A stretch of DNA of 43,485 bases, taken from Lachnospiraceae bacterium. GTDB taxonomy: Bacteria > Bacillota > Clostridia > Lachnospirales > Lachnospiraceae. The position numbers were made by a program, and so were the translations under genes. The DNA is taken from assembly GCA_017619635.1 (NCBI GenBank), contig JAFZRZ010000009.1:1-43485 (forward strand), read 5' to 3'. Below are positions 1 to 43,485 of the stretch, one piece after another. The notes below the pieces were generated by a model. The model made no database searches and had not been told where the DNA came from. It worked only from the letters and a program-made list of their open reading frames with translations. Position 1 is the first letter of the stretch, and the number at the start of each line of letters is the position of its first letter.

Positions 1-92
1 AACGCACCGATTAGAAAATCGGCTTGTTAAAGTACTCAAATTTTTTCAACGGCAATAAAAGAACAGCCCAAAAGCATAACTTAATGGCATGA

Positions 93-148
93 AAAAGGGG
101 CCTCGCCCAAATGATTTAATCATCTAAAGCGACAGCCCCTTGTTTGCC
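93..148 (-). terminator. Intrinsic terminator after the serpin gene
   Basis: On the minus strand AAGGGGC pairs with GCCCCTT and is followed by a T run. An inner stem (AGATGAT with ATCATTT) makes it a long branched hairpin. It lies directly downstream of the serpin stop codon. Confidence 0.7.
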
Positions 149-153
149 ATTCT

Positions 154-1521
154 TTAATCGTTAAGTGTATTGATACAACCTATGAACATCGGTAATCCTG
201 TCTCGTTTTCGACTATCGCATATATAAACGGACGGTCTAAATCTATCGTTACCTGTTTCTCCATAGGTGCTACAGCATATACACGCATCTCAACCGCCGT
301 TGCTGCAGCCGCTTCTGTACCGTTTCTATCTACTTTTATATATGTCTTGTGTATCACTCGGTCTATCGCTATCGGATTATCAGACTCTACCATGTTGCTA
401 AAATCCGCTTTTCCGGGATCGAACGCATCTGTCACGCCCATGCTCTTTAAAACAGCACTCATCTCTGTGCCGTATTCGGTCGTAAATTCCGGCATGGTCA
501 CATATACATCTGCATAATCGCTTTCTCTTACAGCCCCGGCAAATCCTTCTGCGTTCTCCCCAAGCCAGCTTATGTACTCAGATACGTCTGTTCCTTCATT
601 TGGAAGTATTCCCACAAAAGAATACTCTTGTCCAATATAAGGTTTTACAAATCCGAGTGCATCTCCGAATTCAAAGTATCGCTCTTCCTTGCTGCTAAGC
701 ATGGTAACCTCGCTCCTGCTGCCGTCAGCATTGGTAAACACTTCATTCTCATGAACAGAAGACTCCTTATATTCCTCAGCCCACTTAGCATCAAATGATA
801 TCGCGTTTATCAGATAAGTGCATGCATCAGGCGAGATACTGTCAAGGATCTCCGGTATACGTTCTTTAGTCTGATCAGATACCCATTTATTTATGTCCTT
901 AAGAGTTCCTTCATCAAAAGATGCACTAAACAGCTCTGCTCCAAAGAAGTAAGTCGCCTTTGATACAAAATCCTCTTTAAGGCTAAGCATGCCGTCATCT
1001 TTAAACCAGATAGAGTTTGCATTGTTCCATTCTGCGCTTTCCGATGCGTTCATCTTAAGGTGAAGTGCCCTTAATAACTGATCAGCCTCTTCTACGCTCA
1101 ATCCCCCGTTTACAACATCTTCCATCTGCTGTAAAGTCTCTCCCGCTGCTCCGTTTTCTGTCATACCTAGTGCCATGATAAGCGATGTCGGAGCGATCAA
1201 TACGTTCTCTTTTTCATCCGTTTTTGTTGCCGTTTCTGCGAACATCGATACAGATGATCTTGAAAGAGATCCTATCAGCTTATTATCAATAGTAACGTCG
1301 TTTATGCTGATCACATCTTCTTCCGATGTTTTTTCGGGAGCCTTTATCTTGATGGTCTTAGACATAATATCTTCCATACTGTCTGTAGGTTCATTTTCTT
1401 TTATTTCTTCTTCAATAACCTGAACCATCTCATCTGCAGGTTCAGCCGATACCTGTTTCTGACCGCATCCGGCCAGAGTAATGTCCAATGCCAAAATAAG
1501 TGCTACATATCTTCTTTTCAT
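154..1521 (-). CDS. Lipoprotein serpin (serine protease inhibitor)
   Basis: 455-residue serpin with a lipoprotein signal: lipobox LAGC with the lipidated Cys at residue 19, so it should be anchored outside the membrane. A linker of about 75 acidic residues separates the anchor from the serpin fold. The reactive-centre hinge GTEAAAATAV (about 401-410) has the small residues needed for loop insertion, so it should be an inhibitory serpin. By alignment with alpha-1-antitrypsin the scissile bond falls near AVAPM (about 415-419), so its target may be an elastase- or subtilisin-like protease. The C-terminal DRPFIYAIVENETGLPMFIG is the conserved serpin tail. Start chosen for AAAGGAG 8 nt upstream. 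It likely protects the cell from host or competitor proteases (inference). Confidence 0.92.
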   Translation of the reverse strand: MKRRYVALILALDITLAGCGQKQVSAEPADEMVQVIEEEIKENEPTDSMEDIMSKTIKIKAPEKTSEEDVISINDVTIDNKLIGSLSRSSVSMFAETATKTDEKENVLIAPTSLIMALGMTENGAAGETLQQMEDVVNGGLSVEEADQLLRALHLKMNASESAEWNNANSIWFKDDGMLSLKEDFVSKATYFFGAELFSASFDEGTLKDINKWVSDQTKERIPEILDSISPDACTYLINAISFDAKWAEEYKESSVHENEVFTNADGSRSEVTMLSSKEERYFEFGDALGFVKPYIGQEYSFVGILPNEGTDVSEYISWLGENAEGFAGAVRESDYADVYVTMPEFTTEYGTEMSAVLKSMGVTDAFDPGKADFSNMVESDNPIAIDRVIHKTYIKVDRNGTEAAAATAVEMRVYAVAPMEKQVTIDLDRPFIYAIVENETGLPMFIGCINTLND

Positions 1522-1592
1522 AAGAAATAACTCCTTTCTTTTATAAGATACGTTAAAGCCCTGGCATTTTTGTGGGTCTCATATCATTTTCA

Positions 1593-4500
1593 TCAGTTTA
1601 TGTTGTAAAGAACTTTTTCCTCATCAGTAAATGCTTCGTTAGGGAACTGTTTTTGAGCTTCAGCCATCAAAGTGGTACTGTTCTTGTATGATGTAAGATA
1701 AAGCTGAGTCCTGTTCTTTAAGACAAACTCATTACTGTCCTTGAAGTATGCGACACCGTATGGCAGATAAGCAACCTGGCCGTATGAAGATGTCTCAAAC
1801 ACGAACATTCTGTATCCGTCTCCCACAGCCACCATACCATCTTCATCATCGCTTACAGTGAATTTCATTCCGGTAAAGCAGTCAACTGAATTGATCAACT
1901 GATTATTTTCAACATCCCATATCCTTAACCTGTAATCATCTCCCTGAATAAACAGATGACTTCCATCATCCGTAAAGCTTAAGAATGTATTATTCTTGGT
2001 CTGAAGTTCTATCGTGGCTTTTACTGTTGAATCAGCTGTGTTTATGATACGTATATTTCCGTCCATACAGCACATAGCGGCATATCTGCCATCCTTGCTT
2101 ACGGTGATATACTTATCCGAAGCGTAATTAGCCAGTCCGATAAACTCATCCGAAAACTCCTTACTCTTTTCTGTTGCAAGATCTATCGAACAAAGAGCAG
2201 AATTCTTTCCTGATATAAACAGCGTCTTTCCATCCTCTGATATAACCGCATTTCCTGTATAATCTTCGGTCTCTCCTTCATTTATCAGAGTTTTTGATTC
2301 CATATCGATCACTATATAACCCGTGCCTCTCCAGAAAACTCCGTAATGTCCGTTTTCTGTCATATAACCCGAGCTGTAATGATCCTCATGTCCAAATGAC
2401 TCAAATGTTTTCGATTCACATTTTTTCTCATGCGGATCAACAAAGAAAAGCGCTTTGCTGGTATAAATAATGCAGGTATCTTTATTAAATGCCACATCAT
2501 AGACATAGGCTTCACTGTCTTTAAATGTATAAAGAAGCTTACCCTGTTTATCATAGAAATAACACTCCTGCTCATCCGTATACTTAGTGAAAACAAAATA
2601 ATCCGAATCAGGAGCAGATGCTTCAAATATTGTTTCCCTGTCAATCTCTGTTGTTTCTTTCAAATCTGATGCCTTATGGGTAGACAGGATATAAACATTT
2701 GATGATCTGAAAGCAGATACCGCTATGGTTGTACCAATAAACTGTACATCCCTGATCGCGAGGTCCGCCTTGATATCATAATCTGAATAAGCCTGTCCTT
2801 TATCAAAGTCGATCGGAGCTATATTTCCCGTCGCATATCCTGCATAACCGATCGAGGTAGTAAGAGCAAGATTCAATGTTACCATCTCACCGGAAAGTGT
2901 GATCTCTGAAAGCATCTTTCCTGTCAACTCATCGAAAGATACCGCATAATGTTCGATACATACAACTATGGAGTTGAACGATTTGCCATCTTCTTCATAA
3001 GAATGTGCTCTTACCTTACTTACAGCAGTTGTCCACATGAATATCTTGGGATCTAACTTTTTGCTCCAGACAGTATTTCCGTCATAGCTGATAAGATCGA
3101 GTCTTACATCCTTGTATCCTTCCATGTAGAAATCGCTGTTGCATGAAAGCACTACTATGTTTTTGTTATCGGTCTTACACATATCCAGGATATATCCCTG
3201 TGATGCGGCTACTCTTGTCTCCGAATCACCCTTGTGTATTGATAGAACAGCTCTTTTTGCATCAGTCTCATAATGTGCACACGCCAGAATATCTTCAGAG
3301 CTGTCATACACAACTCTTTCAGTCATGGCATCTTCTTCGTCAGTTTCTATGCTTCTTATGATCTTACCGGTCTTTTTATCAAAAACGACCATACCATTTC
3401 TATAGACAAAATAACCATTGTCACTCTCATGGTTGATAACGATGCGTTCAGTGATACCGTCGCCTTCACCGTCTACACGATATAACTCTTTACCTTCATA
3501 GTCATACTTTATAAGACGCTGCTCATCAGCAACATATACTCCGGTCTTGTCCGAGTCCGCATCCACCACTCTCACAATATAGTTGTGATCATCTATCGTG
3601 GAATCTATCTTTACAAGTTCAGTCCAGTTTGAAGTATCCCAAACTGTAACATTCTCTCCCGAATCAATGGTTGTAAGTCTCTCCCTGTCTGAGCTGACCT
3701 TCATACCTGAAACGACAAAATCATGCTTAAGGACTCTGTCATACTCTCTGTCCTCGCCAACATCGTAAGCATGCAAAGCCTCACTTAAAGCATATTCAGC
3801 TTCGGGAACATACGGACGATCGTTACCCTCAGTCGGCAGACCTTCAACTGCCATGAGGACCGCAGCTCTTCTGTCTCCCTGTTCAAGTAAAGATAAAGAA
3901 CTCCTTGCATAGAATCTTGACTGATTCTTCTGTTTGTCCTTATATGCAGCGAGAATGCTTTCGGCCAGATTTGTCTTTTCATCGGCAAGCGTGGCTTTTT
4001 CATTTGCCATGATCATCATCTGCTTTGCCACATTTGAGTTGTATATACCAAACGCGATACCTGCTGCAGCGACCACTGCCGCTACAGACGTAGATATCGT
4101 AACGATCTTTCTTATCTTTCTTTCACGGTGTCTCTGCCTGAGATCATCGAAATTACATCCAACGACAGCTGCTACCAAACGTAATAGCTCTGTCTTAAAT
4201 TTCTTGTTTCGCTCTTTTGCCGTCTCTCCTCTAACATCCGCAGCCAAAGGCTCTACCGGAACACCGTTCTCATCAGTAAGCAGCTGAGGCGGGAAACTTT
4301 CATTTGGCTCACCCTCTACCAGCATAGCAAGAACATGCGCCCTGTCATGGAGACTGATAAATGTATCTATCTCTTTGCAGACCCACTCTGATGCGGGTGT
4401 GTTTGGAGAACAGATGACAATAAGATATTCCGACTCCTTAAGTGCAGTCGAAATATTCTCATCAAGATCGCTTCCTATAGGAAGCTCTTCCTGATCTCTG

Positions 4501-4643
4501 AACACTCTCTTTATATCTTTCTTGCCTGCCTTCTTTTTAACAGCGGCAGGAAGCCTGAAAGTCTCCAGTCCCTTGTGAAGTTTCTTAGCCATCTCCATAT
4601 CAAGCGGAGTATGTCTGTAGCTTATAAATGCATCGTATTTCAC
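1593..4643 (-). CDS. TIR domain - membrane segment - beta-propeller repeat protein
   Basis: 1016 residues, GTG start with AAGGGG 7 nt upstream. Residues 1 to about 130 are a TIR domain (begins KYDAFISYRH; SEWVCKEID carries the position of the usual catalytic Glu of NAD-cleaving TIRs). A single hydrophobic segment follows at about 182-205, then a short coiled region (about 208-240), then about 700 residues of WD40/PQQ-like blades (for example VTVWDTSNW, LRIWDVENN). Topology suggests a cytoplasmic TIR with the propeller outside. TIR proteins of this build are common in Lachnospiraceae. Role unknown: signalling or abortive defence are both possible. Nothing next to it resembles a known TIR defence partner (Thoeris ThsA, for instance). 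Confidence 0.85.
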   Translation of the reverse strand: MKYDAFISYRHTPLDMEMAKKLHKGLETFRLPAAVKKKAGKKDIKRVFRDQEELPIGSDLDENISTALKESEYLIVICSPNTPASEWVCKEIDTFISLHDRAHVLAMLVEGEPNESFPPQLLTDENGVPVEPLAADVRGETAKERNKKFKTELLRLVAAVVGCNFDDLRQRHRERKIRKIVTISTSVAAVVAAAGIAFGIYNSNVAKQMMIMANEKATLADEKTNLAESILAAYKDKQKNQSRFYARSSLSLLEQGDRRAAVLMAVEGLPTEGNDRPYVPEAEYALSEALHAYDVGEDREYDRVLKHDFVVSGMKVSSDRERLTTIDSGENVTVWDTSNWTELVKIDSTIDDHNYIVRVVDADSDKTGVYVADEQRLIKYDYEGKELYRVDGEGDGITERIVINHESDNGYFVYRNGMVVFDKKTGKIIRSIETDEEDAMTERVVYDSSEDILACAHYETDAKRAVLSIHKGDSETRVAASQGYILDMCKTDNKNIVVLSCNSDFYMEGYKDVRLDLISYDGNTVWSKKLDPKIFMWTTAVSKVRAHSYEEDGKSFNSIVVCIEHYAVSFDELTGKMLSEITLSGEMVTLNLALTTSIGYAGYATGNIAPIDFDKGQAYSDYDIKADLAIRDVQFIGTTIAVSAFRSSNVYILSTHKASDLKETTEIDRETIFEASAPDSDYFVFTKYTDEQECYFYDKQGKLLYTFKDSEAYVYDVAFNKDTCIIYTSKALFFVDPHEKKCESKTFESFGHEDHYSSGYMTENGHYGVFWRGTGYIVIDMESKTLINEGETEDYTGNAVISEDGKTLFISGKNSALCSIDLATEKSKEFSDEFIGLANYASDKYITVSKDGRYAAMCCMDGNIRIINTADSTVKATIELQTKNNTFLSFTDDGSHLFIQGDDYRLRIWDVENNQLINSVDCFTGMKFTVSDDEDGMVAVGDGYRMFVFETSSYGQVAYLPYGVAYFKDSNEFVLKNRTQLYLTSYKNSTTLMAEAQKQFPNEAFTDEEKVLYNIN

Positions 4644-4668
4644 TTATATTCCCCTTTATTTCCATTAC

Positions 4669-5733
4669 TCAACAGATGGTTCCGCCCCCGACAACAACAT
4701 CACCATCATACATCACTACCGCCTGACCTTTAGTTATGGCTCTCTGTGGTTCATCAAATACAACTCTTATTGTATCTTCACCTATCTGAGTAACCGTTGC
4801 AGGCTGTTCTTTATGCCGGTATCTTATCTTCGCCTTAACCCTCATGTCGCCTTCGATCTTCGAAACCGATATGATATTGATGTCATTCGCTATCAGCTCA
4901 CTTTTGAAAAGCTCTTCGTTCTCACCAACAATGACCCTGTTGTTGACAGGATCTATATCCACTACGAATATTGGATGGCCTGCCGCCACTCCAAGTCCTT
5001 TTCTCTGTCCGATGGTATAGTGCACATATCCCTTATGTCGGCCAAGCACATTACCATTCCTGTCAACAAAATCACCTTCCGGGTAATGTTTATTCCTGTA
5101 CCTTTCCATAAATGCCACATAATCACCGTCGGGAACAAAGCATATATCCTGACTGTCTTTCCTGTCAGCATTTTTAAAACCGTTTTCGTAAGCCACCTGC
5201 CTTGTATGATCCTTGGTCATGTTCCCCAGTGGAAATCTTATGTGTTCAAGCTGATACTGCGTCAGCGTGTACAGTACATAACTCTGATCCTTGGTATCAT
5301 CCAATGCTTTCTTCAAAAGATATCTGCCGGTTGAACTGTCATAATCCGTCCTCGCGTAATGACCCGTTGCAAGGCAGTCACATCCCAGCTTTTTCATCTC
5401 TTCAAAAAGATAACCAAACTTCATCCAACGGTTACATTCAATACATGGATTTGGAGTATATCCCTGTTCATATGTCTTTACAAAAGGTTCGATCACCTCA
5501 TCCTTAAATTTCTGTTCATAGTGAAATATGTGATGATCTATACCTATGCTGTCAGTGACACTTTTTGCATCCTTTGTGTTTTCAGGTGAGCCACAGCTAT
5601 CGGATATATTCTTTCCTATCATGTCATCATCAAAAAGACACATGGTACAACCAACACATTCATATCCTTCTTTTGACATGATCTGAGCGGTAACAGAACT
5701 GTCAACACCGCCACTCATGGCTATCAATGCTTT
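4669..5733 (-). CDS. mnmA: tRNA-specific 2-thiouridylase MnmA
   Basis: 354 residues. Catalyses sulfur transfer to U34 of tRNA Lys, Glu and Gln (s2U). The N-terminal PP-loop SGGVDSS binds ATP. Catalytic cysteines fit NPCIECN and DICFVPDGDY, and GQRKGLGVAAG is a family signature. I chose the second ATG (5733) because GAGG lies 6 nt upstream; an in-frame ATG lies five codons earlier. Length is normal. It sits downstream of a leader with a stem-loop (about 5754-5776) and may be a single-gene unit. Confidence 0.95.
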   Translation of the reverse strand, partial: KALIAMSGGVDSSVTAQIMSKEGYECVGCTMCLFDDDMIGKNISDSCGSPENTKDAKSVTDSIGIDHHIFHYEQKFKDEVIEPFVKTYEQGYTPNPCIECNRWMKFGYLFEEMKKLGCDCLATGHYARTDYDSSTGRYLLKKALDDTKDQSYVLYTLTQYQLEHIRFPLGNMTKDHTRQVAYENGFKNADRKDSQDICFVPDGDYVAFMERYRNKHYPEGDFVDRNGNVLGRHKGYVHYTIGQRKGLGVAAGHPIFVVDIDPVNNRVIVGENEELFKSELIANDINIISVSKIEGDMRVKAKIRYRHKEQPATVTQIGEDTIRVVFDEPQRAITKGQAVVMYDGDVVVGGGTIC

Positions 5734-5967
5734 CATATATATCCTCATACAAAACTCAAGAGCCTGCCCAAAAGCACGCCCTTGAACTTTTTGCTGTCAA
5801 AATCATCTGTTATTCTGAAACGGCTAATCGTTTTGCGCTGTATTCCGTTGCTCATTCCCAAATCGTATTTTCTATTATTATACACCAAATAAGCCAAAAG
5901 TGAATGCAAACATCTTGAATCCCCCTCCTGTAATATGATAGGATTTTATATGATGGAGGAATGAAAA

Positions 5968-6462
5968 ATGGATATGGACGATATGAAAAGAATCGGCAAG
6001 CAGATGAATATATATATGGGGACTCTAATGAGTTTCGCTCTTTCACTTGTCGGAAATCTCACTTCTGGTCACTTCAGTATCAAAGGCTTTGTCATCAGTT
6101 TTATCATCAGTCTTGTGATAAGTATTATGATAGGATTTGTTGTTCCAATAGGACAGATCAATAACAGCCTTTCAAGAAAGTTTAACTTAAAACCCGGTCA
6201 TATAGTAACAAGAATAGTTGAGAGTTTTGTATCGGATCTGATATATACACCGCTACTCACACTTATAATGGTATCATTTTCTGTCACCATGGCAGCAAAA
6301 AGCAGCGGAGGCAAAGCACAGATTCCGATCTTGCCTGCTTTTCTCGGTTCTTTCTGGATATGCTTTATCGTAGGATTTGTTCTGATATTTATCTTTCAGC
6401 CCATGCTTTTAAGATTTATACTTAAAAAAGAAGGACTTGAGTTGCCTGAAGAAAGAAGATAA
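5968..6462 (+). CDS. Small four-helix membrane protein (DUF2798-like)
   Basis: 164 residues with about four hydrophobic segments (about 15-35, 38-58, 90-112, 125-148) and a charged C-terminus ending LELPEERR. I see no catalytic motif. The pattern FALSLVGNL followed by a second helix resembles DUF2798-type proteins, but I am not sure. GGAGG lies 10 nt upstream of the ATG. The gene ends 39 bp before the GMP synthase gene on the same strand, so the two may be co-transcribed. Confidence 0.7.
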   Translation: MDMDDMKRIGKQMNIYMGTLMSFALSLVGNLTSGHFSIKGFVISFIISLVISIMIGFVVPIGQINNSLSRKFNLKPGHIVTRIVESFVSDLIYTPLLTLIMVSFSVTMAAKSSGGKAQIPILPAFLGSFWICFIVGFVLIFIFQPMLLRFILKKEGLELPEERR

Positions 6463-6501
6463 TAAGTAAACATTTAAAATATATATTTTCAGGAGGAAAA
6501 C

Positions 6502-7485
6502 ATGATCAACGAAAGACGCCCGGACGATATGGTCCGAATCACGACACCGCAACTTGCAGACGCTTATATCGAAGAGCAGATAAAAGCACTTCGCGAACAG
6601 ATCGGTGACAAGAAAGTCTTACTCGCACTCTCCGGTGGAGTAGACTCATCAGTAGTTGCAGCAATGCTCATCAAAGCTATCGGGCAGCAGCTCACATGTG
6701 TACATGTGAATCACGGTCTCTTAAGAAAAGGTGAGCCTGAGCAGGTCATCGAAGTATTTAAGAATCAGATGAAAGCTAACCTGGTTTATATCGATGCAAC
6801 AGATCGCTTCCTTGATAAACTTGCAGGTGTTACAGATCCTGAGAAGAAGAGAATGATCATAGGCGGAGAATTTATAGAAGTATTTGCAGAAGAGGCAAGA
6901 AAACTTGATGGAATAGAATTCCTTGCACAGGGAACCATATGGCCTGATATTTTAGAGAGTGAAGCCGGAATTAAAGCTCATCACAATGCAGGCGGTCTTC
7001 CCGAGGACATGGCTTTTGAACTTGTAGAACCCGTAAGGATCCTGTTCAAGGATGAGGTTCGTGTTGTAGGTGAGAGACTCGGCTTACCTGCAAACATGGT
7101 ATACCGTCAGCCCTTCCCCGGTCCCGGACTCGGTGTTCGCTGTCCCGGTGCCATCACCAGAGATCGTCTTGAAGCAGTTCGTGAGTCAGATGCGATCCTC
7201 AGAGAGGAATTTGCAAAGAACGGTCTTGAAGGCAAAGTATGGCAGTACTTTACGGTTGTTCCTGATTTCAAGTCAACCGGTGTAAAGAACGGTAAGAGAA
7301 CCTTTGACTGGCCTTGTATTATCCGTGCCATCAATACTACTGACGTAATGGAAGTTACCGTTGAACATCTTTCGAACGAACTTATGGATCATTTGGTTCA
7401 GAGGATCATTAATGAAGTTCCTGGTATCAACAGAGTTCTTTATGATTTCACACCCAAGCCTCCGGCAACGGTTGAATACGAATAA
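6502..7485 (+). CDS. guaA: GMP synthase, ATP-PPase and dimerisation domains only (no glutaminase)
   Basis: 327 residues that match only the C-terminal two thirds of bacterial GuaA (normally about 510-520). Amination of XMP: PP-loop LSGGVDSSV (residues 43-51), then the dimerisation domain with RQPFPGPGLGVRCPG and the C-terminal signature TPKPPATVEYE. The class I glutamine amidotransferase domain (Cys-His-Glu triad) is absent, and no such gene lies upstream within the window. The start is clear: AGGAGG 6 nt before ATG. It must use free ammonia or a separate glutaminase subunit, as archaeal GuaAa/GuaAb do. It may be a second, specialised copy. Confidence 0.88.
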   Translation: MINERRPDDMVRITTPQLADAYIEEQIKALREQIGDKKVLLALSGGVDSSVVAAMLIKAIGQQLTCVHVNHGLLRKGEPEQVIEVFKNQMKANLVYIDATDRFLDKLAGVTDPEKKRMIIGGEFIEVFAEEARKLDGIEFLAQGTIWPDILESEAGIKAHHNAGGLPEDMAFELVEPVRILFKDEVRVVGERLGLPANMVYRQPFPGPGLGVRCPGAITRDRLEAVRESDAILREEFAKNGLEGKVWQYFTVVPDFKSTGVKNGKRTFDWPCIIRAINTTDVMEVTVEHLSNELMDHLVQRIINEVPGINRVLYDFTPKPPATVEYE

Positions 7486-7492
7486 AATGTTA

Positions 7493-7532
7493 AATCCCTA
7501 CAATCCTAGAAAATATGCGGATTGTAGGGATT
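7493..7532 (+). terminator. Intrinsic terminator after the GMP synthase gene
   Basis: A perfect stem of about 15 bp (AAATCCCTACAATCC with GGATTGTAGGGATTT) followed by TTAATTT. It lies 8 bp after the guaA-like stop codon. Confidence 0.85.
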
Positions 7533-7545
7533 TTTAATTTGATGT

Positions 7546-7564
7546 TGGGTACGTTTTGAGTACA
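7546..7564 (+). repeat. Direct repeat copy 1, TGGGTACRTTTTGRGTACA
   Basis: A 19-bp sequence found again in the same orientation at 11699-11717 with two differences. The copies bracket the RelB remnant, the ABC exporter, the LysR gene and the broken lipoprotein gene, just after the guaA-like gene. This could be an integration footprint (inference). Confidence 0.5.
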
Positions 7565-7579
7565 ATTTATTATTCTTAA

Positions 7580-7652
7580 CGAACAGAATCCCTCATCAGG
7601 GTCAAGGTTTTATGCCTTGAGGCTGGTGGGGGATTCTGTTTTCCTAGAGTAC
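7580..7652. other. Long imperfect hairpin in the guaA-downstream intergenic region
   Basis: AACAGAATCCC pairs perfectly with GGGATTCTGTT over 11 bp. Inside, TCAAGG pairs with CCTTGA. The structure is too long for a plain terminator, though TTTTCC follows on the plus strand. It could be a small RNA, a terminator or a remnant repeat end. I cannot decide from one copy. Confidence 0.4.
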
Positions 7653-7691
7653 GAAACTTTTTCAATAACTAACAACAATAATTCAATTTAG

Positions 7692-7847
7692 CTCTATCAA
7701 CGAATATGTATACCTTTTGAACTTAAATTGGATGTTCCAAATGCAACTACTGCTACCGCAATAGAAGAAGGGAAAAAAATAGCATCTGATAAGAGGGTTA
7801 AAGGGTCTAAAAACATAAAAGATCTGAGAAAGGCTCTTGAGAAGTAA
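7692..7847 (+). pseudogene. C-terminal fragment of a RelB/DinJ-family antitoxin
   Basis: An open frame without a usable start codon, preceded by an in-frame stop. It translates to a typical RelB/DinJ C-terminus: IPFELKLDVPNATTATAIEE, then GKKIASDKRVKG, then IKDLRKALEK and stop. The N-terminal ribbon-helix-helix DNA-binding half and any RelE/YafQ-like toxin gene are missing. It looks like debris of a toxin-antitoxin locus left in the accessory segment downstream of guaA. About 90 bp on either side of it hold nothing else recognisable. Confidence 0.65.
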
Positions 7848-7880
7848 ACGAAAAATCCCAAGACAATCTTCCAGTTGAAG

Positions 7881-8684
7881 TTATGCTCCTGCGCTATTAT
7901 AATGCTTTAGGCCAATACTCCAGAGGAAATAAGCTGCAACTCCCGTAACTAGTGCGATAAAAGGCGACAGATAAGCATATTCGGGGTGAACCAGATCTTT
8001 TCCAAGAAGATTCCCCACAGGGTAATAGCCCGTGAATGCATATGGAACGACAAATGTAAGCAAAAATCCAATTCCCTTGCCGTAAATCGTGATCGGATAA
8101 TCCGTATAGTTTTTTAACCCATGATTGTTATTTGTGAGGAGTGATACTATCTCCTCACTTTTTATTGTCCAAAAGCTTATGGAACCCGTAAACACAGTGA
8201 TCGCTGAGAATATTACAAATGAAGAGATCATGTTTACCGCATAAAATACAAGAGTACCCGTCGTCCATTTAATGGAAAGCTTTGACATGCTGTATATCCA
8301 GAAAAACACGGACAGAGCAAGGCGCGGAATAAAAGTATACTGGAACTGCTGCAGGACCATATACAGCATGGGACCGATTGGCCTGGTAAGATACAGATCG
8401 AATTTCCCGGTTCGGATGAGCTGCCCCATATCCTTCATGGGACTCCAGAAAAAGAAGCAGCTAAGGCTATAGGTAAGCCAGCTGGTCGTGAACATGAAAA
8501 GCACTTCGTTTTGTGTCCAGCCTGCTATGTTGTAAAAATTATGGAATATAACCATGAATCCGGCAAAGTATACTCCTATCTGGATCGTGTTGGCGATCAG
8601 TTCAAAAACAAGAGAAAAATGATAAGCCAGTTTCCCCTTAATATATATGATCACGAAATGTCTGTACATCTTTAACAGATACAT
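7881..8684 (-). CDS. ABC-2 family transporter permease (second subunit)
   Basis: 267 residues with six hydrophobic segments, of the ABC-2 permease type that occurs as a pair with a second permease and an ATPase (COG3694-like). The loop RTGKFDLYLTRPIGPMLYMV is characteristic of these proteins. GGAGG lies 7 nt upstream of the ATG. The gene starts 3 bp after the preceding permease gene ends, so translation is probably coupled. Substrate unknown; relatives are annotated as multidrug, antibiotic or polysaccharide exporters. Confidence 0.85.
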   Translation of the reverse strand: MYLLKMYRHFVIIYIKGKLAYHFSLVFELIANTIQIGVYFAGFMVIFHNFYNIAGWTQNEVLFMFTTSWLTYSLSCFFFWSPMKDMGQLIRTGKFDLYLTRPIGPMLYMVLQQFQYTFIPRLALSVFFWIYSMSKLSIKWTTGTLVFYAVNMISSFVIFSAITVFTGSISFWTIKSEEIVSLLTNNNHGLKNYTDYPITIYGKGIGFLLTFVVPYAFTGYYPVGNLLGKDLVHPEYAYLSPFIALVTGVAAYFLWSIGLKHYNSAGA

Positions 8685-8687
8685 AAG

Positions 8688-9479
8688 TCATCCTCCCTGA
8701 ACTACAAGTTTATTCTTTCCAACCACCCAGGCGGCTTCAGATATTAAAAACAGAGCTACCACCCAAAAAAGCTGAATGCTTAGACTTTCTCTGATACTTT
8801 CCGCAGACATCGGCGTTGTGATGATAGTAACCGGAATTGCATATATTGCCCTGAACGGAAGAAACATGTTTATCTTTGTAAGAAGTTCCGGAAACATTGC
8901 AGCCGGTATCCATGAACCTGACAGCAGTTTATAGATCGCTGCAAGAAGCATGTTAAGCGGCCAGGTCACGATCAGCCAGAAAGCCATCAGTCCTATGATC
9001 AGGGAATACAAAAACTGGATCATATACGCAAGGATTATGGATAGGATCCCGCAGGCCAGCTGCTTTTTGCAGAAAAGCTCTCCATTGTAAAAGATACAGA
9101 TCAGTATCATCAACGGAATGGTATATATCACAAATCTTGCAAGGCTCGTTCCAATATGTCTGGCAAATATCATGAATTTATAGTCGATGGGACGTATCAG
9201 CTGATTAGCCACATCACCTGACTGGATCTGACCGTTGATCCACCCGATAACGTCACATTCCATAAATGTGGAAATAATGGTGGCTACAATGATATACCTG
9301 ATGGTTTCATTGTGACTAAGCGGGATATTGCTGCCTTTGTTTGATGCAAACAATGCATTCCACAAAGCAAACTGCATATAAAGGTATACGACCTTTGCCA
9401 GAAAATTTGCCCATACTGAGCTTAAATACGCCGTATGCTCTTTTATTCCGATCATTGCAAGATCAGCATATTTTCTCAT
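8688..9479 (-). CDS. ABC-2 family transporter permease (first subunit)
   Basis: 263 residues, six hydrophobic segments, with the motif GDVANQLIRPIDYKFMIF that mirrors RTGKFDLYLTRPIGPMLYMV of the partner permease, showing that they are distant paralogues (COG4587-like). Its start codon overlaps the end of the ATPase gene by 17 bp. The two permeases probably form a heterodimeric channel with a dimer of the ATPase. Confidence 0.85.
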   Translation of the reverse strand: MRKYADLAMIGIKEHTAYLSSVWANFLAKVVYLYMQFALWNALFASNKGSNIPLSHNETIRYIIVATIISTFMECDVIGWINGQIQSGDVANQLIRPIDYKFMIFARHIGTSLARFVIYTIPLMILICIFYNGELFCKKQLACGILSIILAYMIQFLYSLIIGLMAFWLIVTWPLNMLLAAIYKLLSGSWIPAAMFPELLTKINMFLPFRAIYAIPVTIITTPMSAESIRESLSIQLFWVVALFLISEAAWVVGKNKLVVQGG

Positions 9480-10230
9480 ATCTCTTCTCTCCTGCCAGGT
9501 AAATCTTTTTTATGATCTCTTCAAGATCTGTCGTTCTGTAATCACTCTTTAACTGTGGAAGGGTGCCGTCATATATTAAAGCCCCCTTATCGATAATGAT
9601 CATCTTCTCGCACAGCGACTCGATATCCGAAACATCATGTGTAGTCAGGATGATGGTGGTGTGCCTCTCTTCATTTATCTTTTTGATAAAGTGACGGATA
9701 CGTTCCTTGGATAACACATCTATTCCGATGGTGGGTTCATCCAGAAAAAGGACATCCGGATTATAGATAAGAGATGCCGCAAGATCTGCCTTCATTCGCT
9801 GGCCGAGGCTTAACAGTCTCGGAGGCTGATCTATGAACTCATCGAGTCCGAGGATCGCAATAAAAGCATCCATGTTTTCTATGAAAACCTCACGAGGGAC
9901 CCGGTACATATCCCTAAACAGCTTCAGGGAATCAATAACCGGAATATCCCAGCACAGAACACTCTTCTGTCCAAAAACCACGCCGGTTTTCAGCATTATC
10001 TCTTTACGGTTCTTCTTGAAATTCATACCGTTTATGGAAATAGAACCGTTATCGGGAGTGAGGATCCCGGTCATCATTTTTATAGTTGTAGACTTTCCCG
10101 CTCCGTTAGGTCCGATGAATCCGACAATCTCTCCGCCCGGAATGGTAAAAGAGATGTTATCAACCGCGATTTTTTTCTGGTGCTTTTTCTGTTTATATAT
10201 CTTGGTCAGATTATTAACCTCAATGCTCAT
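9463..10230 (-). CDS. ABC transporter ATP-binding protein (exporter type)
   Basis: 255 residues when started at MSIEVNNL, which has AAGGG 9 nt upstream; a longer frame reaches 10335 but has no ribosome binding site. Walker A is GPNGAGKST, the signature is LSLGQRMKADLA (an LSLGQ variant), and Walker B with the catalytic Glu is VLFLDEP, followed by the switch His in TTHDVSD. This is the COG4586-like ATPase that partners the two ABC-2 permeases downstream. It reads divergently from the LysR gene, which may control it. Confidence 0.92.
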   Translation of the reverse strand: MSIEVNNLTKIYKQKKHQKKIAVDNISFTIPGGEIVGFIGPNGAGKSTTIKMMTGILTPDNGSISINGMNFKKNRKEIMLKTGVVFGQKSVLCWDIPVIDSLKLFRDMYRVPREVFIENMDAFIAILGLDEFIDQPPRLLSLGQRMKADLAASLIYNPDVLFLDEPTIGIDVLSKERIRHFIKKINEERHTTIILTTHDVSDIESLCEKMIIIDKGALIYDGTLPQLKSDYRTTDLEEIIKKIYLAGEKRYEKIC

Positions 10231-10330
10231 AGCTCTTTTCCCTTCTGTAAATGACTTGATTTCGTCTGTCTTTAAATGTATAATAGCATCAAAAGATGTA
10301 TCAGTAAAATTGAAATAACAGATTGTAATC

Positions 10331-10345
10331 ATCAAAATATTTGAT
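10331..10345. promoter_or_regulatory. Candidate LysR operator between the ABC operon and the regulator gene
   Basis: ATCAAA-ATA-TTTGAT is an inverted repeat with 6-bp arms that fits the LysR T-N11-A box. It lies about 18 bp upstream of the LysR start codon in the divergent intergenic region, the classical place for autoregulation. Confidence 0.5.
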
Positions 10346-10362
10346 GTAAACAGGAGGCCGGT

Positions 10363-11241
10363 ATGAATAATACACAGCTTGAGACCTTTTTGAAAATTGT
10401 TGAAACCGGGAGTTTTACAGCCACAGCCAACATGCTGGGATACGCCCAGTCAACTGTCACAACGCAGATCAAACTATTGGAAGAAGAGTTTGGATGTCTT
10501 CTTTTCGAGAGGCTGGGAAAGTCACTTGTTCTTACCAGCGAAGGAGAAAAACTCATATCCTATGCAGAGCAGATGCTGCAGCTTCAAAGGCAGATGCTCT
10601 TAGATGTTTCTGCTGCAGAGATACCTTCTGGTATAATCAAGATCGGTGTGTCGGAGTCGCTGTGCTATAAGCATTTTCCGGAAAGACTGATGGAGTATAA
10701 GAAAAAATACCCCGGAATGGATATTCGAATTCAGTTTATAGATCATGATACATTCCCGGGGCTTTTAAAGAACGGAGCTTTGGATCTGGTATACACTCTG
10801 AATCCGCTTATAGAAAATCCTGAGCTTAAAATGATCTATAAGAGGAAGGAGTCACTTTGTTTTTTTGCAAGACCGGATCATCCGATCGCTAAAATGAAGA
10901 AAGTAAAGGAAACTGATCTGGAAAGTGTTCCACTGTTACTGACATCACATACCTGTAATTTCAGGCGTATGCTTCTTGAGGATTTTTCAAGACATGGAGT
11001 AACACCGAAGATCGAACTGGAAACCAGCAGCAAAGAAATCCTTAAGGTCTTTGCTGCGAACGGACTTGGGATCGCGTTTATGCCATCAATGACAGCAGAG
11101 GCAGAAGTAAAGGAAAAGAAACTTAAGAAGATTGACTGGGCAGGTGATGATTTTCCGATTTATTCGCAGGTATTTGTTCATAAGGATAAACGCCTAAACA
11201 GGGTAATAGAAGAATTGTTAAGACTGATCATGAAAGATTAA
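10363..11241 (+). CDS. LysR-family transcriptional regulator
   Basis: 292 residues. Winged helix-turn-helix at the N-terminus (LETFLKIVETGSFTATANML, then LLFERLGKSLVLTSEG), then a periplasmic-binding-protein-like effector domain (about 90-290). CAGGAGG lies 6 nt before the ATG. It is transcribed away from the ABC exporter operon, with an inverted repeat in the shared upstream region, so the exporter is a plausible target. The effector is unknown. Confidence 0.92.
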   Translation: MNNTQLETFLKIVETGSFTATANMLGYAQSTVTTQIKLLEEEFGCLLFERLGKSLVLTSEGEKLISYAEQMLQLQRQMLLDVSAAEIPSGIIKIGVSESLCYKHFPERLMEYKKKYPGMDIRIQFIDHDTFPGLLKNGALDLVYTLNPLIENPELKMIYKRKESLCFFARPDHPIAKMKKVKETDLESVPLLLTSHTCNFRRMLLEDFSRHGVTPKIELETSSKEILKVFAANGLGIAFMPSMTAEAEVKEKKLKKIDWAGDDFPIYSQVFVHKDKRLNRVIEELLRLIMKD

Positions 11242-11259
11242 CGTGATAGCAGAGAGGAA

Positions 11260-11580
11260 ATGCGTATAAAGAAGATAAAGATGACTGCACTTGTTCTTTG
11301 TGCATCTATGCTGGTGGGTATCGCAGGCTGCCAAGCCACTGACAAGCCATATGAGACTTCATTTTCACATGCGGAAACTTAAGCGGAAACTTCAGCTGAA
11401 GTTACAACAGCCGTAACGGAAGAAACCGAGCCGGTCGTCACTGATTCCGGTGTCGATTTTCTTGAAGGTTATGAATTAGGAGATTATATTATTCTTTTGA
11501 TCATATTAATATATATTGCTATTGTGGTTGGATCATCAATAATTACACCACAAAAGTACGTATTTGGGCTAAATGTTTAG
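11260..11580 (+). pseudogene. Small lipoprotein gene interrupted by an in-frame TAA
   Basis: The frame starts at an ATG with GAGGA just upstream and encodes a lipoprotein signal (LVGIAGC lipobox). It stops at TAA (11380-11382) after 40 codons. The same frame then stays open for a further 65 codons: a Thr/Glu-rich stretch (SAEVTTAVTEETEPVVTD), a hydrophobic helix (IILLILIYIAIVVG) and a natural stop at 11578. The codon at the break sits in an Ala-Glu-Thr repeat (HAET-stop-AETSAE). I read this as a recent nonsense mutation or readthrough, not chance. A sequencing error is also possible. Confidence 0.55.
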
Positions 11581-11852
11581 TCTCCATTATTATATCCATA
11601 TTCGCTATATATGTTTTTTTTAATCCTGGCATATGATATGTTATATATTATATAGAGAATATGTGCGCTTTTCTCAACAACTGTAGAGAAATTATGAGTG
11701 GGTACATTTTGGGTACATAATAATTTGAACCCAATGAATATCTGCATAAAACGTATCAAATGATACGTTTATAAGAATGAAAAATGCAGAAGAAATATGG
11801 ATTGTATATTAAGCATTAATGAGTACGAGAAAAAATTATTAGTTTTTAGGGT
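11581..11852. other. Gene-free stretch with the second GGTAC direct repeat
   Basis: AT-rich intergenic DNA. Apart from the repeat TGGGTACATTTTGGGTACA (11699-11717) and a short ATACGTTT-type inverted repeat (about 11751-11770), I see no gene or RNA here. Confidence 0.4.
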
Positions 11853-11864
11853 ATGGAGAACCAC

Positions 11865-12866
11865 ATGGTACTTGCAGAGATCAAAAAAATCACATATAAG
11901 ATAAACACTGTGATACTTATTCTGGTGTTTTGTTTAATGGCTTTTTTTGCCCTTTGTAAAGCTACATTTCTCGTGTGGTTCAGCATACCGACCGCTGGTG
12001 TCTATCTTATCGGCTACTATCTCATCTCAAAGGATGATCTTTATTCATATGTAAGAATGGTCTACGGATGGCTGACTCTTTATATGAGTATCACAACCAT
12101 CTGTCTTGGCTACAGGTTCGGTTTTCATCTTTACTGCATGTCCATGATCCCGATCATTTTCTATACGGAGTATATGGCTTTTCAGTTAAAGACAAACTCC
12201 ATAAACACAACCTTATACAGTGTATTCGTTATTATAGCCTATCTTGTATCCACAGGATATTCCGCATATATGAGTCCTATCTATGATGTTGACAGCAGGA
12301 TTGCCGGTGCCTTCTGGTTGTTCAATGCGCTTGTTGTATTGGGTTTTGTTACCTTTTATTCAAGACTGCTGATAAAAATGATAATAGCTTCAGAAAAACA
12401 ATTATCTGAAAGAGCCAACAGAGACCGTCTTACACATCTTTACAACAGACATTATATGATGGAGCAGCTCAAAGAAGCCTATGCTGATGACAAGGTTTAT
12501 TATATTGCAATGCTCGATATCGATAATTTCAAATCCATAAATGACAAGTATGGTCATTTAGCCGGCGACGAAGTCTTAAGAAAGGTCGCATTGATCATGG
12601 AAGATGTATGCAAAGACTGCATAGTATCAAGATGGGGTGGTGAGGAGTTCCTTATACTGACCACAGAAGGTGCTGAACTCATAGAGAAGTTACGCCGTGC
12701 AGTAGAGGACATGGTCATCGAATTTGAAGATCAGATCATCAAGGTAACCCTTACCGCTGGTGTTGAACTTAAGAACAAGGATATCAAGTTTAACAAGTGG
12801 ATCGTTGCCGCTGATGAGAAACTATACATAGGAAAAAACAGCGGGAAAAACCGTGTTGTTTCCTGA
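11865..12866 (+). CDS. Membrane diguanylate cyclase (GGEEF)
   Basis: 333 residues from the second ATG, which has GGAG 6 nt upstream; an ATG four codons earlier has no spaced ribosome binding site. Five to six hydrophobic segments fill residues about 10-180 and no known sensory fold is recognised. The C-terminal GGDEF domain carries LTHLYNRHYM, LDIDNFKSINDKYGH and the active-site RWGGEEF, so it should make c-di-GMP. No RxxD inhibitory site is visible five residues before GGEEF. The input signal is unknown. Confidence 0.9.
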   Translation: MVLAEIKKITYKINTVILILVFCLMAFFALCKATFLVWFSIPTAGVYLIGYYLISKDDLYSYVRMVYGWLTLYMSITTICLGYRFGFHLYCMSMIPIIFYTEYMAFQLKTNSINTTLYSVFVIIAYLVSTGYSAYMSPIYDVDSRIAGAFWLFNALVVLGFVTFYSRLLIKMIIASEKQLSERANRDRLTHLYNRHYMMEQLKEAYADDKVYYIAMLDIDNFKSINDKYGHLAGDEVLRKVALIMEDVCKDCIVSRWGGEEFLILTTEGAELIEKLRRAVEDMVIEFEDQIIKVTLTAGVELKNKDIKFNKWIVAADEKLYIGKNSGKNRVVS

Positions 12867-13029
12867 TATCCGGCAGATCTTTTATATATTCTTCTAACTG
12901 TGTATCACTAATCTTTTTGTTTTTTCTTATTAATCCATGAATTAAAGTAATTAAATTTGTAACGTTTTGCTTCCTTGGATTGTTTATATCTATAGAAGCC
13001 CATTTTGATCAGTTGAGGATCATTCCCGT

Positions 13030-13533
13030 ATGAGTGAAGAGTCTTTAAAAGAAATGGAGGAAATATACCAGAAATATTGTTCACCATTAAGGAAGTATGT
13101 TCTTTCTTTATGCCGTAACACAAGCACAGCCGATGACATTGTTTCGGAGACATTCTACAGGGCGATATTAAAGATAGATACATTTGATGGAAACAATCTT
13201 TTTGGATGGCTATGCACCATAGCCAAAAACCTCTATTTTAACCAGCTAAAAAAGAAAGACAATAAGAATGCTTCTCTTGATGATGAAGACTTTATACAGA
13301 TACCGTCTGCTTCGAATGTGGAAAACGATGTGATCCAGAAAAATCAGCATCAGAAACTGATGGAATGCATTTCAGAGCTTTCCGAAACAGAAAGAGAAGT
13401 CGTAAAACTCAGGATATACTCAGATCTGACTTTTAATGAAATCGGACGTGTACTTAACAAAAGTGAGAACTGGGCAAGAGTGACATTTTACAGATGTAAA
13501 GAGAAACTGAAAGGAATGATGATCGATGAATAA
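13030..13533 (+). CDS. ECF-type RNA polymerase sigma factor
   Basis: 167 residues. Region 2: YCSPLRKYVLSLCRNTSTADDIVSETFYRA, with the -10 recognition segment FGWLCTIAKNLYFNQLKKK. Region 4: SELSETEREVVKLRIYSDLTFNEIGRVLNKSENWARVTFYRCKEKLK, a helix-turn-helix for the -35. This is an extracytoplasmic-function sigma factor. The gene overlaps the next one, an anti-sigma factor, by 8 bp (stop inside the anti-sigma start region), so the two are translationally coupled. The ribosome binding site upstream of the ATG is weak (GTTGAGGATCATTCCCGT). Confidence 0.93.
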   Translation: MSEESLKEMEEIYQKYCSPLRKYVLSLCRNTSTADDIVSETFYRAILKIDTFDGNNLFGWLCTIAKNLYFNQLKKKDNKNASLDDEDFIQIPSASNVENDVIQKNQHQKLMECISELSETEREVVKLRIYSDLTFNEIGRVLNKSENWARVTFYRCKEKLKGMMIDE

Positions 13534-14290
13534 CGAAAAATGCTGCGTTATAAAAGATTTATTACCATTATATATTGATGGACTGTGTTCAGATGAAACT
13601 GCTGCCATAATAAAAGAACACCTTGACGGGTGTGAAAGCTGCAAAAACACATACAACACTATGAAGTCAGAAGTGCCGGGAAGTGACAATGCTGATTTTT
13701 CTCCGGTAAAAATAGATCCCGGCACCTCTGATGAACATGATAAGCAGCTGATAAAAAAAGTCTCTATGGATGTACGCAAAAAAACAACCAGGTCCAATAT
13801 CTGTTCAGTCATAGCTGTGGCCTGTGCCCTTTTCATCATCCTTGGGTTTACGGTACCTATAGTTCCCATAAAAGCTGACAGCGTCGATGTAAAGGTTGAA
13901 AATCCCACTCTCTTTGTAAATGCAAAAGAATTGTCATATTATGAACTGTCAGAAAAAAACATCATTCTGTATGAAGGAAACACAGACCTGACCAAGTGTG
14001 TTTTCAGATATGCATACATCAGAAATATGCCAGATATCACCATAGCAGTCGATACCGAACTTCTGGGGGATGAAAGCAATGAAGGTATTACACTTGATAA
14101 TGTCAGATTCGTTACCCTGTCTGCCAATAAACCGATCAAAAGCTATAAAACAGATACTGAACAGACAAACGGCCAAAAGAAACTTATCATAAAGAGCGTT
14201 AGGACTACTCTGTTTTCAAGCTTCAGTGACAGTTCTGTGTCAAGTGTAACATTTTTAAATACTGACGGATTTGACTGCATAGATATGTAA
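13526..14290 (+). CDS. Anti-sigma factor with N-terminal zinc-finger domain
   Basis: 254 residues. The N-terminus is a zf-HC2 anti-sigma domain: CCVIKDLLPLYIDGLCSDET followed by HLDGCESCKN (H-x3-C-x2-C zinc site). One membrane helix follows (about 92-112, ICSVIAVACALFIILGFTVPI), then an extracytoplasmic domain of about 140 residues that I do not recognise. It should sequester the ECF sigma factor encoded just upstream until an envelope signal triggers release. Confidence 0.88.
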   Translation: MNNEKCCVIKDLLPLYIDGLCSDETAAIIKEHLDGCESCKNTYNTMKSEVPGSDNADFSPVKIDPGTSDEHDKQLIKKVSMDVRKKTTRSNICSVIAVACALFIILGFTVPIVPIKADSVDVKVENPTLFVNAKELSYYELSEKNIILYEGNTDLTKCVFRYAYIRNMPDITIAVDTELLGDESNEGITLDNVRFVTLSANKPIKSYKTDTEQTNGQKKLIIKSVRTTLFSSFSDSSVSSVTFLNTDGFDCIDM

Positions 14291-14336
14291 AAAGGGGATC
14301 GGCATCAAGTTCATCTCTGAACTCTTATCCGATCCC
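14289..14336 (-). terminator. Intrinsic terminator between convergent genes
   Basis: GGGATCGG pairs perfectly with CCGATCCC, with an inner AGTTCA/TGAACT stem. On the minus strand it is followed by CTTTTT, so it ends transcription of the minus-strand gene at 14361. It also abuts the anti-sigma stop codon on the plus strand. Confidence 0.8.
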
Positions 14337-14360
14337 ATAAAGATCATATAAATTATTTAA

Positions 14361-14792
14361 TTACTGACAAGCTCTCCCTGTCTGCAAATACAGCTGCCTG
14401 TCTGAAAGCTCAACAGGCTTACCTAATGATATAAGTGTATGAAGGTCGCTGTCATATATAACAGCTGAAACTATCTCCCTGTTCTTTAATGCGATCTGGG
14501 AATAGTAGGATGATATCCTCGCCTTGCTGACATCGTTTTTGTCTATATCGGGATCATCCATTATCATGAACTGGCAAAGTGACTCCGCATTATATCTTAG
14601 ATTCTCCTCATATAGGCTTAAAGCATTGTCAGACTGTCTTAAAAGACTGTCCGCGAGAGTCTCGGCATAATTTAGCGTAGTCTCTTTTACATACAGATAG
14701 GATGTATAGAGGGTAACCGTCAAAACGATAAGAATTGCAAATACAATACATATGAGCTGAAGCAGCAGACTGTTTCGTATCTTCTGGATCAT
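14361..14792 (-). CDS. Short membrane sensor-like protein (kinase N-terminus without kinase)
   Basis: 143 residues: one N-terminal membrane helix (LLLQLICIVFAILIVLTVTLY), then a helical extracytoplasmic region (SLLRQSDNALSLYEENLRYNAESLCQF) and the start of a Cache-like strand pattern (EIVSAVIYDSDLHTLISLG). This is the layout of the first 140 residues of YesM-type sensor histidine kinases, which are usually about 580 residues. HAMP and kinase domains are missing and the frame simply stops. It may be a decayed sensor kinase or a stand-alone domain. AGGGGG lies 6 nt before the ATG, so it is probably still translated. Confidence 0.55.
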   Translation of the reverse strand: MIQKIRNSLLLQLICIVFAILIVLTVTLYTSYLYVKETTLNYAETLADSLLRQSDNALSLYEENLRYNAESLCQFMIMDDPDIDKNDVSKARISSYYSQIALKNREIVSAVIYDSDLHTLISLGKPVELSDRQLYLQTGRACQ

Positions 14793-14894
14793 GACTAACC
14801 CCCTTTCCCGAAATACTTAAAATTAGCATATACTCAGAGTCGGATTAAATCAAGATTCATTTGTCTTATCGTTTTGTGACGATACCTTTTAAGA

Positions 14895-17800
14895 TCATTT
14901 CGCTGTCCTGAAAATATAATCGATGTATGGTGTACCTTCAAAGCAAACGTAGGGTCCGTATGTCGGGACTGTGCAGACCATTGCCTTTATATTTCCGGGG
15001 ATCAGTATCTGATAACCTTTTGCTGACATTATCAGCGCTATCCTTTTTGTAGTCTCAGTATGAGATATATATTTTGCGGTATTTGTCAGATCCGTCCATA
15101 CCGAATCGGCCTCTCCCCTTGCGCTTAAGTTTTCTTTTTTGGGCCAGTCAAAATATTCCCACCATATATCAGCGTTCCCGTGATATTGTCTTGTCATGGC
15201 AGGATTCTCAGACATAAGAGGCACATTGTTCTTTGATAAAAACGAGATCGCCCCCGTTCTCTTATCCACTCTGACATTGAGTTTTTCAAGTCTTATCTCA
15301 ACCGCATCCCTGACATCCGCACATAGCCATTTTGTCGATGACTTTCTTTCCACTTCCGGTGGCAGTTCACCGATCTTCTCCAAATCGTTTTTAGAAAATA
15401 GCACCCTTACAGTTTCATCTGACACGGGGATAACCGTGAGAGTACCATATCTTCCTACGATCTCAACTTTGGTCTTATCTTTGTTTATCCATCTTATGGC
15501 ATTATCTATCTTTGCATGTCCTATAGGCTTCAAAGATGATGTAGCCGGCATGGTGGCAAACTCTGACTCTTTGACCTTCTTATCTTTATGATCCGCCTTT
15601 TCATTTACGGAAGCCTTTATCGCTTTTTTTAGCGGGGCTGATAAAGTCACCTTATCATCTGCACTCTTTTTATCATCCTTTGGTTTTACAACTATCTTCT
15701 TTGGACCGTATCTGTCTCTGAGTTCCCTGTCTCCGTCTCCTTCAAGAGCCTGTGCCCTTGCAACCTCTTCTTTAGTCTTAAATTCCTCTTCAAAAACATA
15801 TGGTTTAAGATGATAATCATCCTCTTTATAGGTCATATTCATCCTGTCTTCACTTATGGGATCTGCGACCAGTTTTGTCAGATCTCCAAGGTAAAACACC
15901 TTGAGTTCATGAAGTGCCCTTGTTGCTGCAACATACAAAAGCTTGGCATAAGCATCTTCTTTCGGATACGCTTTATCAGAGGCGTCATATATGATGACCG
16001 CATCAAATTCAAGTCCCTTGGAGTATTCTATCGGAAGCACATACACTCCTGATGAAAACTCTGTATCCTCTCCGGAAAAGTACTTAACCTGTGTATGTTC
16101 TGACAGGTGATCATAGACATCTTTAGCTTCAGATATATCTTTACAGATGACAGCGATCGTCTCATACTGCTTATCAGTCATATCTTTTACACAGTTCAGG
16201 ACCTTATCCTTAAGAGTTGTCTCATCAGCTGCATTTATACAGTCAACCCCATCCCCGTGACGTATGATCGGTTCGACAGGATAGATCGGAAATGTCCCAT
16301 GCCTTAAAATATCAGTTGCAAACTGTGATATCTCGACCGTGTTTCTGTAGCTTTTTCTCAAAAGGCCAAAGAAATCATATCTGTCCGGGAGCATTACTTT
16401 TTTAAGCTCCTCCCAGTCTCCAAGTCCGCAGTCGAAATTTATATTCTGGGACACGTCACCCATTATGGTAAATGTGCACTTGCTCATGCAGTACTTAAGA
16501 GAGTGGTATATCGTCATCCCAAAGTCCTGGGCTTCATCTATCACCACATGACTTGCTTCCTGTATGACCTCACTTTCCTTTATCCTCTTGTATATATAAG
16601 CAAGACCGGCAAGATCATAAAGATCGGGAGCGTCTTTCTCATAAATGATCTGAGGATATTCTCCCATCTCTTTTAATATAAACTCCTCATACAGATCAAA
16701 GACCGATCCTTCCCAGAGAAATCTGTTAAAGTAACCTGCGTATCTTCTGGTGAGTTTCTTTTGTTCTTCATCATTGTATGAATAATGTCTGCCGTATAAC
16801 TCATTTTCGAGTTTTCCCTCCAAGACATCATTCATACGCTCGAATTTACGGGCCATAGACCAGTCAGGATATTCAATGATAACCTTTTCAATATCCGCTT
16901 TGCTCATAATGAGATGGCCGTTTTTTTCTATCAGGATGTTCTCCCTCGGGATAAGCTCCCACTCTTTCTTTTTACAGAAAGCTTTAAGCTTTGAGAACCA
17001 TTCCCCTGTACCTTTTATCCCTATGCTCTTTTCTTTTTTATCAAATGAGCGGATCTTATATTTCTTCCTGTCCCAGTCTTCATAAAGGAGTCTTGTGAAA
17101 AGCTCCTCCATGGTCATCTGACGTACACCGTACACATCCAGATCCGGAAGCACTCCTGTTATGTAATTGAGCAGTACTTTATTACTTCCGACAATATAAA
17201 ACCCGTCGGGTTTAAACTCTGTTTCGTAATTGTATAAGATATAGGAGATTCGGTGCATGGCAACCGTAGTTTTTCCGGATCCCGCACTTCCCTGTACCAG
17301 GACGTTATGTCTGGGATTCTTTCGTATGACTTCGTTCTGCTCCTGCTGAATCGTTGCGATTATCTCGCTTAAGACATTTCTTTTGCTTTTTGACAGATAT
17401 TTCGTAAGAAGATCATCGTTTGCTACCACATCTGAATCATAGTAGTCCTTTATATCACCTTCCTCGATCTCATATGTTCTCTTTCTCTTGAGGTCTACCT
17501 TGAAGATTCCCTCTCCGGGTACCTTATAGCTGCAGTTTCCAAGACTGTGATCATAGTATACCGACGATATCGGTGCCCTCCAGTCGATGACCTCAGGTTC
17601 CGATGGATCCTTTGCTATAACAGTCTTTCCGATATAGAAGGTCTCACGCTTTTTGTTCTCATCGTCTTCAATATCGATCCTTCCAAAGAAAGGTTTCTTT
17701 CCTGCCCTCTCTGCTCTGCGCATATCATTGCGCACCTCTTTGAACCTCGCATCAGTGTTAAACCACTGTGCCAATCCTTCTTTGTCCTCAACATCATAGA

Positions 17801-17957
17801 CTTCTCTTAAGGATTTCAGTTCTTCCTGCAAATTTGCTGCATTCTTTTTGATCCCGTTTAGTTTTTCTTCGGCAACCTCTTTGACATGTCTAAGCTTCTT
17901 TTCCTCGTCCTCCCGGGTTGTTCCGTAGAAAGTTCCGGTTAACTTCTTTTCGCTCAT
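14895..17957 (-). CDS. HelD-like superfamily 1 helicase with an extra C-terminal beta domain
   Basis: 1020 residues from MSEKKLTG (GGAGG 6 nt upstream). The N-terminal coiled coil (about 10-50) and the UvrD-like core match HelD, the ATPase that removes RNA polymerase from DNA: Walker A QGSAGSGKTT (about 225), VIDEAQDFG (about 470), YVAATRALHEL near 690. HelD is normally about 740-780 residues. Here a charged linker (about 720-785) leads to a further domain of about 220 residues. It contains VRVLFS, VRVDKRTGAISF and a final beta-rich CFEGTPYIDYIF, which resembles the galactose-mutarotase-like N-terminal domain of GH31 glycosidases without any catalytic barrel. That last assignment is tentative. 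Confidence 0.88.
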   Translation of the reverse strand: MSEKKLTGTFYGTTREDEEKKLRHVKEVAEEKLNGIKKNAANLQEELKSLREVYDVEDKEGLAQWFNTDARFKEVRNDMRRAERAGKKPFFGRIDIEDDENKKRETFYIGKTVIAKDPSEPEVIDWRAPISSVYYDHSLGNCSYKVPGEGIFKVDLKRKRTYEIEEGDIKDYYDSDVVANDDLLTKYLSKSKRNVLSEIIATIQQEQNEVIRKNPRHNVLVQGSAGSGKTTVAMHRISYILYNYETEFKPDGFYIVGSNKVLLNYITGVLPDLDVYGVRQMTMEELFTRLLYEDWDRKKYKIRSFDKKEKSIGIKGTGEWFSKLKAFCKKKEWELIPRENILIEKNGHLIMSKADIEKVIIEYPDWSMARKFERMNDVLEGKLENELYGRHYSYNDEEQKKLTRRYAGYFNRFLWEGSVFDLYEEFILKEMGEYPQIIYEKDAPDLYDLAGLAYIYKRIKESEVIQEASHVVIDEAQDFGMTIYHSLKYCMSKCTFTIMGDVSQNINFDCGLGDWEELKKVMLPDRYDFFGLLRKSYRNTVEISQFATDILRHGTFPIYPVEPIIRHGDGVDCINAADETTLKDKVLNCVKDMTDKQYETIAVICKDISEAKDVYDHLSEHTQVKYFSGEDTEFSSGVYVLPIEYSKGLEFDAVIIYDASDKAYPKEDAYAKLLYVAATRALHELKVFYLGDLTKLVADPISEDRMNMTYKEDDYHLKPYVFEEEFKTKEEVARAQALEGDGDRELRDRYGPKKIVVKPKDDKKSADDKVTLSAPLKKAIKASVNEKADHKDKKVKESEFATMPATSSLKPIGHAKIDNAIRWINKDKTKVEIVGRYGTLTVIPVSDETVRVLFSKNDLEKIGELPPEVERKSSTKWLCADVRDAVEIRLEKLNVRVDKRTGAISFLSKNNVPLMSENPAMTRQYHGNADIWWEYFDWPKKENLSARGEADSVWTDLTNTAKYISHTETTKRIALIMSAKGYQILIPGNIKAMVCTVPTYGPYVCFEGTPYIDYIFRTAK

Positions 17958-18044
17958 ATCAGCCCTCCTTTTATTGTTCCTACATCTTAGCAAAATTTGT
18001 AAAAAAGGTATAGACTTGTTTTTCGAATTATGATATCATGCAAA

Positions 18045-18128
18045 ATGAAGTGTGCGAAAAAATACCGATGCATAAATCTGCACCGGTCAGAGAAATGAAA
18101 GTACCCACGGTTATGCCGTGGTTTTTTT
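18045..18128 (+). ncRNA. Candidate small RNA with its own promoter and terminator
   Basis: On the plus strand TAGACT and TATCAT are separated by 17 bp just upstream (about 18012-18040). The transcript would contain a hairpin ACCGATGCA..TGCACCGGT (about 18064-18087) and end in CCACGG-TTATG-CCGTGG followed by seven T (about 18108-18128). It is convergent with the tRNA operon and divergent from the helicase gene. Any peptide encoded would be very short. Confidence 0.4.
18108..18128 (+). terminator. Intrinsic terminator, plus strand
   Basis: CCACGG/CCGTGG stem with a five-base loop followed by TTTTTTT. On the minus strand the same hairpin lacks a T run, so it would end the tRNA operon only weakly. 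Confidence 0.65.
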
Positions 18129-18199
18129 GTGTAATAAATCGTTTATACCTCCTGTCTTCACCTTCTTTTTTGAAGTGGTTTTATACAGCAGGAGCAATA

Positions 18200-18272
18200 A
18201 GACCCCGATGGGATTCGAACCCATATATGCGGTTTTGCAGACCGCAGCCTTAAACCTTTGGGCTACGGGGTC
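18200..18272 (-). tRNA. tRNA-Cys(GCA)
   Basis: Full cloverleaf: acceptor GACCCCG/CGGGGTC, anticodon loop CTGCAAA, T loop TTCGAAT, U73 as usual for Cys. CCA is not encoded. Last gene of the island. Confidence 0.93.
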
Positions 18273-18283
18273 ATATACTATAA

Positions 18284-18354
18284 CAGGCCAGGAGAGATTC
18301 GAACTTTCACCGACGGTTTTGGAGACCGTTATGCTGCCATTACACCACAGGCCT
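18284..18354 (-). tRNA. tRNA-Trp(CCA)
   Basis: Anticodon loop CTCCAAA in an ACGGT/ACCGT stem; acceptor AGGCCTG/CTGGCCT with a mismatch-free outer part; G73 as expected for Trp. No encoded CCA. Confidence 0.93.
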
Positions 18355-18360
18355 TTATGA

Positions 18361-18448
18361 CGACAACGGAGGGACTCGAACCCTCATGGCGAATTAACGA
18401 CCTCACCGCTTAGCAGGCGGGAACCTTTACCATTTCGGTCACGTTGCC
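18361..18448 (-). tRNA. tRNA-Ser(GCU)
   Basis: Long variable arm, loop CTGCTAA, acceptor GGCAACG/CGTTGTC with one G-U pair, G73. Decodes AGC/AGU. Confidence 0.92.
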
Positions 18449-18451
18449 ATA

Positions 18452-18523
18452 TGCTCCGTACCCGACTTGAACGGGTATTGAACGCTTAGAAGGCGCTTGG
18501 TCTTTCCATTAGCCTAACGGAGC
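18452..18523 (-). tRNA. tRNA-Arg(UCU)
   Basis: Anticodon loop CTTCTAA, acceptor GCTCCGT/ACGGAGC, T arm ACCCG-TTCAAGT-CGGGT. Decodes AGA/AGG. Confidence 0.93.
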
Positions 18524-18528
18524 GTAAA

Positions 18529-18600
18529 TGCGAATGACAGGATTTGAACCTGTGACTCCCACCTTATCAGAGTGGTGCTCTACCGCTGAACTACATTCGC
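18529..18600 (-). tRNA. tRNA-Ile(GAU)
   Basis: Anticodon loop CTGATAA in a CCACT/GGTGG stem, acceptor GCGAATG/CATTCGC, A73. Regular cloverleaf. Confidence 0.94.
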
Positions 18601-18603
18601 ATA

Positions 18604-18675
18604 TGCTCTGTATCCGATTCGAACGGGTAATAAACGGTTCGTAGCCGTTTGGTTTATCCATTAGCCTAACAGAGC
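18604..18675 (-). tRNA. tRNA-Arg(ACG)
   Basis: Anticodon loop CTACGAA; A34 should be edited to inosine. Similar to the neighbouring tRNA-Arg(UCU). The T stem has one C-A mismatch (ACCCG/CGGAT). Confidence 0.92.
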
Positions 18676-18679
18676 AAAA

Positions 18680-18750
18680 CAGGCTTAACAGGATTCGAAC
18701 CTGTATCGTGAGGATCAAAGTCTCATGTGCTTCCCTTGCACCATAAGCCT
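18680..18750 (-). tRNA. tRNA-Gln(UUG)
   Basis: Anticodon loop CTTTGAT closed by an A-C mismatch at 31-39; acceptor AGGCTTA/TAAGCCT; G73 as typical of Gln. Confidence 0.9.
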
Positions 18751-18753
18751 AAA

Positions 18754-18825
18754 CAACCGCAACAGGACTTGAACCTGTATCTTAAGATTCAGAGTCTTAT
18801 GTTCTGCCATTTGAACTATACGGCT
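18754..18825 (-). tRNA. tRNA-Gln(CUG)
   Basis: Anticodon loop CTCTGAA in TAAGA/TCTTA; acceptor AGCCGTA/TGCGGTT; G73. A dedicated CUG isoacceptor next to a UUG isoacceptor. Confidence 0.92.
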
Positions 18826-18828
18826 TTA

Positions 18829-18912
18829 CGCTGCGCCAGAGATTCGAACTCTGATATCCGTTGGGAATGCCGGTTTTCAAGACCGGTGCTGTACCAGTTG
18901 AGCCAACGCAGC
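18829..18912 (-). tRNA. tRNA-Ser(UGA)
   Basis: Long variable arm, anticodon loop CTTGAAA, acceptor GCTGCGT/GCGCAGC (one U-G), G73. First tRNA of block 2. It begins 1 nt after the T run of the terminator upstream. Confidence 0.93.
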
Positions 18913-18953
18913 AAAAAAGCGGTCATTTCCTTCTCTACAGGAAACAACCGCTC
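18913..18953 (-). terminator. Attenuator-type terminator before tRNA block 2
   Basis: On the minus strand GCGGTTGTTTCC pairs with GGAAATGACCGC (12 bp, two G-U pairs) and is followed by TTTTTT, then directly by tRNA-Ser(UGA). It separates the TerD gene and a leader ORF from nine tRNAs, so these tRNAs need readthrough or antitermination, or a promoter I do not see. Confidence 0.75.
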
Positions 18954-18965
18954 AGAATTATAAAC

Positions 18966-18983
18966 AGTGATCTAGGTAATATC
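18966..18983 (-). repeat. Shared element copy D (GATATTAC..CTAGATCACT)
   Basis: GATATTACCTAGATCACT at the end of the leader ORF (its stop TAG lies inside), upstream of a terminator. A near copy with small gaps lies at 24141-24162, in the same position relative to the other tRNA block. Confidence 0.6.
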
Positions 18984-19094
18984 TCCCATATGAGTGACCA
19001 TGTATAAATTTGCATGACAAACAGACCAGATGCTGATACTAGACTGGCGTCTGATACATGATGATATCTGATTGTTTGTCATTATTGTCTTCAT
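18972..19094 (-). CDS. 40-residue leader peptide matching the downstream tRNA block
   Basis: ATG with AAAGGA about 7 nt upstream, stop TAG, 40 codons. Residues 9-26 read QISSCIRRQSSISIWSVC: apart from one Val, only Gln, Ile, Ser, Cys, Arg and Trp. These are exactly the six amino acids of the nine tRNAs that follow (Ser UGA, Gln CUG, Gln UUG, Arg ACG, Ile GAU, Arg UCU, Ser GCU, Trp, Cys). Codons fit too: TCA, CAG, CGC, ATC, AGA, AGT/AGC, TGG and TGT. The run lies inside a long hairpin (19016-19080), and a terminator follows 20 nt after the stop. I infer a leader peptide whose stalled ribosome controls readthrough into the tRNAs. No function is known for the peptide itself. Confidence 0.72.
   Translation of the reverse strand: MKTIMTNNQISSCIRRQSSISIWSVCHANLYMVTHMGDIT
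19016..19080 (-). promoter_or_regulatory. Long hairpin overlapping the sensing codons of the leader ORF
   Basis: GACAAACAATCAGAT pairs with ATCTGGT-C-TGTTTGTC (15 bp, one bulged C). An inner stem GTATCAGAC/GTCTAGTAT closes a GCCA tetraloop. A ribosome reading the Ser/Arg/Gln codons must open this helix, which suits attenuation control. Confidence 0.6.
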
Positions 19095-19108
19095 GGTCTT
19101 TTCCTTTC

Positions 19109-21154
19109 TTACCTGTTTATATAGGCGATCATCTTTTCAGTGTCATACTCTCTGATGATCAAAGCATCGCTGTCAGTTTGTACAGGCTTGTCTGTAACTA
19201 TCACCTCAGCTTCATTGATATCACTTACAACATTTTGTGCCATCATCTCAAAGAATGTGTACACGTTCATTGTCTCGGTCACATCAAAATAATCCAACAG
19301 AAAATCCATTTCGGTAGTTCCTGCCACGATCGCTGAACTGTCTCTTGCACAGTTTAGCCAGATAAGTTCGTTTGTTATAAGATCCAAACCGAAAAGGTAT
19401 GCAAAGGTACTGTCACAGTCTATCTTAAATGCAGTGTCAACTGTCTTTGGCTCATAAACCTGACCTGAGTCCTTGATATCCCTTGTCATATATCCGGCTC
19501 TGCAAAAACAATTGCTGAAAGGTATCCTTGAATAAACGTTGTCACATATTATCATGTATCTTATCTCAGGATAGAGCTTTCTTATCTCAGTGGTATCGAT
19601 ATCAAAATACTCGCTTCCGCCGTTGTATCCGCTTGTCTGGTCTCCGGAATATGTTATAGCCCTAGACTGTCTGTTTGCCATGGTTCTCCATGAGAACTCT
19701 ATTCTGTTTCCGTCATTGTCTATTCCAAAGAGTGAAAGATCGATATCGTTCACCTTTTCCCAGTAAGTGAATACACGTAACTTCTTTGTATCTCCAAGGC
19801 GTATCTTTGAACCCCTTGTAAGTGTTCCAAATCCACCCTGGGATGTGTTCTCCTGAACAGGAAGCGCATAGTTTGCCATATCAGGATCGATGTATACATT
19901 ACCCAGTCTACCTTTAAGGTTTCTCTTTATGTTTTCCCTGATAAAATCTGTGACTCTGTCGATTACATCAGGTGATATGACAGATCTTCTTGATCTTGTC
20001 TCCTCATCTGTTTCAACATGTACCTTTAACTTGTTATGCTTTGTGAACTTGAAAGCTCTCGCACCCTCTTCCTTATAATGAGCGTACTGCATGAGTAGCT
20101 GTATAAGTACGATGGTGTTGTCTGTCTTAATGTTTTCCAATACATAATCAAGATCATCAGCGTTATCGCATCTGCTTATGAGGTAATTGATATTTCTCAA
20201 AACAGTTGCGGATCCTTTTCCTCTCTTTAGAGCATCAACGGCGCTTTTTATGCTGTTCTCTCTCATTGCTCTCTCAAACTCAGAAAACACCGATTCGTTC
20301 TTATCAGAGCGCATAGCATTAACAAAGTATTGAGCCTCATCATTTGCAGCCTTGTAGTGGATGTGGTGTAAAAGGCCGTTCCATGCCTTTTTCTTCTCAT
20401 AACAGTTTCGGATGTCGCATCTTGATGACTTGAAAATCTCATTTATCAGTGAAGTTATGAATTTTCTGTCACTATTCTTTAGATTTAACTTGTTAAGTTT
20501 ATCGTTGTTGTACTCAGTGTAATTGATCTCATCGACCACCTTTATGACATCAGACAAATGCAAAAATCTTGCAAATCCGGTATCTCTAAGATCTACCAGT
20601 AATCTGATACAGGTGTTCTTCGATGCTATCTCTTTTATCTCATAAGAGGTTTCACATATGAAATCTTTTACAAGTTCATACTGACTGTCTGACAGAGGTC
20701 TTGTGGATAATAAAAGTTCATCTGTCATCTGAGTGAGCATACCTATAGCCTCCTCCTCAGTCACTATAGAAAACACCTTTATCTCCGCATTCTCCTTAAA
20801 TGCGATCCTGTCAAAGTTTTCCTCAAACAATGACTGACCGGCCTCTGAGAAATCCCCTATACCATAGGTTACAGTATAGTGAAACAACTGATCAAAGAGT
20901 AACTGATCCTTTGATAGCTTTCTTACGCTTTCAGGAAATCCCCTGTAAAAAGGTTCAGGAACATCCTTACCAAGCTGCTTTGAAACAAAGTTTATCATTC
21001 CTCTCTGGGCATACTTTGCCCCTTTGTCGATACGGATATTGAACATGTTCGCAAGTGTGAACAACACTTCAAATCCGTTCTCTTCATTAACATCCTTGTC
21101 ACAAACAAGGATATGCTTTTCAAATAAATGGTTTAAAAAAATCTCCTTTATCAT
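19109..21154 (-). CDS. TerD-domain protein with helical N-terminal region (MXAN_6230/SCO0854-like)
   Basis: 681 residues. The C-terminal third is a TerD-like beta domain: TRGSKIRL, NDIDLSLFGIDNDGNRIEF, ITYSGDQTSG, GGSEYFDID, IRYMIICDNVYS. TerD domains bind calcium and occur in stress (tellurite) systems. The N-terminal 400 residues are helical and probably HEAT-like. FYRGFPESV at about residue 63 recalls the MXAN_6230/SCO0854 family; that family usually has a RING finger after this motif, which is missing here. The 280 bp upstream hold three Y-RNA-like stem-loops, and AAGGAG lies 5 nt before the ATG. It is embedded between two tRNA blocks. I infer an RNA-associated stress protein, perhaps an analogue of Ro60. 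Confidence 0.75.
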   Translation of the reverse strand: MIKEIFLNHLFEKHILVCDKDVNEENGFEVLFTLANMFNIRIDKGAKYAQRGMINFVSKQLGKDVPEPFYRGFPESVRKLSKDQLLFDQLFHYTVTYGIGDFSEAGQSLFEENFDRIAFKENAEIKVFSIVTEEEAIGMLTQMTDELLLSTRPLSDSQYELVKDFICETSYEIKEIASKNTCIRLLVDLRDTGFARFLHLSDVIKVVDEINYTEYNNDKLNKLNLKNSDRKFITSLINEIFKSSRCDIRNCYEKKKAWNGLLHHIHYKAANDEAQYFVNAMRSDKNESVFSEFERAMRENSIKSAVDALKRGKGSATVLRNINYLISRCDNADDLDYVLENIKTDNTIVLIQLLMQYAHYKEEGARAFKFTKHNKLKVHVETDEETRSRRSVISPDVIDRVTDFIRENIKRNLKGRLGNVYIDPDMANYALPVQENTSQGGFGTLTRGSKIRLGDTKKLRVFTYWEKVNDIDLSLFGIDNDGNRIEFSWRTMANRQSRAITYSGDQTSGYNGGSEYFDIDTTEIRKLYPEIRYMIICDNVYSRIPFSNCFCRAGYMTRDIKDSGQVYEPKTVDTAFKIDCDSTFAYLFGLDLITNELIWLNCARDSSAIVAGTTEMDFLLDYFDVTETMNVYTFFEMMAQNVVSDINEAEVIVTDKPVQTDSDALIIREYDTEKMIAYINR

Positions 21155-21167
21155 TTCTTCTCCTTTT

Positions 21168-21233
21168 CTCTGATGAAAATCGTCGGATTAAAAATTGACC
21201 GTTTTTAAAAGTAAATCCGGCTAGCTATCAGAA
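21168..21233 (-). ncRNA. Y-RNA-like stem-loop 3 (no tRNA module)
   Basis: Outer helix TTCTGAT/ATCAGAG, internal loop with AGCTAGC on the 5' side and ACGATTTTC on the 3' side, inner helix CGGATT/AATCCG, then the shared TACTTTTA followed by a small AAAAA/TTTTT hairpin. It ends right before the Shine-Dalgarno of the TerD gene, so it may also influence its translation. Confidence 0.5.
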
Positions 21234-21310
21234 TCACTGAATATCGTGTCACTGTATCAGGATTCGAACCTGTCAAACCAAAATAAAAGTAAGCGACACT
21301 AGCTGTGTAA
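21226..21310 (-). ncRNA. Y-RNA-like stem-loop 2 with a lone T arm
   Basis: Inner helix GTGTCGCT/AGTGACAC (8 bp), 5' loop AGCTA, 3' loop GATATTC, then TTACTTTTA and a T-arm hairpin ACAGG-TTCGAAT-CCTGA with no matching acceptor or D arm. The outer helix is weak (CAC/GTG). It has the same plan as its two neighbours but with a reduced tRNA part. Confidence 0.5.
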
Positions 21311-21441
21311 TATCGGTGTTATCATCAGTTTAAAAAGCGGCGCTCTACCAACTGAGCTACAGGCCCTATGAGCCCGGCAGGATTCGAACCTGCGACATCC
21401 GTATCCCTGATAAAAGTAAAACTGATTAGCTACCAATATCA
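21308..21441 (-). ncRNA. Y-RNA-like stem-loop 1 with a circularly permuted tRNA module
   Basis: Minus strand order: T-arm half (21367-21400: GCAGG-TTCGAAT-CCTGC, CGGGCTC), ATA, then D-arm half (about 21336-21366: GGGCCTG, GCTC..GAGC). GGGCCTG and CGGGCTC pair over 7 bp, so the tRNA fold is intact but opened at the anticodon arm. The ends form a long stem instead: TGATATTGGT/ACCGATATTA (10 bp), internal loop AGCTA/GATAAC, ATCAGTTT/AAACTGAT (8 bp). This is the plan of bacterial Y RNAs of the YrlA type, where a tRNA-like effector module sits on a Ro60-binding stem. It lies between the YkuK and TerD genes. Confidence 0.7.
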
Positions 21442-21449
21442 TTATCCTA

Positions 21450-21944
21450 CTATTTGCTCAACCTGTCTGCTATAGTGCTCGATACGAACGAATCAGGTTT
21501 TACCTCACACTCGTATCCCACACTTTTGATCCATCCAACTATTGAAGGGATCAGTTCGCTGGTCTTGCTTCTGTCTGTCTTTCCTGCATCCACATGTATG
21601 GTAAATGTTGAATTATCATAAAGCTCCCCGTATATGGGATCGTTTTCTATGATCTCCAGCACAGTGTCTGCAGTCTTTAACGATAAGGTTGTCTCTTTAA
21701 AGAGTTTTTGCCTTATATCATTTATCTTGCTTACATGGCTTATCTCATAAAAGTATATACCGCTATGTCCCTCGCATACGATAGCTATGACAGTAACGAT
21801 CTTTGTGTTGCTGTGATTCTGACTGTCCGTTCCTACTATTATCTGGATCGGTGAATCAAAGCCTTTGACCCTATCATAATAAGCCAGAAGCTTAGCAGGT
21901 ATGTTCTCAATATTCAATTTTCCGTAAGTCAGGCTGTTGTACAT
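21450..21944 (-). CDS. YkuK-like protein (DUF458, RNase H-like fold)
   Basis: 164 residues from the ATG at 21944, chosen because GGAGG lies 8 nt upstream; that GGAGG begins only 2 nt after the 3' end of tRNA-Lys(CUU). The family is predicted to have an RNase H-like nuclease fold: acidic residues in IIVGTDSQNHSNT, then FTIHVDAGKTDRSKTSEL and the conserved tail EVKPDSFVSSTIADRLSK. Length equals Bacillus YkuK (about 170). Activity has not been established for the family, as far as I recall. Its place inside a tRNA operon, before Y-RNA-like genes, suggests work on structured RNA or tRNA (inference). Confidence 0.85.
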   Translation of the reverse strand: MYNSLTYGKLNIENIPAKLLAYYDRVKGFDSPIQIIVGTDSQNHSNTKIVTVIAIVCEGHSGIYFYEISHVSKINDIRQKLFKETTLSLKTADTVLEIIENDPIYGELYDNSTFTIHVDAGKTDRSKTSELIPSIVGWIKSVGYECEVKPDSFVSSTIADRLSK

Positions 21945-21959
21945 TTTTATATCCTCCAA

Positions 21960-22032
21960 TGCCTGCAGTGGGGTTCGAACCCACGACCTTCGGTTTAAGA
22001 GACCGCTACTCTACCAACTGAGTTACGCAGAC
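21960..22032 (-). tRNA. tRNA-Lys(CUU)
   Basis: Anticodon loop CTCTTAA, acceptor GTCTGCG/TGCAGGC with two G-U pairs, A73. Its 3' end abuts the ribosome binding site of the YkuK-like gene. Confidence 0.92.
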
Positions 22033-22036
22033 GCAG

Positions 22037-22108
22037 TGCGTCTGACAGGATTCGAACCTGCGATATACGGGTTAAAAGCCCGATGCCATACCGCTTGGCT
22101 ACAGACGC
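22037..22108 (-). tRNA. tRNA-Lys(UUU)
   Basis: Anticodon loop CTTTTAA in TCGGG/CCCGT, acceptor GCGTCTG/CAGACGC. Its U8-A9-G10 serves as the stop codon of a Lys-rich mini-ORF. Confidence 0.9.
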
Positions 22109-22152
22109 ATTTGACCATATTCCTTTTTTAAAGACTTTTGTTTTCGTTTCAT
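22099..22152 (-). CDS. 17-residue Lys-rich leader peptide before two tRNA-Lys genes
   Basis: AAGGAG, 7 nt, then ATG. The peptide is MKRKQKSLKKEYGQMRL: five Lys in the first ten codons (AAA, AAA, AAG, AAA, AAG). The stop TAG is positions 8-10 of tRNA-Lys(UUU), so the ORF enters the tRNA gene. The following genes are tRNA-Lys(UUU) and tRNA-Lys(CUU). I infer a cognate leader peptide: ribosomes waiting for Lys-tRNA would sit just ahead of the tRNA and could affect folding, processing or transcription. Too short for homology tests. Confidence 0.62.
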   Translation of the reverse strand: MKRKQKSLKKEYGQMRL

Positions 22153-22188
22153 TACAGTTCTCCTTTTTGTTACACATAAACGAAAAAG

Positions 22189-22271
22189 TCGGCAGGGTTG
22201 GACTCGAACCAACGCCGTTTCTTTGTCAGGGTTTTACAGACCCCTGCCCTCGCCGCTAGGCATACCTACCG
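22189..22271 (-). tRNA. tRNA-Tyr(GUA)
   Basis: Long variable arm, anticodon loop CTGTAAA, acceptor CGGTAGG/CCTGCCG, A73. Confidence 0.93.
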
Positions 22272-22286
22272 TTATATTTTTTATGA

Positions 22287-22371
22287 TGCGCCCAACAGGG
22301 ATCGAACCTGCATGTCCATAAATGACACCGGACTCTCATTCCGGCCTGTATTCCAGTTCCAGCATGAGCGC
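22287..22371 (-). tRNA. tRNA-Leu(GAG)
   Basis: Long variable arm, anticodon loop ATGAGAG, acceptor GCGCTCA/TGGGCGC. The T loop is TTCGATC. Fourth of four consecutive tRNA-Leu genes. Confidence 0.9.
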
Positions 22372-22374
22372 TTA

Positions 22375-22455
22375 TACGGGTGACAAGATTCGAACTTGCA
22401 AGCATATGCCACCAGGGTTTGAGTCTGGCTCCTGTACCGATTCGGACACACCCGC
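22375..22455 (-). tRNA. tRNA-Leu(CAA)
   Basis: Long variable arm, anticodon loop CTCAAAC with an A-C pair closing the loop, acceptor GCGGGTG/CACCCGT (outer G-U). Confidence 0.9.
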
Positions 22456-22458
22456 CTA

Positions 22459-22539
22459 TGGGCGTGAAGGGAGTCGAACCCTTATGCATAAAGCCACGGT
22501 TTCTAAGACCGCTATGTATACCTGTTCCATCACACGCCC
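22459..22539 (-). tRNA. tRNA-Leu(UAG)
   Basis: Long variable arm, anticodon loop CTTAGAA, acceptor GGGCGTG/CACGCCC with CCC end pairing, A73. Confidence 0.92.
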
Positions 22540-22542
22540 TTA

Positions 22543-22626
22543 TGGCGCAGATGAGACTCGAACTCACATTATCAGACTATCCCGGGATTTTAAGACCCGT
22601 GCGTATACCATTTCCGCCACTGCGCC
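22543..22626 (-). tRNA. tRNA-Leu(UAA)
   Basis: Long variable arm, anticodon loop CTTAAAA, acceptor GGCGCAG/CTGCGCC, A73. First of four tRNA-Leu genes and preceded by a Leu-rich mini-ORF that reads into it. Confidence 0.93.
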
Positions 22627-22680
22627 ATATTTATTAAGTTTTGTGCCACTCAGTCGCAGCAATCGTAATGATAACAACAT
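22564..22680 (-). CDS. Leu-rich leader peptide before four tRNA-Leu genes
   Basis: AAAGGA, 9 nt, then ATG. The first ten residues are MLLSLRLLRL: six Leu, with codons TTG, TTA, TTA, TTG, CTG, CTG, the codons read by the following tRNA-Leu(UAA), (UAG) and (CAA). The frame continues through the intergenic region into tRNA-Leu(UAA) and stops in its T arm after 38 codons, so only the first part is likely to matter. A strong nested hairpin (CAGGACAGA with TCTGTTCCTG; ACGGA with TCCGT; about 22710-22770) precedes it. I infer a cognate leader peptide. Confidence 0.62.
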   Translation of the reverse strand: MLLSLRLLRLSGTKLNKYGAVAEMVYARVLKSRDSLIM

Positions 22681-22772
22681 GATCTTTTTTCCTTTCTCAT
22701 TTCTTTTTTTAACAGCAGGAACAGATTATACGGACTGAAAATCTTTGTTGTGTGTTCCGTTCTGTCCTGCAA

Positions 22773-22843
22773 AGCTTTCTGATGGATTCGAACCATCATA
22801 CCTTGTTTACAGATCAAGAGTCCTTCCGTTGGACGAAGAAAGC
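22773..22843 (-). tRNA. tRNA-Thr(UGU), unusual C33
   Basis: Stem CTTGA/ACAAG with an A-A closing pair; loop TCTGTAA places UGU at 34-36 but gives C instead of the near-universal U33. Acceptor GCTTTCT/AGAAAGC, U73. Confidence 0.78.
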
Positions 22844-22851
22844 ATTCAAAG

Positions 22852-22924
22852 TAGGGCGGGTGAGAATCGAACTCACGACACACGGCTTATAAGGCCGCCG
22901 CTCTCACCCCTGAGCTACCGCCCC
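22852..22924 (-). tRNA. tRNA-Ile(UAU)
   Basis: Anticodon loop CTTATAA in GCGGC/GCCGT, acceptor GGGGCGG/CCGCCCT, A73. Reads AUA directly, whereas most bacteria use lysidine-modified CAU. Positions 8-10 (TAG) end an upstream mini-ORF. Confidence 0.88.
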
Positions 22925-22962
22925 ATATGGATATGGTTTGGTATCCGTATCAGTTTTTTCAT
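22915..22962 (-). CDS. 15-residue leader peptide with AUA codons before tRNA-Ile(UAU)
   Basis: GAAAGG, 8 nt, then ATG. The peptide is MKKLIRIPNHIHMGR, with Ile codons ATA, ATA and ATC; AUA is the codon read by the tRNA-Ile(UAU) that follows. The stop codon is TAG at positions 8-10 of that tRNA, the same arrangement as in the Lys leader. Weaker than the Leu and Lys cases because only three of 15 residues are Ile. Confidence 0.5.
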   Translation of the reverse strand: MKKLIRIPNHIHMGR

Positions 22963-23011
22963 CTGTTATCCCTTTCAATGATCATTATTAAGTGCTGTAT
23001 ATACACTTCAG

Positions 23012-23078
23012 TGTAGATCGCGAGATTTGAACTCACTCCTTCGCATAAACGATATGCCCTTAGTTACACCATACCTAC
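23012..23078 (-). tRNA. Divergent tRNA-Thr(CGU)-like gene
   Basis: Only 67 nt. T arm GTGAG-TTCAAAT-CTCGC, acceptor GTAGGTA/GATCTAC with one mismatch, stem GGCAT/ATGCG around loop ATCGTTT (anticodon CGU, U37 instead of a purine). The D arm is poor (TGT/GCA). It may not be a working elongator. Confidence 0.55.
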
Positions 23079-23143
23079 AAATGGAATACCGAAAGTGCCT
23101 GTTTCCGGCATTCCTATGCCATTTTTCGGTGTTACACACCGTA
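23079..23143 (-). other. Overlapping alternative hairpins between two divergent tRNAs
   Basis: CGGTGT-GTA-ACACCG and GGCAT-AGGA-ATGCC can form locally. Alternatively ACCGAAA pairs with TTTCGGT across the region, excluding the first hairpin. This looks like a switchable spacer. Confidence 0.35.
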
Positions 23144-23216
23144 TCACCCGTGCCGGCTACGATCCGGCATTTTCAGCGTGAAAGGCTGATTACCTATCCC
23201 ATTAGTAGAACGGGCG
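23144..23216 (-). tRNA. Divergent tRNA-Glu(UUC)-like gene
   Basis: Acceptor CGCCCGT/ACGGGTG and anticodon stem TCAGC/GCTGA (loop CTTTCAC) pair perfectly, but the T loop is ATCGTAG, with A54 and U58 exchanged, and the D arm is short. Start with C1-G72 is unusual for Glu. Confidence 0.65.
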
Positions 23217-23220
23217 TTAA

Positions 23221-23294
23221 TGTGACCGATCGGATTCGAACCGACGACCTTCGGATCCACAATCCGATGCATTGACCAGCTATGCTACAGCCAC
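23221..23294 (-). tRNA. tRNA-His(GUG) without encoded G-1/C73
   Basis: Anticodon loop TTGTGGA, acceptor GTGGCTG/CGGTCAC. Position -1 is U and 73 is A, so the G-1:C73 identity pair normally encoded in bacterial tRNA-His is missing. Confidence 0.88.
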
Positions 23295-23296
23295 AG

Positions 23297-23368
23297 TACC
23301 CGATGTAGGAGTTGAACCTACCTTTGCAGGTTGAGAACCTGCTGACCTTTCCGATAGTCGAATCGGGC
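23297..23368 (-). tRNA. tRNA-Glu(CUC)
   Basis: Anticodon loop TTCTCAA in GCAGG/CCTGC, acceptor GCCCGAT/ATCGGGT. A separate CUC isoacceptor is uncommon in low-GC bacteria. Confidence 0.88.
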
Positions 23369-23372
23369 AAAA

Positions 23373-23445
23373 TAGCGGATACGGGATTTGAACCCGTGTC
23401 TTTAGGGTATGAACCTAATAAGGAAAACCTCTCCTCCAATCCGCA
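23373..23445 (-). tRNA. tRNA-Met/Ile2(CAU), elongator-like
   Basis: Anticodon loop TTCATAC in TTAGG/CCTAA, so no initiator GGG/CCC stem. The acceptor has a U1-U72 mismatch over GCGGAT/ATCCGC. CAU could be Met or, if lysidinylated, Ile. Confidence 0.8.
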
Positions 23446-23446
23446 G

Positions 23447-23519
23447 TTGAGATGACCGGACTTGAACCGACACGTTCCTGAACCCAGATCAGGAGGGCTA
23501 CCAATTACCCAACATCTCA
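23447..23519 (-). tRNA. tRNA-Pro(UGG), unusual C33
   Basis: Stem CCTGA/TCAGG, loop TCTGGGT: anticodon UGG with G37 as in Pro, but C33 instead of U33. Acceptor TGAGATG/CATCTCA. One base separates it from the next tRNA. Confidence 0.8.
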
Positions 23520-23526
23520 ATATAAG

Positions 23527-23599
23527 TACCGACAGAGAGAATCGAACTCCCAACCTCTTCCTTGTAAGGGAAGCACTCTCCCGGTTGAGTTATGTCGGT
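23527..23599 (-). tRNA. tRNA-Val(UAC)
   Basis: Anticodon loop CTTACAA in CTTCC/GGAAG, acceptor ACCGACA/TGTCGGT, A73. Confidence 0.93.
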
Positions 23600-23603
23600 A
23601 TAG

Positions 23604-23676
23604 TGGAACCGAAGAGACTTGAACTCTCGACCCCCTGCTTGCAAGGCAGGTGCTCTCCCAGCTGAGCTACGATCCC
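23604..23676 (-). tRNA. tRNA-Ala(UGC)
   Basis: Anticodon loop CTTGCAA in CCTGC/GCAGG, acceptor GGGATCG/CGGTTCC, A73. It lacks the usual G3-U70 position of Ala: G3 faces U at 70 only through this GGTTCC pairing, which keeps one G-U at that site. Confidence 0.9.
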
Positions 23677-23693
23677 AATATTAAATATATGAA

Positions 23694-23765
23694 CGGTTTC
23701 AAAGGGATTCGAACCCTTGCTACCTGAGAGACAATCAGGCGTGTTGACCGCTACACTATGAAACC
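23694..23765 (-). tRNA. tRNA-Asp(GUC)
   Basis: Anticodon loop TTGTCTC in CCTGA/TCAGG, acceptor GGTTTCA/TGAAACC, G73 as expected for Asp. Confidence 0.93.
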
Positions 23766-23834
23766 AAATGGGCTGTCTGTTTTATGACGGTTGACATTTA
23801 AATCTGCCTCGTCGGGACAGATACCATATGATAG

Positions 23835-23907
23835 TGGACGGTACTGGTGTCGGACCAGTCCCTCCAGATCTTCAGTCTGGCGCTTCCACCGGGTTAGCTT
23901 ACCGTCC
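23835..23907 (-). tRNA. tRNA-Phe(GAA) with an odd T loop
   Basis: Anticodon loop CTGAAGA in CCAGA/TCTGG, acceptor GGACGGT/ACCGTCC. The T loop is TCCGACA, so the conserved U55 (pseudouridine) is C. Confidence 0.88.
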
Positions 23908-23909
23908 GT

Positions 23910-23936
23910 TCAGACGGCTCTAAATCGTATCTTCAT
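23910..23936 (-). CDS. Possible 8-codon mini-ORF before tRNA-Phe
   Basis: AGAGG, 9 nt, then ATG; peptide MKIRFRAV. The single Phe codon (TTT) sits before tRNA-Phe(GAA), and the stop lies in a CCGT-CTGA-ACGG hairpin that touches the tRNA. Much weaker than the Leu and Lys leaders and possibly chance. Confidence 0.25.
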   Translation of the reverse strand: MKIRFRAV

Positions 23937-24012
23937 TTCTTATTACCTCTTTTACTTATCTTTGATCTGCGATAAACAGGTGCCTGTTCTGTTTTCTCGC
24001 TGTTAATTTAAA

Positions 24013-24084
24013 CGGAAACGGTAGGGCTCGAACCTACAACCTCCCGGTTAACAGCCGGGCGCTCTTCCATTGAGCTACGTATCC
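24013..24084 (-). tRNA. tRNA-Asn(GUU)
   Basis: Anticodon loop CTGTTAA in CCCGG/CCGGG, acceptor GGATACG/CGTTTCC, G73. First tRNA of the island, 12 nt after the T run of a terminator. Confidence 0.93.
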
Positions 24085-24096
24085 AGATTTTTGCAT

Positions 24097-24131
24097 AAAA
24101 AAATCGCCTGCCAGATTTCCTGCAGACGATT
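24097..24131 (-). terminator. Attenuator-type terminator before tRNA block 1
   Basis: AATCGTCTGC pairs with GCAGGCGATT (one G-U), ten-base loop, followed by seven T. It stands between the 56-codon leader ORF and tRNA-Asn, mirroring the one at 18913-18953. Confidence 0.78.
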
Positions 24132-24140
24132 GCCTAAATA

Positions 24141-24162
24141 AGTGATCTTAGGTTGTAATATC
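24141..24162 (-). repeat. Shared element copy E (GATATTAC..CTAAGATCACT)
   Basis: GATATTACAACCTAAGATCACT, starting 5 nt after the stop codon of the leader ORF. Two exclusive hairpins are possible: AGTGAT/ATCACT or CCTAA/TTAGG. The near copy at 18966-18983 occupies the same place before block 2. Confidence 0.6.
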
Positions 24163-24165
24163 ACT

Positions 24166-24336
24166 CTAACATCGCAATCGTCCCCTGTTATTCTTATAAG
24201 AATCGTATTTATGTTCCGCTGTAATGGGTGCGCATATCAGCACACTGAGATCCTCATTTGAGCGCACGAAACTAAACATATCCCAAGAGTATGTTTTCTG
24301 CTGTCTGTTAAGATTGTTTAATACCGCCTGCAACAT
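24166..24336 (-). CDS. 56-residue leader peptide of the tRNA island containing all 20 amino acids
   Basis: AAGGAG, 5 nt, then ATG at 24336; a longer frame to 24390 lacks a ribosome binding site and overlaps a terminator. The peptide begins MLQAVLNNLN, has a middle part rich in rare or aromatic residues (KTYSWDMFSF, VLICAPITAEHKYDSYKNN) and ends GRLRC. It contains every amino acid, including single Trp, Cys-2, His and Pro, and ends with Asn-Asn near the terminator that precedes tRNA-Asn. Element E and the terminator follow directly. I recognise no protein family. I infer a general leader peptide that lets shortage of any aminoacyl-tRNA stall a ribosome upstream of the attenuator. Confidence 0.62.
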   Translation of the reverse strand: MLQAVLNNLNRQQKTYSWDMFSFVRSNEDLSVLICAPITAEHKYDSYKNNRGRLRC

Positions 24337-24373
24337 AATTGCTCCTTCTGATTCTTTAAATCTGATAGTTAAT

Positions 24374-24428
24374 AAAAAAAGTGCCGTCAACTATTTTTGA
24401 ATACCAAAAATAATCGAACAGGCACTTT
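24374..24428 (-). terminator. Early terminator in the 5' leader of the tRNA island
   Basis: AAAGTGCC pairs with GGCACTTT and TATTTTTG with CAAAAATA (loop GTATT); seven T follow. It starts only a few bases after the predicted transcription start, so most transcripts might end after about 60 nt unless antiterminated. Confidence 0.72.
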
Positions 24429-24438
24429 CGATGGTTTA

Positions 24439-24467
24439 ACTATACACGACTCTCAATTACTTGTCAA
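24439..24467 (-). promoter_or_regulatory. Vegetative promoter of the tRNA island
   Basis: TTGACA, 17 bp, TATAGT on the minus strand; near-perfect sigma-A type. Start of transcription predicted near 24432. No other promoter this good is visible inside the island. Confidence 0.8.
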
Positions 24468-24495
24468 CACATTTTTTGAAAAAATTTAAAAAATT

Positions 24496-25287
24496 TTAAA
24501 TACGGGCCATATGCTCATAACCTTCATGCGATAACGGGATCACGAAGGGTGTCATATCTTCAAGCCGAAGAAAGATCGCCGCATTGTTTATCCCGTAGTG
24601 ACCAAATGACAGTCCCCCATCGATATTTATAAGGTTTCCGATCTTATAAGGTTCAGGATATATCTCCTTATACTCATACACATTCCCGGATATCCGCTGT
24701 ACAGGAACATGGCCGGTTATAAAGATCTTATCATCATACAGGCCGTATACGTTTCCGCAAAATGTATCATATCTGAACATGGACCTCCAGACGATATCCC
24801 AGACCGCGTCATACGAAAGCTCACAATAAAGTTTTTCAAGATATCTCTCATCAAAATAGGAATGCGTCAGGACAGCTTTTTGAGTCTCTCCCGTTTCCTC
24901 TGATACAAATGATATCTGCATGATCAGTTTTCTCTTGGTCAGCCATTCGAGCAGGGCTTTCCTGTCAGGAACGGATAAAAGGACATATTTACTGTAAGTA
25001 TATATACCTCCGTTGGAATACAGCCACAGATCCGCATCGTCTCCGCCACACTTGTAACTTCCGTTTGGATCGACAGAGTTAAGCATCATAAACTCATGAT
25101 TTCCAAGGATCAGATCCATGTTTTCTCTTCTTTGGATCTCCCTTAATATCCTGACCCCGTCCGAGCCTCTGTCAATGGCATCACCAACGACATACAGTCT
25201 GTCTTCATTGTTAAATTTGATTGTTTTCAGCCCCTGCCTGAACACATCATAATGTCCATGCAGATCAGATACCACGTATGTTGCCAT
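24496..25287 (-). CDS. PPP-family metallophosphoesterase
   Basis: 263 residues from MATYVVSDLHGH (the longer frame to 25353 lacks a ribosome binding site). Metal-binding motifs in order: SDLHGH, VGDAIDRGSDG, LGNHEFMM, LTHSYFD and ITGHVPVQ, as in bacterial serine/threonine phosphatases and ApaH-like enzymes. So it is a calcineurin-type two-metal phosphatase; substrate (phosphoprotein or dinucleotide) unknown. The gene lies just upstream of the tRNA-island promoter on the same strand, and downstream of the LemA/DUF3137 pair. Confidence 0.88.
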   Translation of the reverse strand: MATYVVSDLHGHYDVFRQGLKTIKFNNEDRLYVVGDAIDRGSDGVRILREIQRRENMDLILGNHEFMMLNSVDPNGSYKCGGDDADLWLYSNGGIYTYSKYVLLSVPDRKALLEWLTKRKLIMQISFVSEETGETQKAVLTHSYFDERYLEKLYCELSYDAVWDIVWRSMFRYDTFCGNVYGLYDDKIFITGHVPVQRISGNVYEYKEIYPEPYKIGNLINIDGGLSFGHYGINNAAIFLRLEDMTPFVIPLSHEGYEHMARI

Positions 25288-25383
25288 TTTTCTTATTTCC
25301 AAACATCTAATGCATAAAGTGCAGCACAAATATAAATCCGGCTGCACTTTCATCGTATTTTTTTCAGTCTATCGACATGTCCC

Positions 25384-26472
25384 TTAACATGCTGCCCCCG
25401 GATCCAGTATATCTTTAAGCTCATAGATTGATTTAAGCGCATTTCTGTATCCGTTTAACATGTTCTCCATCTCACCATCCGAATCAAGAGAACGTGAATA
25501 CGGCTTGGTTGATGTAAAGGAATACCTGTTGGCATCTTTGTAGCCTTTGTTGTTGATTGTGACTGTCATCACGTTTCCTTTGATACAAAGACAGATATAG
25601 TATTCCTTACGCAGTTTTAAAAGTTCCTCTATCATAGAAGGAGTCAGATATCTGTATGCCTCTGTGTCATAAGTTGCTATAGTATCAAAGTTTTCAGCAA
25701 ATTCATTGTTCTCTGTATCTATGACAGCAATCTCCTTATCCTTTATCTTTTTGAAGCGGTTTTTCTCTTTTTCCACTCCGATAAGATTCTTCTTTGTCGT
25801 GGTACTCATGATATTGATCGTACCTTCCGTGGTAAAGCTCGTTCTGAACTTAAATATCACACCGTCAAAGTATACATCCTCATGTTTGTCACCGTCTGAG
25901 TCTTCCCATTCGTAATACAGTTTATATCCCATAAACTCAAATGCATCGGTATTTTCCGTATTATTCCAGTCATACGAACATGAAGAATATGTTATATCTC
26001 TGTAACGCTTGTTCATGGGGCGGATAAGATGTTCCTCGACAAGAGCGTCGGCATAATGCATATCTTCATCAACCAGATCTCTGCGGTTGTGATGATAATC
26101 AAGATCCAGCTTTTCATCAAAGATCTTTAAAGCAGGAAGGACGATACTGTTTTTAAAATCATAAGCCTGATACTCAGGTGTGCCTCTTCTGTTCCTTAAG
26201 AGAGCCCAGATAACAATACCGATCACCGCAAACTGTAAAGCAAGCGCCATCAGCATCAAAAAAAGAGGTATCAGAAAGACAAAACCTACAGCAACACCAA
26301 CCTTATGCTCATCTGTAAATTCCTGAATCTTATCCTTGTTTATGTGAAGTCTTTCTCTCCAACCCCGGGGTGCGATAGAATTAAAGTACTTAAGTTCACC
26401 TAGTACCTGTTCTTTTCTTTGAAGATCCAACTCACCATTATTGAGTTTTCTTCTCAATTCGCCATATCCCAT
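25384..26472 (-). CDS. DUF3137-family membrane protein
   Basis: 362 residues. Two adjacent hydrophobic segments near 55-95 (VGVAVGFVFLIPLFLMLMAL, LQFAVIGIVIWALL), then a soluble domain of about 260 residues with the DUF3137 pattern (FDGVIFKFRTSF, YRYLTPSMIEELLKL). It starts 11 bp after the LemA gene, an association seen in many Firmicutes. Function unknown. Confidence 0.82.
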   Translation of the reverse strand: MGYGELRRKLNNGELDLQRKEQVLGELKYFNSIAPRGWRERLHINKDKIQEFTDEHKVGVAVGFVFLIPLFLMLMALALQFAVIGIVIWALLRNRRGTPEYQAYDFKNSIVLPALKIFDEKLDLDYHHNRRDLVDEDMHYADALVEEHLIRPMNKRYRDITYSSCSYDWNNTENTDAFEFMGYKLYYEWEDSDGDKHEDVYFDGVIFKFRTSFTTEGTINIMSTTTKKNLIGVEKEKNRFKKIKDKEIAVIDTENNEFAENFDTIATYDTEAYRYLTPSMIEELLKLRKEYYICLCIKGNVMTVTINNKGYKDANRYSFTSTKPYSRSLDSDGEMENMLNGYRNALKSIYELKDILDPGAAC

Positions 26473-26483
26473 ATATCACATCC

Positions 26484-27041
26484 TCACAGATTCATGCTCA
26501 TGTCTATGTCTTTGATCTGATCGATGTTCTCCTCATGTATGTAGTCCATTTTGCTAAGTCCCTTCATTCCACACACGATAGAAGAAGGAAATGATACTAT
26601 ATAGTTATTTAATTTTGTGATGTTTCCGTTTACGGCACGTCTTGATGCCGAATACTGCTGTGACTGTTCCGAAAGAGTCTTTATAAGATTGTTGAATATC
26701 TCTGCACTTTTAAGTTCAGGATATGCTTCACCCAGTGCAAAAAAGCCTCTCACTGCTGTCTCCTGGGTCTTTGATGCCTCGTTAAGCTGATCTATCGTCG
26801 CATTATTGGGTACCTGAGTAAGATGTCTTAACTCCTCGAACACCTTCTGCTCATGCTTTGCGTACTGCTCAGCTATGGTCTTGCCCTGCATGAGAACATC
26901 ATATCTTTGCTTAAGCTGTATCTCCACACCGGATAGAGCTTCCTCTATCTTAAGCTTCACACGGTTAATATTGTTGGATGTCGATATGAACCATGCCAAC
27001 ACACATACAACCAACAAAACCAGAACTATAAGAATAATCAT
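26484..27041 (-). CDS. lemA: LemA family protein
   Basis: 185 residues from MIILIVLVLL, which has AGGAGG 7 nt upstream. An N-terminal membrane anchor, then the LemA four-helix coiled domain: NNINRVKLKIEEALSGVEIQ, LKQRYDVLMQ, ASKTQETAVRGFFALGEAYPELKS, SRRAVNGNITKLNNYIVSFPS. LemA proteins have an extracytoplasmic N-terminus and unknown function. Operon with the DUF3137 gene. Confidence 0.9.
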   Translation of the reverse strand: MIILIVLVLLVVCVLAWFISTSNNINRVKLKIEEALSGVEIQLKQRYDVLMQGKTIAEQYAKHEQKVFEELRHLTQVPNNATIDQLNEASKTQETAVRGFFALGEAYPELKSAEIFNNLIKTLSEQSQQYSASRRAVNGNITKLNNYIVSFPSSIVCGMKGLSKMDYIHEENIDQIKDIDMSMNL

Positions 27042-27184
27042 ATAGGCACCTCCTCGTATAAAAAAACTTTCCCTACAATACACATTATAGATTAACAGAT
27101 AGTCAAAATATATGAACAAAAGCTCAAAATAAACCTGTTTATTTTGTCTTTAATGAAGAATACAGATCCGATCCGGGATTTTTC

Positions 27185-28687
27185 CTACTGTCTTCTTCTT
27201 TCGATCCCTCTTTCCTTATAATACTTTTCTTTCTCACTATACATATCCGCATCTGCGATATGCTCAAGCTCATCTATAGATTTATCCGGGTGGTTTTTGG
27301 TCGTGGCATAACCAACAGAAAGTGTGATCTCATCTGTGTATATACCATGCCATTCTTTTGTTTTATCCCAGATGTTCTTTCTTAATTCTTCCGGATTTTC
27401 TGTGTGGACAATGGCCATGAACTCATCACCGCCTGTTCTGTATGCCTTTCCTTTATTTCCAACAGAAAGCGCAAGACAATCGGCAGCTCCCTTTATGAGT
27501 TCATCCCCGGCTGCATGACCCTTTGTGTCGTTTACGGTCTTCAATCCGTTGACATCAATAGAGAACAACACAAAGTCATCTGCCAGTTCGCTTTTTCTTA
27601 ATTCCTTAAGATCCTCATCGAAACATCTTCTGTTAAAGAGTCTTGTCATCTCATCAGTCATTGATATCCTGATAAGATTCTCCTCCCTGCGTTTCTCCTC
27701 ATCTACATTTCTGGTGGTGAATATAACAACATTCGGAATTCCGTCCAGTGAGGAATCTACCGTTATGTACTGTGCTCTGAACCATCCTGAGACTATATCA
27801 ATGAAATCAGAACTTATGACTTTCTTTTGTGACAGTCTTGCCCTTACCGTCTTTATATTGGTGAATTTCATGAAATTCTCCAGCTGATCCGGCATAACCT
27901 GATTCTTGATCTTCTGATTCATGATGGTTTGAGTCTGGGCACTCAGGTCTATACCATGTTTTTCCTGATTCTCATCTCTTAAGGATACCTCGGTGTTGTT
28001 AACAAAGTCTATAAGATTGACATTGTCATAGATCTCTGCCATGGAATCGAGTATCTCCATTTTTTCTTTCATGTCCTTTTCCTGTTCACGGATAAGTTTA
28101 TATTGATCAAACAGACTTTTAAAGTATTCCAATGTCAGTTTTCCTATGATGTATCCGGATGCAAACATTATGATGGTCTCTATGGTAAAACCACTCATCA
28201 CATCAGCAAAATAAGCTGTGATGCTCTCGTGATCCGTTCTCATCGCAGCATAATATGGAGCTGTCAGCCATGTGGTGATAAACATTAAGATATAATTGAG
28301 TATTACCGCATAAAAATATATGAACTTATCACAAAACAGAAGACTTAACAGGGGAACAAGAAACCATGTAAGATGTATGCTTACATGCGAATAAGACATG
28401 TAAACGATCAATATATCCAATGCTGTCAACGCAAAGATGCAGGTTCCTTTAGAACTCGGTATCCGCTTTGTCAGGATCAAATGAACCAGTGACATTATAA
28501 TAACAACAATTGAAATATTAAAACATGTACCATAGGTAAGATAAGGGAATATGCCTCCTTTAACTCCCAGTGCTATTGCCGGTCCAGTTATCACAAAGAA
28601 CCACAAAACCATATTCAGATACTTGTTGACTTTTATACGGTTATTGTGCAAAAACTCACCGTATTCAGTCGATAACTTATTGTTCAT
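27185..28687 (-). CDS. Membrane diguanylate cyclase (GGDEF)
   Basis: 500 residues. Six hydrophobic segments (about 20-190), a coiled linker (KLIREQEKDMKEKMEILDSM), a small PAS-like region (about 255-325) and a GGDEF domain: DEMTRLFNRRCFDEDL, FSIDVNGLKTVNDTKGHAAGDE, active site RTGGDEF. No RxxD inhibitory site. Should synthesise c-di-GMP. AGGAGG lies 5 nt before the ATG. It is the second cyclase of the window. Confidence 0.92.
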   Translation of the reverse strand: MNNKLSTEYGEFLHNNRIKVNKYLNMVLWFFVITGPAIALGVKGGIFPYLTYGTCFNISIVVIIMSLVHLILTKRIPSSKGTCIFALTALDILIVYMSYSHVSIHLTWFLVPLLSLLFCDKFIYFYAVILNYILMFITTWLTAPYYAAMRTDHESITAYFADVMSGFTIETIIMFASGYIIGKLTLEYFKSLFDQYKLIREQEKDMKEKMEILDSMAEIYDNVNLIDFVNNTEVSLRDENQEKHGIDLSAQTQTIMNQKIKNQVMPDQLENFMKFTNIKTVRARLSQKKVISSDFIDIVSGWFRAQYITVDSSLDGIPNVVIFTTRNVDEEKRREENLIRISMTDEMTRLFNRRCFDEDLKELRKSELADDFVLFSIDVNGLKTVNDTKGHAAGDELIKGAADCLALSVGNKGKAYRTGGDEFMAIVHTENPEELRKNIWDKTKEWHGIYTDEITLSVGYATTKNHPDKSIDELEHIADADMYSEKEKYYKERGIERRRQ

Positions 28688-28770
28688 TCCTTCCTCCTAA
28701 AATTACCTTCATCCTATCGCTTCACATATTTATAGCATATATAGCACATCATAATGGAGATCTGCTCTCC

Positions 28771-30033
28771 TCACATGTCAAAATAGCCTGTTGAAAAACT
28801 CATTTGAGGATCTTCTCTAAACTTGAAAGTGAACGATGACTGAACATCCTTACCTTTTGTATCTCCATATTCTTTGTTAAACGCATGGTAATAGTTTGCT
28901 ACAAAGGCATAATGCGGCGGAACATATTTGCCATAGAATATATATGGATTCTTAACCTCCTTATTGTCTGCAGTCACACCGTCACATTCCATGGACATAC
29001 TCGCGTCGGTCTTATTATAGATTATAAGATCACATGTCTCCTCAGCCTTTTTCTCGCTGTAATGTTTGTATATATCCACCTTTTCGTTTGAATAAAGCAG
29101 GATAAAGTCCTCTTTATCAAGAATTTCTTTATTCTCTGCTGTTGTTGAGACAACAACCGGATCATTTGTATCAACATCCTTAGAGGGATCATCATAACGG
29201 ATGATTATCTCAGAGAAGACCAGCTCAGATATTCTTTGTTCAGGCGCAGAATATACCTCTTCATATATAACGGTATCCGAGTTTTTCTTAAATATATTGT
29301 TAAAGAATATATACGACCATTCCCTGGTTATCCCGCTTATGGAATTACAGGTACAAACTATCTGCAGATCCTCATCTGTTCTGTTGCTGATAAGAAATCC
29401 CACTTTAACATCGCCGACATGACCATATAGCTCATCATCATAGGTATGATCAGCATGGTATATCCCGGTGATCTTTATCGTCACATCATCATCCTCATAA
29501 ACTATCCCATCGTCTTTAACAGAATAATCCGCTTCTGCATACTGATGATAACTCTTACCATTGTTAAGCTCTTCACTCTTTCTGGTCTCGGGATATCTGT
29601 ATGCGATCTTCCCGGATATGCAGAAAAGAGCAAAGATCACGGCAGTCACACAGCCGGAGATCAAAAGCTTTCTTTTAGCTTCTTTAGTCTCGGTGCTGTT
29701 TTTTGTCTCCAAGCTTTTATTGACTTTATCTGAGTTTTTATCTACATCCTCTTCGCTTACTTCATGACGTTTAAGCCATTCTTCATCCAGATTATATGAA
29801 GCACCGCAACCGGGACATTTCTCTTCTTTTTTGGTATCTATCCTGCAACCGCAATAGTCACATGATATGATCGGATCCTTTAATCTTAATCGTTTTGCCT
29901 GTTTTTGAACCTCTTTTCTCATCTCATGTTTGCTTAAGATCTTTGTTCTTACGTGCAAAACATTGAAGAGATTTATGAGTAACCATATAAAAGATACTAT
30001 CAGAACAAAAAACAGGATCACTGTTACTGCCAT
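28771..30033 (-). CDS. Zinc-ribbon membrane protein of unknown function
   Basis: 420 residues: an N-terminal membrane helix (about 3-23), a cytoplasmic zinc ribbon CDYCGCRIDTKKEEKCPGCG (two CxxC pairs), a second helix (about 128-147, LLISGCVTAVIFALFCISG) and an extracytoplasmic region of about 270 residues with beta-rich pattern (DVTIKITGIYH, EDLQIVCTCNSI). The C-terminal part resembles proteins that follow a zinc ribbon in many gut Clostridia. I recognise no enzyme motif. It precedes a lipoprotein gene on the same strand side. Confidence 0.75.
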   Translation of the reverse strand: MAVTVILFFVLIVSFIWLLINLFNVLHVRTKILSKHEMRKEVQKQAKRLRLKDPIISCDYCGCRIDTKKEEKCPGCGASYNLDEEWLKRHEVSEEDVDKNSDKVNKSLETKNSTETKEAKRKLLISGCVTAVIFALFCISGKIAYRYPETRKSEELNNGKSYHQYAEADYSVKDDGIVYEDDDVTIKITGIYHADHTYDDELYGHVGDVKVGFLISNRTDEDLQIVCTCNSISGITREWSYIFFNNIFKKNSDTVIYEEVYSAPEQRISELVFSEIIIRYDDPSKDVDTNDPVVVSTTAENKEILDKEDFILLYSNEKVDIYKHYSEKKAEETCDLIIYNKTDASMSMECDGVTADNKEVKNPYIFYGKYVPPHYAFVANYYHAFNKEYGDTKGKDVQSSFTFKFREDPQMSFSTGYFDM

Positions 30034-30070
30034 TTCTTTACCCCCTTACACATACCCTGACGTTTAAACA

Positions 30071-30823
30071 CTATTCCCCGTACTGACACCACGCTCTCCA
30101 CAATATCTCTGATATAGAATCAAACGCTCCATATCCGTCCTGTGGCATCTCATCCGATGTCACGCGCACCGGCTCACCTTTCGAATTATTGAATTTGACT
30201 ACAACATACTTACCTTCCAGACTGGTCTCTTTATCCCAGCCTTCCATGTTATAACCTCTGACTATATACATACAGCTGTCCCATGTATCATCAGGAACAA
30301 GACAGCATTTCATCTCCTCATCAGCATCTCCCGCTTTTGTATACACAGCAAGTATCGTACCGGCACCTTCATCTCTCTGATACAATACATACTCTTCATA
30401 ACCTTCACCGGTCTCATCAGACACGGTTTTCTCGTAATAATCAAACAACATATTCTCAGGATCGATCTCATCTTTAAGATCCGGCGGTGTTTCCGGAAGG
30501 TGTGCATCGGGATCGTATTCCATTGTGTTTCTGGATTCAACATGTAATGTCACATCATGATCTGGCATTGTAAATACAAAGACATACCCATGACTGTTGT
30601 CATAATCCCTGTCCATCTCAACGTCACTGTCACACGTGAAGGTATAATCCGTATCTGTTGCAATGAGATCGTAATAAACAGTTACAGTTTCACCCTCTTC
30701 ATATGATGTCTTCTTCGATTCAAAGCCATATCCGTCAAAATTTAGCTTATACATTTTCTTTCCGCATCCGAATAATCCCATGATCAAAAAGACCCCCATC
30801 AAAAAAAACAAAAACCTTTTCAT
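30071..30823 (-). CDS. Lipoprotein with a bacterial-repeat beta domain
   Basis: 250 residues from MKRFLFFL (GGTGG 5 nt upstream). Lipobox MGLFGC. Residues about 25-105 form a beta domain of the type KLNFDGYGFESKKTSYEEGE ... FTMPDHDVTLHV, which recurs in the zinc-ribbon protein at 35737-36156. The C-terminal half (about 125-250) is acidic and unrecognised (EEYVLYQRDEGAGTILAVY). Probably surface-exposed. Role unknown. Confidence 0.78.
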   Translation of the reverse strand: MKRFLFFLMGVFLIMGLFGCGKKMYKLNFDGYGFESKKTSYEEGETVTVYYDLIATDTDYTFTCDSDVEMDRDYDNSHGYVFVFTMPDHDVTLHVESRNTMEYDPDAHLPETPPDLKDEIDPENMLFDYYEKTVSDETGEGYEEYVLYQRDEGAGTILAVYTKAGDADEEMKCCLVPDDTWDSCMYIVRGYNMEGWDKETSLEGKYVVVKFNNSKGEPVRVTSDEMPQDGYGAFDSISEILWRAWCQYGE

Positions 30824-30878
30824 GCATTCCACCATTCTAATCTCAATCGGAGTAAATAACGTAAGTTTAATAAATATG

Positions 30879-31334
30879 TCAGAAATAATGCTCCATCAGT
30901 CTTTCAACCCATTCGGGAACTGTTGCTTCTTTCTTATCATAAGCCGGATAGTAAGGCTTTATATCAAGGACCGGTGTGCCATCCACTGCATCCAGGCCCT
31001 TTACGACAAGAGTATCGTCTGTTACAGAAATGATCTCAACCGATGTCATTCCTATCTTATTGGGCCTGTCTTTACCTCTCTGGGAAAATATCCCTACAAG
31101 CGGCATATCATCTCTGTTCTGGGGTCTTCTCTGAAGATGCTTTTCCTTTATATATTCAGCCTTGTCAAGATAAAACAAAATGATCGCATGCGAAAAATCC
31201 TCAAGTCCCTTTAATCCCGAAACATACTGTTCATCAAGAACTATGCTGGAAATATCGTCTCCCCAGGAAGTATCCTTTCTGTTGGCGACCTCATTTACAA
31301 CCTTTCCAACCGGTGTCATAACGATCTTATCCAT
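30879..31334 (-). CDS. trmO: TrmO-like tRNA methyltransferase (TsaA/YaeB family)
   Basis: 151 residues from MDKIVMTPVGKV (AAGGA upstream); a longer frame runs into the next gene. The family N-methylates t6A37 of tRNA-Thr(GGU). Family motifs: PVGKVVNEV, GLEDFSHAIILFYLD, QRRPQNRDDMPLVGIFSQRGKDRPNKIGMT and GLDAVDGTPVLDIKPYYP. The very common short form lacks the extra C-terminal domain of E. coli TrmO (about 235 residues). Close to a DUF3592-like gene with 16 bp between them, so probably co-transcribed. Confidence 0.88.
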   Translation of the reverse strand: MDKIVMTPVGKVVNEVANRKDTSWGDDISSIVLDEQYVSGLKGLEDFSHAIILFYLDKAEYIKEKHLQRRPQNRDDMPLVGIFSQRGKDRPNKIGMTSVEIISVTDDTLVVKGLDAVDGTPVLDIKPYYPAYDKKEATVPEWVERLMEHYF

Positions 31335-31350
31335 CAATACATCCTTCTTT

Positions 31351-31803
31351 CTACCCAAACAATAAACCAAACAAAACAGGGATAAATATGATACATCCAA
31401 TGAATATCAGGCAAAACAGTGCTTCACCCGTTCCTGTCTTCCATATCCTGTCATATGCAGTGCAGTTTTCACCGGGATCATCAGGGTTATATCTTATCTT
31501 AACGCTTTTAAAATCATTAAAATGCGAAATCTCACCGCTTCCGCTATACTCTGTGCCATTTATGTTAAAGACATAATCGGCATATCTGTCTTCAAGTATT
31601 TTCTGGGAAGGCGTATCATCCCTTTTCCAGTTGGTGTTCAGCCTGTACTCAGATTCCTGTGATACGATCTTACCGGTTGTTCTGGCATTCATGCTCTTAT
31701 ACTTTTTCCTGTGGCTATCGTTGGCCGCAATAAAACCAAGCGCCATTATCAGTCCAAATATCCCAAGAAAAATATCAAGAAAGATCATTCCATCACTGAT
31801 CAT
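31351..31803 (-). CDS. Small membrane protein (DUF3592-like)
   Basis: 150 residues: N-terminal helix (about 7-26), a soluble beta domain (TTGKIVSQESEYR ... VKIRYNPDDPGENC, a DUF3592-type pattern) and a C-terminal helix (about 128-149). GAGG lies 7 nt before the ATG. Function unknown. Confidence 0.7.
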   Translation of the reverse strand: MISDGMIFLDIFLGIFGLIMALGFIAANDSHRKKYKSMNARTTGKIVSQESEYRLNTNWKRDDTPSQKILEDRYADYVFNINGTEYSGSGEISHFNDFKSVKIRYNPDDPGENCTAYDRIWKTGTGEALFCLIFIGCIIFIPVLFGLLFG

Positions 31804-31985
31804 ATAATATCCTCTGTAACAGTCTTTTACCTATTTTTGCAAATATTCTCTACAATCTAATTATAAACAAAAAGCCCACACATACAACAGATAACGATTC
31901 ATCAAAAATATATGTACTAAAATGCTCATAAGCCTTGCAATCATTGCTTATAAAAAGATATTATAGTTATTGGAGGAAGACAAAA

Positions 31986-33371
31986 ATGAACAACTTTTGG
32001 GACAACGACGTATGGGGATTTTTGCTCCTCATCTCCGTTCTTTTACTAGCTGTTATCACAGCCAATACATTAAAGCGAATGATAAAGCCACTACGAAATT
32101 CTTTAATGCCCGCCTCGGTTTTAGGCGGTATCATTCTTCTATTGATAGCATTTGTCTATAAGCTCGTGTTCAATGCAGACATGTTCGATACAGATTTCTT
32201 TGGCGGTAAAGGCAATGCCGCTTTGGAAATAATCACCTATCACACTCTGGCATTGGGCTTTATAGCAACAGCCTTCAAACCCTCCAAGAACAAGGTTTCA
32301 AAGAAACGAATGACAGATATCTTCAATACCGGTCTTACAACGGTCTCAACCTACCTTCTTCAGGGTGTTTTGGGTCTTGGTATCTCGATCATCACCGCCA
32401 TTATAGTTCCCAGCTTCTTTCCTGCTTCAGGACTGCTTTTACCCTTCGGATACGGACAGGGTACAGGACAGGCTCTGAACTACGGCGGAATATACGAAAA
32501 TGATTTTGGTTTCATCGGAGGAAAAAGTTTTGGTCTTTCCATCGCTGCTCTAGGCTTTTTAAGCGCGAGTATAGGCGGTGTCATATACTTAAATGTTATG
32601 AAATATAAAGGTCTTATTGTCGGAAACAGTGCAACATCTGTTGCTATAAGATCCGAAGAGATTCAGGGTATAAACGAGATACCCATGCAGGAGAGCATGG
32701 ACAAGATCACTGTACAGTTTGCTTTTGTAACATCCGCGTACATGCTGACATTTCTTTCCATGAAGTTTTTAGGCTCCTTGCTTCCGGGAATGAGATCCGT
32801 GATATACGGTTTCAACTTCCTTCTCGGAGTCATCATGGCTACGATAATGAAATCCATTGTTATCAAGCTGACTGACAAAGGTATAATCCATAGAACATAT
32901 TTAAATGATTTCCTTATGACCAGGATAAGCAACTTCTTATTTGACCTGATGGTTGTTGCAGGTATCGCTGCCATAAGACTTGATGTGATTAAGAGTTATT
33001 GGATCGTTCTGATCATAATGGGAACAGTCGGGCTTACAGCCACATTTGTCTACAACCATTTTGTTGCCGACAGACTATTCCCGGAATACAAAAGAGAACA
33101 GTTCCTTATGATGTACGGTATGCTCACAGGTACAGCCAGCACAGGAATAATCCTGTTAAGAGAAGTGGACTACAAGTTCTCAACCCCTGCATCCGACAAC
33201 ATGGTATATCAGAACTTCCCGGCCATAGTATTCGGATTTCCGCTTATGTTCGTGGCATCCTTTGCTCCAAACAATCCGCCACTTACACTCCTGGCCCTGT
33301 TTATCGCATTTATAATAATGAATATCCTGTTATTCAGGAAGAAGATATTCCGAACCAAATCCGGTACTTGA
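31986..33371 (+). CDS. Sodium:glutamate symporter family protein (GltS-like)
   Basis: 461 residues from MNNFWDND (GGAGGA 8 nt upstream). About eleven hydrophobic segments with the two inverted halves typical of GltS: LMPASVLGGIILL near the start, FGYGQGTGQALNYGGIYE in the middle, and GMLTGTASTGIILLREVD in the second half. These glycine-rich loops form the Na+ and substrate sites. Homologues in Clostridia vary in substrate, so I do not assign glutamate firmly. The last 38 bp overlap the convergent acyltransferase gene. Confidence 0.88.
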   Translation: MNNFWDNDVWGFLLLISVLLLAVITANTLKRMIKPLRNSLMPASVLGGIILLLIAFVYKLVFNADMFDTDFFGGKGNAALEIITYHTLALGFIATAFKPSKNKVSKKRMTDIFNTGLTTVSTYLLQGVLGLGISIITAIIVPSFFPASGLLLPFGYGQGTGQALNYGGIYENDFGFIGGKSFGLSIAALGFLSASIGGVIYLNVMKYKGLIVGNSATSVAIRSEEIQGINEIPMQESMDKITVQFAFVTSAYMLTFLSMKFLGSLLPGMRSVIYGFNFLLGVIMATIMKSIVIKLTDKGIIHRTYLNDFLMTRISNFLFDLMVVAGIAAIRLDVIKSYWIVLIIMGTVGLTATFVYNHFVADRLFPEYKREQFLMMYGMLTGTASTGIILLREVDYKFSTPASDNMVYQNFPAIVFGFPLMFVASFAPNNPPLTLLALFIAFIIMNILLFRKKIFRTKSGT

Positions 33372-34485
33372 CTGCATTGAAAGTCTCTTTACCGGTAAAC
33401 TCATAGCGAACATCACTATTGCTTACATGGATGATAAGTCTGTTTCTTTGAACGATATCTATACTCACGATCTGATCATGACATAACTTCTCACTGTTTA
33501 TCATGATATGATCCTTAAAAGCAAAAAGAGTTGCAGGCTTTTCTTCCACGATACGATGATCAAAAGTCAGCTTGCTAAGCTGTACCTGATCTGTCCATAA
33601 AGGCTCATTAGAAGAGTTTTCTTTTATCTGTGCAAGATACTTTTTCTGATCATCAAATAGTTCGGTTATGGTATGCTTTACGTTATCGTCATCAGAAAGA
33701 TATCCATACTCATCCATTATCAGTTTATAACCGCAGCTGCACGATAACGTATCTTTCTTTGAACTAAGTGTTCCGGTCTTCTTACATTCCGGACATATAA
33801 AGAAAAGAGATTCCAGATATTCGGCTTTTACCCTGCTCCTAAAAGGAACGGGGTTTTCTTTTTGCTCCTCATAGGCATCAGTCATAAGTCTTTCTCTGAT
33901 AAGGCTTTGAAGTCTTTCTGCAGGCGTACCGGCAAGTTCTTTAGGCGACAGTACCGCGGTCACCTTTCCCGACATTTTGCCCTTTCGTAAGCCTTTACCC
34001 CATCTGGGCGTCGTGAAATATCCACCGTCAAGTCTGTACAAAACAAGGGTGGCTCCTACCATCTTTGCTATCTTGCCTATTGCGGTTGAAAACTCCCCTG
34101 TTTTTCCGTCAAAAGACCTGTTACCTTCAGGAAAGAGCAGAACGCTTCTTCCGTCTTTTATCCGGGATACGATCTGCTTTAATGTTCCCGTTCCACTGGA
34201 GCCTTTATCATGAAGTATCGGCTTAAACTTTCTGGCAGCGATCTTGGATACCGCTCCCATCCTTAACATTGTTTCCGTTGCAACAAAATCCAGAGGTGTT
34301 TCGCTTACAGAAGAGACCAGCAGAAAATCAAAATCCGTATTGTGATTGCATAAGATAAACATCGGACCCAGATCATTGGGGATAACTTCTCCCGTGAAAC
34401 TGGCCTTTCCAACCAGATAACGGCAGATTGTTTTTCTTACAAGGCGATAATATCTGTCATAACTTGAATAAGCTTTTGACTCCAT
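33334..34485 (-). CDS. 1-acyl-glycerol-3-phosphate acyltransferase (PlsC-like) with C-terminal zinc ribbon
   Basis: 383 residues from MESKAYSS (AGGAGG 6 nt upstream). PlsC motifs: CNHNTDFDF (HX4D-like catalytic) and FPEGNRSFDG (glycerol-phosphate binding). About 220 residues of acyltransferase are followed by a zinc ribbon (CPECKKTGTLSSKKDTLSCSCG) and a domain of about 110 residues that is unusual for PlsC. Phospholipid synthesis is likely. An 18-bp perfect palindrome (34514-34531) lies in its upstream region. Confidence 0.88.
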   Translation of the reverse strand: MESKAYSSYDRYYRLVRKTICRYLVGKASFTGEVIPNDLGPMFILCNHNTDFDFLLVSSVSETPLDFVATETMLRMGAVSKIAARKFKPILHDKGSSGTGTLKQIVSRIKDGRSVLLFPEGNRSFDGKTGEFSTAIGKIAKMVGATLVLYRLDGGYFTTPRWGKGLRKGKMSGKVTAVLSPKELAGTPAERLQSLIRERLMTDAYEEQKENPVPFRSRVKAEYLESLFFICPECKKTGTLSSKKDTLSCSCGYKLIMDEYGYLSDDDNVKHTITELFDDQKKYLAQIKENSSNEPLWTDQVQLSKLTFDHRIVEEKPATLFAFKDHIMINSEKLCHDQIVSIDIVQRNRLIIHVSNSDVRYEFTGKETFNAVKYRIWFGISSS

Positions 34486-34513
34486 CCGCCACCTCCTACA
34501 GGCATTTGGTTTC

Positions 34514-34531
34514 ATTCATTTATAAATGAAT
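34514..34531. promoter_or_regulatory. Perfect 18-bp palindrome upstream of the acyltransferase gene
   Basis: ATTCATTTATAAATGAAT, 29 bp before the ATG of the acyltransferase. It has the shape of a repressor operator. The binding protein is unknown. Confidence 0.4.
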
Positions 34532-34686
34532 TTCTTAAAGAGAATACAAAACGCAGGAATCTATCATCAATCGTATGCCTTCCCCTTTGCATATTCACTC
34601 CATTCCCTGTATTCTCTGCTGTTCCCCCTTATATGCTCTGACCTTTATTCTAAAGTCAAATGCTCCTGTCACCCGTGAGTTTAACG

Positions 34687-35052
34687 TCAGACAGTCTCAT
34701 CCGGGTAACTCCAGAATCCGCCTTTGTGAAAGTTCTCATTTCCCAAAGGAGTAGCCGTCAGTTTGAATATCACACATCCGTCAGGACAAACAACAGTCTT
34801 TGAATATTTACCGTCACCGCCTAAATTCTCAAGATCACCACCGCTTCTTACGGCTTCCATTAAGGGATAGAGCATCATCATTGTCTTAGAACATATACCA
34901 TATCCGTCACTGTTTACGGGACAACCGTATGTGCATGTGTATTTATCTCCGATCTCCTCACCGTTACGGCAGTAATGCTCGGTAGTGTCACCATGTAAGA
35001 AACCTGTGACTTCCACAGTGAATTCATATTCTTCGTCGTACCATTTCCTCAT
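34687..35052 (-). CDS. TIGR04076 family protein
   Basis: 121 residues with six cysteines, including YCRNGEE, CTYGCPV, GICSKTM and CPDGCVIFKL, typical of the small TIGR04076 family of unknown function found in anaerobes. Possibly binds a metal. No signal peptide. Confidence 0.75.
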   Translation of the reverse strand: MRKWYDEEYEFTVEVTGFLHGDTTEHYCRNGEEIGDKYTCTYGCPVNSDGYGICSKTMMMLYPLMEAVRSGGDLENLGGDGKYSKTVVCPDGCVIFKLTATPLGNENFHKGGFWSYPDETV

Positions 35053-35102
35053 GTTTTATTCTCCGTTCTTAATATCAGGAATCCCTTTCAGTTAATCTTT
35101 TT

Positions 35103-35732
35103 CTAGAGCAGGATCCTAACATGTATCTTTGTATCTATAAGATGCTTAAATCTCTCTCCGTCCTCCTTGCTTCCAACCAGACTTCCGTAATGGATTGGTA
35201 TAGCATATTGGGGTTTAATCCTGTTTACAAGAGCTGCCGCTTCCTTGTAGTTCATGGTATACGTTCCGCCTACAGGTACCAAAGCAATATCGCATTTAAC
35301 ACTCTCCGCCTCTTTTGTTGCATCAGTATCTCCTGCGATGTAGATCCTTGTCCCGTCTATATTGATCACATAGCCTACCCAACCTGCTTTTCTCGGATGA
35401 AAAGGTTTTAATCTGTTGTATGCAGGTATAGTCTCAAAGCTAAAATCTTTTGTCTCATAAGACTTACCAGGTACAACACATATCTGGCTGCCGACAGGAG
35501 TATTCCTTCTTATTTCCATTTCAAGTGCAGCAGGAATGACAAAGACCGTTTTATCATTAAGAACCTTAAATATATCTGGCATGGACATGTGATCATAATG
35601 ATCATGTGTCAGAAAGATATAGTCCGCATCATGTGTGGTCTCATCAAGCTTAAACGGATCAATATATATGACCTTCCCACAATCTATCTTTATGCTGCTG
35701 TGAACATTAACATTGATACTTGTTATATCCAT
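35103..35732 (-). CDS. Metallo-beta-lactamase-fold hydrolase (UlaG-like)
   Basis: 209 residues from MDITSINVNV (AAGGGG upstream; the longer frame to 35798 overlaps the next gene). Metal site motif THDHYDHMS (HxHxDH), further GDTDAT and HYGSL. This is the MBL-fold type seen in UlaG and predicted L-ascorbate-6-phosphate lactonases or phosphonate-related enzymes. The substrate is unknown. Confidence 0.85.
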   Translation of the reverse strand: MDITSINVNVHSSIKIDCGKVIYIDPFKLDETTHDADYIFLTHDHYDHMSMPDIFKVLNDKTVFVIPAALEMEIRRNTPVGSQICVVPGKSYETKDFSFETIPAYNRLKPFHPRKAGWVGYVINIDGTRIYIAGDTDATKEAESVKCDIALVPVGGTYTMNYKEAAALVNRIKPQYAIPIHYGSLVGSKEDGERFKHLIDTKIHVRILL

Positions 35733-35736
35733 CAAA

Positions 35737-36156
35737 TCATCCCCTTGTATTCGCGGGTGTACCGCATTCCGTGCAGAATCTGCCTGTATTTGATGCATTA
35801 CAGCTGGGGCATATCCATGGAGCGGGAATATCCGTATTTACGGCACCTGCCGTGTCCTTACTATCCGTATATCCCATCATTCCAAAAAGTCCGCTATCCT
35901 GCGGATGATATGTCATCACGTTCTGGCATGTGTATGTCACATCCACATCATGCTCAGGCATGGTAAAAGATATATATACAATACTGCCCTTCGAACGATC
36001 AACCTTATAGTCATCGACATTTACCTTAAACGAATAACTGGTATCCGTCATGACTGCGTTGAATATGACCACAACAGATTCTCCCGGTTCGTACATTACC
36101 TTTTTTGAGGTGAAACCAAATCCGCCTATATTATCAAAATTCACCTTATAAAGCAT
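35737..36156 (-). CDS. Beta-domain protein with C-terminal zinc ribbon
   Basis: 139 residues: an N-terminal domain KVNFDNIGGFGFTSKKVMYE ... FTMPEHDVDVTYTCQNVMTY, clearly paralogous to the lipoprotein at 30071-30823, then a linker and a zinc ribbon CPSCNASNTGRFCTECG. No signal peptide, so it is cytoplasmic although its paralogue is exported. AGAGGT 4 nt before the ATG. Function unknown. Confidence 0.72.
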   Translation of the reverse strand: MLYKVNFDNIGGFGFTSKKVMYEPGESVVVIFNAVMTDTSYSFKVNVDDYKVDRSKGSIVYISFTMPEHDVDVTYTCQNVMTYHPQDSGLFGMMGYTDSKDTAGAVNTDIPAPWICPSCNASNTGRFCTECGTPANTRG

Positions 36157-36170
36157 ATATACCTCTTTTT

Positions 36171-36473
36171 CTAAACTTCATAGTCCATACATACACGGCT
36201 TGCCGTATAAGGTCTGACTTTTGTGTTTGCGACCTCAACATGACTTGGATGGCCGGAGTATCCTTTGAGTGACTCCTCATCTTCAAAAGTTGAATCCAGC
36301 ATCAGATCACAATTCGAGCTTTTAAGCGGTTCTGTATTGACCCTGATATCAACAAGACCGGGAACCACTCCCTTTAATCCTTCAAGACCACTCTTTATAC
36401 CTGCTTTGATCTTAACGATCTCATCCTTTGAATATTCATCCTTAAGTGTCCACAATATTACATGCTTTACCAT
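36171..36473 (-). CDS. Dabb family protein (stress-responsive alpha/beta barrel)
   Basis: 100 residues: VKHVILWTLKDEYS at the N-terminus, FEDEESLKGYSGHPSHVEVANTKVRPY at the C-terminus, a full Dabb domain, which forms dimeric ferredoxin-like barrels. Role in bacteria usually unknown. Follows the S1 gene by 46 bp. Confidence 0.88.
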   Translation of the reverse strand: MVKHVILWTLKDEYSKDEIVKIKAGIKSGLEGLKGVVPGLVDIRVNTEPLKSSNCDLMLDSTFEDEESLKGYSGHPSHVEVANTKVRPYTASRVCMDYEV

Positions 36474-36519
36474 TCTTGATCTTCCTCTTTTTATATTTTC
36501 TCCGCCAAAATCTTATAAG

Positions 36520-37224
36520 TTAATCAAACTTAAAGCCTTTTAACAGATCACCCAGTGATGTTCCTATCTCTTCAGACTCCGGAATAACAATCTCTTCTTC
36601 CGTTTCAGCCTGTTCTTCTAAATCTTCCATAAGAACCTTTATTGAAAGAGATATCTTTCCATCCTTTATATCAATAACCTTGACATCAACATTATCACCT
36701 GCTTTAAGAACAACCGAGGGATGTTTGATCCTTTTATGCGATATCTGAGAGATATGCACTAATCCTGACAAGCCTTCACCCAGATCGATAAATGCACCAT
36801 AATCCTTGATAGTTGCGACCACTCCGTGAAATACCTGCCCAACCTTGACATCAGATACCTTCTTCTTTTTTAGTATCTCCTGTTTTTCTTTGAGTATTTC
36901 TTTTGCGGACAGGATCAGTTTGTCTTCATCAATATCTGCCTCAAATACTCTTACTTCTATCTCCTTACCCAGAAATGGATTACAATCGTCTATTCTCTCA
37001 AGATCCAGCTTGGAAACAGGTATGAAAGCTCTTATTCCTTCAAAATCAGCTACGACTCCGCCCTTTACTATTCCGGTAACAGTAACGGTTAAATTCTCCT
37101 GTGACTCCTTAAGTTCTGCTGCTCTTCTCCATGCCAAAAGGGCATCCGTATCATGAACCCCGTCTCCCATCAGGCTGTATGACTCTTCCAGCAATTCGTT
37201 ATAATCCTTCATTGACTCTTCCAT
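36520..37224 (-). CDS. Protein with two S1 RNA-binding domains
   Basis: 234 residues from MEESMKDYNE (AGGAGG 7 nt upstream). First S1 domain about 38-100 (VTVTGIVKGGVVADFEGIRAFIPVSKL), second about 118-192 (GQVFHGVVATIKDYGAFIDLGEGLSGLVHISQIS). The tail is acidic (EEQAETEEEIVIPESEEIG). It resembles the short S1-like proteins of Firmicutes (YpfD/GSP13-type) that bind RNA or the ribosome, not full ribosomal protein S1. Confidence 0.88.
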   Translation of the reverse strand: MEESMKDYNELLEESYSLMGDGVHDTDALLAWRRAAELKESQENLTVTVTGIVKGGVVADFEGIRAFIPVSKLDLERIDDCNPFLGKEIEVRVFEADIDEDKLILSAKEILKEKQEILKKKKVSDVKVGQVFHGVVATIKDYGAFIDLGEGLSGLVHISQISHKRIKHPSVVLKAGDNVDVKVIDIKDGKISLSIKVLMEDLEEQAETEEEIVIPESEEIGTSLGDLLKGFKFD

Positions 37225-37417
37225 CTGATAACCTCCTGAATACATGTCTAATATACTAAAACCACTGTTACCATTATACCACGCCATAAACCCCACACAC
37301 ATTAATAAAATGCCTTTTTATGGCAATACTCATACCTTTATTGTTAATACATAGATACACCGACAGAACAAAAATGATCTATAGATAAAAACTTTTTTGT
37401 TTTTTTATGAAAAACTA

Positions 37418-37448
37418 TTGACTGTAAACCTTGTTTATACCTTAGGAT
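37418..37448 (+). promoter_or_regulatory. MerR-type promoter with 19-bp spacer
   Basis: TTGACT, 19 bp, TAGGAT. The overlong spacer holds an imperfect dyad GTAAAC-CTT-GTTTAT, the classical architecture of MerR-regulated promoters, 30 bp before the MerR gene. Autoregulation is likely. Confidence 0.65.
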
Positions 37449-37478
37449 TGCCCTAGAATTGACAAGGGAGGTCACAAA

Positions 37479-38231
37479 ATGACGATCAAAGAAATGGAAA
37501 CAAAACTGGATATTCCCAGAGCCACCATTCGCTTTTATGAGAAGGAAGGCCTGATCACACCTGTACGTGAAGAAAACGGATATAGGGATTATTCTAAAGA
37601 TGACTTGGAAAAAATAAAGAAGATAGTGATACTTAGAAAGATCGGTTTTTCCGTGAATGACATTGCAGATCTGCTTGACGGAGCCAGATCTTTTCCTGAA
37701 GCTTTGGATGAAAATATCCTGAATCTAAAAAAACAGATGGAAGAGCTTAAGGGTGCTCTTATCCTCAGTGAAAAGATGAAAGATTCTGTTGAAGATTTAA
37801 AGACCTTAAATGTGGATAGTTATCTTAACTATATAGATGAGGAAGAAAAGCAGGGTCACAAGTTCATGACTATCGCAAAAGACATCGCCCGTACAGAAAA
37901 AGGCGTGGTATTCGAATGGTTTGCCTGGACCGACATAAACGGAGACCCTTACGTATCCATATGGACCGTTCTAAGAGACGCTGTCATAACCATGGCTGTC
38001 AGCGGTGTGATCCTTAGCCTTTATAGAAAGAACTGGAATATCATAAACTTCCGCGACGGTGCTCTTGGAATCCTCTTGATCGTGGCTGTCGAAGCTGTTC
38101 TTAGTATCCCGCTATACTTTCTTGGGAAAAAACATCCATGGATAGCAAAGAACCGTAAAAAGGCTCTTTTCATCTCTGCTCTGATCCTATGTGCTGTCCT
38201 TATCCTGCTTGATATTGTACTGAACGTATGA
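37479..38231 (+). CDS. MerR-family regulator with C-terminal membrane segments
   Basis: 250 residues. The N-terminal MerR winged helix-turn-helix (MTIKEMETKLDIPRATIRFYEKEGLITPVREENGYRDY, shortened here) covers about 1-70, then a coiled-coil (LKKQMEELKGALILSEKMK) and, instead of a ligand pocket, three hydrophobic segments (about 165-185, 195-215, 227-248). So it is a membrane-tethered regulator. GGAGG lies 8 nt before the ATG. It may sense a membrane event. Neighbours give no hint. Confidence 0.85.
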   Translation: MTIKEMETKLDIPRATIRFYEKEGLITPVREENGYRDYSKDDLEKIKKIVILRKIGFSVNDIADLLDGARSFPEALDENILNLKKQMEELKGALILSEKMKDSVEDLKTLNVDSYLNYIDEEEKQGHKFMTIAKDIARTEKGVVFEWFAWTDINGDPYVSIWTVLRDAVITMAVSGVILSLYRKNWNIINFRDGALGILLIVAVEAVLSIPLYFLGKKHPWIAKNRKKALFISALILCAVLILLDIVLNV

Positions 38232-38243
38232 TAAATACTCCAA

Positions 38244-38537
38244 TTAATCAAACCATATGGGACCGACAATAAATATACCCCAAAAGAAAACAGTTGCAAA
38301 AACAAATGCTTCGGAAACACTCCAATAGATTATTTTGGATTTTTTTATTGTGAGAGGGTGAATAAAATAAACAACTATAACAAACAGTTGTAAAAGGATA
38401 AATAAAATAGTTTCTTCTACTGTTGGAGAAATAAAAAAGTTAGCACTGCCTTTGGCAACTCCTTTAGCTATAAGCCACATATTAACAGCTAAAAAAGCCA
38501 TAAATGAAAGGATCAGTTTAACACTTGTTTTCTTCAT
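38244..38537 (-). CDS. Small membrane protein, three helices
   Basis: 97 residues with three hydrophobic segments (about 7-25, 44-60, 72-92). The ribosome binding site is weak (CAGTGATAT). No known family recognised. The stop lies 12 bp after the convergent MerR gene. Confidence 0.5.
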   Translation of the reverse strand: MKKTSVKLILSFMAFLAVNMWLIAKGVAKGSANFFISPTVEETILFILLQLFVIVVYFIHPLTIKKSKIIYWSVSEAFVFATVFFWGIFIVGPIWFD

Positions 38538-38679
38538 ATATCACTGCCTTTATAATATCCGGTTTACTATTCAAAAAGAACAGCTTTAACCAATGCCTTA
38601 AACATTCATTATGAAAATGTGATCATTCAACATCTCTTCTTTGAAATCTTCAACTATACTTTGCTTCCCTTAGCCGATT

Positions 38680-40005
38680 TCAATAGAACCAGCTATTATC
38701 AGGTTCACCGTCCAAAAATACTGTCCAGACATTCTCTCCTTCAAAACACCACAGATAATAAGTGTCCTCTTTAGATACACCTTTTTCGAAATAATTCTTG
38801 GTCACTTCACCATCTTCAGTTTTTGTAGAATATCCTTCAGCCAAGGAATTATGTGATACTCCTGTGATCGTTATATAACGTCCTTCCGAATATACATATC
38901 CTTCATATGATCCGTTAAAAATGTAATTCGAGCATTCAGAGAAATATAAATTTGTGTATACTGGAGTATCACTGTAATATCGGGTGAACAAACAGTAACC
39001 TGTTCCATTCTCCGGTATAAGAGCAAATTGGATTTCTCTTGCACCTTCAGATGGGGTTAAACTTTTTATACCAAATTTGTAACCTTTATAGTAGATATAA
39101 TATCCACTGCTGGAATTACCATTATCCTGATAGATAGCATACGCAGTTATGCGATCATATATCCTGCTTACATAATCTTTATAGTCTTTATCGCATTCTA
39201 ATGTGGTAATTATGGCTTTTTTGTCATGAGATTCCAAAAGTTCGATCATAAGATCCATCTCATAGATAAACTCATCACTGTAATCATATTCATAATATGG
39301 CATATGAATAAGTCCTTCCACTTCAGTCTCCTGAATCTTTAAAACGGCGCTGGTCCCATCAGTTGTCTCAACAAAAGGTCCGCTTTCCAGAATACTTTTT
39401 ATCTCTTCTACGGTTTTATTCGGAATGATCAGCTCTTCACCTGTTATGTTTGCACTCTCTCCCGCATTCAGTATGTATTCTTCTGTGAGATCTGTACCAT
39501 AACTCACAGCAACCGTACCTTCTAAAACATCAATCTTAGATGTTTTTTCCTCAGCGTTATAAGATACTTCAAATGTGGTCCCACGCACCGCAAATACTGC
39601 ATTTGGTGTATTCACCCTGAATGAAGATTTATCATTCAGTTTATTCTCGATCTCAAAAAGTGCATCTCCGTAAGAAAGATCAATAGTAACTTCTCCGCTT
39701 TCATCAGTACCTGTTGCATTAATGCTGAGTTTAGTGTTTTCTTTTACGCCCAGATGCTTATCATTATCAACAAATAAAGCCGCAAAGGAATCCTTCATCG
39801 TTTCTACCAGATCTCCCGGTATGAGCATTATCCCCTTATATGGTTCCACCGCCTTATCCTGTCTTGTAAGACTTACATTTCCTTCATATTCATCAATCCT
39901 TACAGAACGATAATGTGGTCTGTAGAACATAAATAAAAGCACTATACCGATACACAGAATAACCACAGCAGATATTAATACCAGAACCTTTTTGTTATTC
40001 TTCAT
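38680..40005 (-). CDS. FecR-domain membrane-anchored protein
   Basis: 441 residues: N-terminal membrane helix (about 7-27), then a FecR domain (EGNVSLTRQDKAVEPYKGIMLIPGDLVETM ... VNTPNAVFAVRGTTFEV ... DVLEGTVAVSYG, shown in parts here), and a C-terminal region of about 220 residues with repeated Tyr-rich strands (SGYYIYYKGYKFGI, SEGRYITITG). FecR domains occur both as anti-sigma regulators and in surface proteins. Without a sigma gene next to it, an envelope role is more likely. Confidence 0.8.
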   Translation of the reverse strand: MKNNKKVLVLISAVVILCIGIVLLFMFYRPHYRSVRIDEYEGNVSLTRQDKAVEPYKGIMLIPGDLVETMKDSFAALFVDNDKHLGVKENTKLSINATGTDESGEVTIDLSYGDALFEIENKLNDKSSFRVNTPNAVFAVRGTTFEVSYNAEEKTSKIDVLEGTVAVSYGTDLTEEYILNAGESANITGEELIIPNKTVEEIKSILESGPFVETTDGTSAVLKIQETEVEGLIHMPYYEYDYSDEFIYEMDLMIELLESHDKKAIITTLECDKDYKDYVSRIYDRITAYAIYQDNGNSSSGYYIYYKGYKFGIKSLTPSEGAREIQFALIPENGTGYCLFTRYYSDTPVYTNLYFSECSNYIFNGSYEGYVYSEGRYITITGVSHNSLAEGYSTKTEDGEVTKNYFEKGVSKEDTYYLWCFEGENVWTVFLDGEPDNSWFY

Positions 40006-40075
40006 TAGGACCTCTTTAAACTTTACAAACCCTCTATATAATCAGAACCCTCGAGAATCAAGTGAATCTGTAGCA

Positions 40076-40282
40076 TTATCCCATTAATCCTGCATACTCG
40101 TAGCCGGCTTCCTCTACAGCGGCCTTTATCACTGCCTCATCAACATCCTTAGAATTTGTTATTGTGACCATGTTTTCCTCGTGGGATGCCACTACACTAT
40201 CGATCCCGTCGATCGCCTCAAGGGCCTTCTTTACATGTGCCTCACAATGTCCACACATCATTCCGTTTACTTTGATCTTCAT
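40076..40282 (-). CDS. Possible separate CopZ-like chaperone from an internal start in copA
   Basis: Within copA, AAGGAG lies 9 nt before an in-frame ATG ([13 protein letters not shown]). This would make a free 68-residue copper chaperone identical to the C-terminal HMA domain of CopA. The position at the exact domain border suggests a recent fusion of a copZ gene, with its ribosome binding site kept. Not proven. Confidence 0.45.
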
Positions 40283-42628
40283 TTCATTATTCTCCTTTGT
40301 TGTTTCAATATTTGTTTTCTGTTCTATTAGATTTCCTGTGACAGGATTTTTAATCGGTTTATCTCTATTACTGTCATAGGGTCTTATCCAGTTAAGACGA
40401 AGCGCATTTGACACCACGCAAAAGCTGGATAAACCCATGGCTGCAGCTCCAAAGATGGGATTCAGTTCCCAGCCAAATGCTGCCACATAACAGCCTGCTG
40501 CCAACGGTATTCCCAAAACATTATAGAAAAAGGCCCAAAAAAGATTCTCATGTATGTTCCGAAGAGTACTTCTTGAGATCCTGATAGTGGCTGCAACATC
40601 CCTGATGCTGTTCTTCATAAGAACTACGTCCGCCGCATCTATAGCCACGTCAGTTCCTGCACCGATGGCAATTCCCAGGTTTGCAGAAGTAAGAGCCGGA
40701 GCATCATTTATACCGTCTCCCACCATGGACACAACACCATGTTCCATGAGTTCTCTTACAGCAGCTTCCTTGCCGTCAGGCTTAACAGATGCCACCACCT
40801 CATCAACACCCGCCTGCTTTGCAATGGCCAAAGCCGTAATCTCATTATCACCCGAAAGCATGACTGTGTGGATCCCCAGTGCTTTCAGTTCTGCAATGGC
40901 TTCCGTAGAATCCTCTTTTATCACATCCGATACTCCGATCACTCCAAGGAGTGTATCACCCTTTGTGAAAAGAACAGGCGTCTTTCCTTCAACAGCCAGA
41001 CATTTTATGAGTTTTTCAGTCTCTTTACCTAATCCGCCTAAAACACTTCCGATATAATCTGCACTTCCGCCACTTATCACATCAGCGCCAAGTCTGGCCT
41101 TGAGTCCATTTCCTGAAAGAACTTCAAACTCTGTTGTCTCTTCAAGGGCAATCTCATTTTCTCCGATGTAATCCGTAACTGCCTTAGAGATTGGATGCTC
41201 ACTCTTTGACTCGAGAGCATATGCCACTGTCAGAAGTTCTTTTTCCGTAACTCCTTCATTTGTATGTATGTCAGTAACCTTCATCTCACCTGTTGTGATG
41301 GTTCCGGTTTTATCAAGTGCCACTATCTGGGTCTTGCCTGCCTGTTCCAAAGATGCTGCAGTCTTAAACAGGATACCGGTCTTAGCTGCAACACCGTTTC
41401 CAACCATGATCGCTACTGGTGTTGCCAATCCCAGAGCACATGGACAACTAATCACAAGTACCGATACCGCTCTGGCTATGGCGTAGCCCACAGTCTGACC
41501 AACCAAAAGCCAGGCAAAAAGAGTTACAAGCGCAATTCCGATAACAACAGGTACGAACACACCCGAGACCTTATCAGCGATCTTTGCAATCGGTGCTTTT
41601 GTCGCCGCCGCATCACTCACCATCCTTATAATAGCTGAAAGAGTCGTATCCTCACCAACCCTTGTAACTTCACAGACCATGTATCCGGAAGTGTTTATGG
41701 TGGCTGCAGATACTGTATCACCAATTCCCTTCTCCACAGGAACGCTCTCTCCGGTAAGTGCCGACTCATTAACTGCGCTTTGGCCTTCAGTAACTATTCC
41801 GTCCACGGGTATACTGTCTCCCGGCCTAACAACAAACAGATCTTTAACTTTAACGTTTTCGATTGGGACGGTAACTTCCGCTCCATCCCTAAGCACCACT
41901 GCAGTCTTAGGAGAAAGATCCATCAGTCCTTTGAGGGCATTTGTGGTCTTTCCCTTTGATCTGGCTTCCAGCATCTTGCCCACTGTGATCAGCGTAAGTA
42001 TCATGGCTGCCGCTTCAAAGTAGAACTGGTTCATGTAATACACGACCAGCTCATCGTTGCCATCCATCACAGCTCCCGACATACCAAAGAGTGCCACCAC
42101 GCTGTAACCGAAAGACGCGATAGCTCCTAGTGCCACAAGTGTATCCATGTTTGGAGATCCGTGAACGAGTCCCTTAAATCCGTTTATAAAAAACTTCTGA
42201 TTTACAACAAGCACCAGCCCTGATAACAAAAGCTGATACAGTCCCATCGCCACATGGTTTCCATCCAAAAAACCAGGTAGTGGCCAATCCCATAACATAT
42301 GTCCCATTGACACATACATAAGCGGGAGCAAAAGAGCTATCGATGCGATAAGCCTCTTTTTCATTATGGGAGTCTCTGTATCTTTTAAAGAATCGTCAGC
42401 TGATGCTGCCTGTAATCCATTTTCGCTTCCGCCCTTGATGCTGGCACCATAACCTGCTGCTTCAACTGCTGCTATTATATCTTCAGGACGGGCAGATCCC
42501 TCAACTCCCATGGAGTTAGTAAGAAGGCTGACTGCACAACTGTCAACGCCCTCAACAGCACTTACCGCTTTCTCGACTCTGGTCTGACAGGCAGCACAGC
42601 TCATTCCTGTCACTTTGTATTGTTCCAT
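40076..42628 (-). CDS. copA: Copper-exporting P1B-type ATPase with N- and C-terminal HMA domains
   Basis: 850 residues. N-terminal heavy-metal domain [13 protein letters not shown] (about 8-20); eight membrane helices; actuator [21 protein letters not shown] with the CPC metal site in helix 6; phosphorylation motif DKTGTITTG; hinge GDGINDAP. The last 68 residues are a second HMA domain of CopZ type ([13 protein letters not shown]), joined by a linker ending ETTKENNE. Exports Cu(I). Ribosome binding site AGGAG 7 nt before ATG. The gene starts 13 bp after csoR and shares its promoter. Confidence 0.95.
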
Positions 42629-42641
42629 AATGTCTCCTAAT

Positions 42642-42980
42642 TTACTTCATTAACTTCTGCAATGTCGTAACCAGTTCATCGATCACTTCGTCATTGCCCT
42701 GTCTGATATTATCTGCAACGCAGGTTCTCATATGATTAGCTAAAAGCGCTTTGTTAAAACTGTTCAGCGCACTGGTGATGGCCGAGACCTGAATAAGAAC
42801 ATCGGTACAATAGGCATCATTTTCCAGCATTCCCTCAATGCCTCTAACCTGCCCCTCGATCCTCTTTAGTCTGTTCATCAGATCCTTAAACTCTTTTTCA
42901 TCCCGCTCCTTATGTTTTCCGGAACAACAGCAAGCGCAGGATTCCTCTATGTTTTCAACGCAATGTGGATTATCTGACAT
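42642..42980 (-). CDS. csoR: CsoR-family copper-sensing repressor
   Basis: 112 residues from MSDNPHCV (AAGGAG 9 nt upstream); the longer frame to 43043 reads through the operator and promoter. The family core is [20 protein letters not shown], then the Cu(I) ligands Cys, His, Cys in NDAYCTDVL and NHMRTC. The N-terminus has an extra Cys cluster ([11 protein letters not shown]) that could bind copper. It should repress its own operon with copA and release on Cu(I). Confidence 0.92.
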
Positions 42981-42998
42981 AATCTTGGTCTCCTTTTT

Positions 42999-43063
42999 AA
43001 TATACCCCCTCGGGGTATTAGAATAATTGTATAATATACCCAAGGGGGGTATATTGTCAATTA
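42999..43063 (-). promoter_or_regulatory. csoR-copA promoter with two CsoR-type operators
   Basis: On the minus strand: TTGACA, 18 bp, TATTAT. The spacer carries ATACCCCCCTTGGGTATA; a second dyad TACCCCGAGGGGGTATA lies just downstream, before the ribosome binding site. Both are of the GC-rich TACCCC..GGGGTA CsoR type. Confidence 0.8.
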
Positions 43064-43084
43064 TACTTTCAATTTTGCAAACTA

Positions 43085-43125
43085 AAAAAGCGATTCCTAG
43101 AAACTGGTTCTAAGAATCGCTAGTT
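43085..43125. terminator. Bidirectional terminator upstream of csoR
   Basis: AGCGATTC pairs with GAATCGCT, with T-rich runs on both sides (AGTTTTT on plus; CTTTTTT on minus). Confidence 0.7.
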
Positions 43126-43410
43126 TTTCTATTCATTTTTCAACAAAAAAGGTATTGCCAAGTAATATTTTGTCGTCAAACTGTCATCAAATTATGTCTT
43201 GATATACTTAAATGCTTGATTTTACGGTATTTTATTTGTCAATGGACTTCATAGTCGGGAGCGACCGGCTCAAACTGTTATTTCCGGTTCTTACTGTTTC
43301 GCTCTGCACTCAGCTCCAACACCGTCTTGCACCACATTGAGCCTTATTGTTTCTACAGGTTTCAGAAAAAGTTGTAGTTCGGTTGTAATAGCGCTTCAAA
43401 AGTTGTACCT

Positions 43411-43485
43411 ACTTACTGGTCGAACCTTTTCCGCTTCTAAAAATATCTAAATTGCCTGCCAGCTTCTCAAATGATTCTTTTTTTG
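43411..43485 (-). CDS. Possible C-terminal end of a gene that enters from outside the window
   Basis: The minus-strand frame from the window edge reads KKESFEKLAGNLDIFRSGKG, then STSK and stop. It has an ordinary protein composition, but it is too short to assign. Bases 43126-43410 hold no other gene that I can support. Confidence 0.3.

Follow-up and report, generated by a model that had tools for sequence, protein, structure and literature searches.

Leader peptides matched to the tRNAs behind them in a Lachnospiraceae tRNA island: a candidate case of ribosome-mediated attenuation of replacement tRNA genes

A tRNA island in a Lachnospiraceae genome carries small open reading frames whose codons match the tRNA genes that follow them. 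The arrangement suggests with fair probability a tRNA-replacement operon gated by ribosome-mediated attenuation, in which the sensed molecule would be the regulated tRNA itself. The stretch of DNA analysed (the window, 43,485 nt, contig JAFZRZ010000009.1) belongs to a 3.04-Mb draft assembly. A sequence-only reading of this DNA had drawn attention to one of the leaders, termed ORF2 here; absent from it were that the nine tRNA genes concerned form the second block of a 28-tRNA island with 19 tRNAs upstream, that serine and arginine boxes are sampled separately, and that leaders stand at other blocks. Sequence content, conservation and predicted folds are reported directly, and from them we infer translation of the leaders, antitermination and the trigger.

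The island and its two long leaders

ARAGORN recognised 28 tRNA genes in the window, all on the minus strand, in blocks of 19 and nine. The blocks are separated by an RNase H-like gene, a Y-RNA-like gene, the gene for a 681-aa protein and then ORF2. The features are as follows.

24439..24467, minus strand: promoter, sigma-70-type, TTGACA-17-TATAGT, 11/12, best of 9 consensus matches (shuffles average 17.7)
24374..24432, minus strand: head element, a hairpin with loop AAGUGCCUGU and an overlapping terminator-like hairpin (terminator 0); covariance model R1
24166..24336, minus strand: ORF1, the head leader, 56 codons holding all 24 sense-codon boxes and all 20 amino acids
21960..24085, minus strand: block 1, 19 tRNA genes (ARAGORN)
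21450..21959, minus strand: RNase H-like protein gene (PF04308)
21315..21414, minus strand: YrlA-type Y-RNA-like gene (53.4 bits, E 3e-10, under the Rfam gathering score of 69)
19109..21154, minus strand: 681-aa protein gene, distant NCBIfam MXAN_6230/SCO0854 match (112.6 bits against a cut-off of 600)
18972..19094, minus strand: ORF2, 40-codon leader, regulatory codons 9-26 at 19017-19070
18200..18913, minus strand: block 2, nine tRNA genes, Ser, Gln, Gln, Arg, Ile, Arg, Ser, Trp, Cys (ARAGORN)

The promoter at 24467-24439 would start the island transcript. Block 1 contains tRNAs for Asn, Phe, Asp, Ala, Val, Pro, Met, Glu, His, Glu, Ile, Thr, four Leu, Tyr and two Lys. A tRNA-like sequence at 23012-23078 (minus strand; 25.1 bits against an Rfam cut-off of 29) is perhaps a decayed or odd tRNA; the related island L135 has a tRNA-Gly there. 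The 681-aa protein gave no usable match among solved structures. Directly 3' of the island a HelD-like protein is encoded at 14895-17993 (minus strand; 357.7 bits against an NCBIfam cut-off of 419), and a gene at 1593-4643 (minus strand) encodes a 1016-aa protein with WD40-like repeats and, at its N terminus, a TIR domain.

DNA search identified a second, paralogous island (L134) on another contig of the same genome. The draft genome holds 84 tRNA matches over the cut-off, with 28 in the window island, 28 in the stretch of the second-island contig and 28 elsewhere. The island is a large tRNA cluster extra to the other tRNA genes of the genome, as is a stress-induced backup array. Encoding of CCA did not separate island tRNAs from chromosomal tRNAs.

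ORF2 starts 14 bases past the end of the 681-aa gene behind the Shine-Dalgarno sequence AAGAAAGGAAAAG, and its product is MKTIMTNNQISSCIRRQSSISIWSVCHANLYMVTHMGDIT, ending at a stop codon; a terminator-like hairpin and then block 2 follow. Of the 18 residues in the core, QISSCIRRQSSISIWSVC, 17 belong to {S,Q,I,R,C,W}, the set for which block 2 carries tRNAs. The sequence-only reading had described this composition, the nine tRNA genes for exactly those amino acids and a terminator between them, and each of these was confirmed, the terminator being a terminator-like hairpin at 18953-18917 with a T-run. None of 1388 background small ORFs (ATG and Shine-Dalgarno, 20-70 aa, from 1.25 Mb of related loci and the remainder of the window) has an 18-residue window with 17 such residues. 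The signal sits in the core, because the enrichment of all 39 residues relative to pooled leaders reaches only P=0.052. The tRNAs of block 2 correspond to eight codon boxes (UCN, CAR, CGN, AUY, AGR, AGY, UGG and UGY). All eight occur within 20 codons in ORF2, the two Ser boxes and the two Arg boxes being sampled separately, and in 12/1388 background ORFs.

ORF1 is 53-65 codons long across islands. Among ten islands it covers 24/24 boxes in five, 23 in four and 21 in one, these ten including the close relatives WIN/L135 (WIN being the window island), L180/L181 and L185/L186. Background ORFs of 50-66 aa reach 24 boxes in 0/276 cases and 23 boxes in 5/276, and random codons give 24 boxes in 1.2% of cases at 54 codons and about 4% at 62. 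Given the divergence from the window, the chance of keeping 24 boxes is 0.025 for L134, 0.020 for L136, 0.010 for L138 and 0.17 for L135; for the remaining islands the observed box number has a chance of 0.10 to 0.81. A related head leader is found in L141 (G007:C9), where ORF1 stands alone before 19 tRNAs, without sub-leaders. All 19 tRNAs of L141 carry a 3' CCA, and six other islands have 0 or 1 such tRNA each.

Matched leaders in related islands and at other tRNA blocks

Related islands were gathered through homologs of the 681-aa protein, by DNA search and with covariance model R1 of the head element. Nine block-2 leaders were obtained, from the window, L021, L022, L006, L007, L134, L180, L181 and L185; eight stand before tRNAs and L181 is a decayed remnant without them. 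The relatives' peptides are MKTMTNIQITSSNRCQSRINSWSVCHANLYMLTHIGKIT (L021), MNTMTNIQTSSCERIQVRISVWSVCHATLYMVTHMGDMT (L022), MNTMIIKKIISQSVNSQSPVGSWCVRDAIRYLHDPVGNMT (L006), MNTMIMKKTDSNRVISQLLNRSWCVYDALRYLHDPIGNMT (L007), MKTTMFRRISSCISSWQQSSSLISHAILSDRTG (L134), MTHIENSRISSRRSQSRQQRWISCRGKDSYG (L180), one beginning MTHIVNSRISSRQSQSGQQCWISCRGKE (L181, tRNAs lost) and MTNFNFWQISCSSQRSQQISRWSVRVRIKSGKLKS (L185). The reading frame is open in 9/9 copies, and the 3-base gap that separates the window from L021/L022 is in frame. A block-2 array lacking a conserved ORF, the case named beforehand as speaking against the proposal, was found in none of these loci, the ORF being kept in 8/8 arrays with tRNAs and in the decayed remnant.

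All eight boxes lie within 20 codons in 8/8 leaders computed, the window included, against 12/1388 in the background. The ninth leader, L185, also has all eight, as read from its codons and not by the box script, and it was found by the head model regardless of its block-2 leader. The best 18-residue windows contain 17 matching residues in the window, 14 in L021, 13 in L022, 12 in L006, 9 in L007, 17 in L134, 18 in L180 and 17 in L181; background ORFs equal the values of L021, L022, L006 and L007 in 15, 53, 115 and 600 of 1388 cases, respectively. The chance that all boxes would survive if the codons differing from the window were random is 0.05 to 0.75, and for this reason the conservation argument for block 2 is by itself moderate. 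A simulation of turnover of block-2 codons under constraint gave a weak result and is not counted as support.

ARAGORN recognised all nine block-2 tRNAs in only two of the eight arrays, the window and L021. It found six each in L022, L180 and L185, eight in L134, and seven named plus one unassigned in L006 and in L007. Inspection by eye shows a candidate Ser-like sequence ahead of the first tRNA recognised in L180 and L134. In G014 (L006) an Ile(gat) gene is located in block 1, and Ile codons are still present in the block-2 leader. These arrays speak against a strict co-variation of peptide with tRNA content, which had been put forward as a check: all eight boxes are kept even where some tRNAs are missing or unrecognised.

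The residue bias of ORF2 might be a by-product of an internal RNA hairpin, the structure mattering and the peptide not. A hairpin with a z of -3.84 does cover the core in the window, where ATCAG/CTGAT repeats occur. L134 and L180 keep the boxes with very different sequence, however, and the Leu, Lys and Tyr leaders described below match their own tRNAs without that sequence, which makes this explanation very unlikely. The hairpin as sole source of the bias was rejected, since the codon boxes persist in homologs of different sequence.

Smaller leaders precede further tRNAs of block 1.

23910..23936, minus strand: short leader MKIRFRAV and stop before tRNA-Phe, a weak match with one Phe codon
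22915..22962, minus strand: short leader MKKLIRIPNHIHMGR and stop, with two AUA codons, before tRNA-Ile(UAU); stop within the tRNA; P=0.28 alone
22564..22680, minus strand: Leu-rich leader beginning MLLSLRLLRLSGTKL before four Leu tRNAs, extending into the first
22099..22152, minus strand: Lys-rich leader MKRKQKSLKKEYGQMRL and stop before two Lys tRNAs, its stop codon falling at position 10 of the tRNA

In other islands the Leu leaders are MLLRLVLPLLRGLNELNSA, MLLLQLRKKTS and two beginning MLLSLRLLRHCSLKL and MLLLRLRLQLNNANY, and the Lys leaders are MKRKQKLLIKYDQMRL, MFIRKKRKQKRIQINT, MKRKQDKSKKQKRYLRL, MKRKQKRKYRKPK, MKRKQKRKQLKMIHMRL and, weakly, MMQEMVRRKRKRMI. Tyr leaders are METDYYYIKE, MYEYCENTD and MDHYQYKAKILLR; the Tyr tRNA of the window has no leader and sits 15 bases past Leu. 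An Asn leader in L134, MQLRLRLYLNNNNMDP, was picked by eye, has a weak Shine-Dalgarno and overlaps the end of an HNH frame. Ile(UAU) leaders read MKKLIRIPNHIHMGR or MKKKIRIPNHIYMGR and Phe leaders MK(I/V)RF... or similar, both being weak matches. No matching leader was found for Asp, Ala/Val/Pro/Met/Glu/His or Gly units. A conserved element, GACGAGG...AAUG(U/C)CAACCGUCAU, occurs before Asp, Ala or Val (23756-23797 in the window, similar in L134, L135 and L136); it resembles a small ORF (MSTVI... or MPTVI...) with no match to its tRNAs.

The stops of the 13 Lys, Tyr, Ile and Asn leaders fall within the range from tRNA position -10 to +11. The ends of Phe leaders range from -29 to +22 across five islands and lie at +98 in L185 and L186, and Leu leaders in three islands extend to tRNA +39 or +64. 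No terminator was found behind the short leaders.

The match between leaders and blocks was assessed by permutation with a fixed selection rule in six islands (WIN, L134, L135, L136, L180 and L185). The observed match was equalled in 54 (WIN), 28 (L134), 33 (L135) and 14 (L136) of 20000 permutations, and the result was weak in L180 (1330/20000) and L185 (949/20000). With another background the counts per 20000 were 22 (WIN), 185 (L134), 36 (L135), 19 (L136) and 1330 (L180). L138, L141, L186, L021, L022, L006, L007 and L181 were left out, having few leaders, one block or no tRNAs; leaders of islands outside the permutation are covered in the other composition and box tests. Controls were five tRNA arrays of other origin adjoining relatives of the 681-aa protein, on viral contigs (L097, L098 and L100) and bacterial MAG contigs (L080 and L081). 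They are 5/8 of the arrays with at least three tRNAs outside islands, those omitted being L096, with tRNAs like those of L097, and L102 and L103, with three tRNAs each. ORFs matching their own tRNAs at P<=0.01 number 14/43 in the six islands against 0/26 in the controls. Control permutations gave, per 20000, 2431 (L097), 10045 (L100), 20000 (L080), 14373 (L081) and 550 (L098), so that L098 is not a clean control. The claim that leader codons match the following tRNAs with a terminator between is thus supported across relatives, and the same logic extends to other tRNA blocks.

Small ORFs could also couple translation to transcription and shield a long tRNA operon from Rho, their codons being incidental. 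Small reading frames with a Shine-Dalgarno do occur in many spacers, some of them without a match to their tRNAs. Against this stand the block-specific composition, which beats permutation in 4/6 islands, the box coverage of ORF1 and the terminator-like hairpins after both ORF1 and ORF2, and we regard shielding from Rho as an improbable account of the leaders.

The islands carry other genes in or near the tRNA arrays. The Y-RNA-like gene is present in the window island and three relatives. In L134 an RtcB-type RNA ligase gene (5361-6563, minus strand) lies between the Lys tRNAs and the block-2 leader; a Pfam scan found no RtcB among 30 window ORFs. The same island has a NUMOD4/HNH endonuclease-like frame (9376-9975, minus strand), possibly a homing endonuclease, between ORF1 and tRNA-Asn. 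Overlapping the end of this frame, and ahead of Asn, is a small ORF with NNNN. Upstream of this paralogous island, on the same strand, lies a tmRNA gene (L134:11095-11496, minus strand; 94.5 bits), perhaps the insertion site of the island. An R2K-type ATP-grasp protein (L180:6528-7679) and an NT5C-like gene (7661-8185) follow directly behind the L180 array, and a Tox-GHH nuclease domain protein (L185:6730-7656) lies near the leader-gated tRNA island of L185. R2K-type ATP-grasp proteins belong with RNA repair.

Model R1 matched 3/397 genomes of the family at E<=0.01, 3/392 at order level, one a probable false match, and 1/391 at class level, this being the window's own genome with no further genome found; searches over more than 40 genomes used stricter filters, losing weak matches. 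It matched 5/20 genomes in the window's genus and 2/7 in the genus of G391. A match in G646 (L187) was rejected as a false hit, because 14 kb there contain tRNAs on neither strand. Islands with open, matched leaders span three genera. Of 83 loci with the 681-aa protein, 10 show at least three plus-strand tRNAs within the stretch retrieved, and for that reason the protein is no marker of the system. Seven phage records share tRNA stretches alone, about 1% of the query. Two exact head patterns had 0 matches in viral contigs, which leaves a phage origin of the head element unsupported.

The array could be a decaying phage or plasmid remnant and its leaders functionless relics. The L181 island has lost its tRNAs, the distribution in the family is patchy and some block-2 tRNAs are unrecognised in relatives, as decay would predict. 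However, 56/84 of the tRNA matches of one genome lie in its two islands, leaders are open and matched across the three genera and viral contigs lack the two head patterns; we consider it very doubtful that the leaders are relics.

Predicted switches and the proposed mechanism

Two sets of predicted switches and two spacer hairpins accompany the long leaders.

24097..24183, minus strand: predicted antiterminator 1, whose arm 24174-24183 lies at the end of ORF1, with terminator 1 (24097-24134)
23969..24000, minus strand: spacer hairpin whose loop carries CAGGCAC, complementary to the head loop
23083..23114, minus strand: second spacer hairpin, whose loop carries ACAGGCACUU
18933..18994, minus strand: predicted antiterminator 2, formed by the end of ORF2 and the 5' arm of terminator 2
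18913..18953, minus strand: terminator 2, 15 pairs and then a T-run, fold of -22.2 kcal/mol

Terminators 1 and 2 are present in relatives too. In the helix of antiterminator 1 of the window GGACGAUUGC pairs with GCAAUCGUCU, and the pairing is preserved despite double changes in L180 (G-C to A-U) and L141 (A-U to G-C). The folding model assumes that the ribosome covers 15 bases beyond the start of the A-site codon and that the RNA is cut before the 3' arm of the terminator. Under this model the 5' arm of terminator 2 in the window is in the antiterminator at 0.98 with the ribosome at codons 7-31 and at 0.38 with the ribosome at the stop. The stalled-minus-stop difference of ORF2 was equalled by 0 of 200 shuffles for WIN, 4 for L021, 4 for L022 and 1 for L006, and was no better than shuffles in L007 (31/200), L134 (79/200) and L180 (39/200). 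The modelled energy of the ORF2 antiterminator is ordinary in most copies, being equalled in 15 (WIN), 6 (L021), 22 (L022), 29 (L006), 30 (L007), 33 (L134) and 164 (L180) of 200 shuffles. For ORF1 the antiterminator energy was equalled by 0 of 200 shuffles in WIN, L135, L134, L180 and L181, by 2 in L136 and by 4 in L141, and the stalled-minus-stop difference by 8 (WIN), 13 (L135), 18 (L134), 60 (L136), 20 (L141), 7 (L180) and 9 (L181).

In the proposed attenuation a ribosome slowed on ORF2 by lack of a block-2 tRNA would allow antiterminator 2 to form, and polymerase would read into the cognate tRNAs; a ribosome finishing ORF2 would cover the antiterminator arm and terminator 2 would form. ORF1 would gate the operon on shortage of any tRNA and ORF2 the Ser/Gln/Arg/Ile/Trp/Cys block. 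The short Leu, Lys, Tyr, Asn, Ile and Phe leaders, mostly abutting or overlapping the next tRNA, would act on single tRNAs. Unstalled ribosomes at their stops would mostly sit on the tRNA 5' end, perhaps hindering maturation, and this mechanism is a guess because no terminator lies there.

The leaders could alternatively be attenuators that sense amino-acid starvation or antibiotic-slowed translation, the tRNAs boosting decoding or competing for scarce synthetases. Classical attenuators respond to uncharged tRNA, which favours such a signal. So does the Anabaena trn array, described in PMC10272220 as induced by translation-targeting antibiotics. Extra tRNA cannot make good a missing amino acid, however, and Y-RNA-like, RtcB and R2K-type genes lie inside or beside islands, so that we hold sensing of starvation or antibiotics to be unlikely, if less so than the alternatives above. 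Loss or damage of tRNAs is the likely trigger of the proposed attenuation, because extra tRNA genes cannot cure a lack of amino acid and because of these same genes. The earlier proposal that stalling antiterminates the cognate tRNAs is supported in its core: the predicted antiterminator would be freed by a stall on the regulatory codons. The gene content fits tRNA loss better than amino-acid starvation as the signal.

A further layer may involve the head element. The loop of its hairpin (24413-24432) overlaps the 5' arm of terminator 0. Spacer copies of CAGGCAC are present in 7/7 intact islands with this head, one to three in each and 14 in total, against 0.06-0.24 expected per island; most copies are in a hairpin loop. 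The decayed L181 has no spacer copy. The head sequence of L185 and L186 is GGAAGCGCC, and each of the two has one spacer hairpin with GGCGCUUCC (L185 at 1563, L186 at 2455), both sides having changed together; the shorter GGCGCUU is found at three further places in L185, within or beside tRNAs. In 20 genomes the short head-loop pattern showed no excess over a reversed control. The spacer hairpins are possibly a trans-acting feedback RNA, action in trans being predicted because a downstream spacer comes too late for the head of its own transcript. A self-gating system of three layers, in which ORF1 is a pan-codon sampler, block- or tRNA-specific leaders admit the missing species and spacer hairpins signal in trans, is put forward tentatively, at somewhat less than even chances. 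Hairpins cut from tRNA spacers, with loops complementary to the head terminator, would then report processed operon RNA to the promoter-proximal switch.

If the proposal is correct, cells would gauge the decoding capacity of single tRNAs via ordinary codons and replace the missing species, closing a feedback loop in which tRNA shortage senses itself to make tRNA. Bacterial survival of tRNA-cutting toxins, phages and defence nucleases would become directly testable, and the leaders would offer a ready-made, codon-addressable sensor for tRNA shortage.

Comparison with known systems

The trp, his, leu and pheST leaders combine regulatory codons with a mutually exclusive antiterminator and terminator, and ribosome stalling leads to readthrough. 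The island shares with them a leader ORF, regulatory codons, a predicted exclusive antiterminator/terminator pair and predicted readthrough on stalling. Its leader ORF has a ribosome-binding site and is open in relatives, its codons match the product and an intrinsic terminator lies between. Unlike these systems, the island would regulate tRNAs themselves and not biosynthetic enzymes or synthetases, ORF2 samples six amino acids and ORF1 up to 24 boxes, and further leaders inside the operon touch single tRNAs.

Leader-peptide control of tRNA genes was found in none of the matches listed from open-licence PubMed Central full text, in agreement with the statement of the sequence-only reading that it knew of no described system like this, and the nearest system in function is the Anabaena trn operon. 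According to PMC10272220, this silent operon of 26 tRNAs is induced by translation stress and repressed by TrcR, which also represses rtcB. Like the island, the Anabaena array exists beside housekeeping tRNAs; it is stress-induced and rtcB is co-repressed (PMC10272220). It differs from the island proposal in using a DNA-binding repressor, and words starting leader or attenuat are absent from the main text of PMC10272220.

A TROVE protein with a tRNA-like partner is presented as an RNA repair platform in PMC7824862. The Y-RNA-like gene of the island and the RtcB gene of the paralogous island recall RNA repair operons (RtcR-RtcBA, and Ro60 with Y RNA; PMC7790460, PMC7824862), and by this analogy tRNA damage is a probable common theme. 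The island differs in encoding whole replacement tRNAs, and leader peptides would do the sensing. Large tRNA clusters are also shared with the phage and other-contig arrays (L097, L098, L100, L080 and L081), in which, unlike the island, none of 26 small ORFs matches at P<=0.01, though the L098 permutation gave 550/20000.

The T-box riboswitch senses uncharged tRNA in Firmicutes. A T-box was rejected here, no T-box family being matched in Rfam searches of the window island (18000-24600, cmscan, up to E=5) or of eight related loci (L136, L003, L180, L006, L007, L185, L134 and L022); sensing in the island, unlike that of the T-box, would run through the translating ribosome. The principle of attenuation is known, and the gating of replacement tRNAs and the combination of a pan-codon sampler with nested cognate leaders are new to the sources searched.
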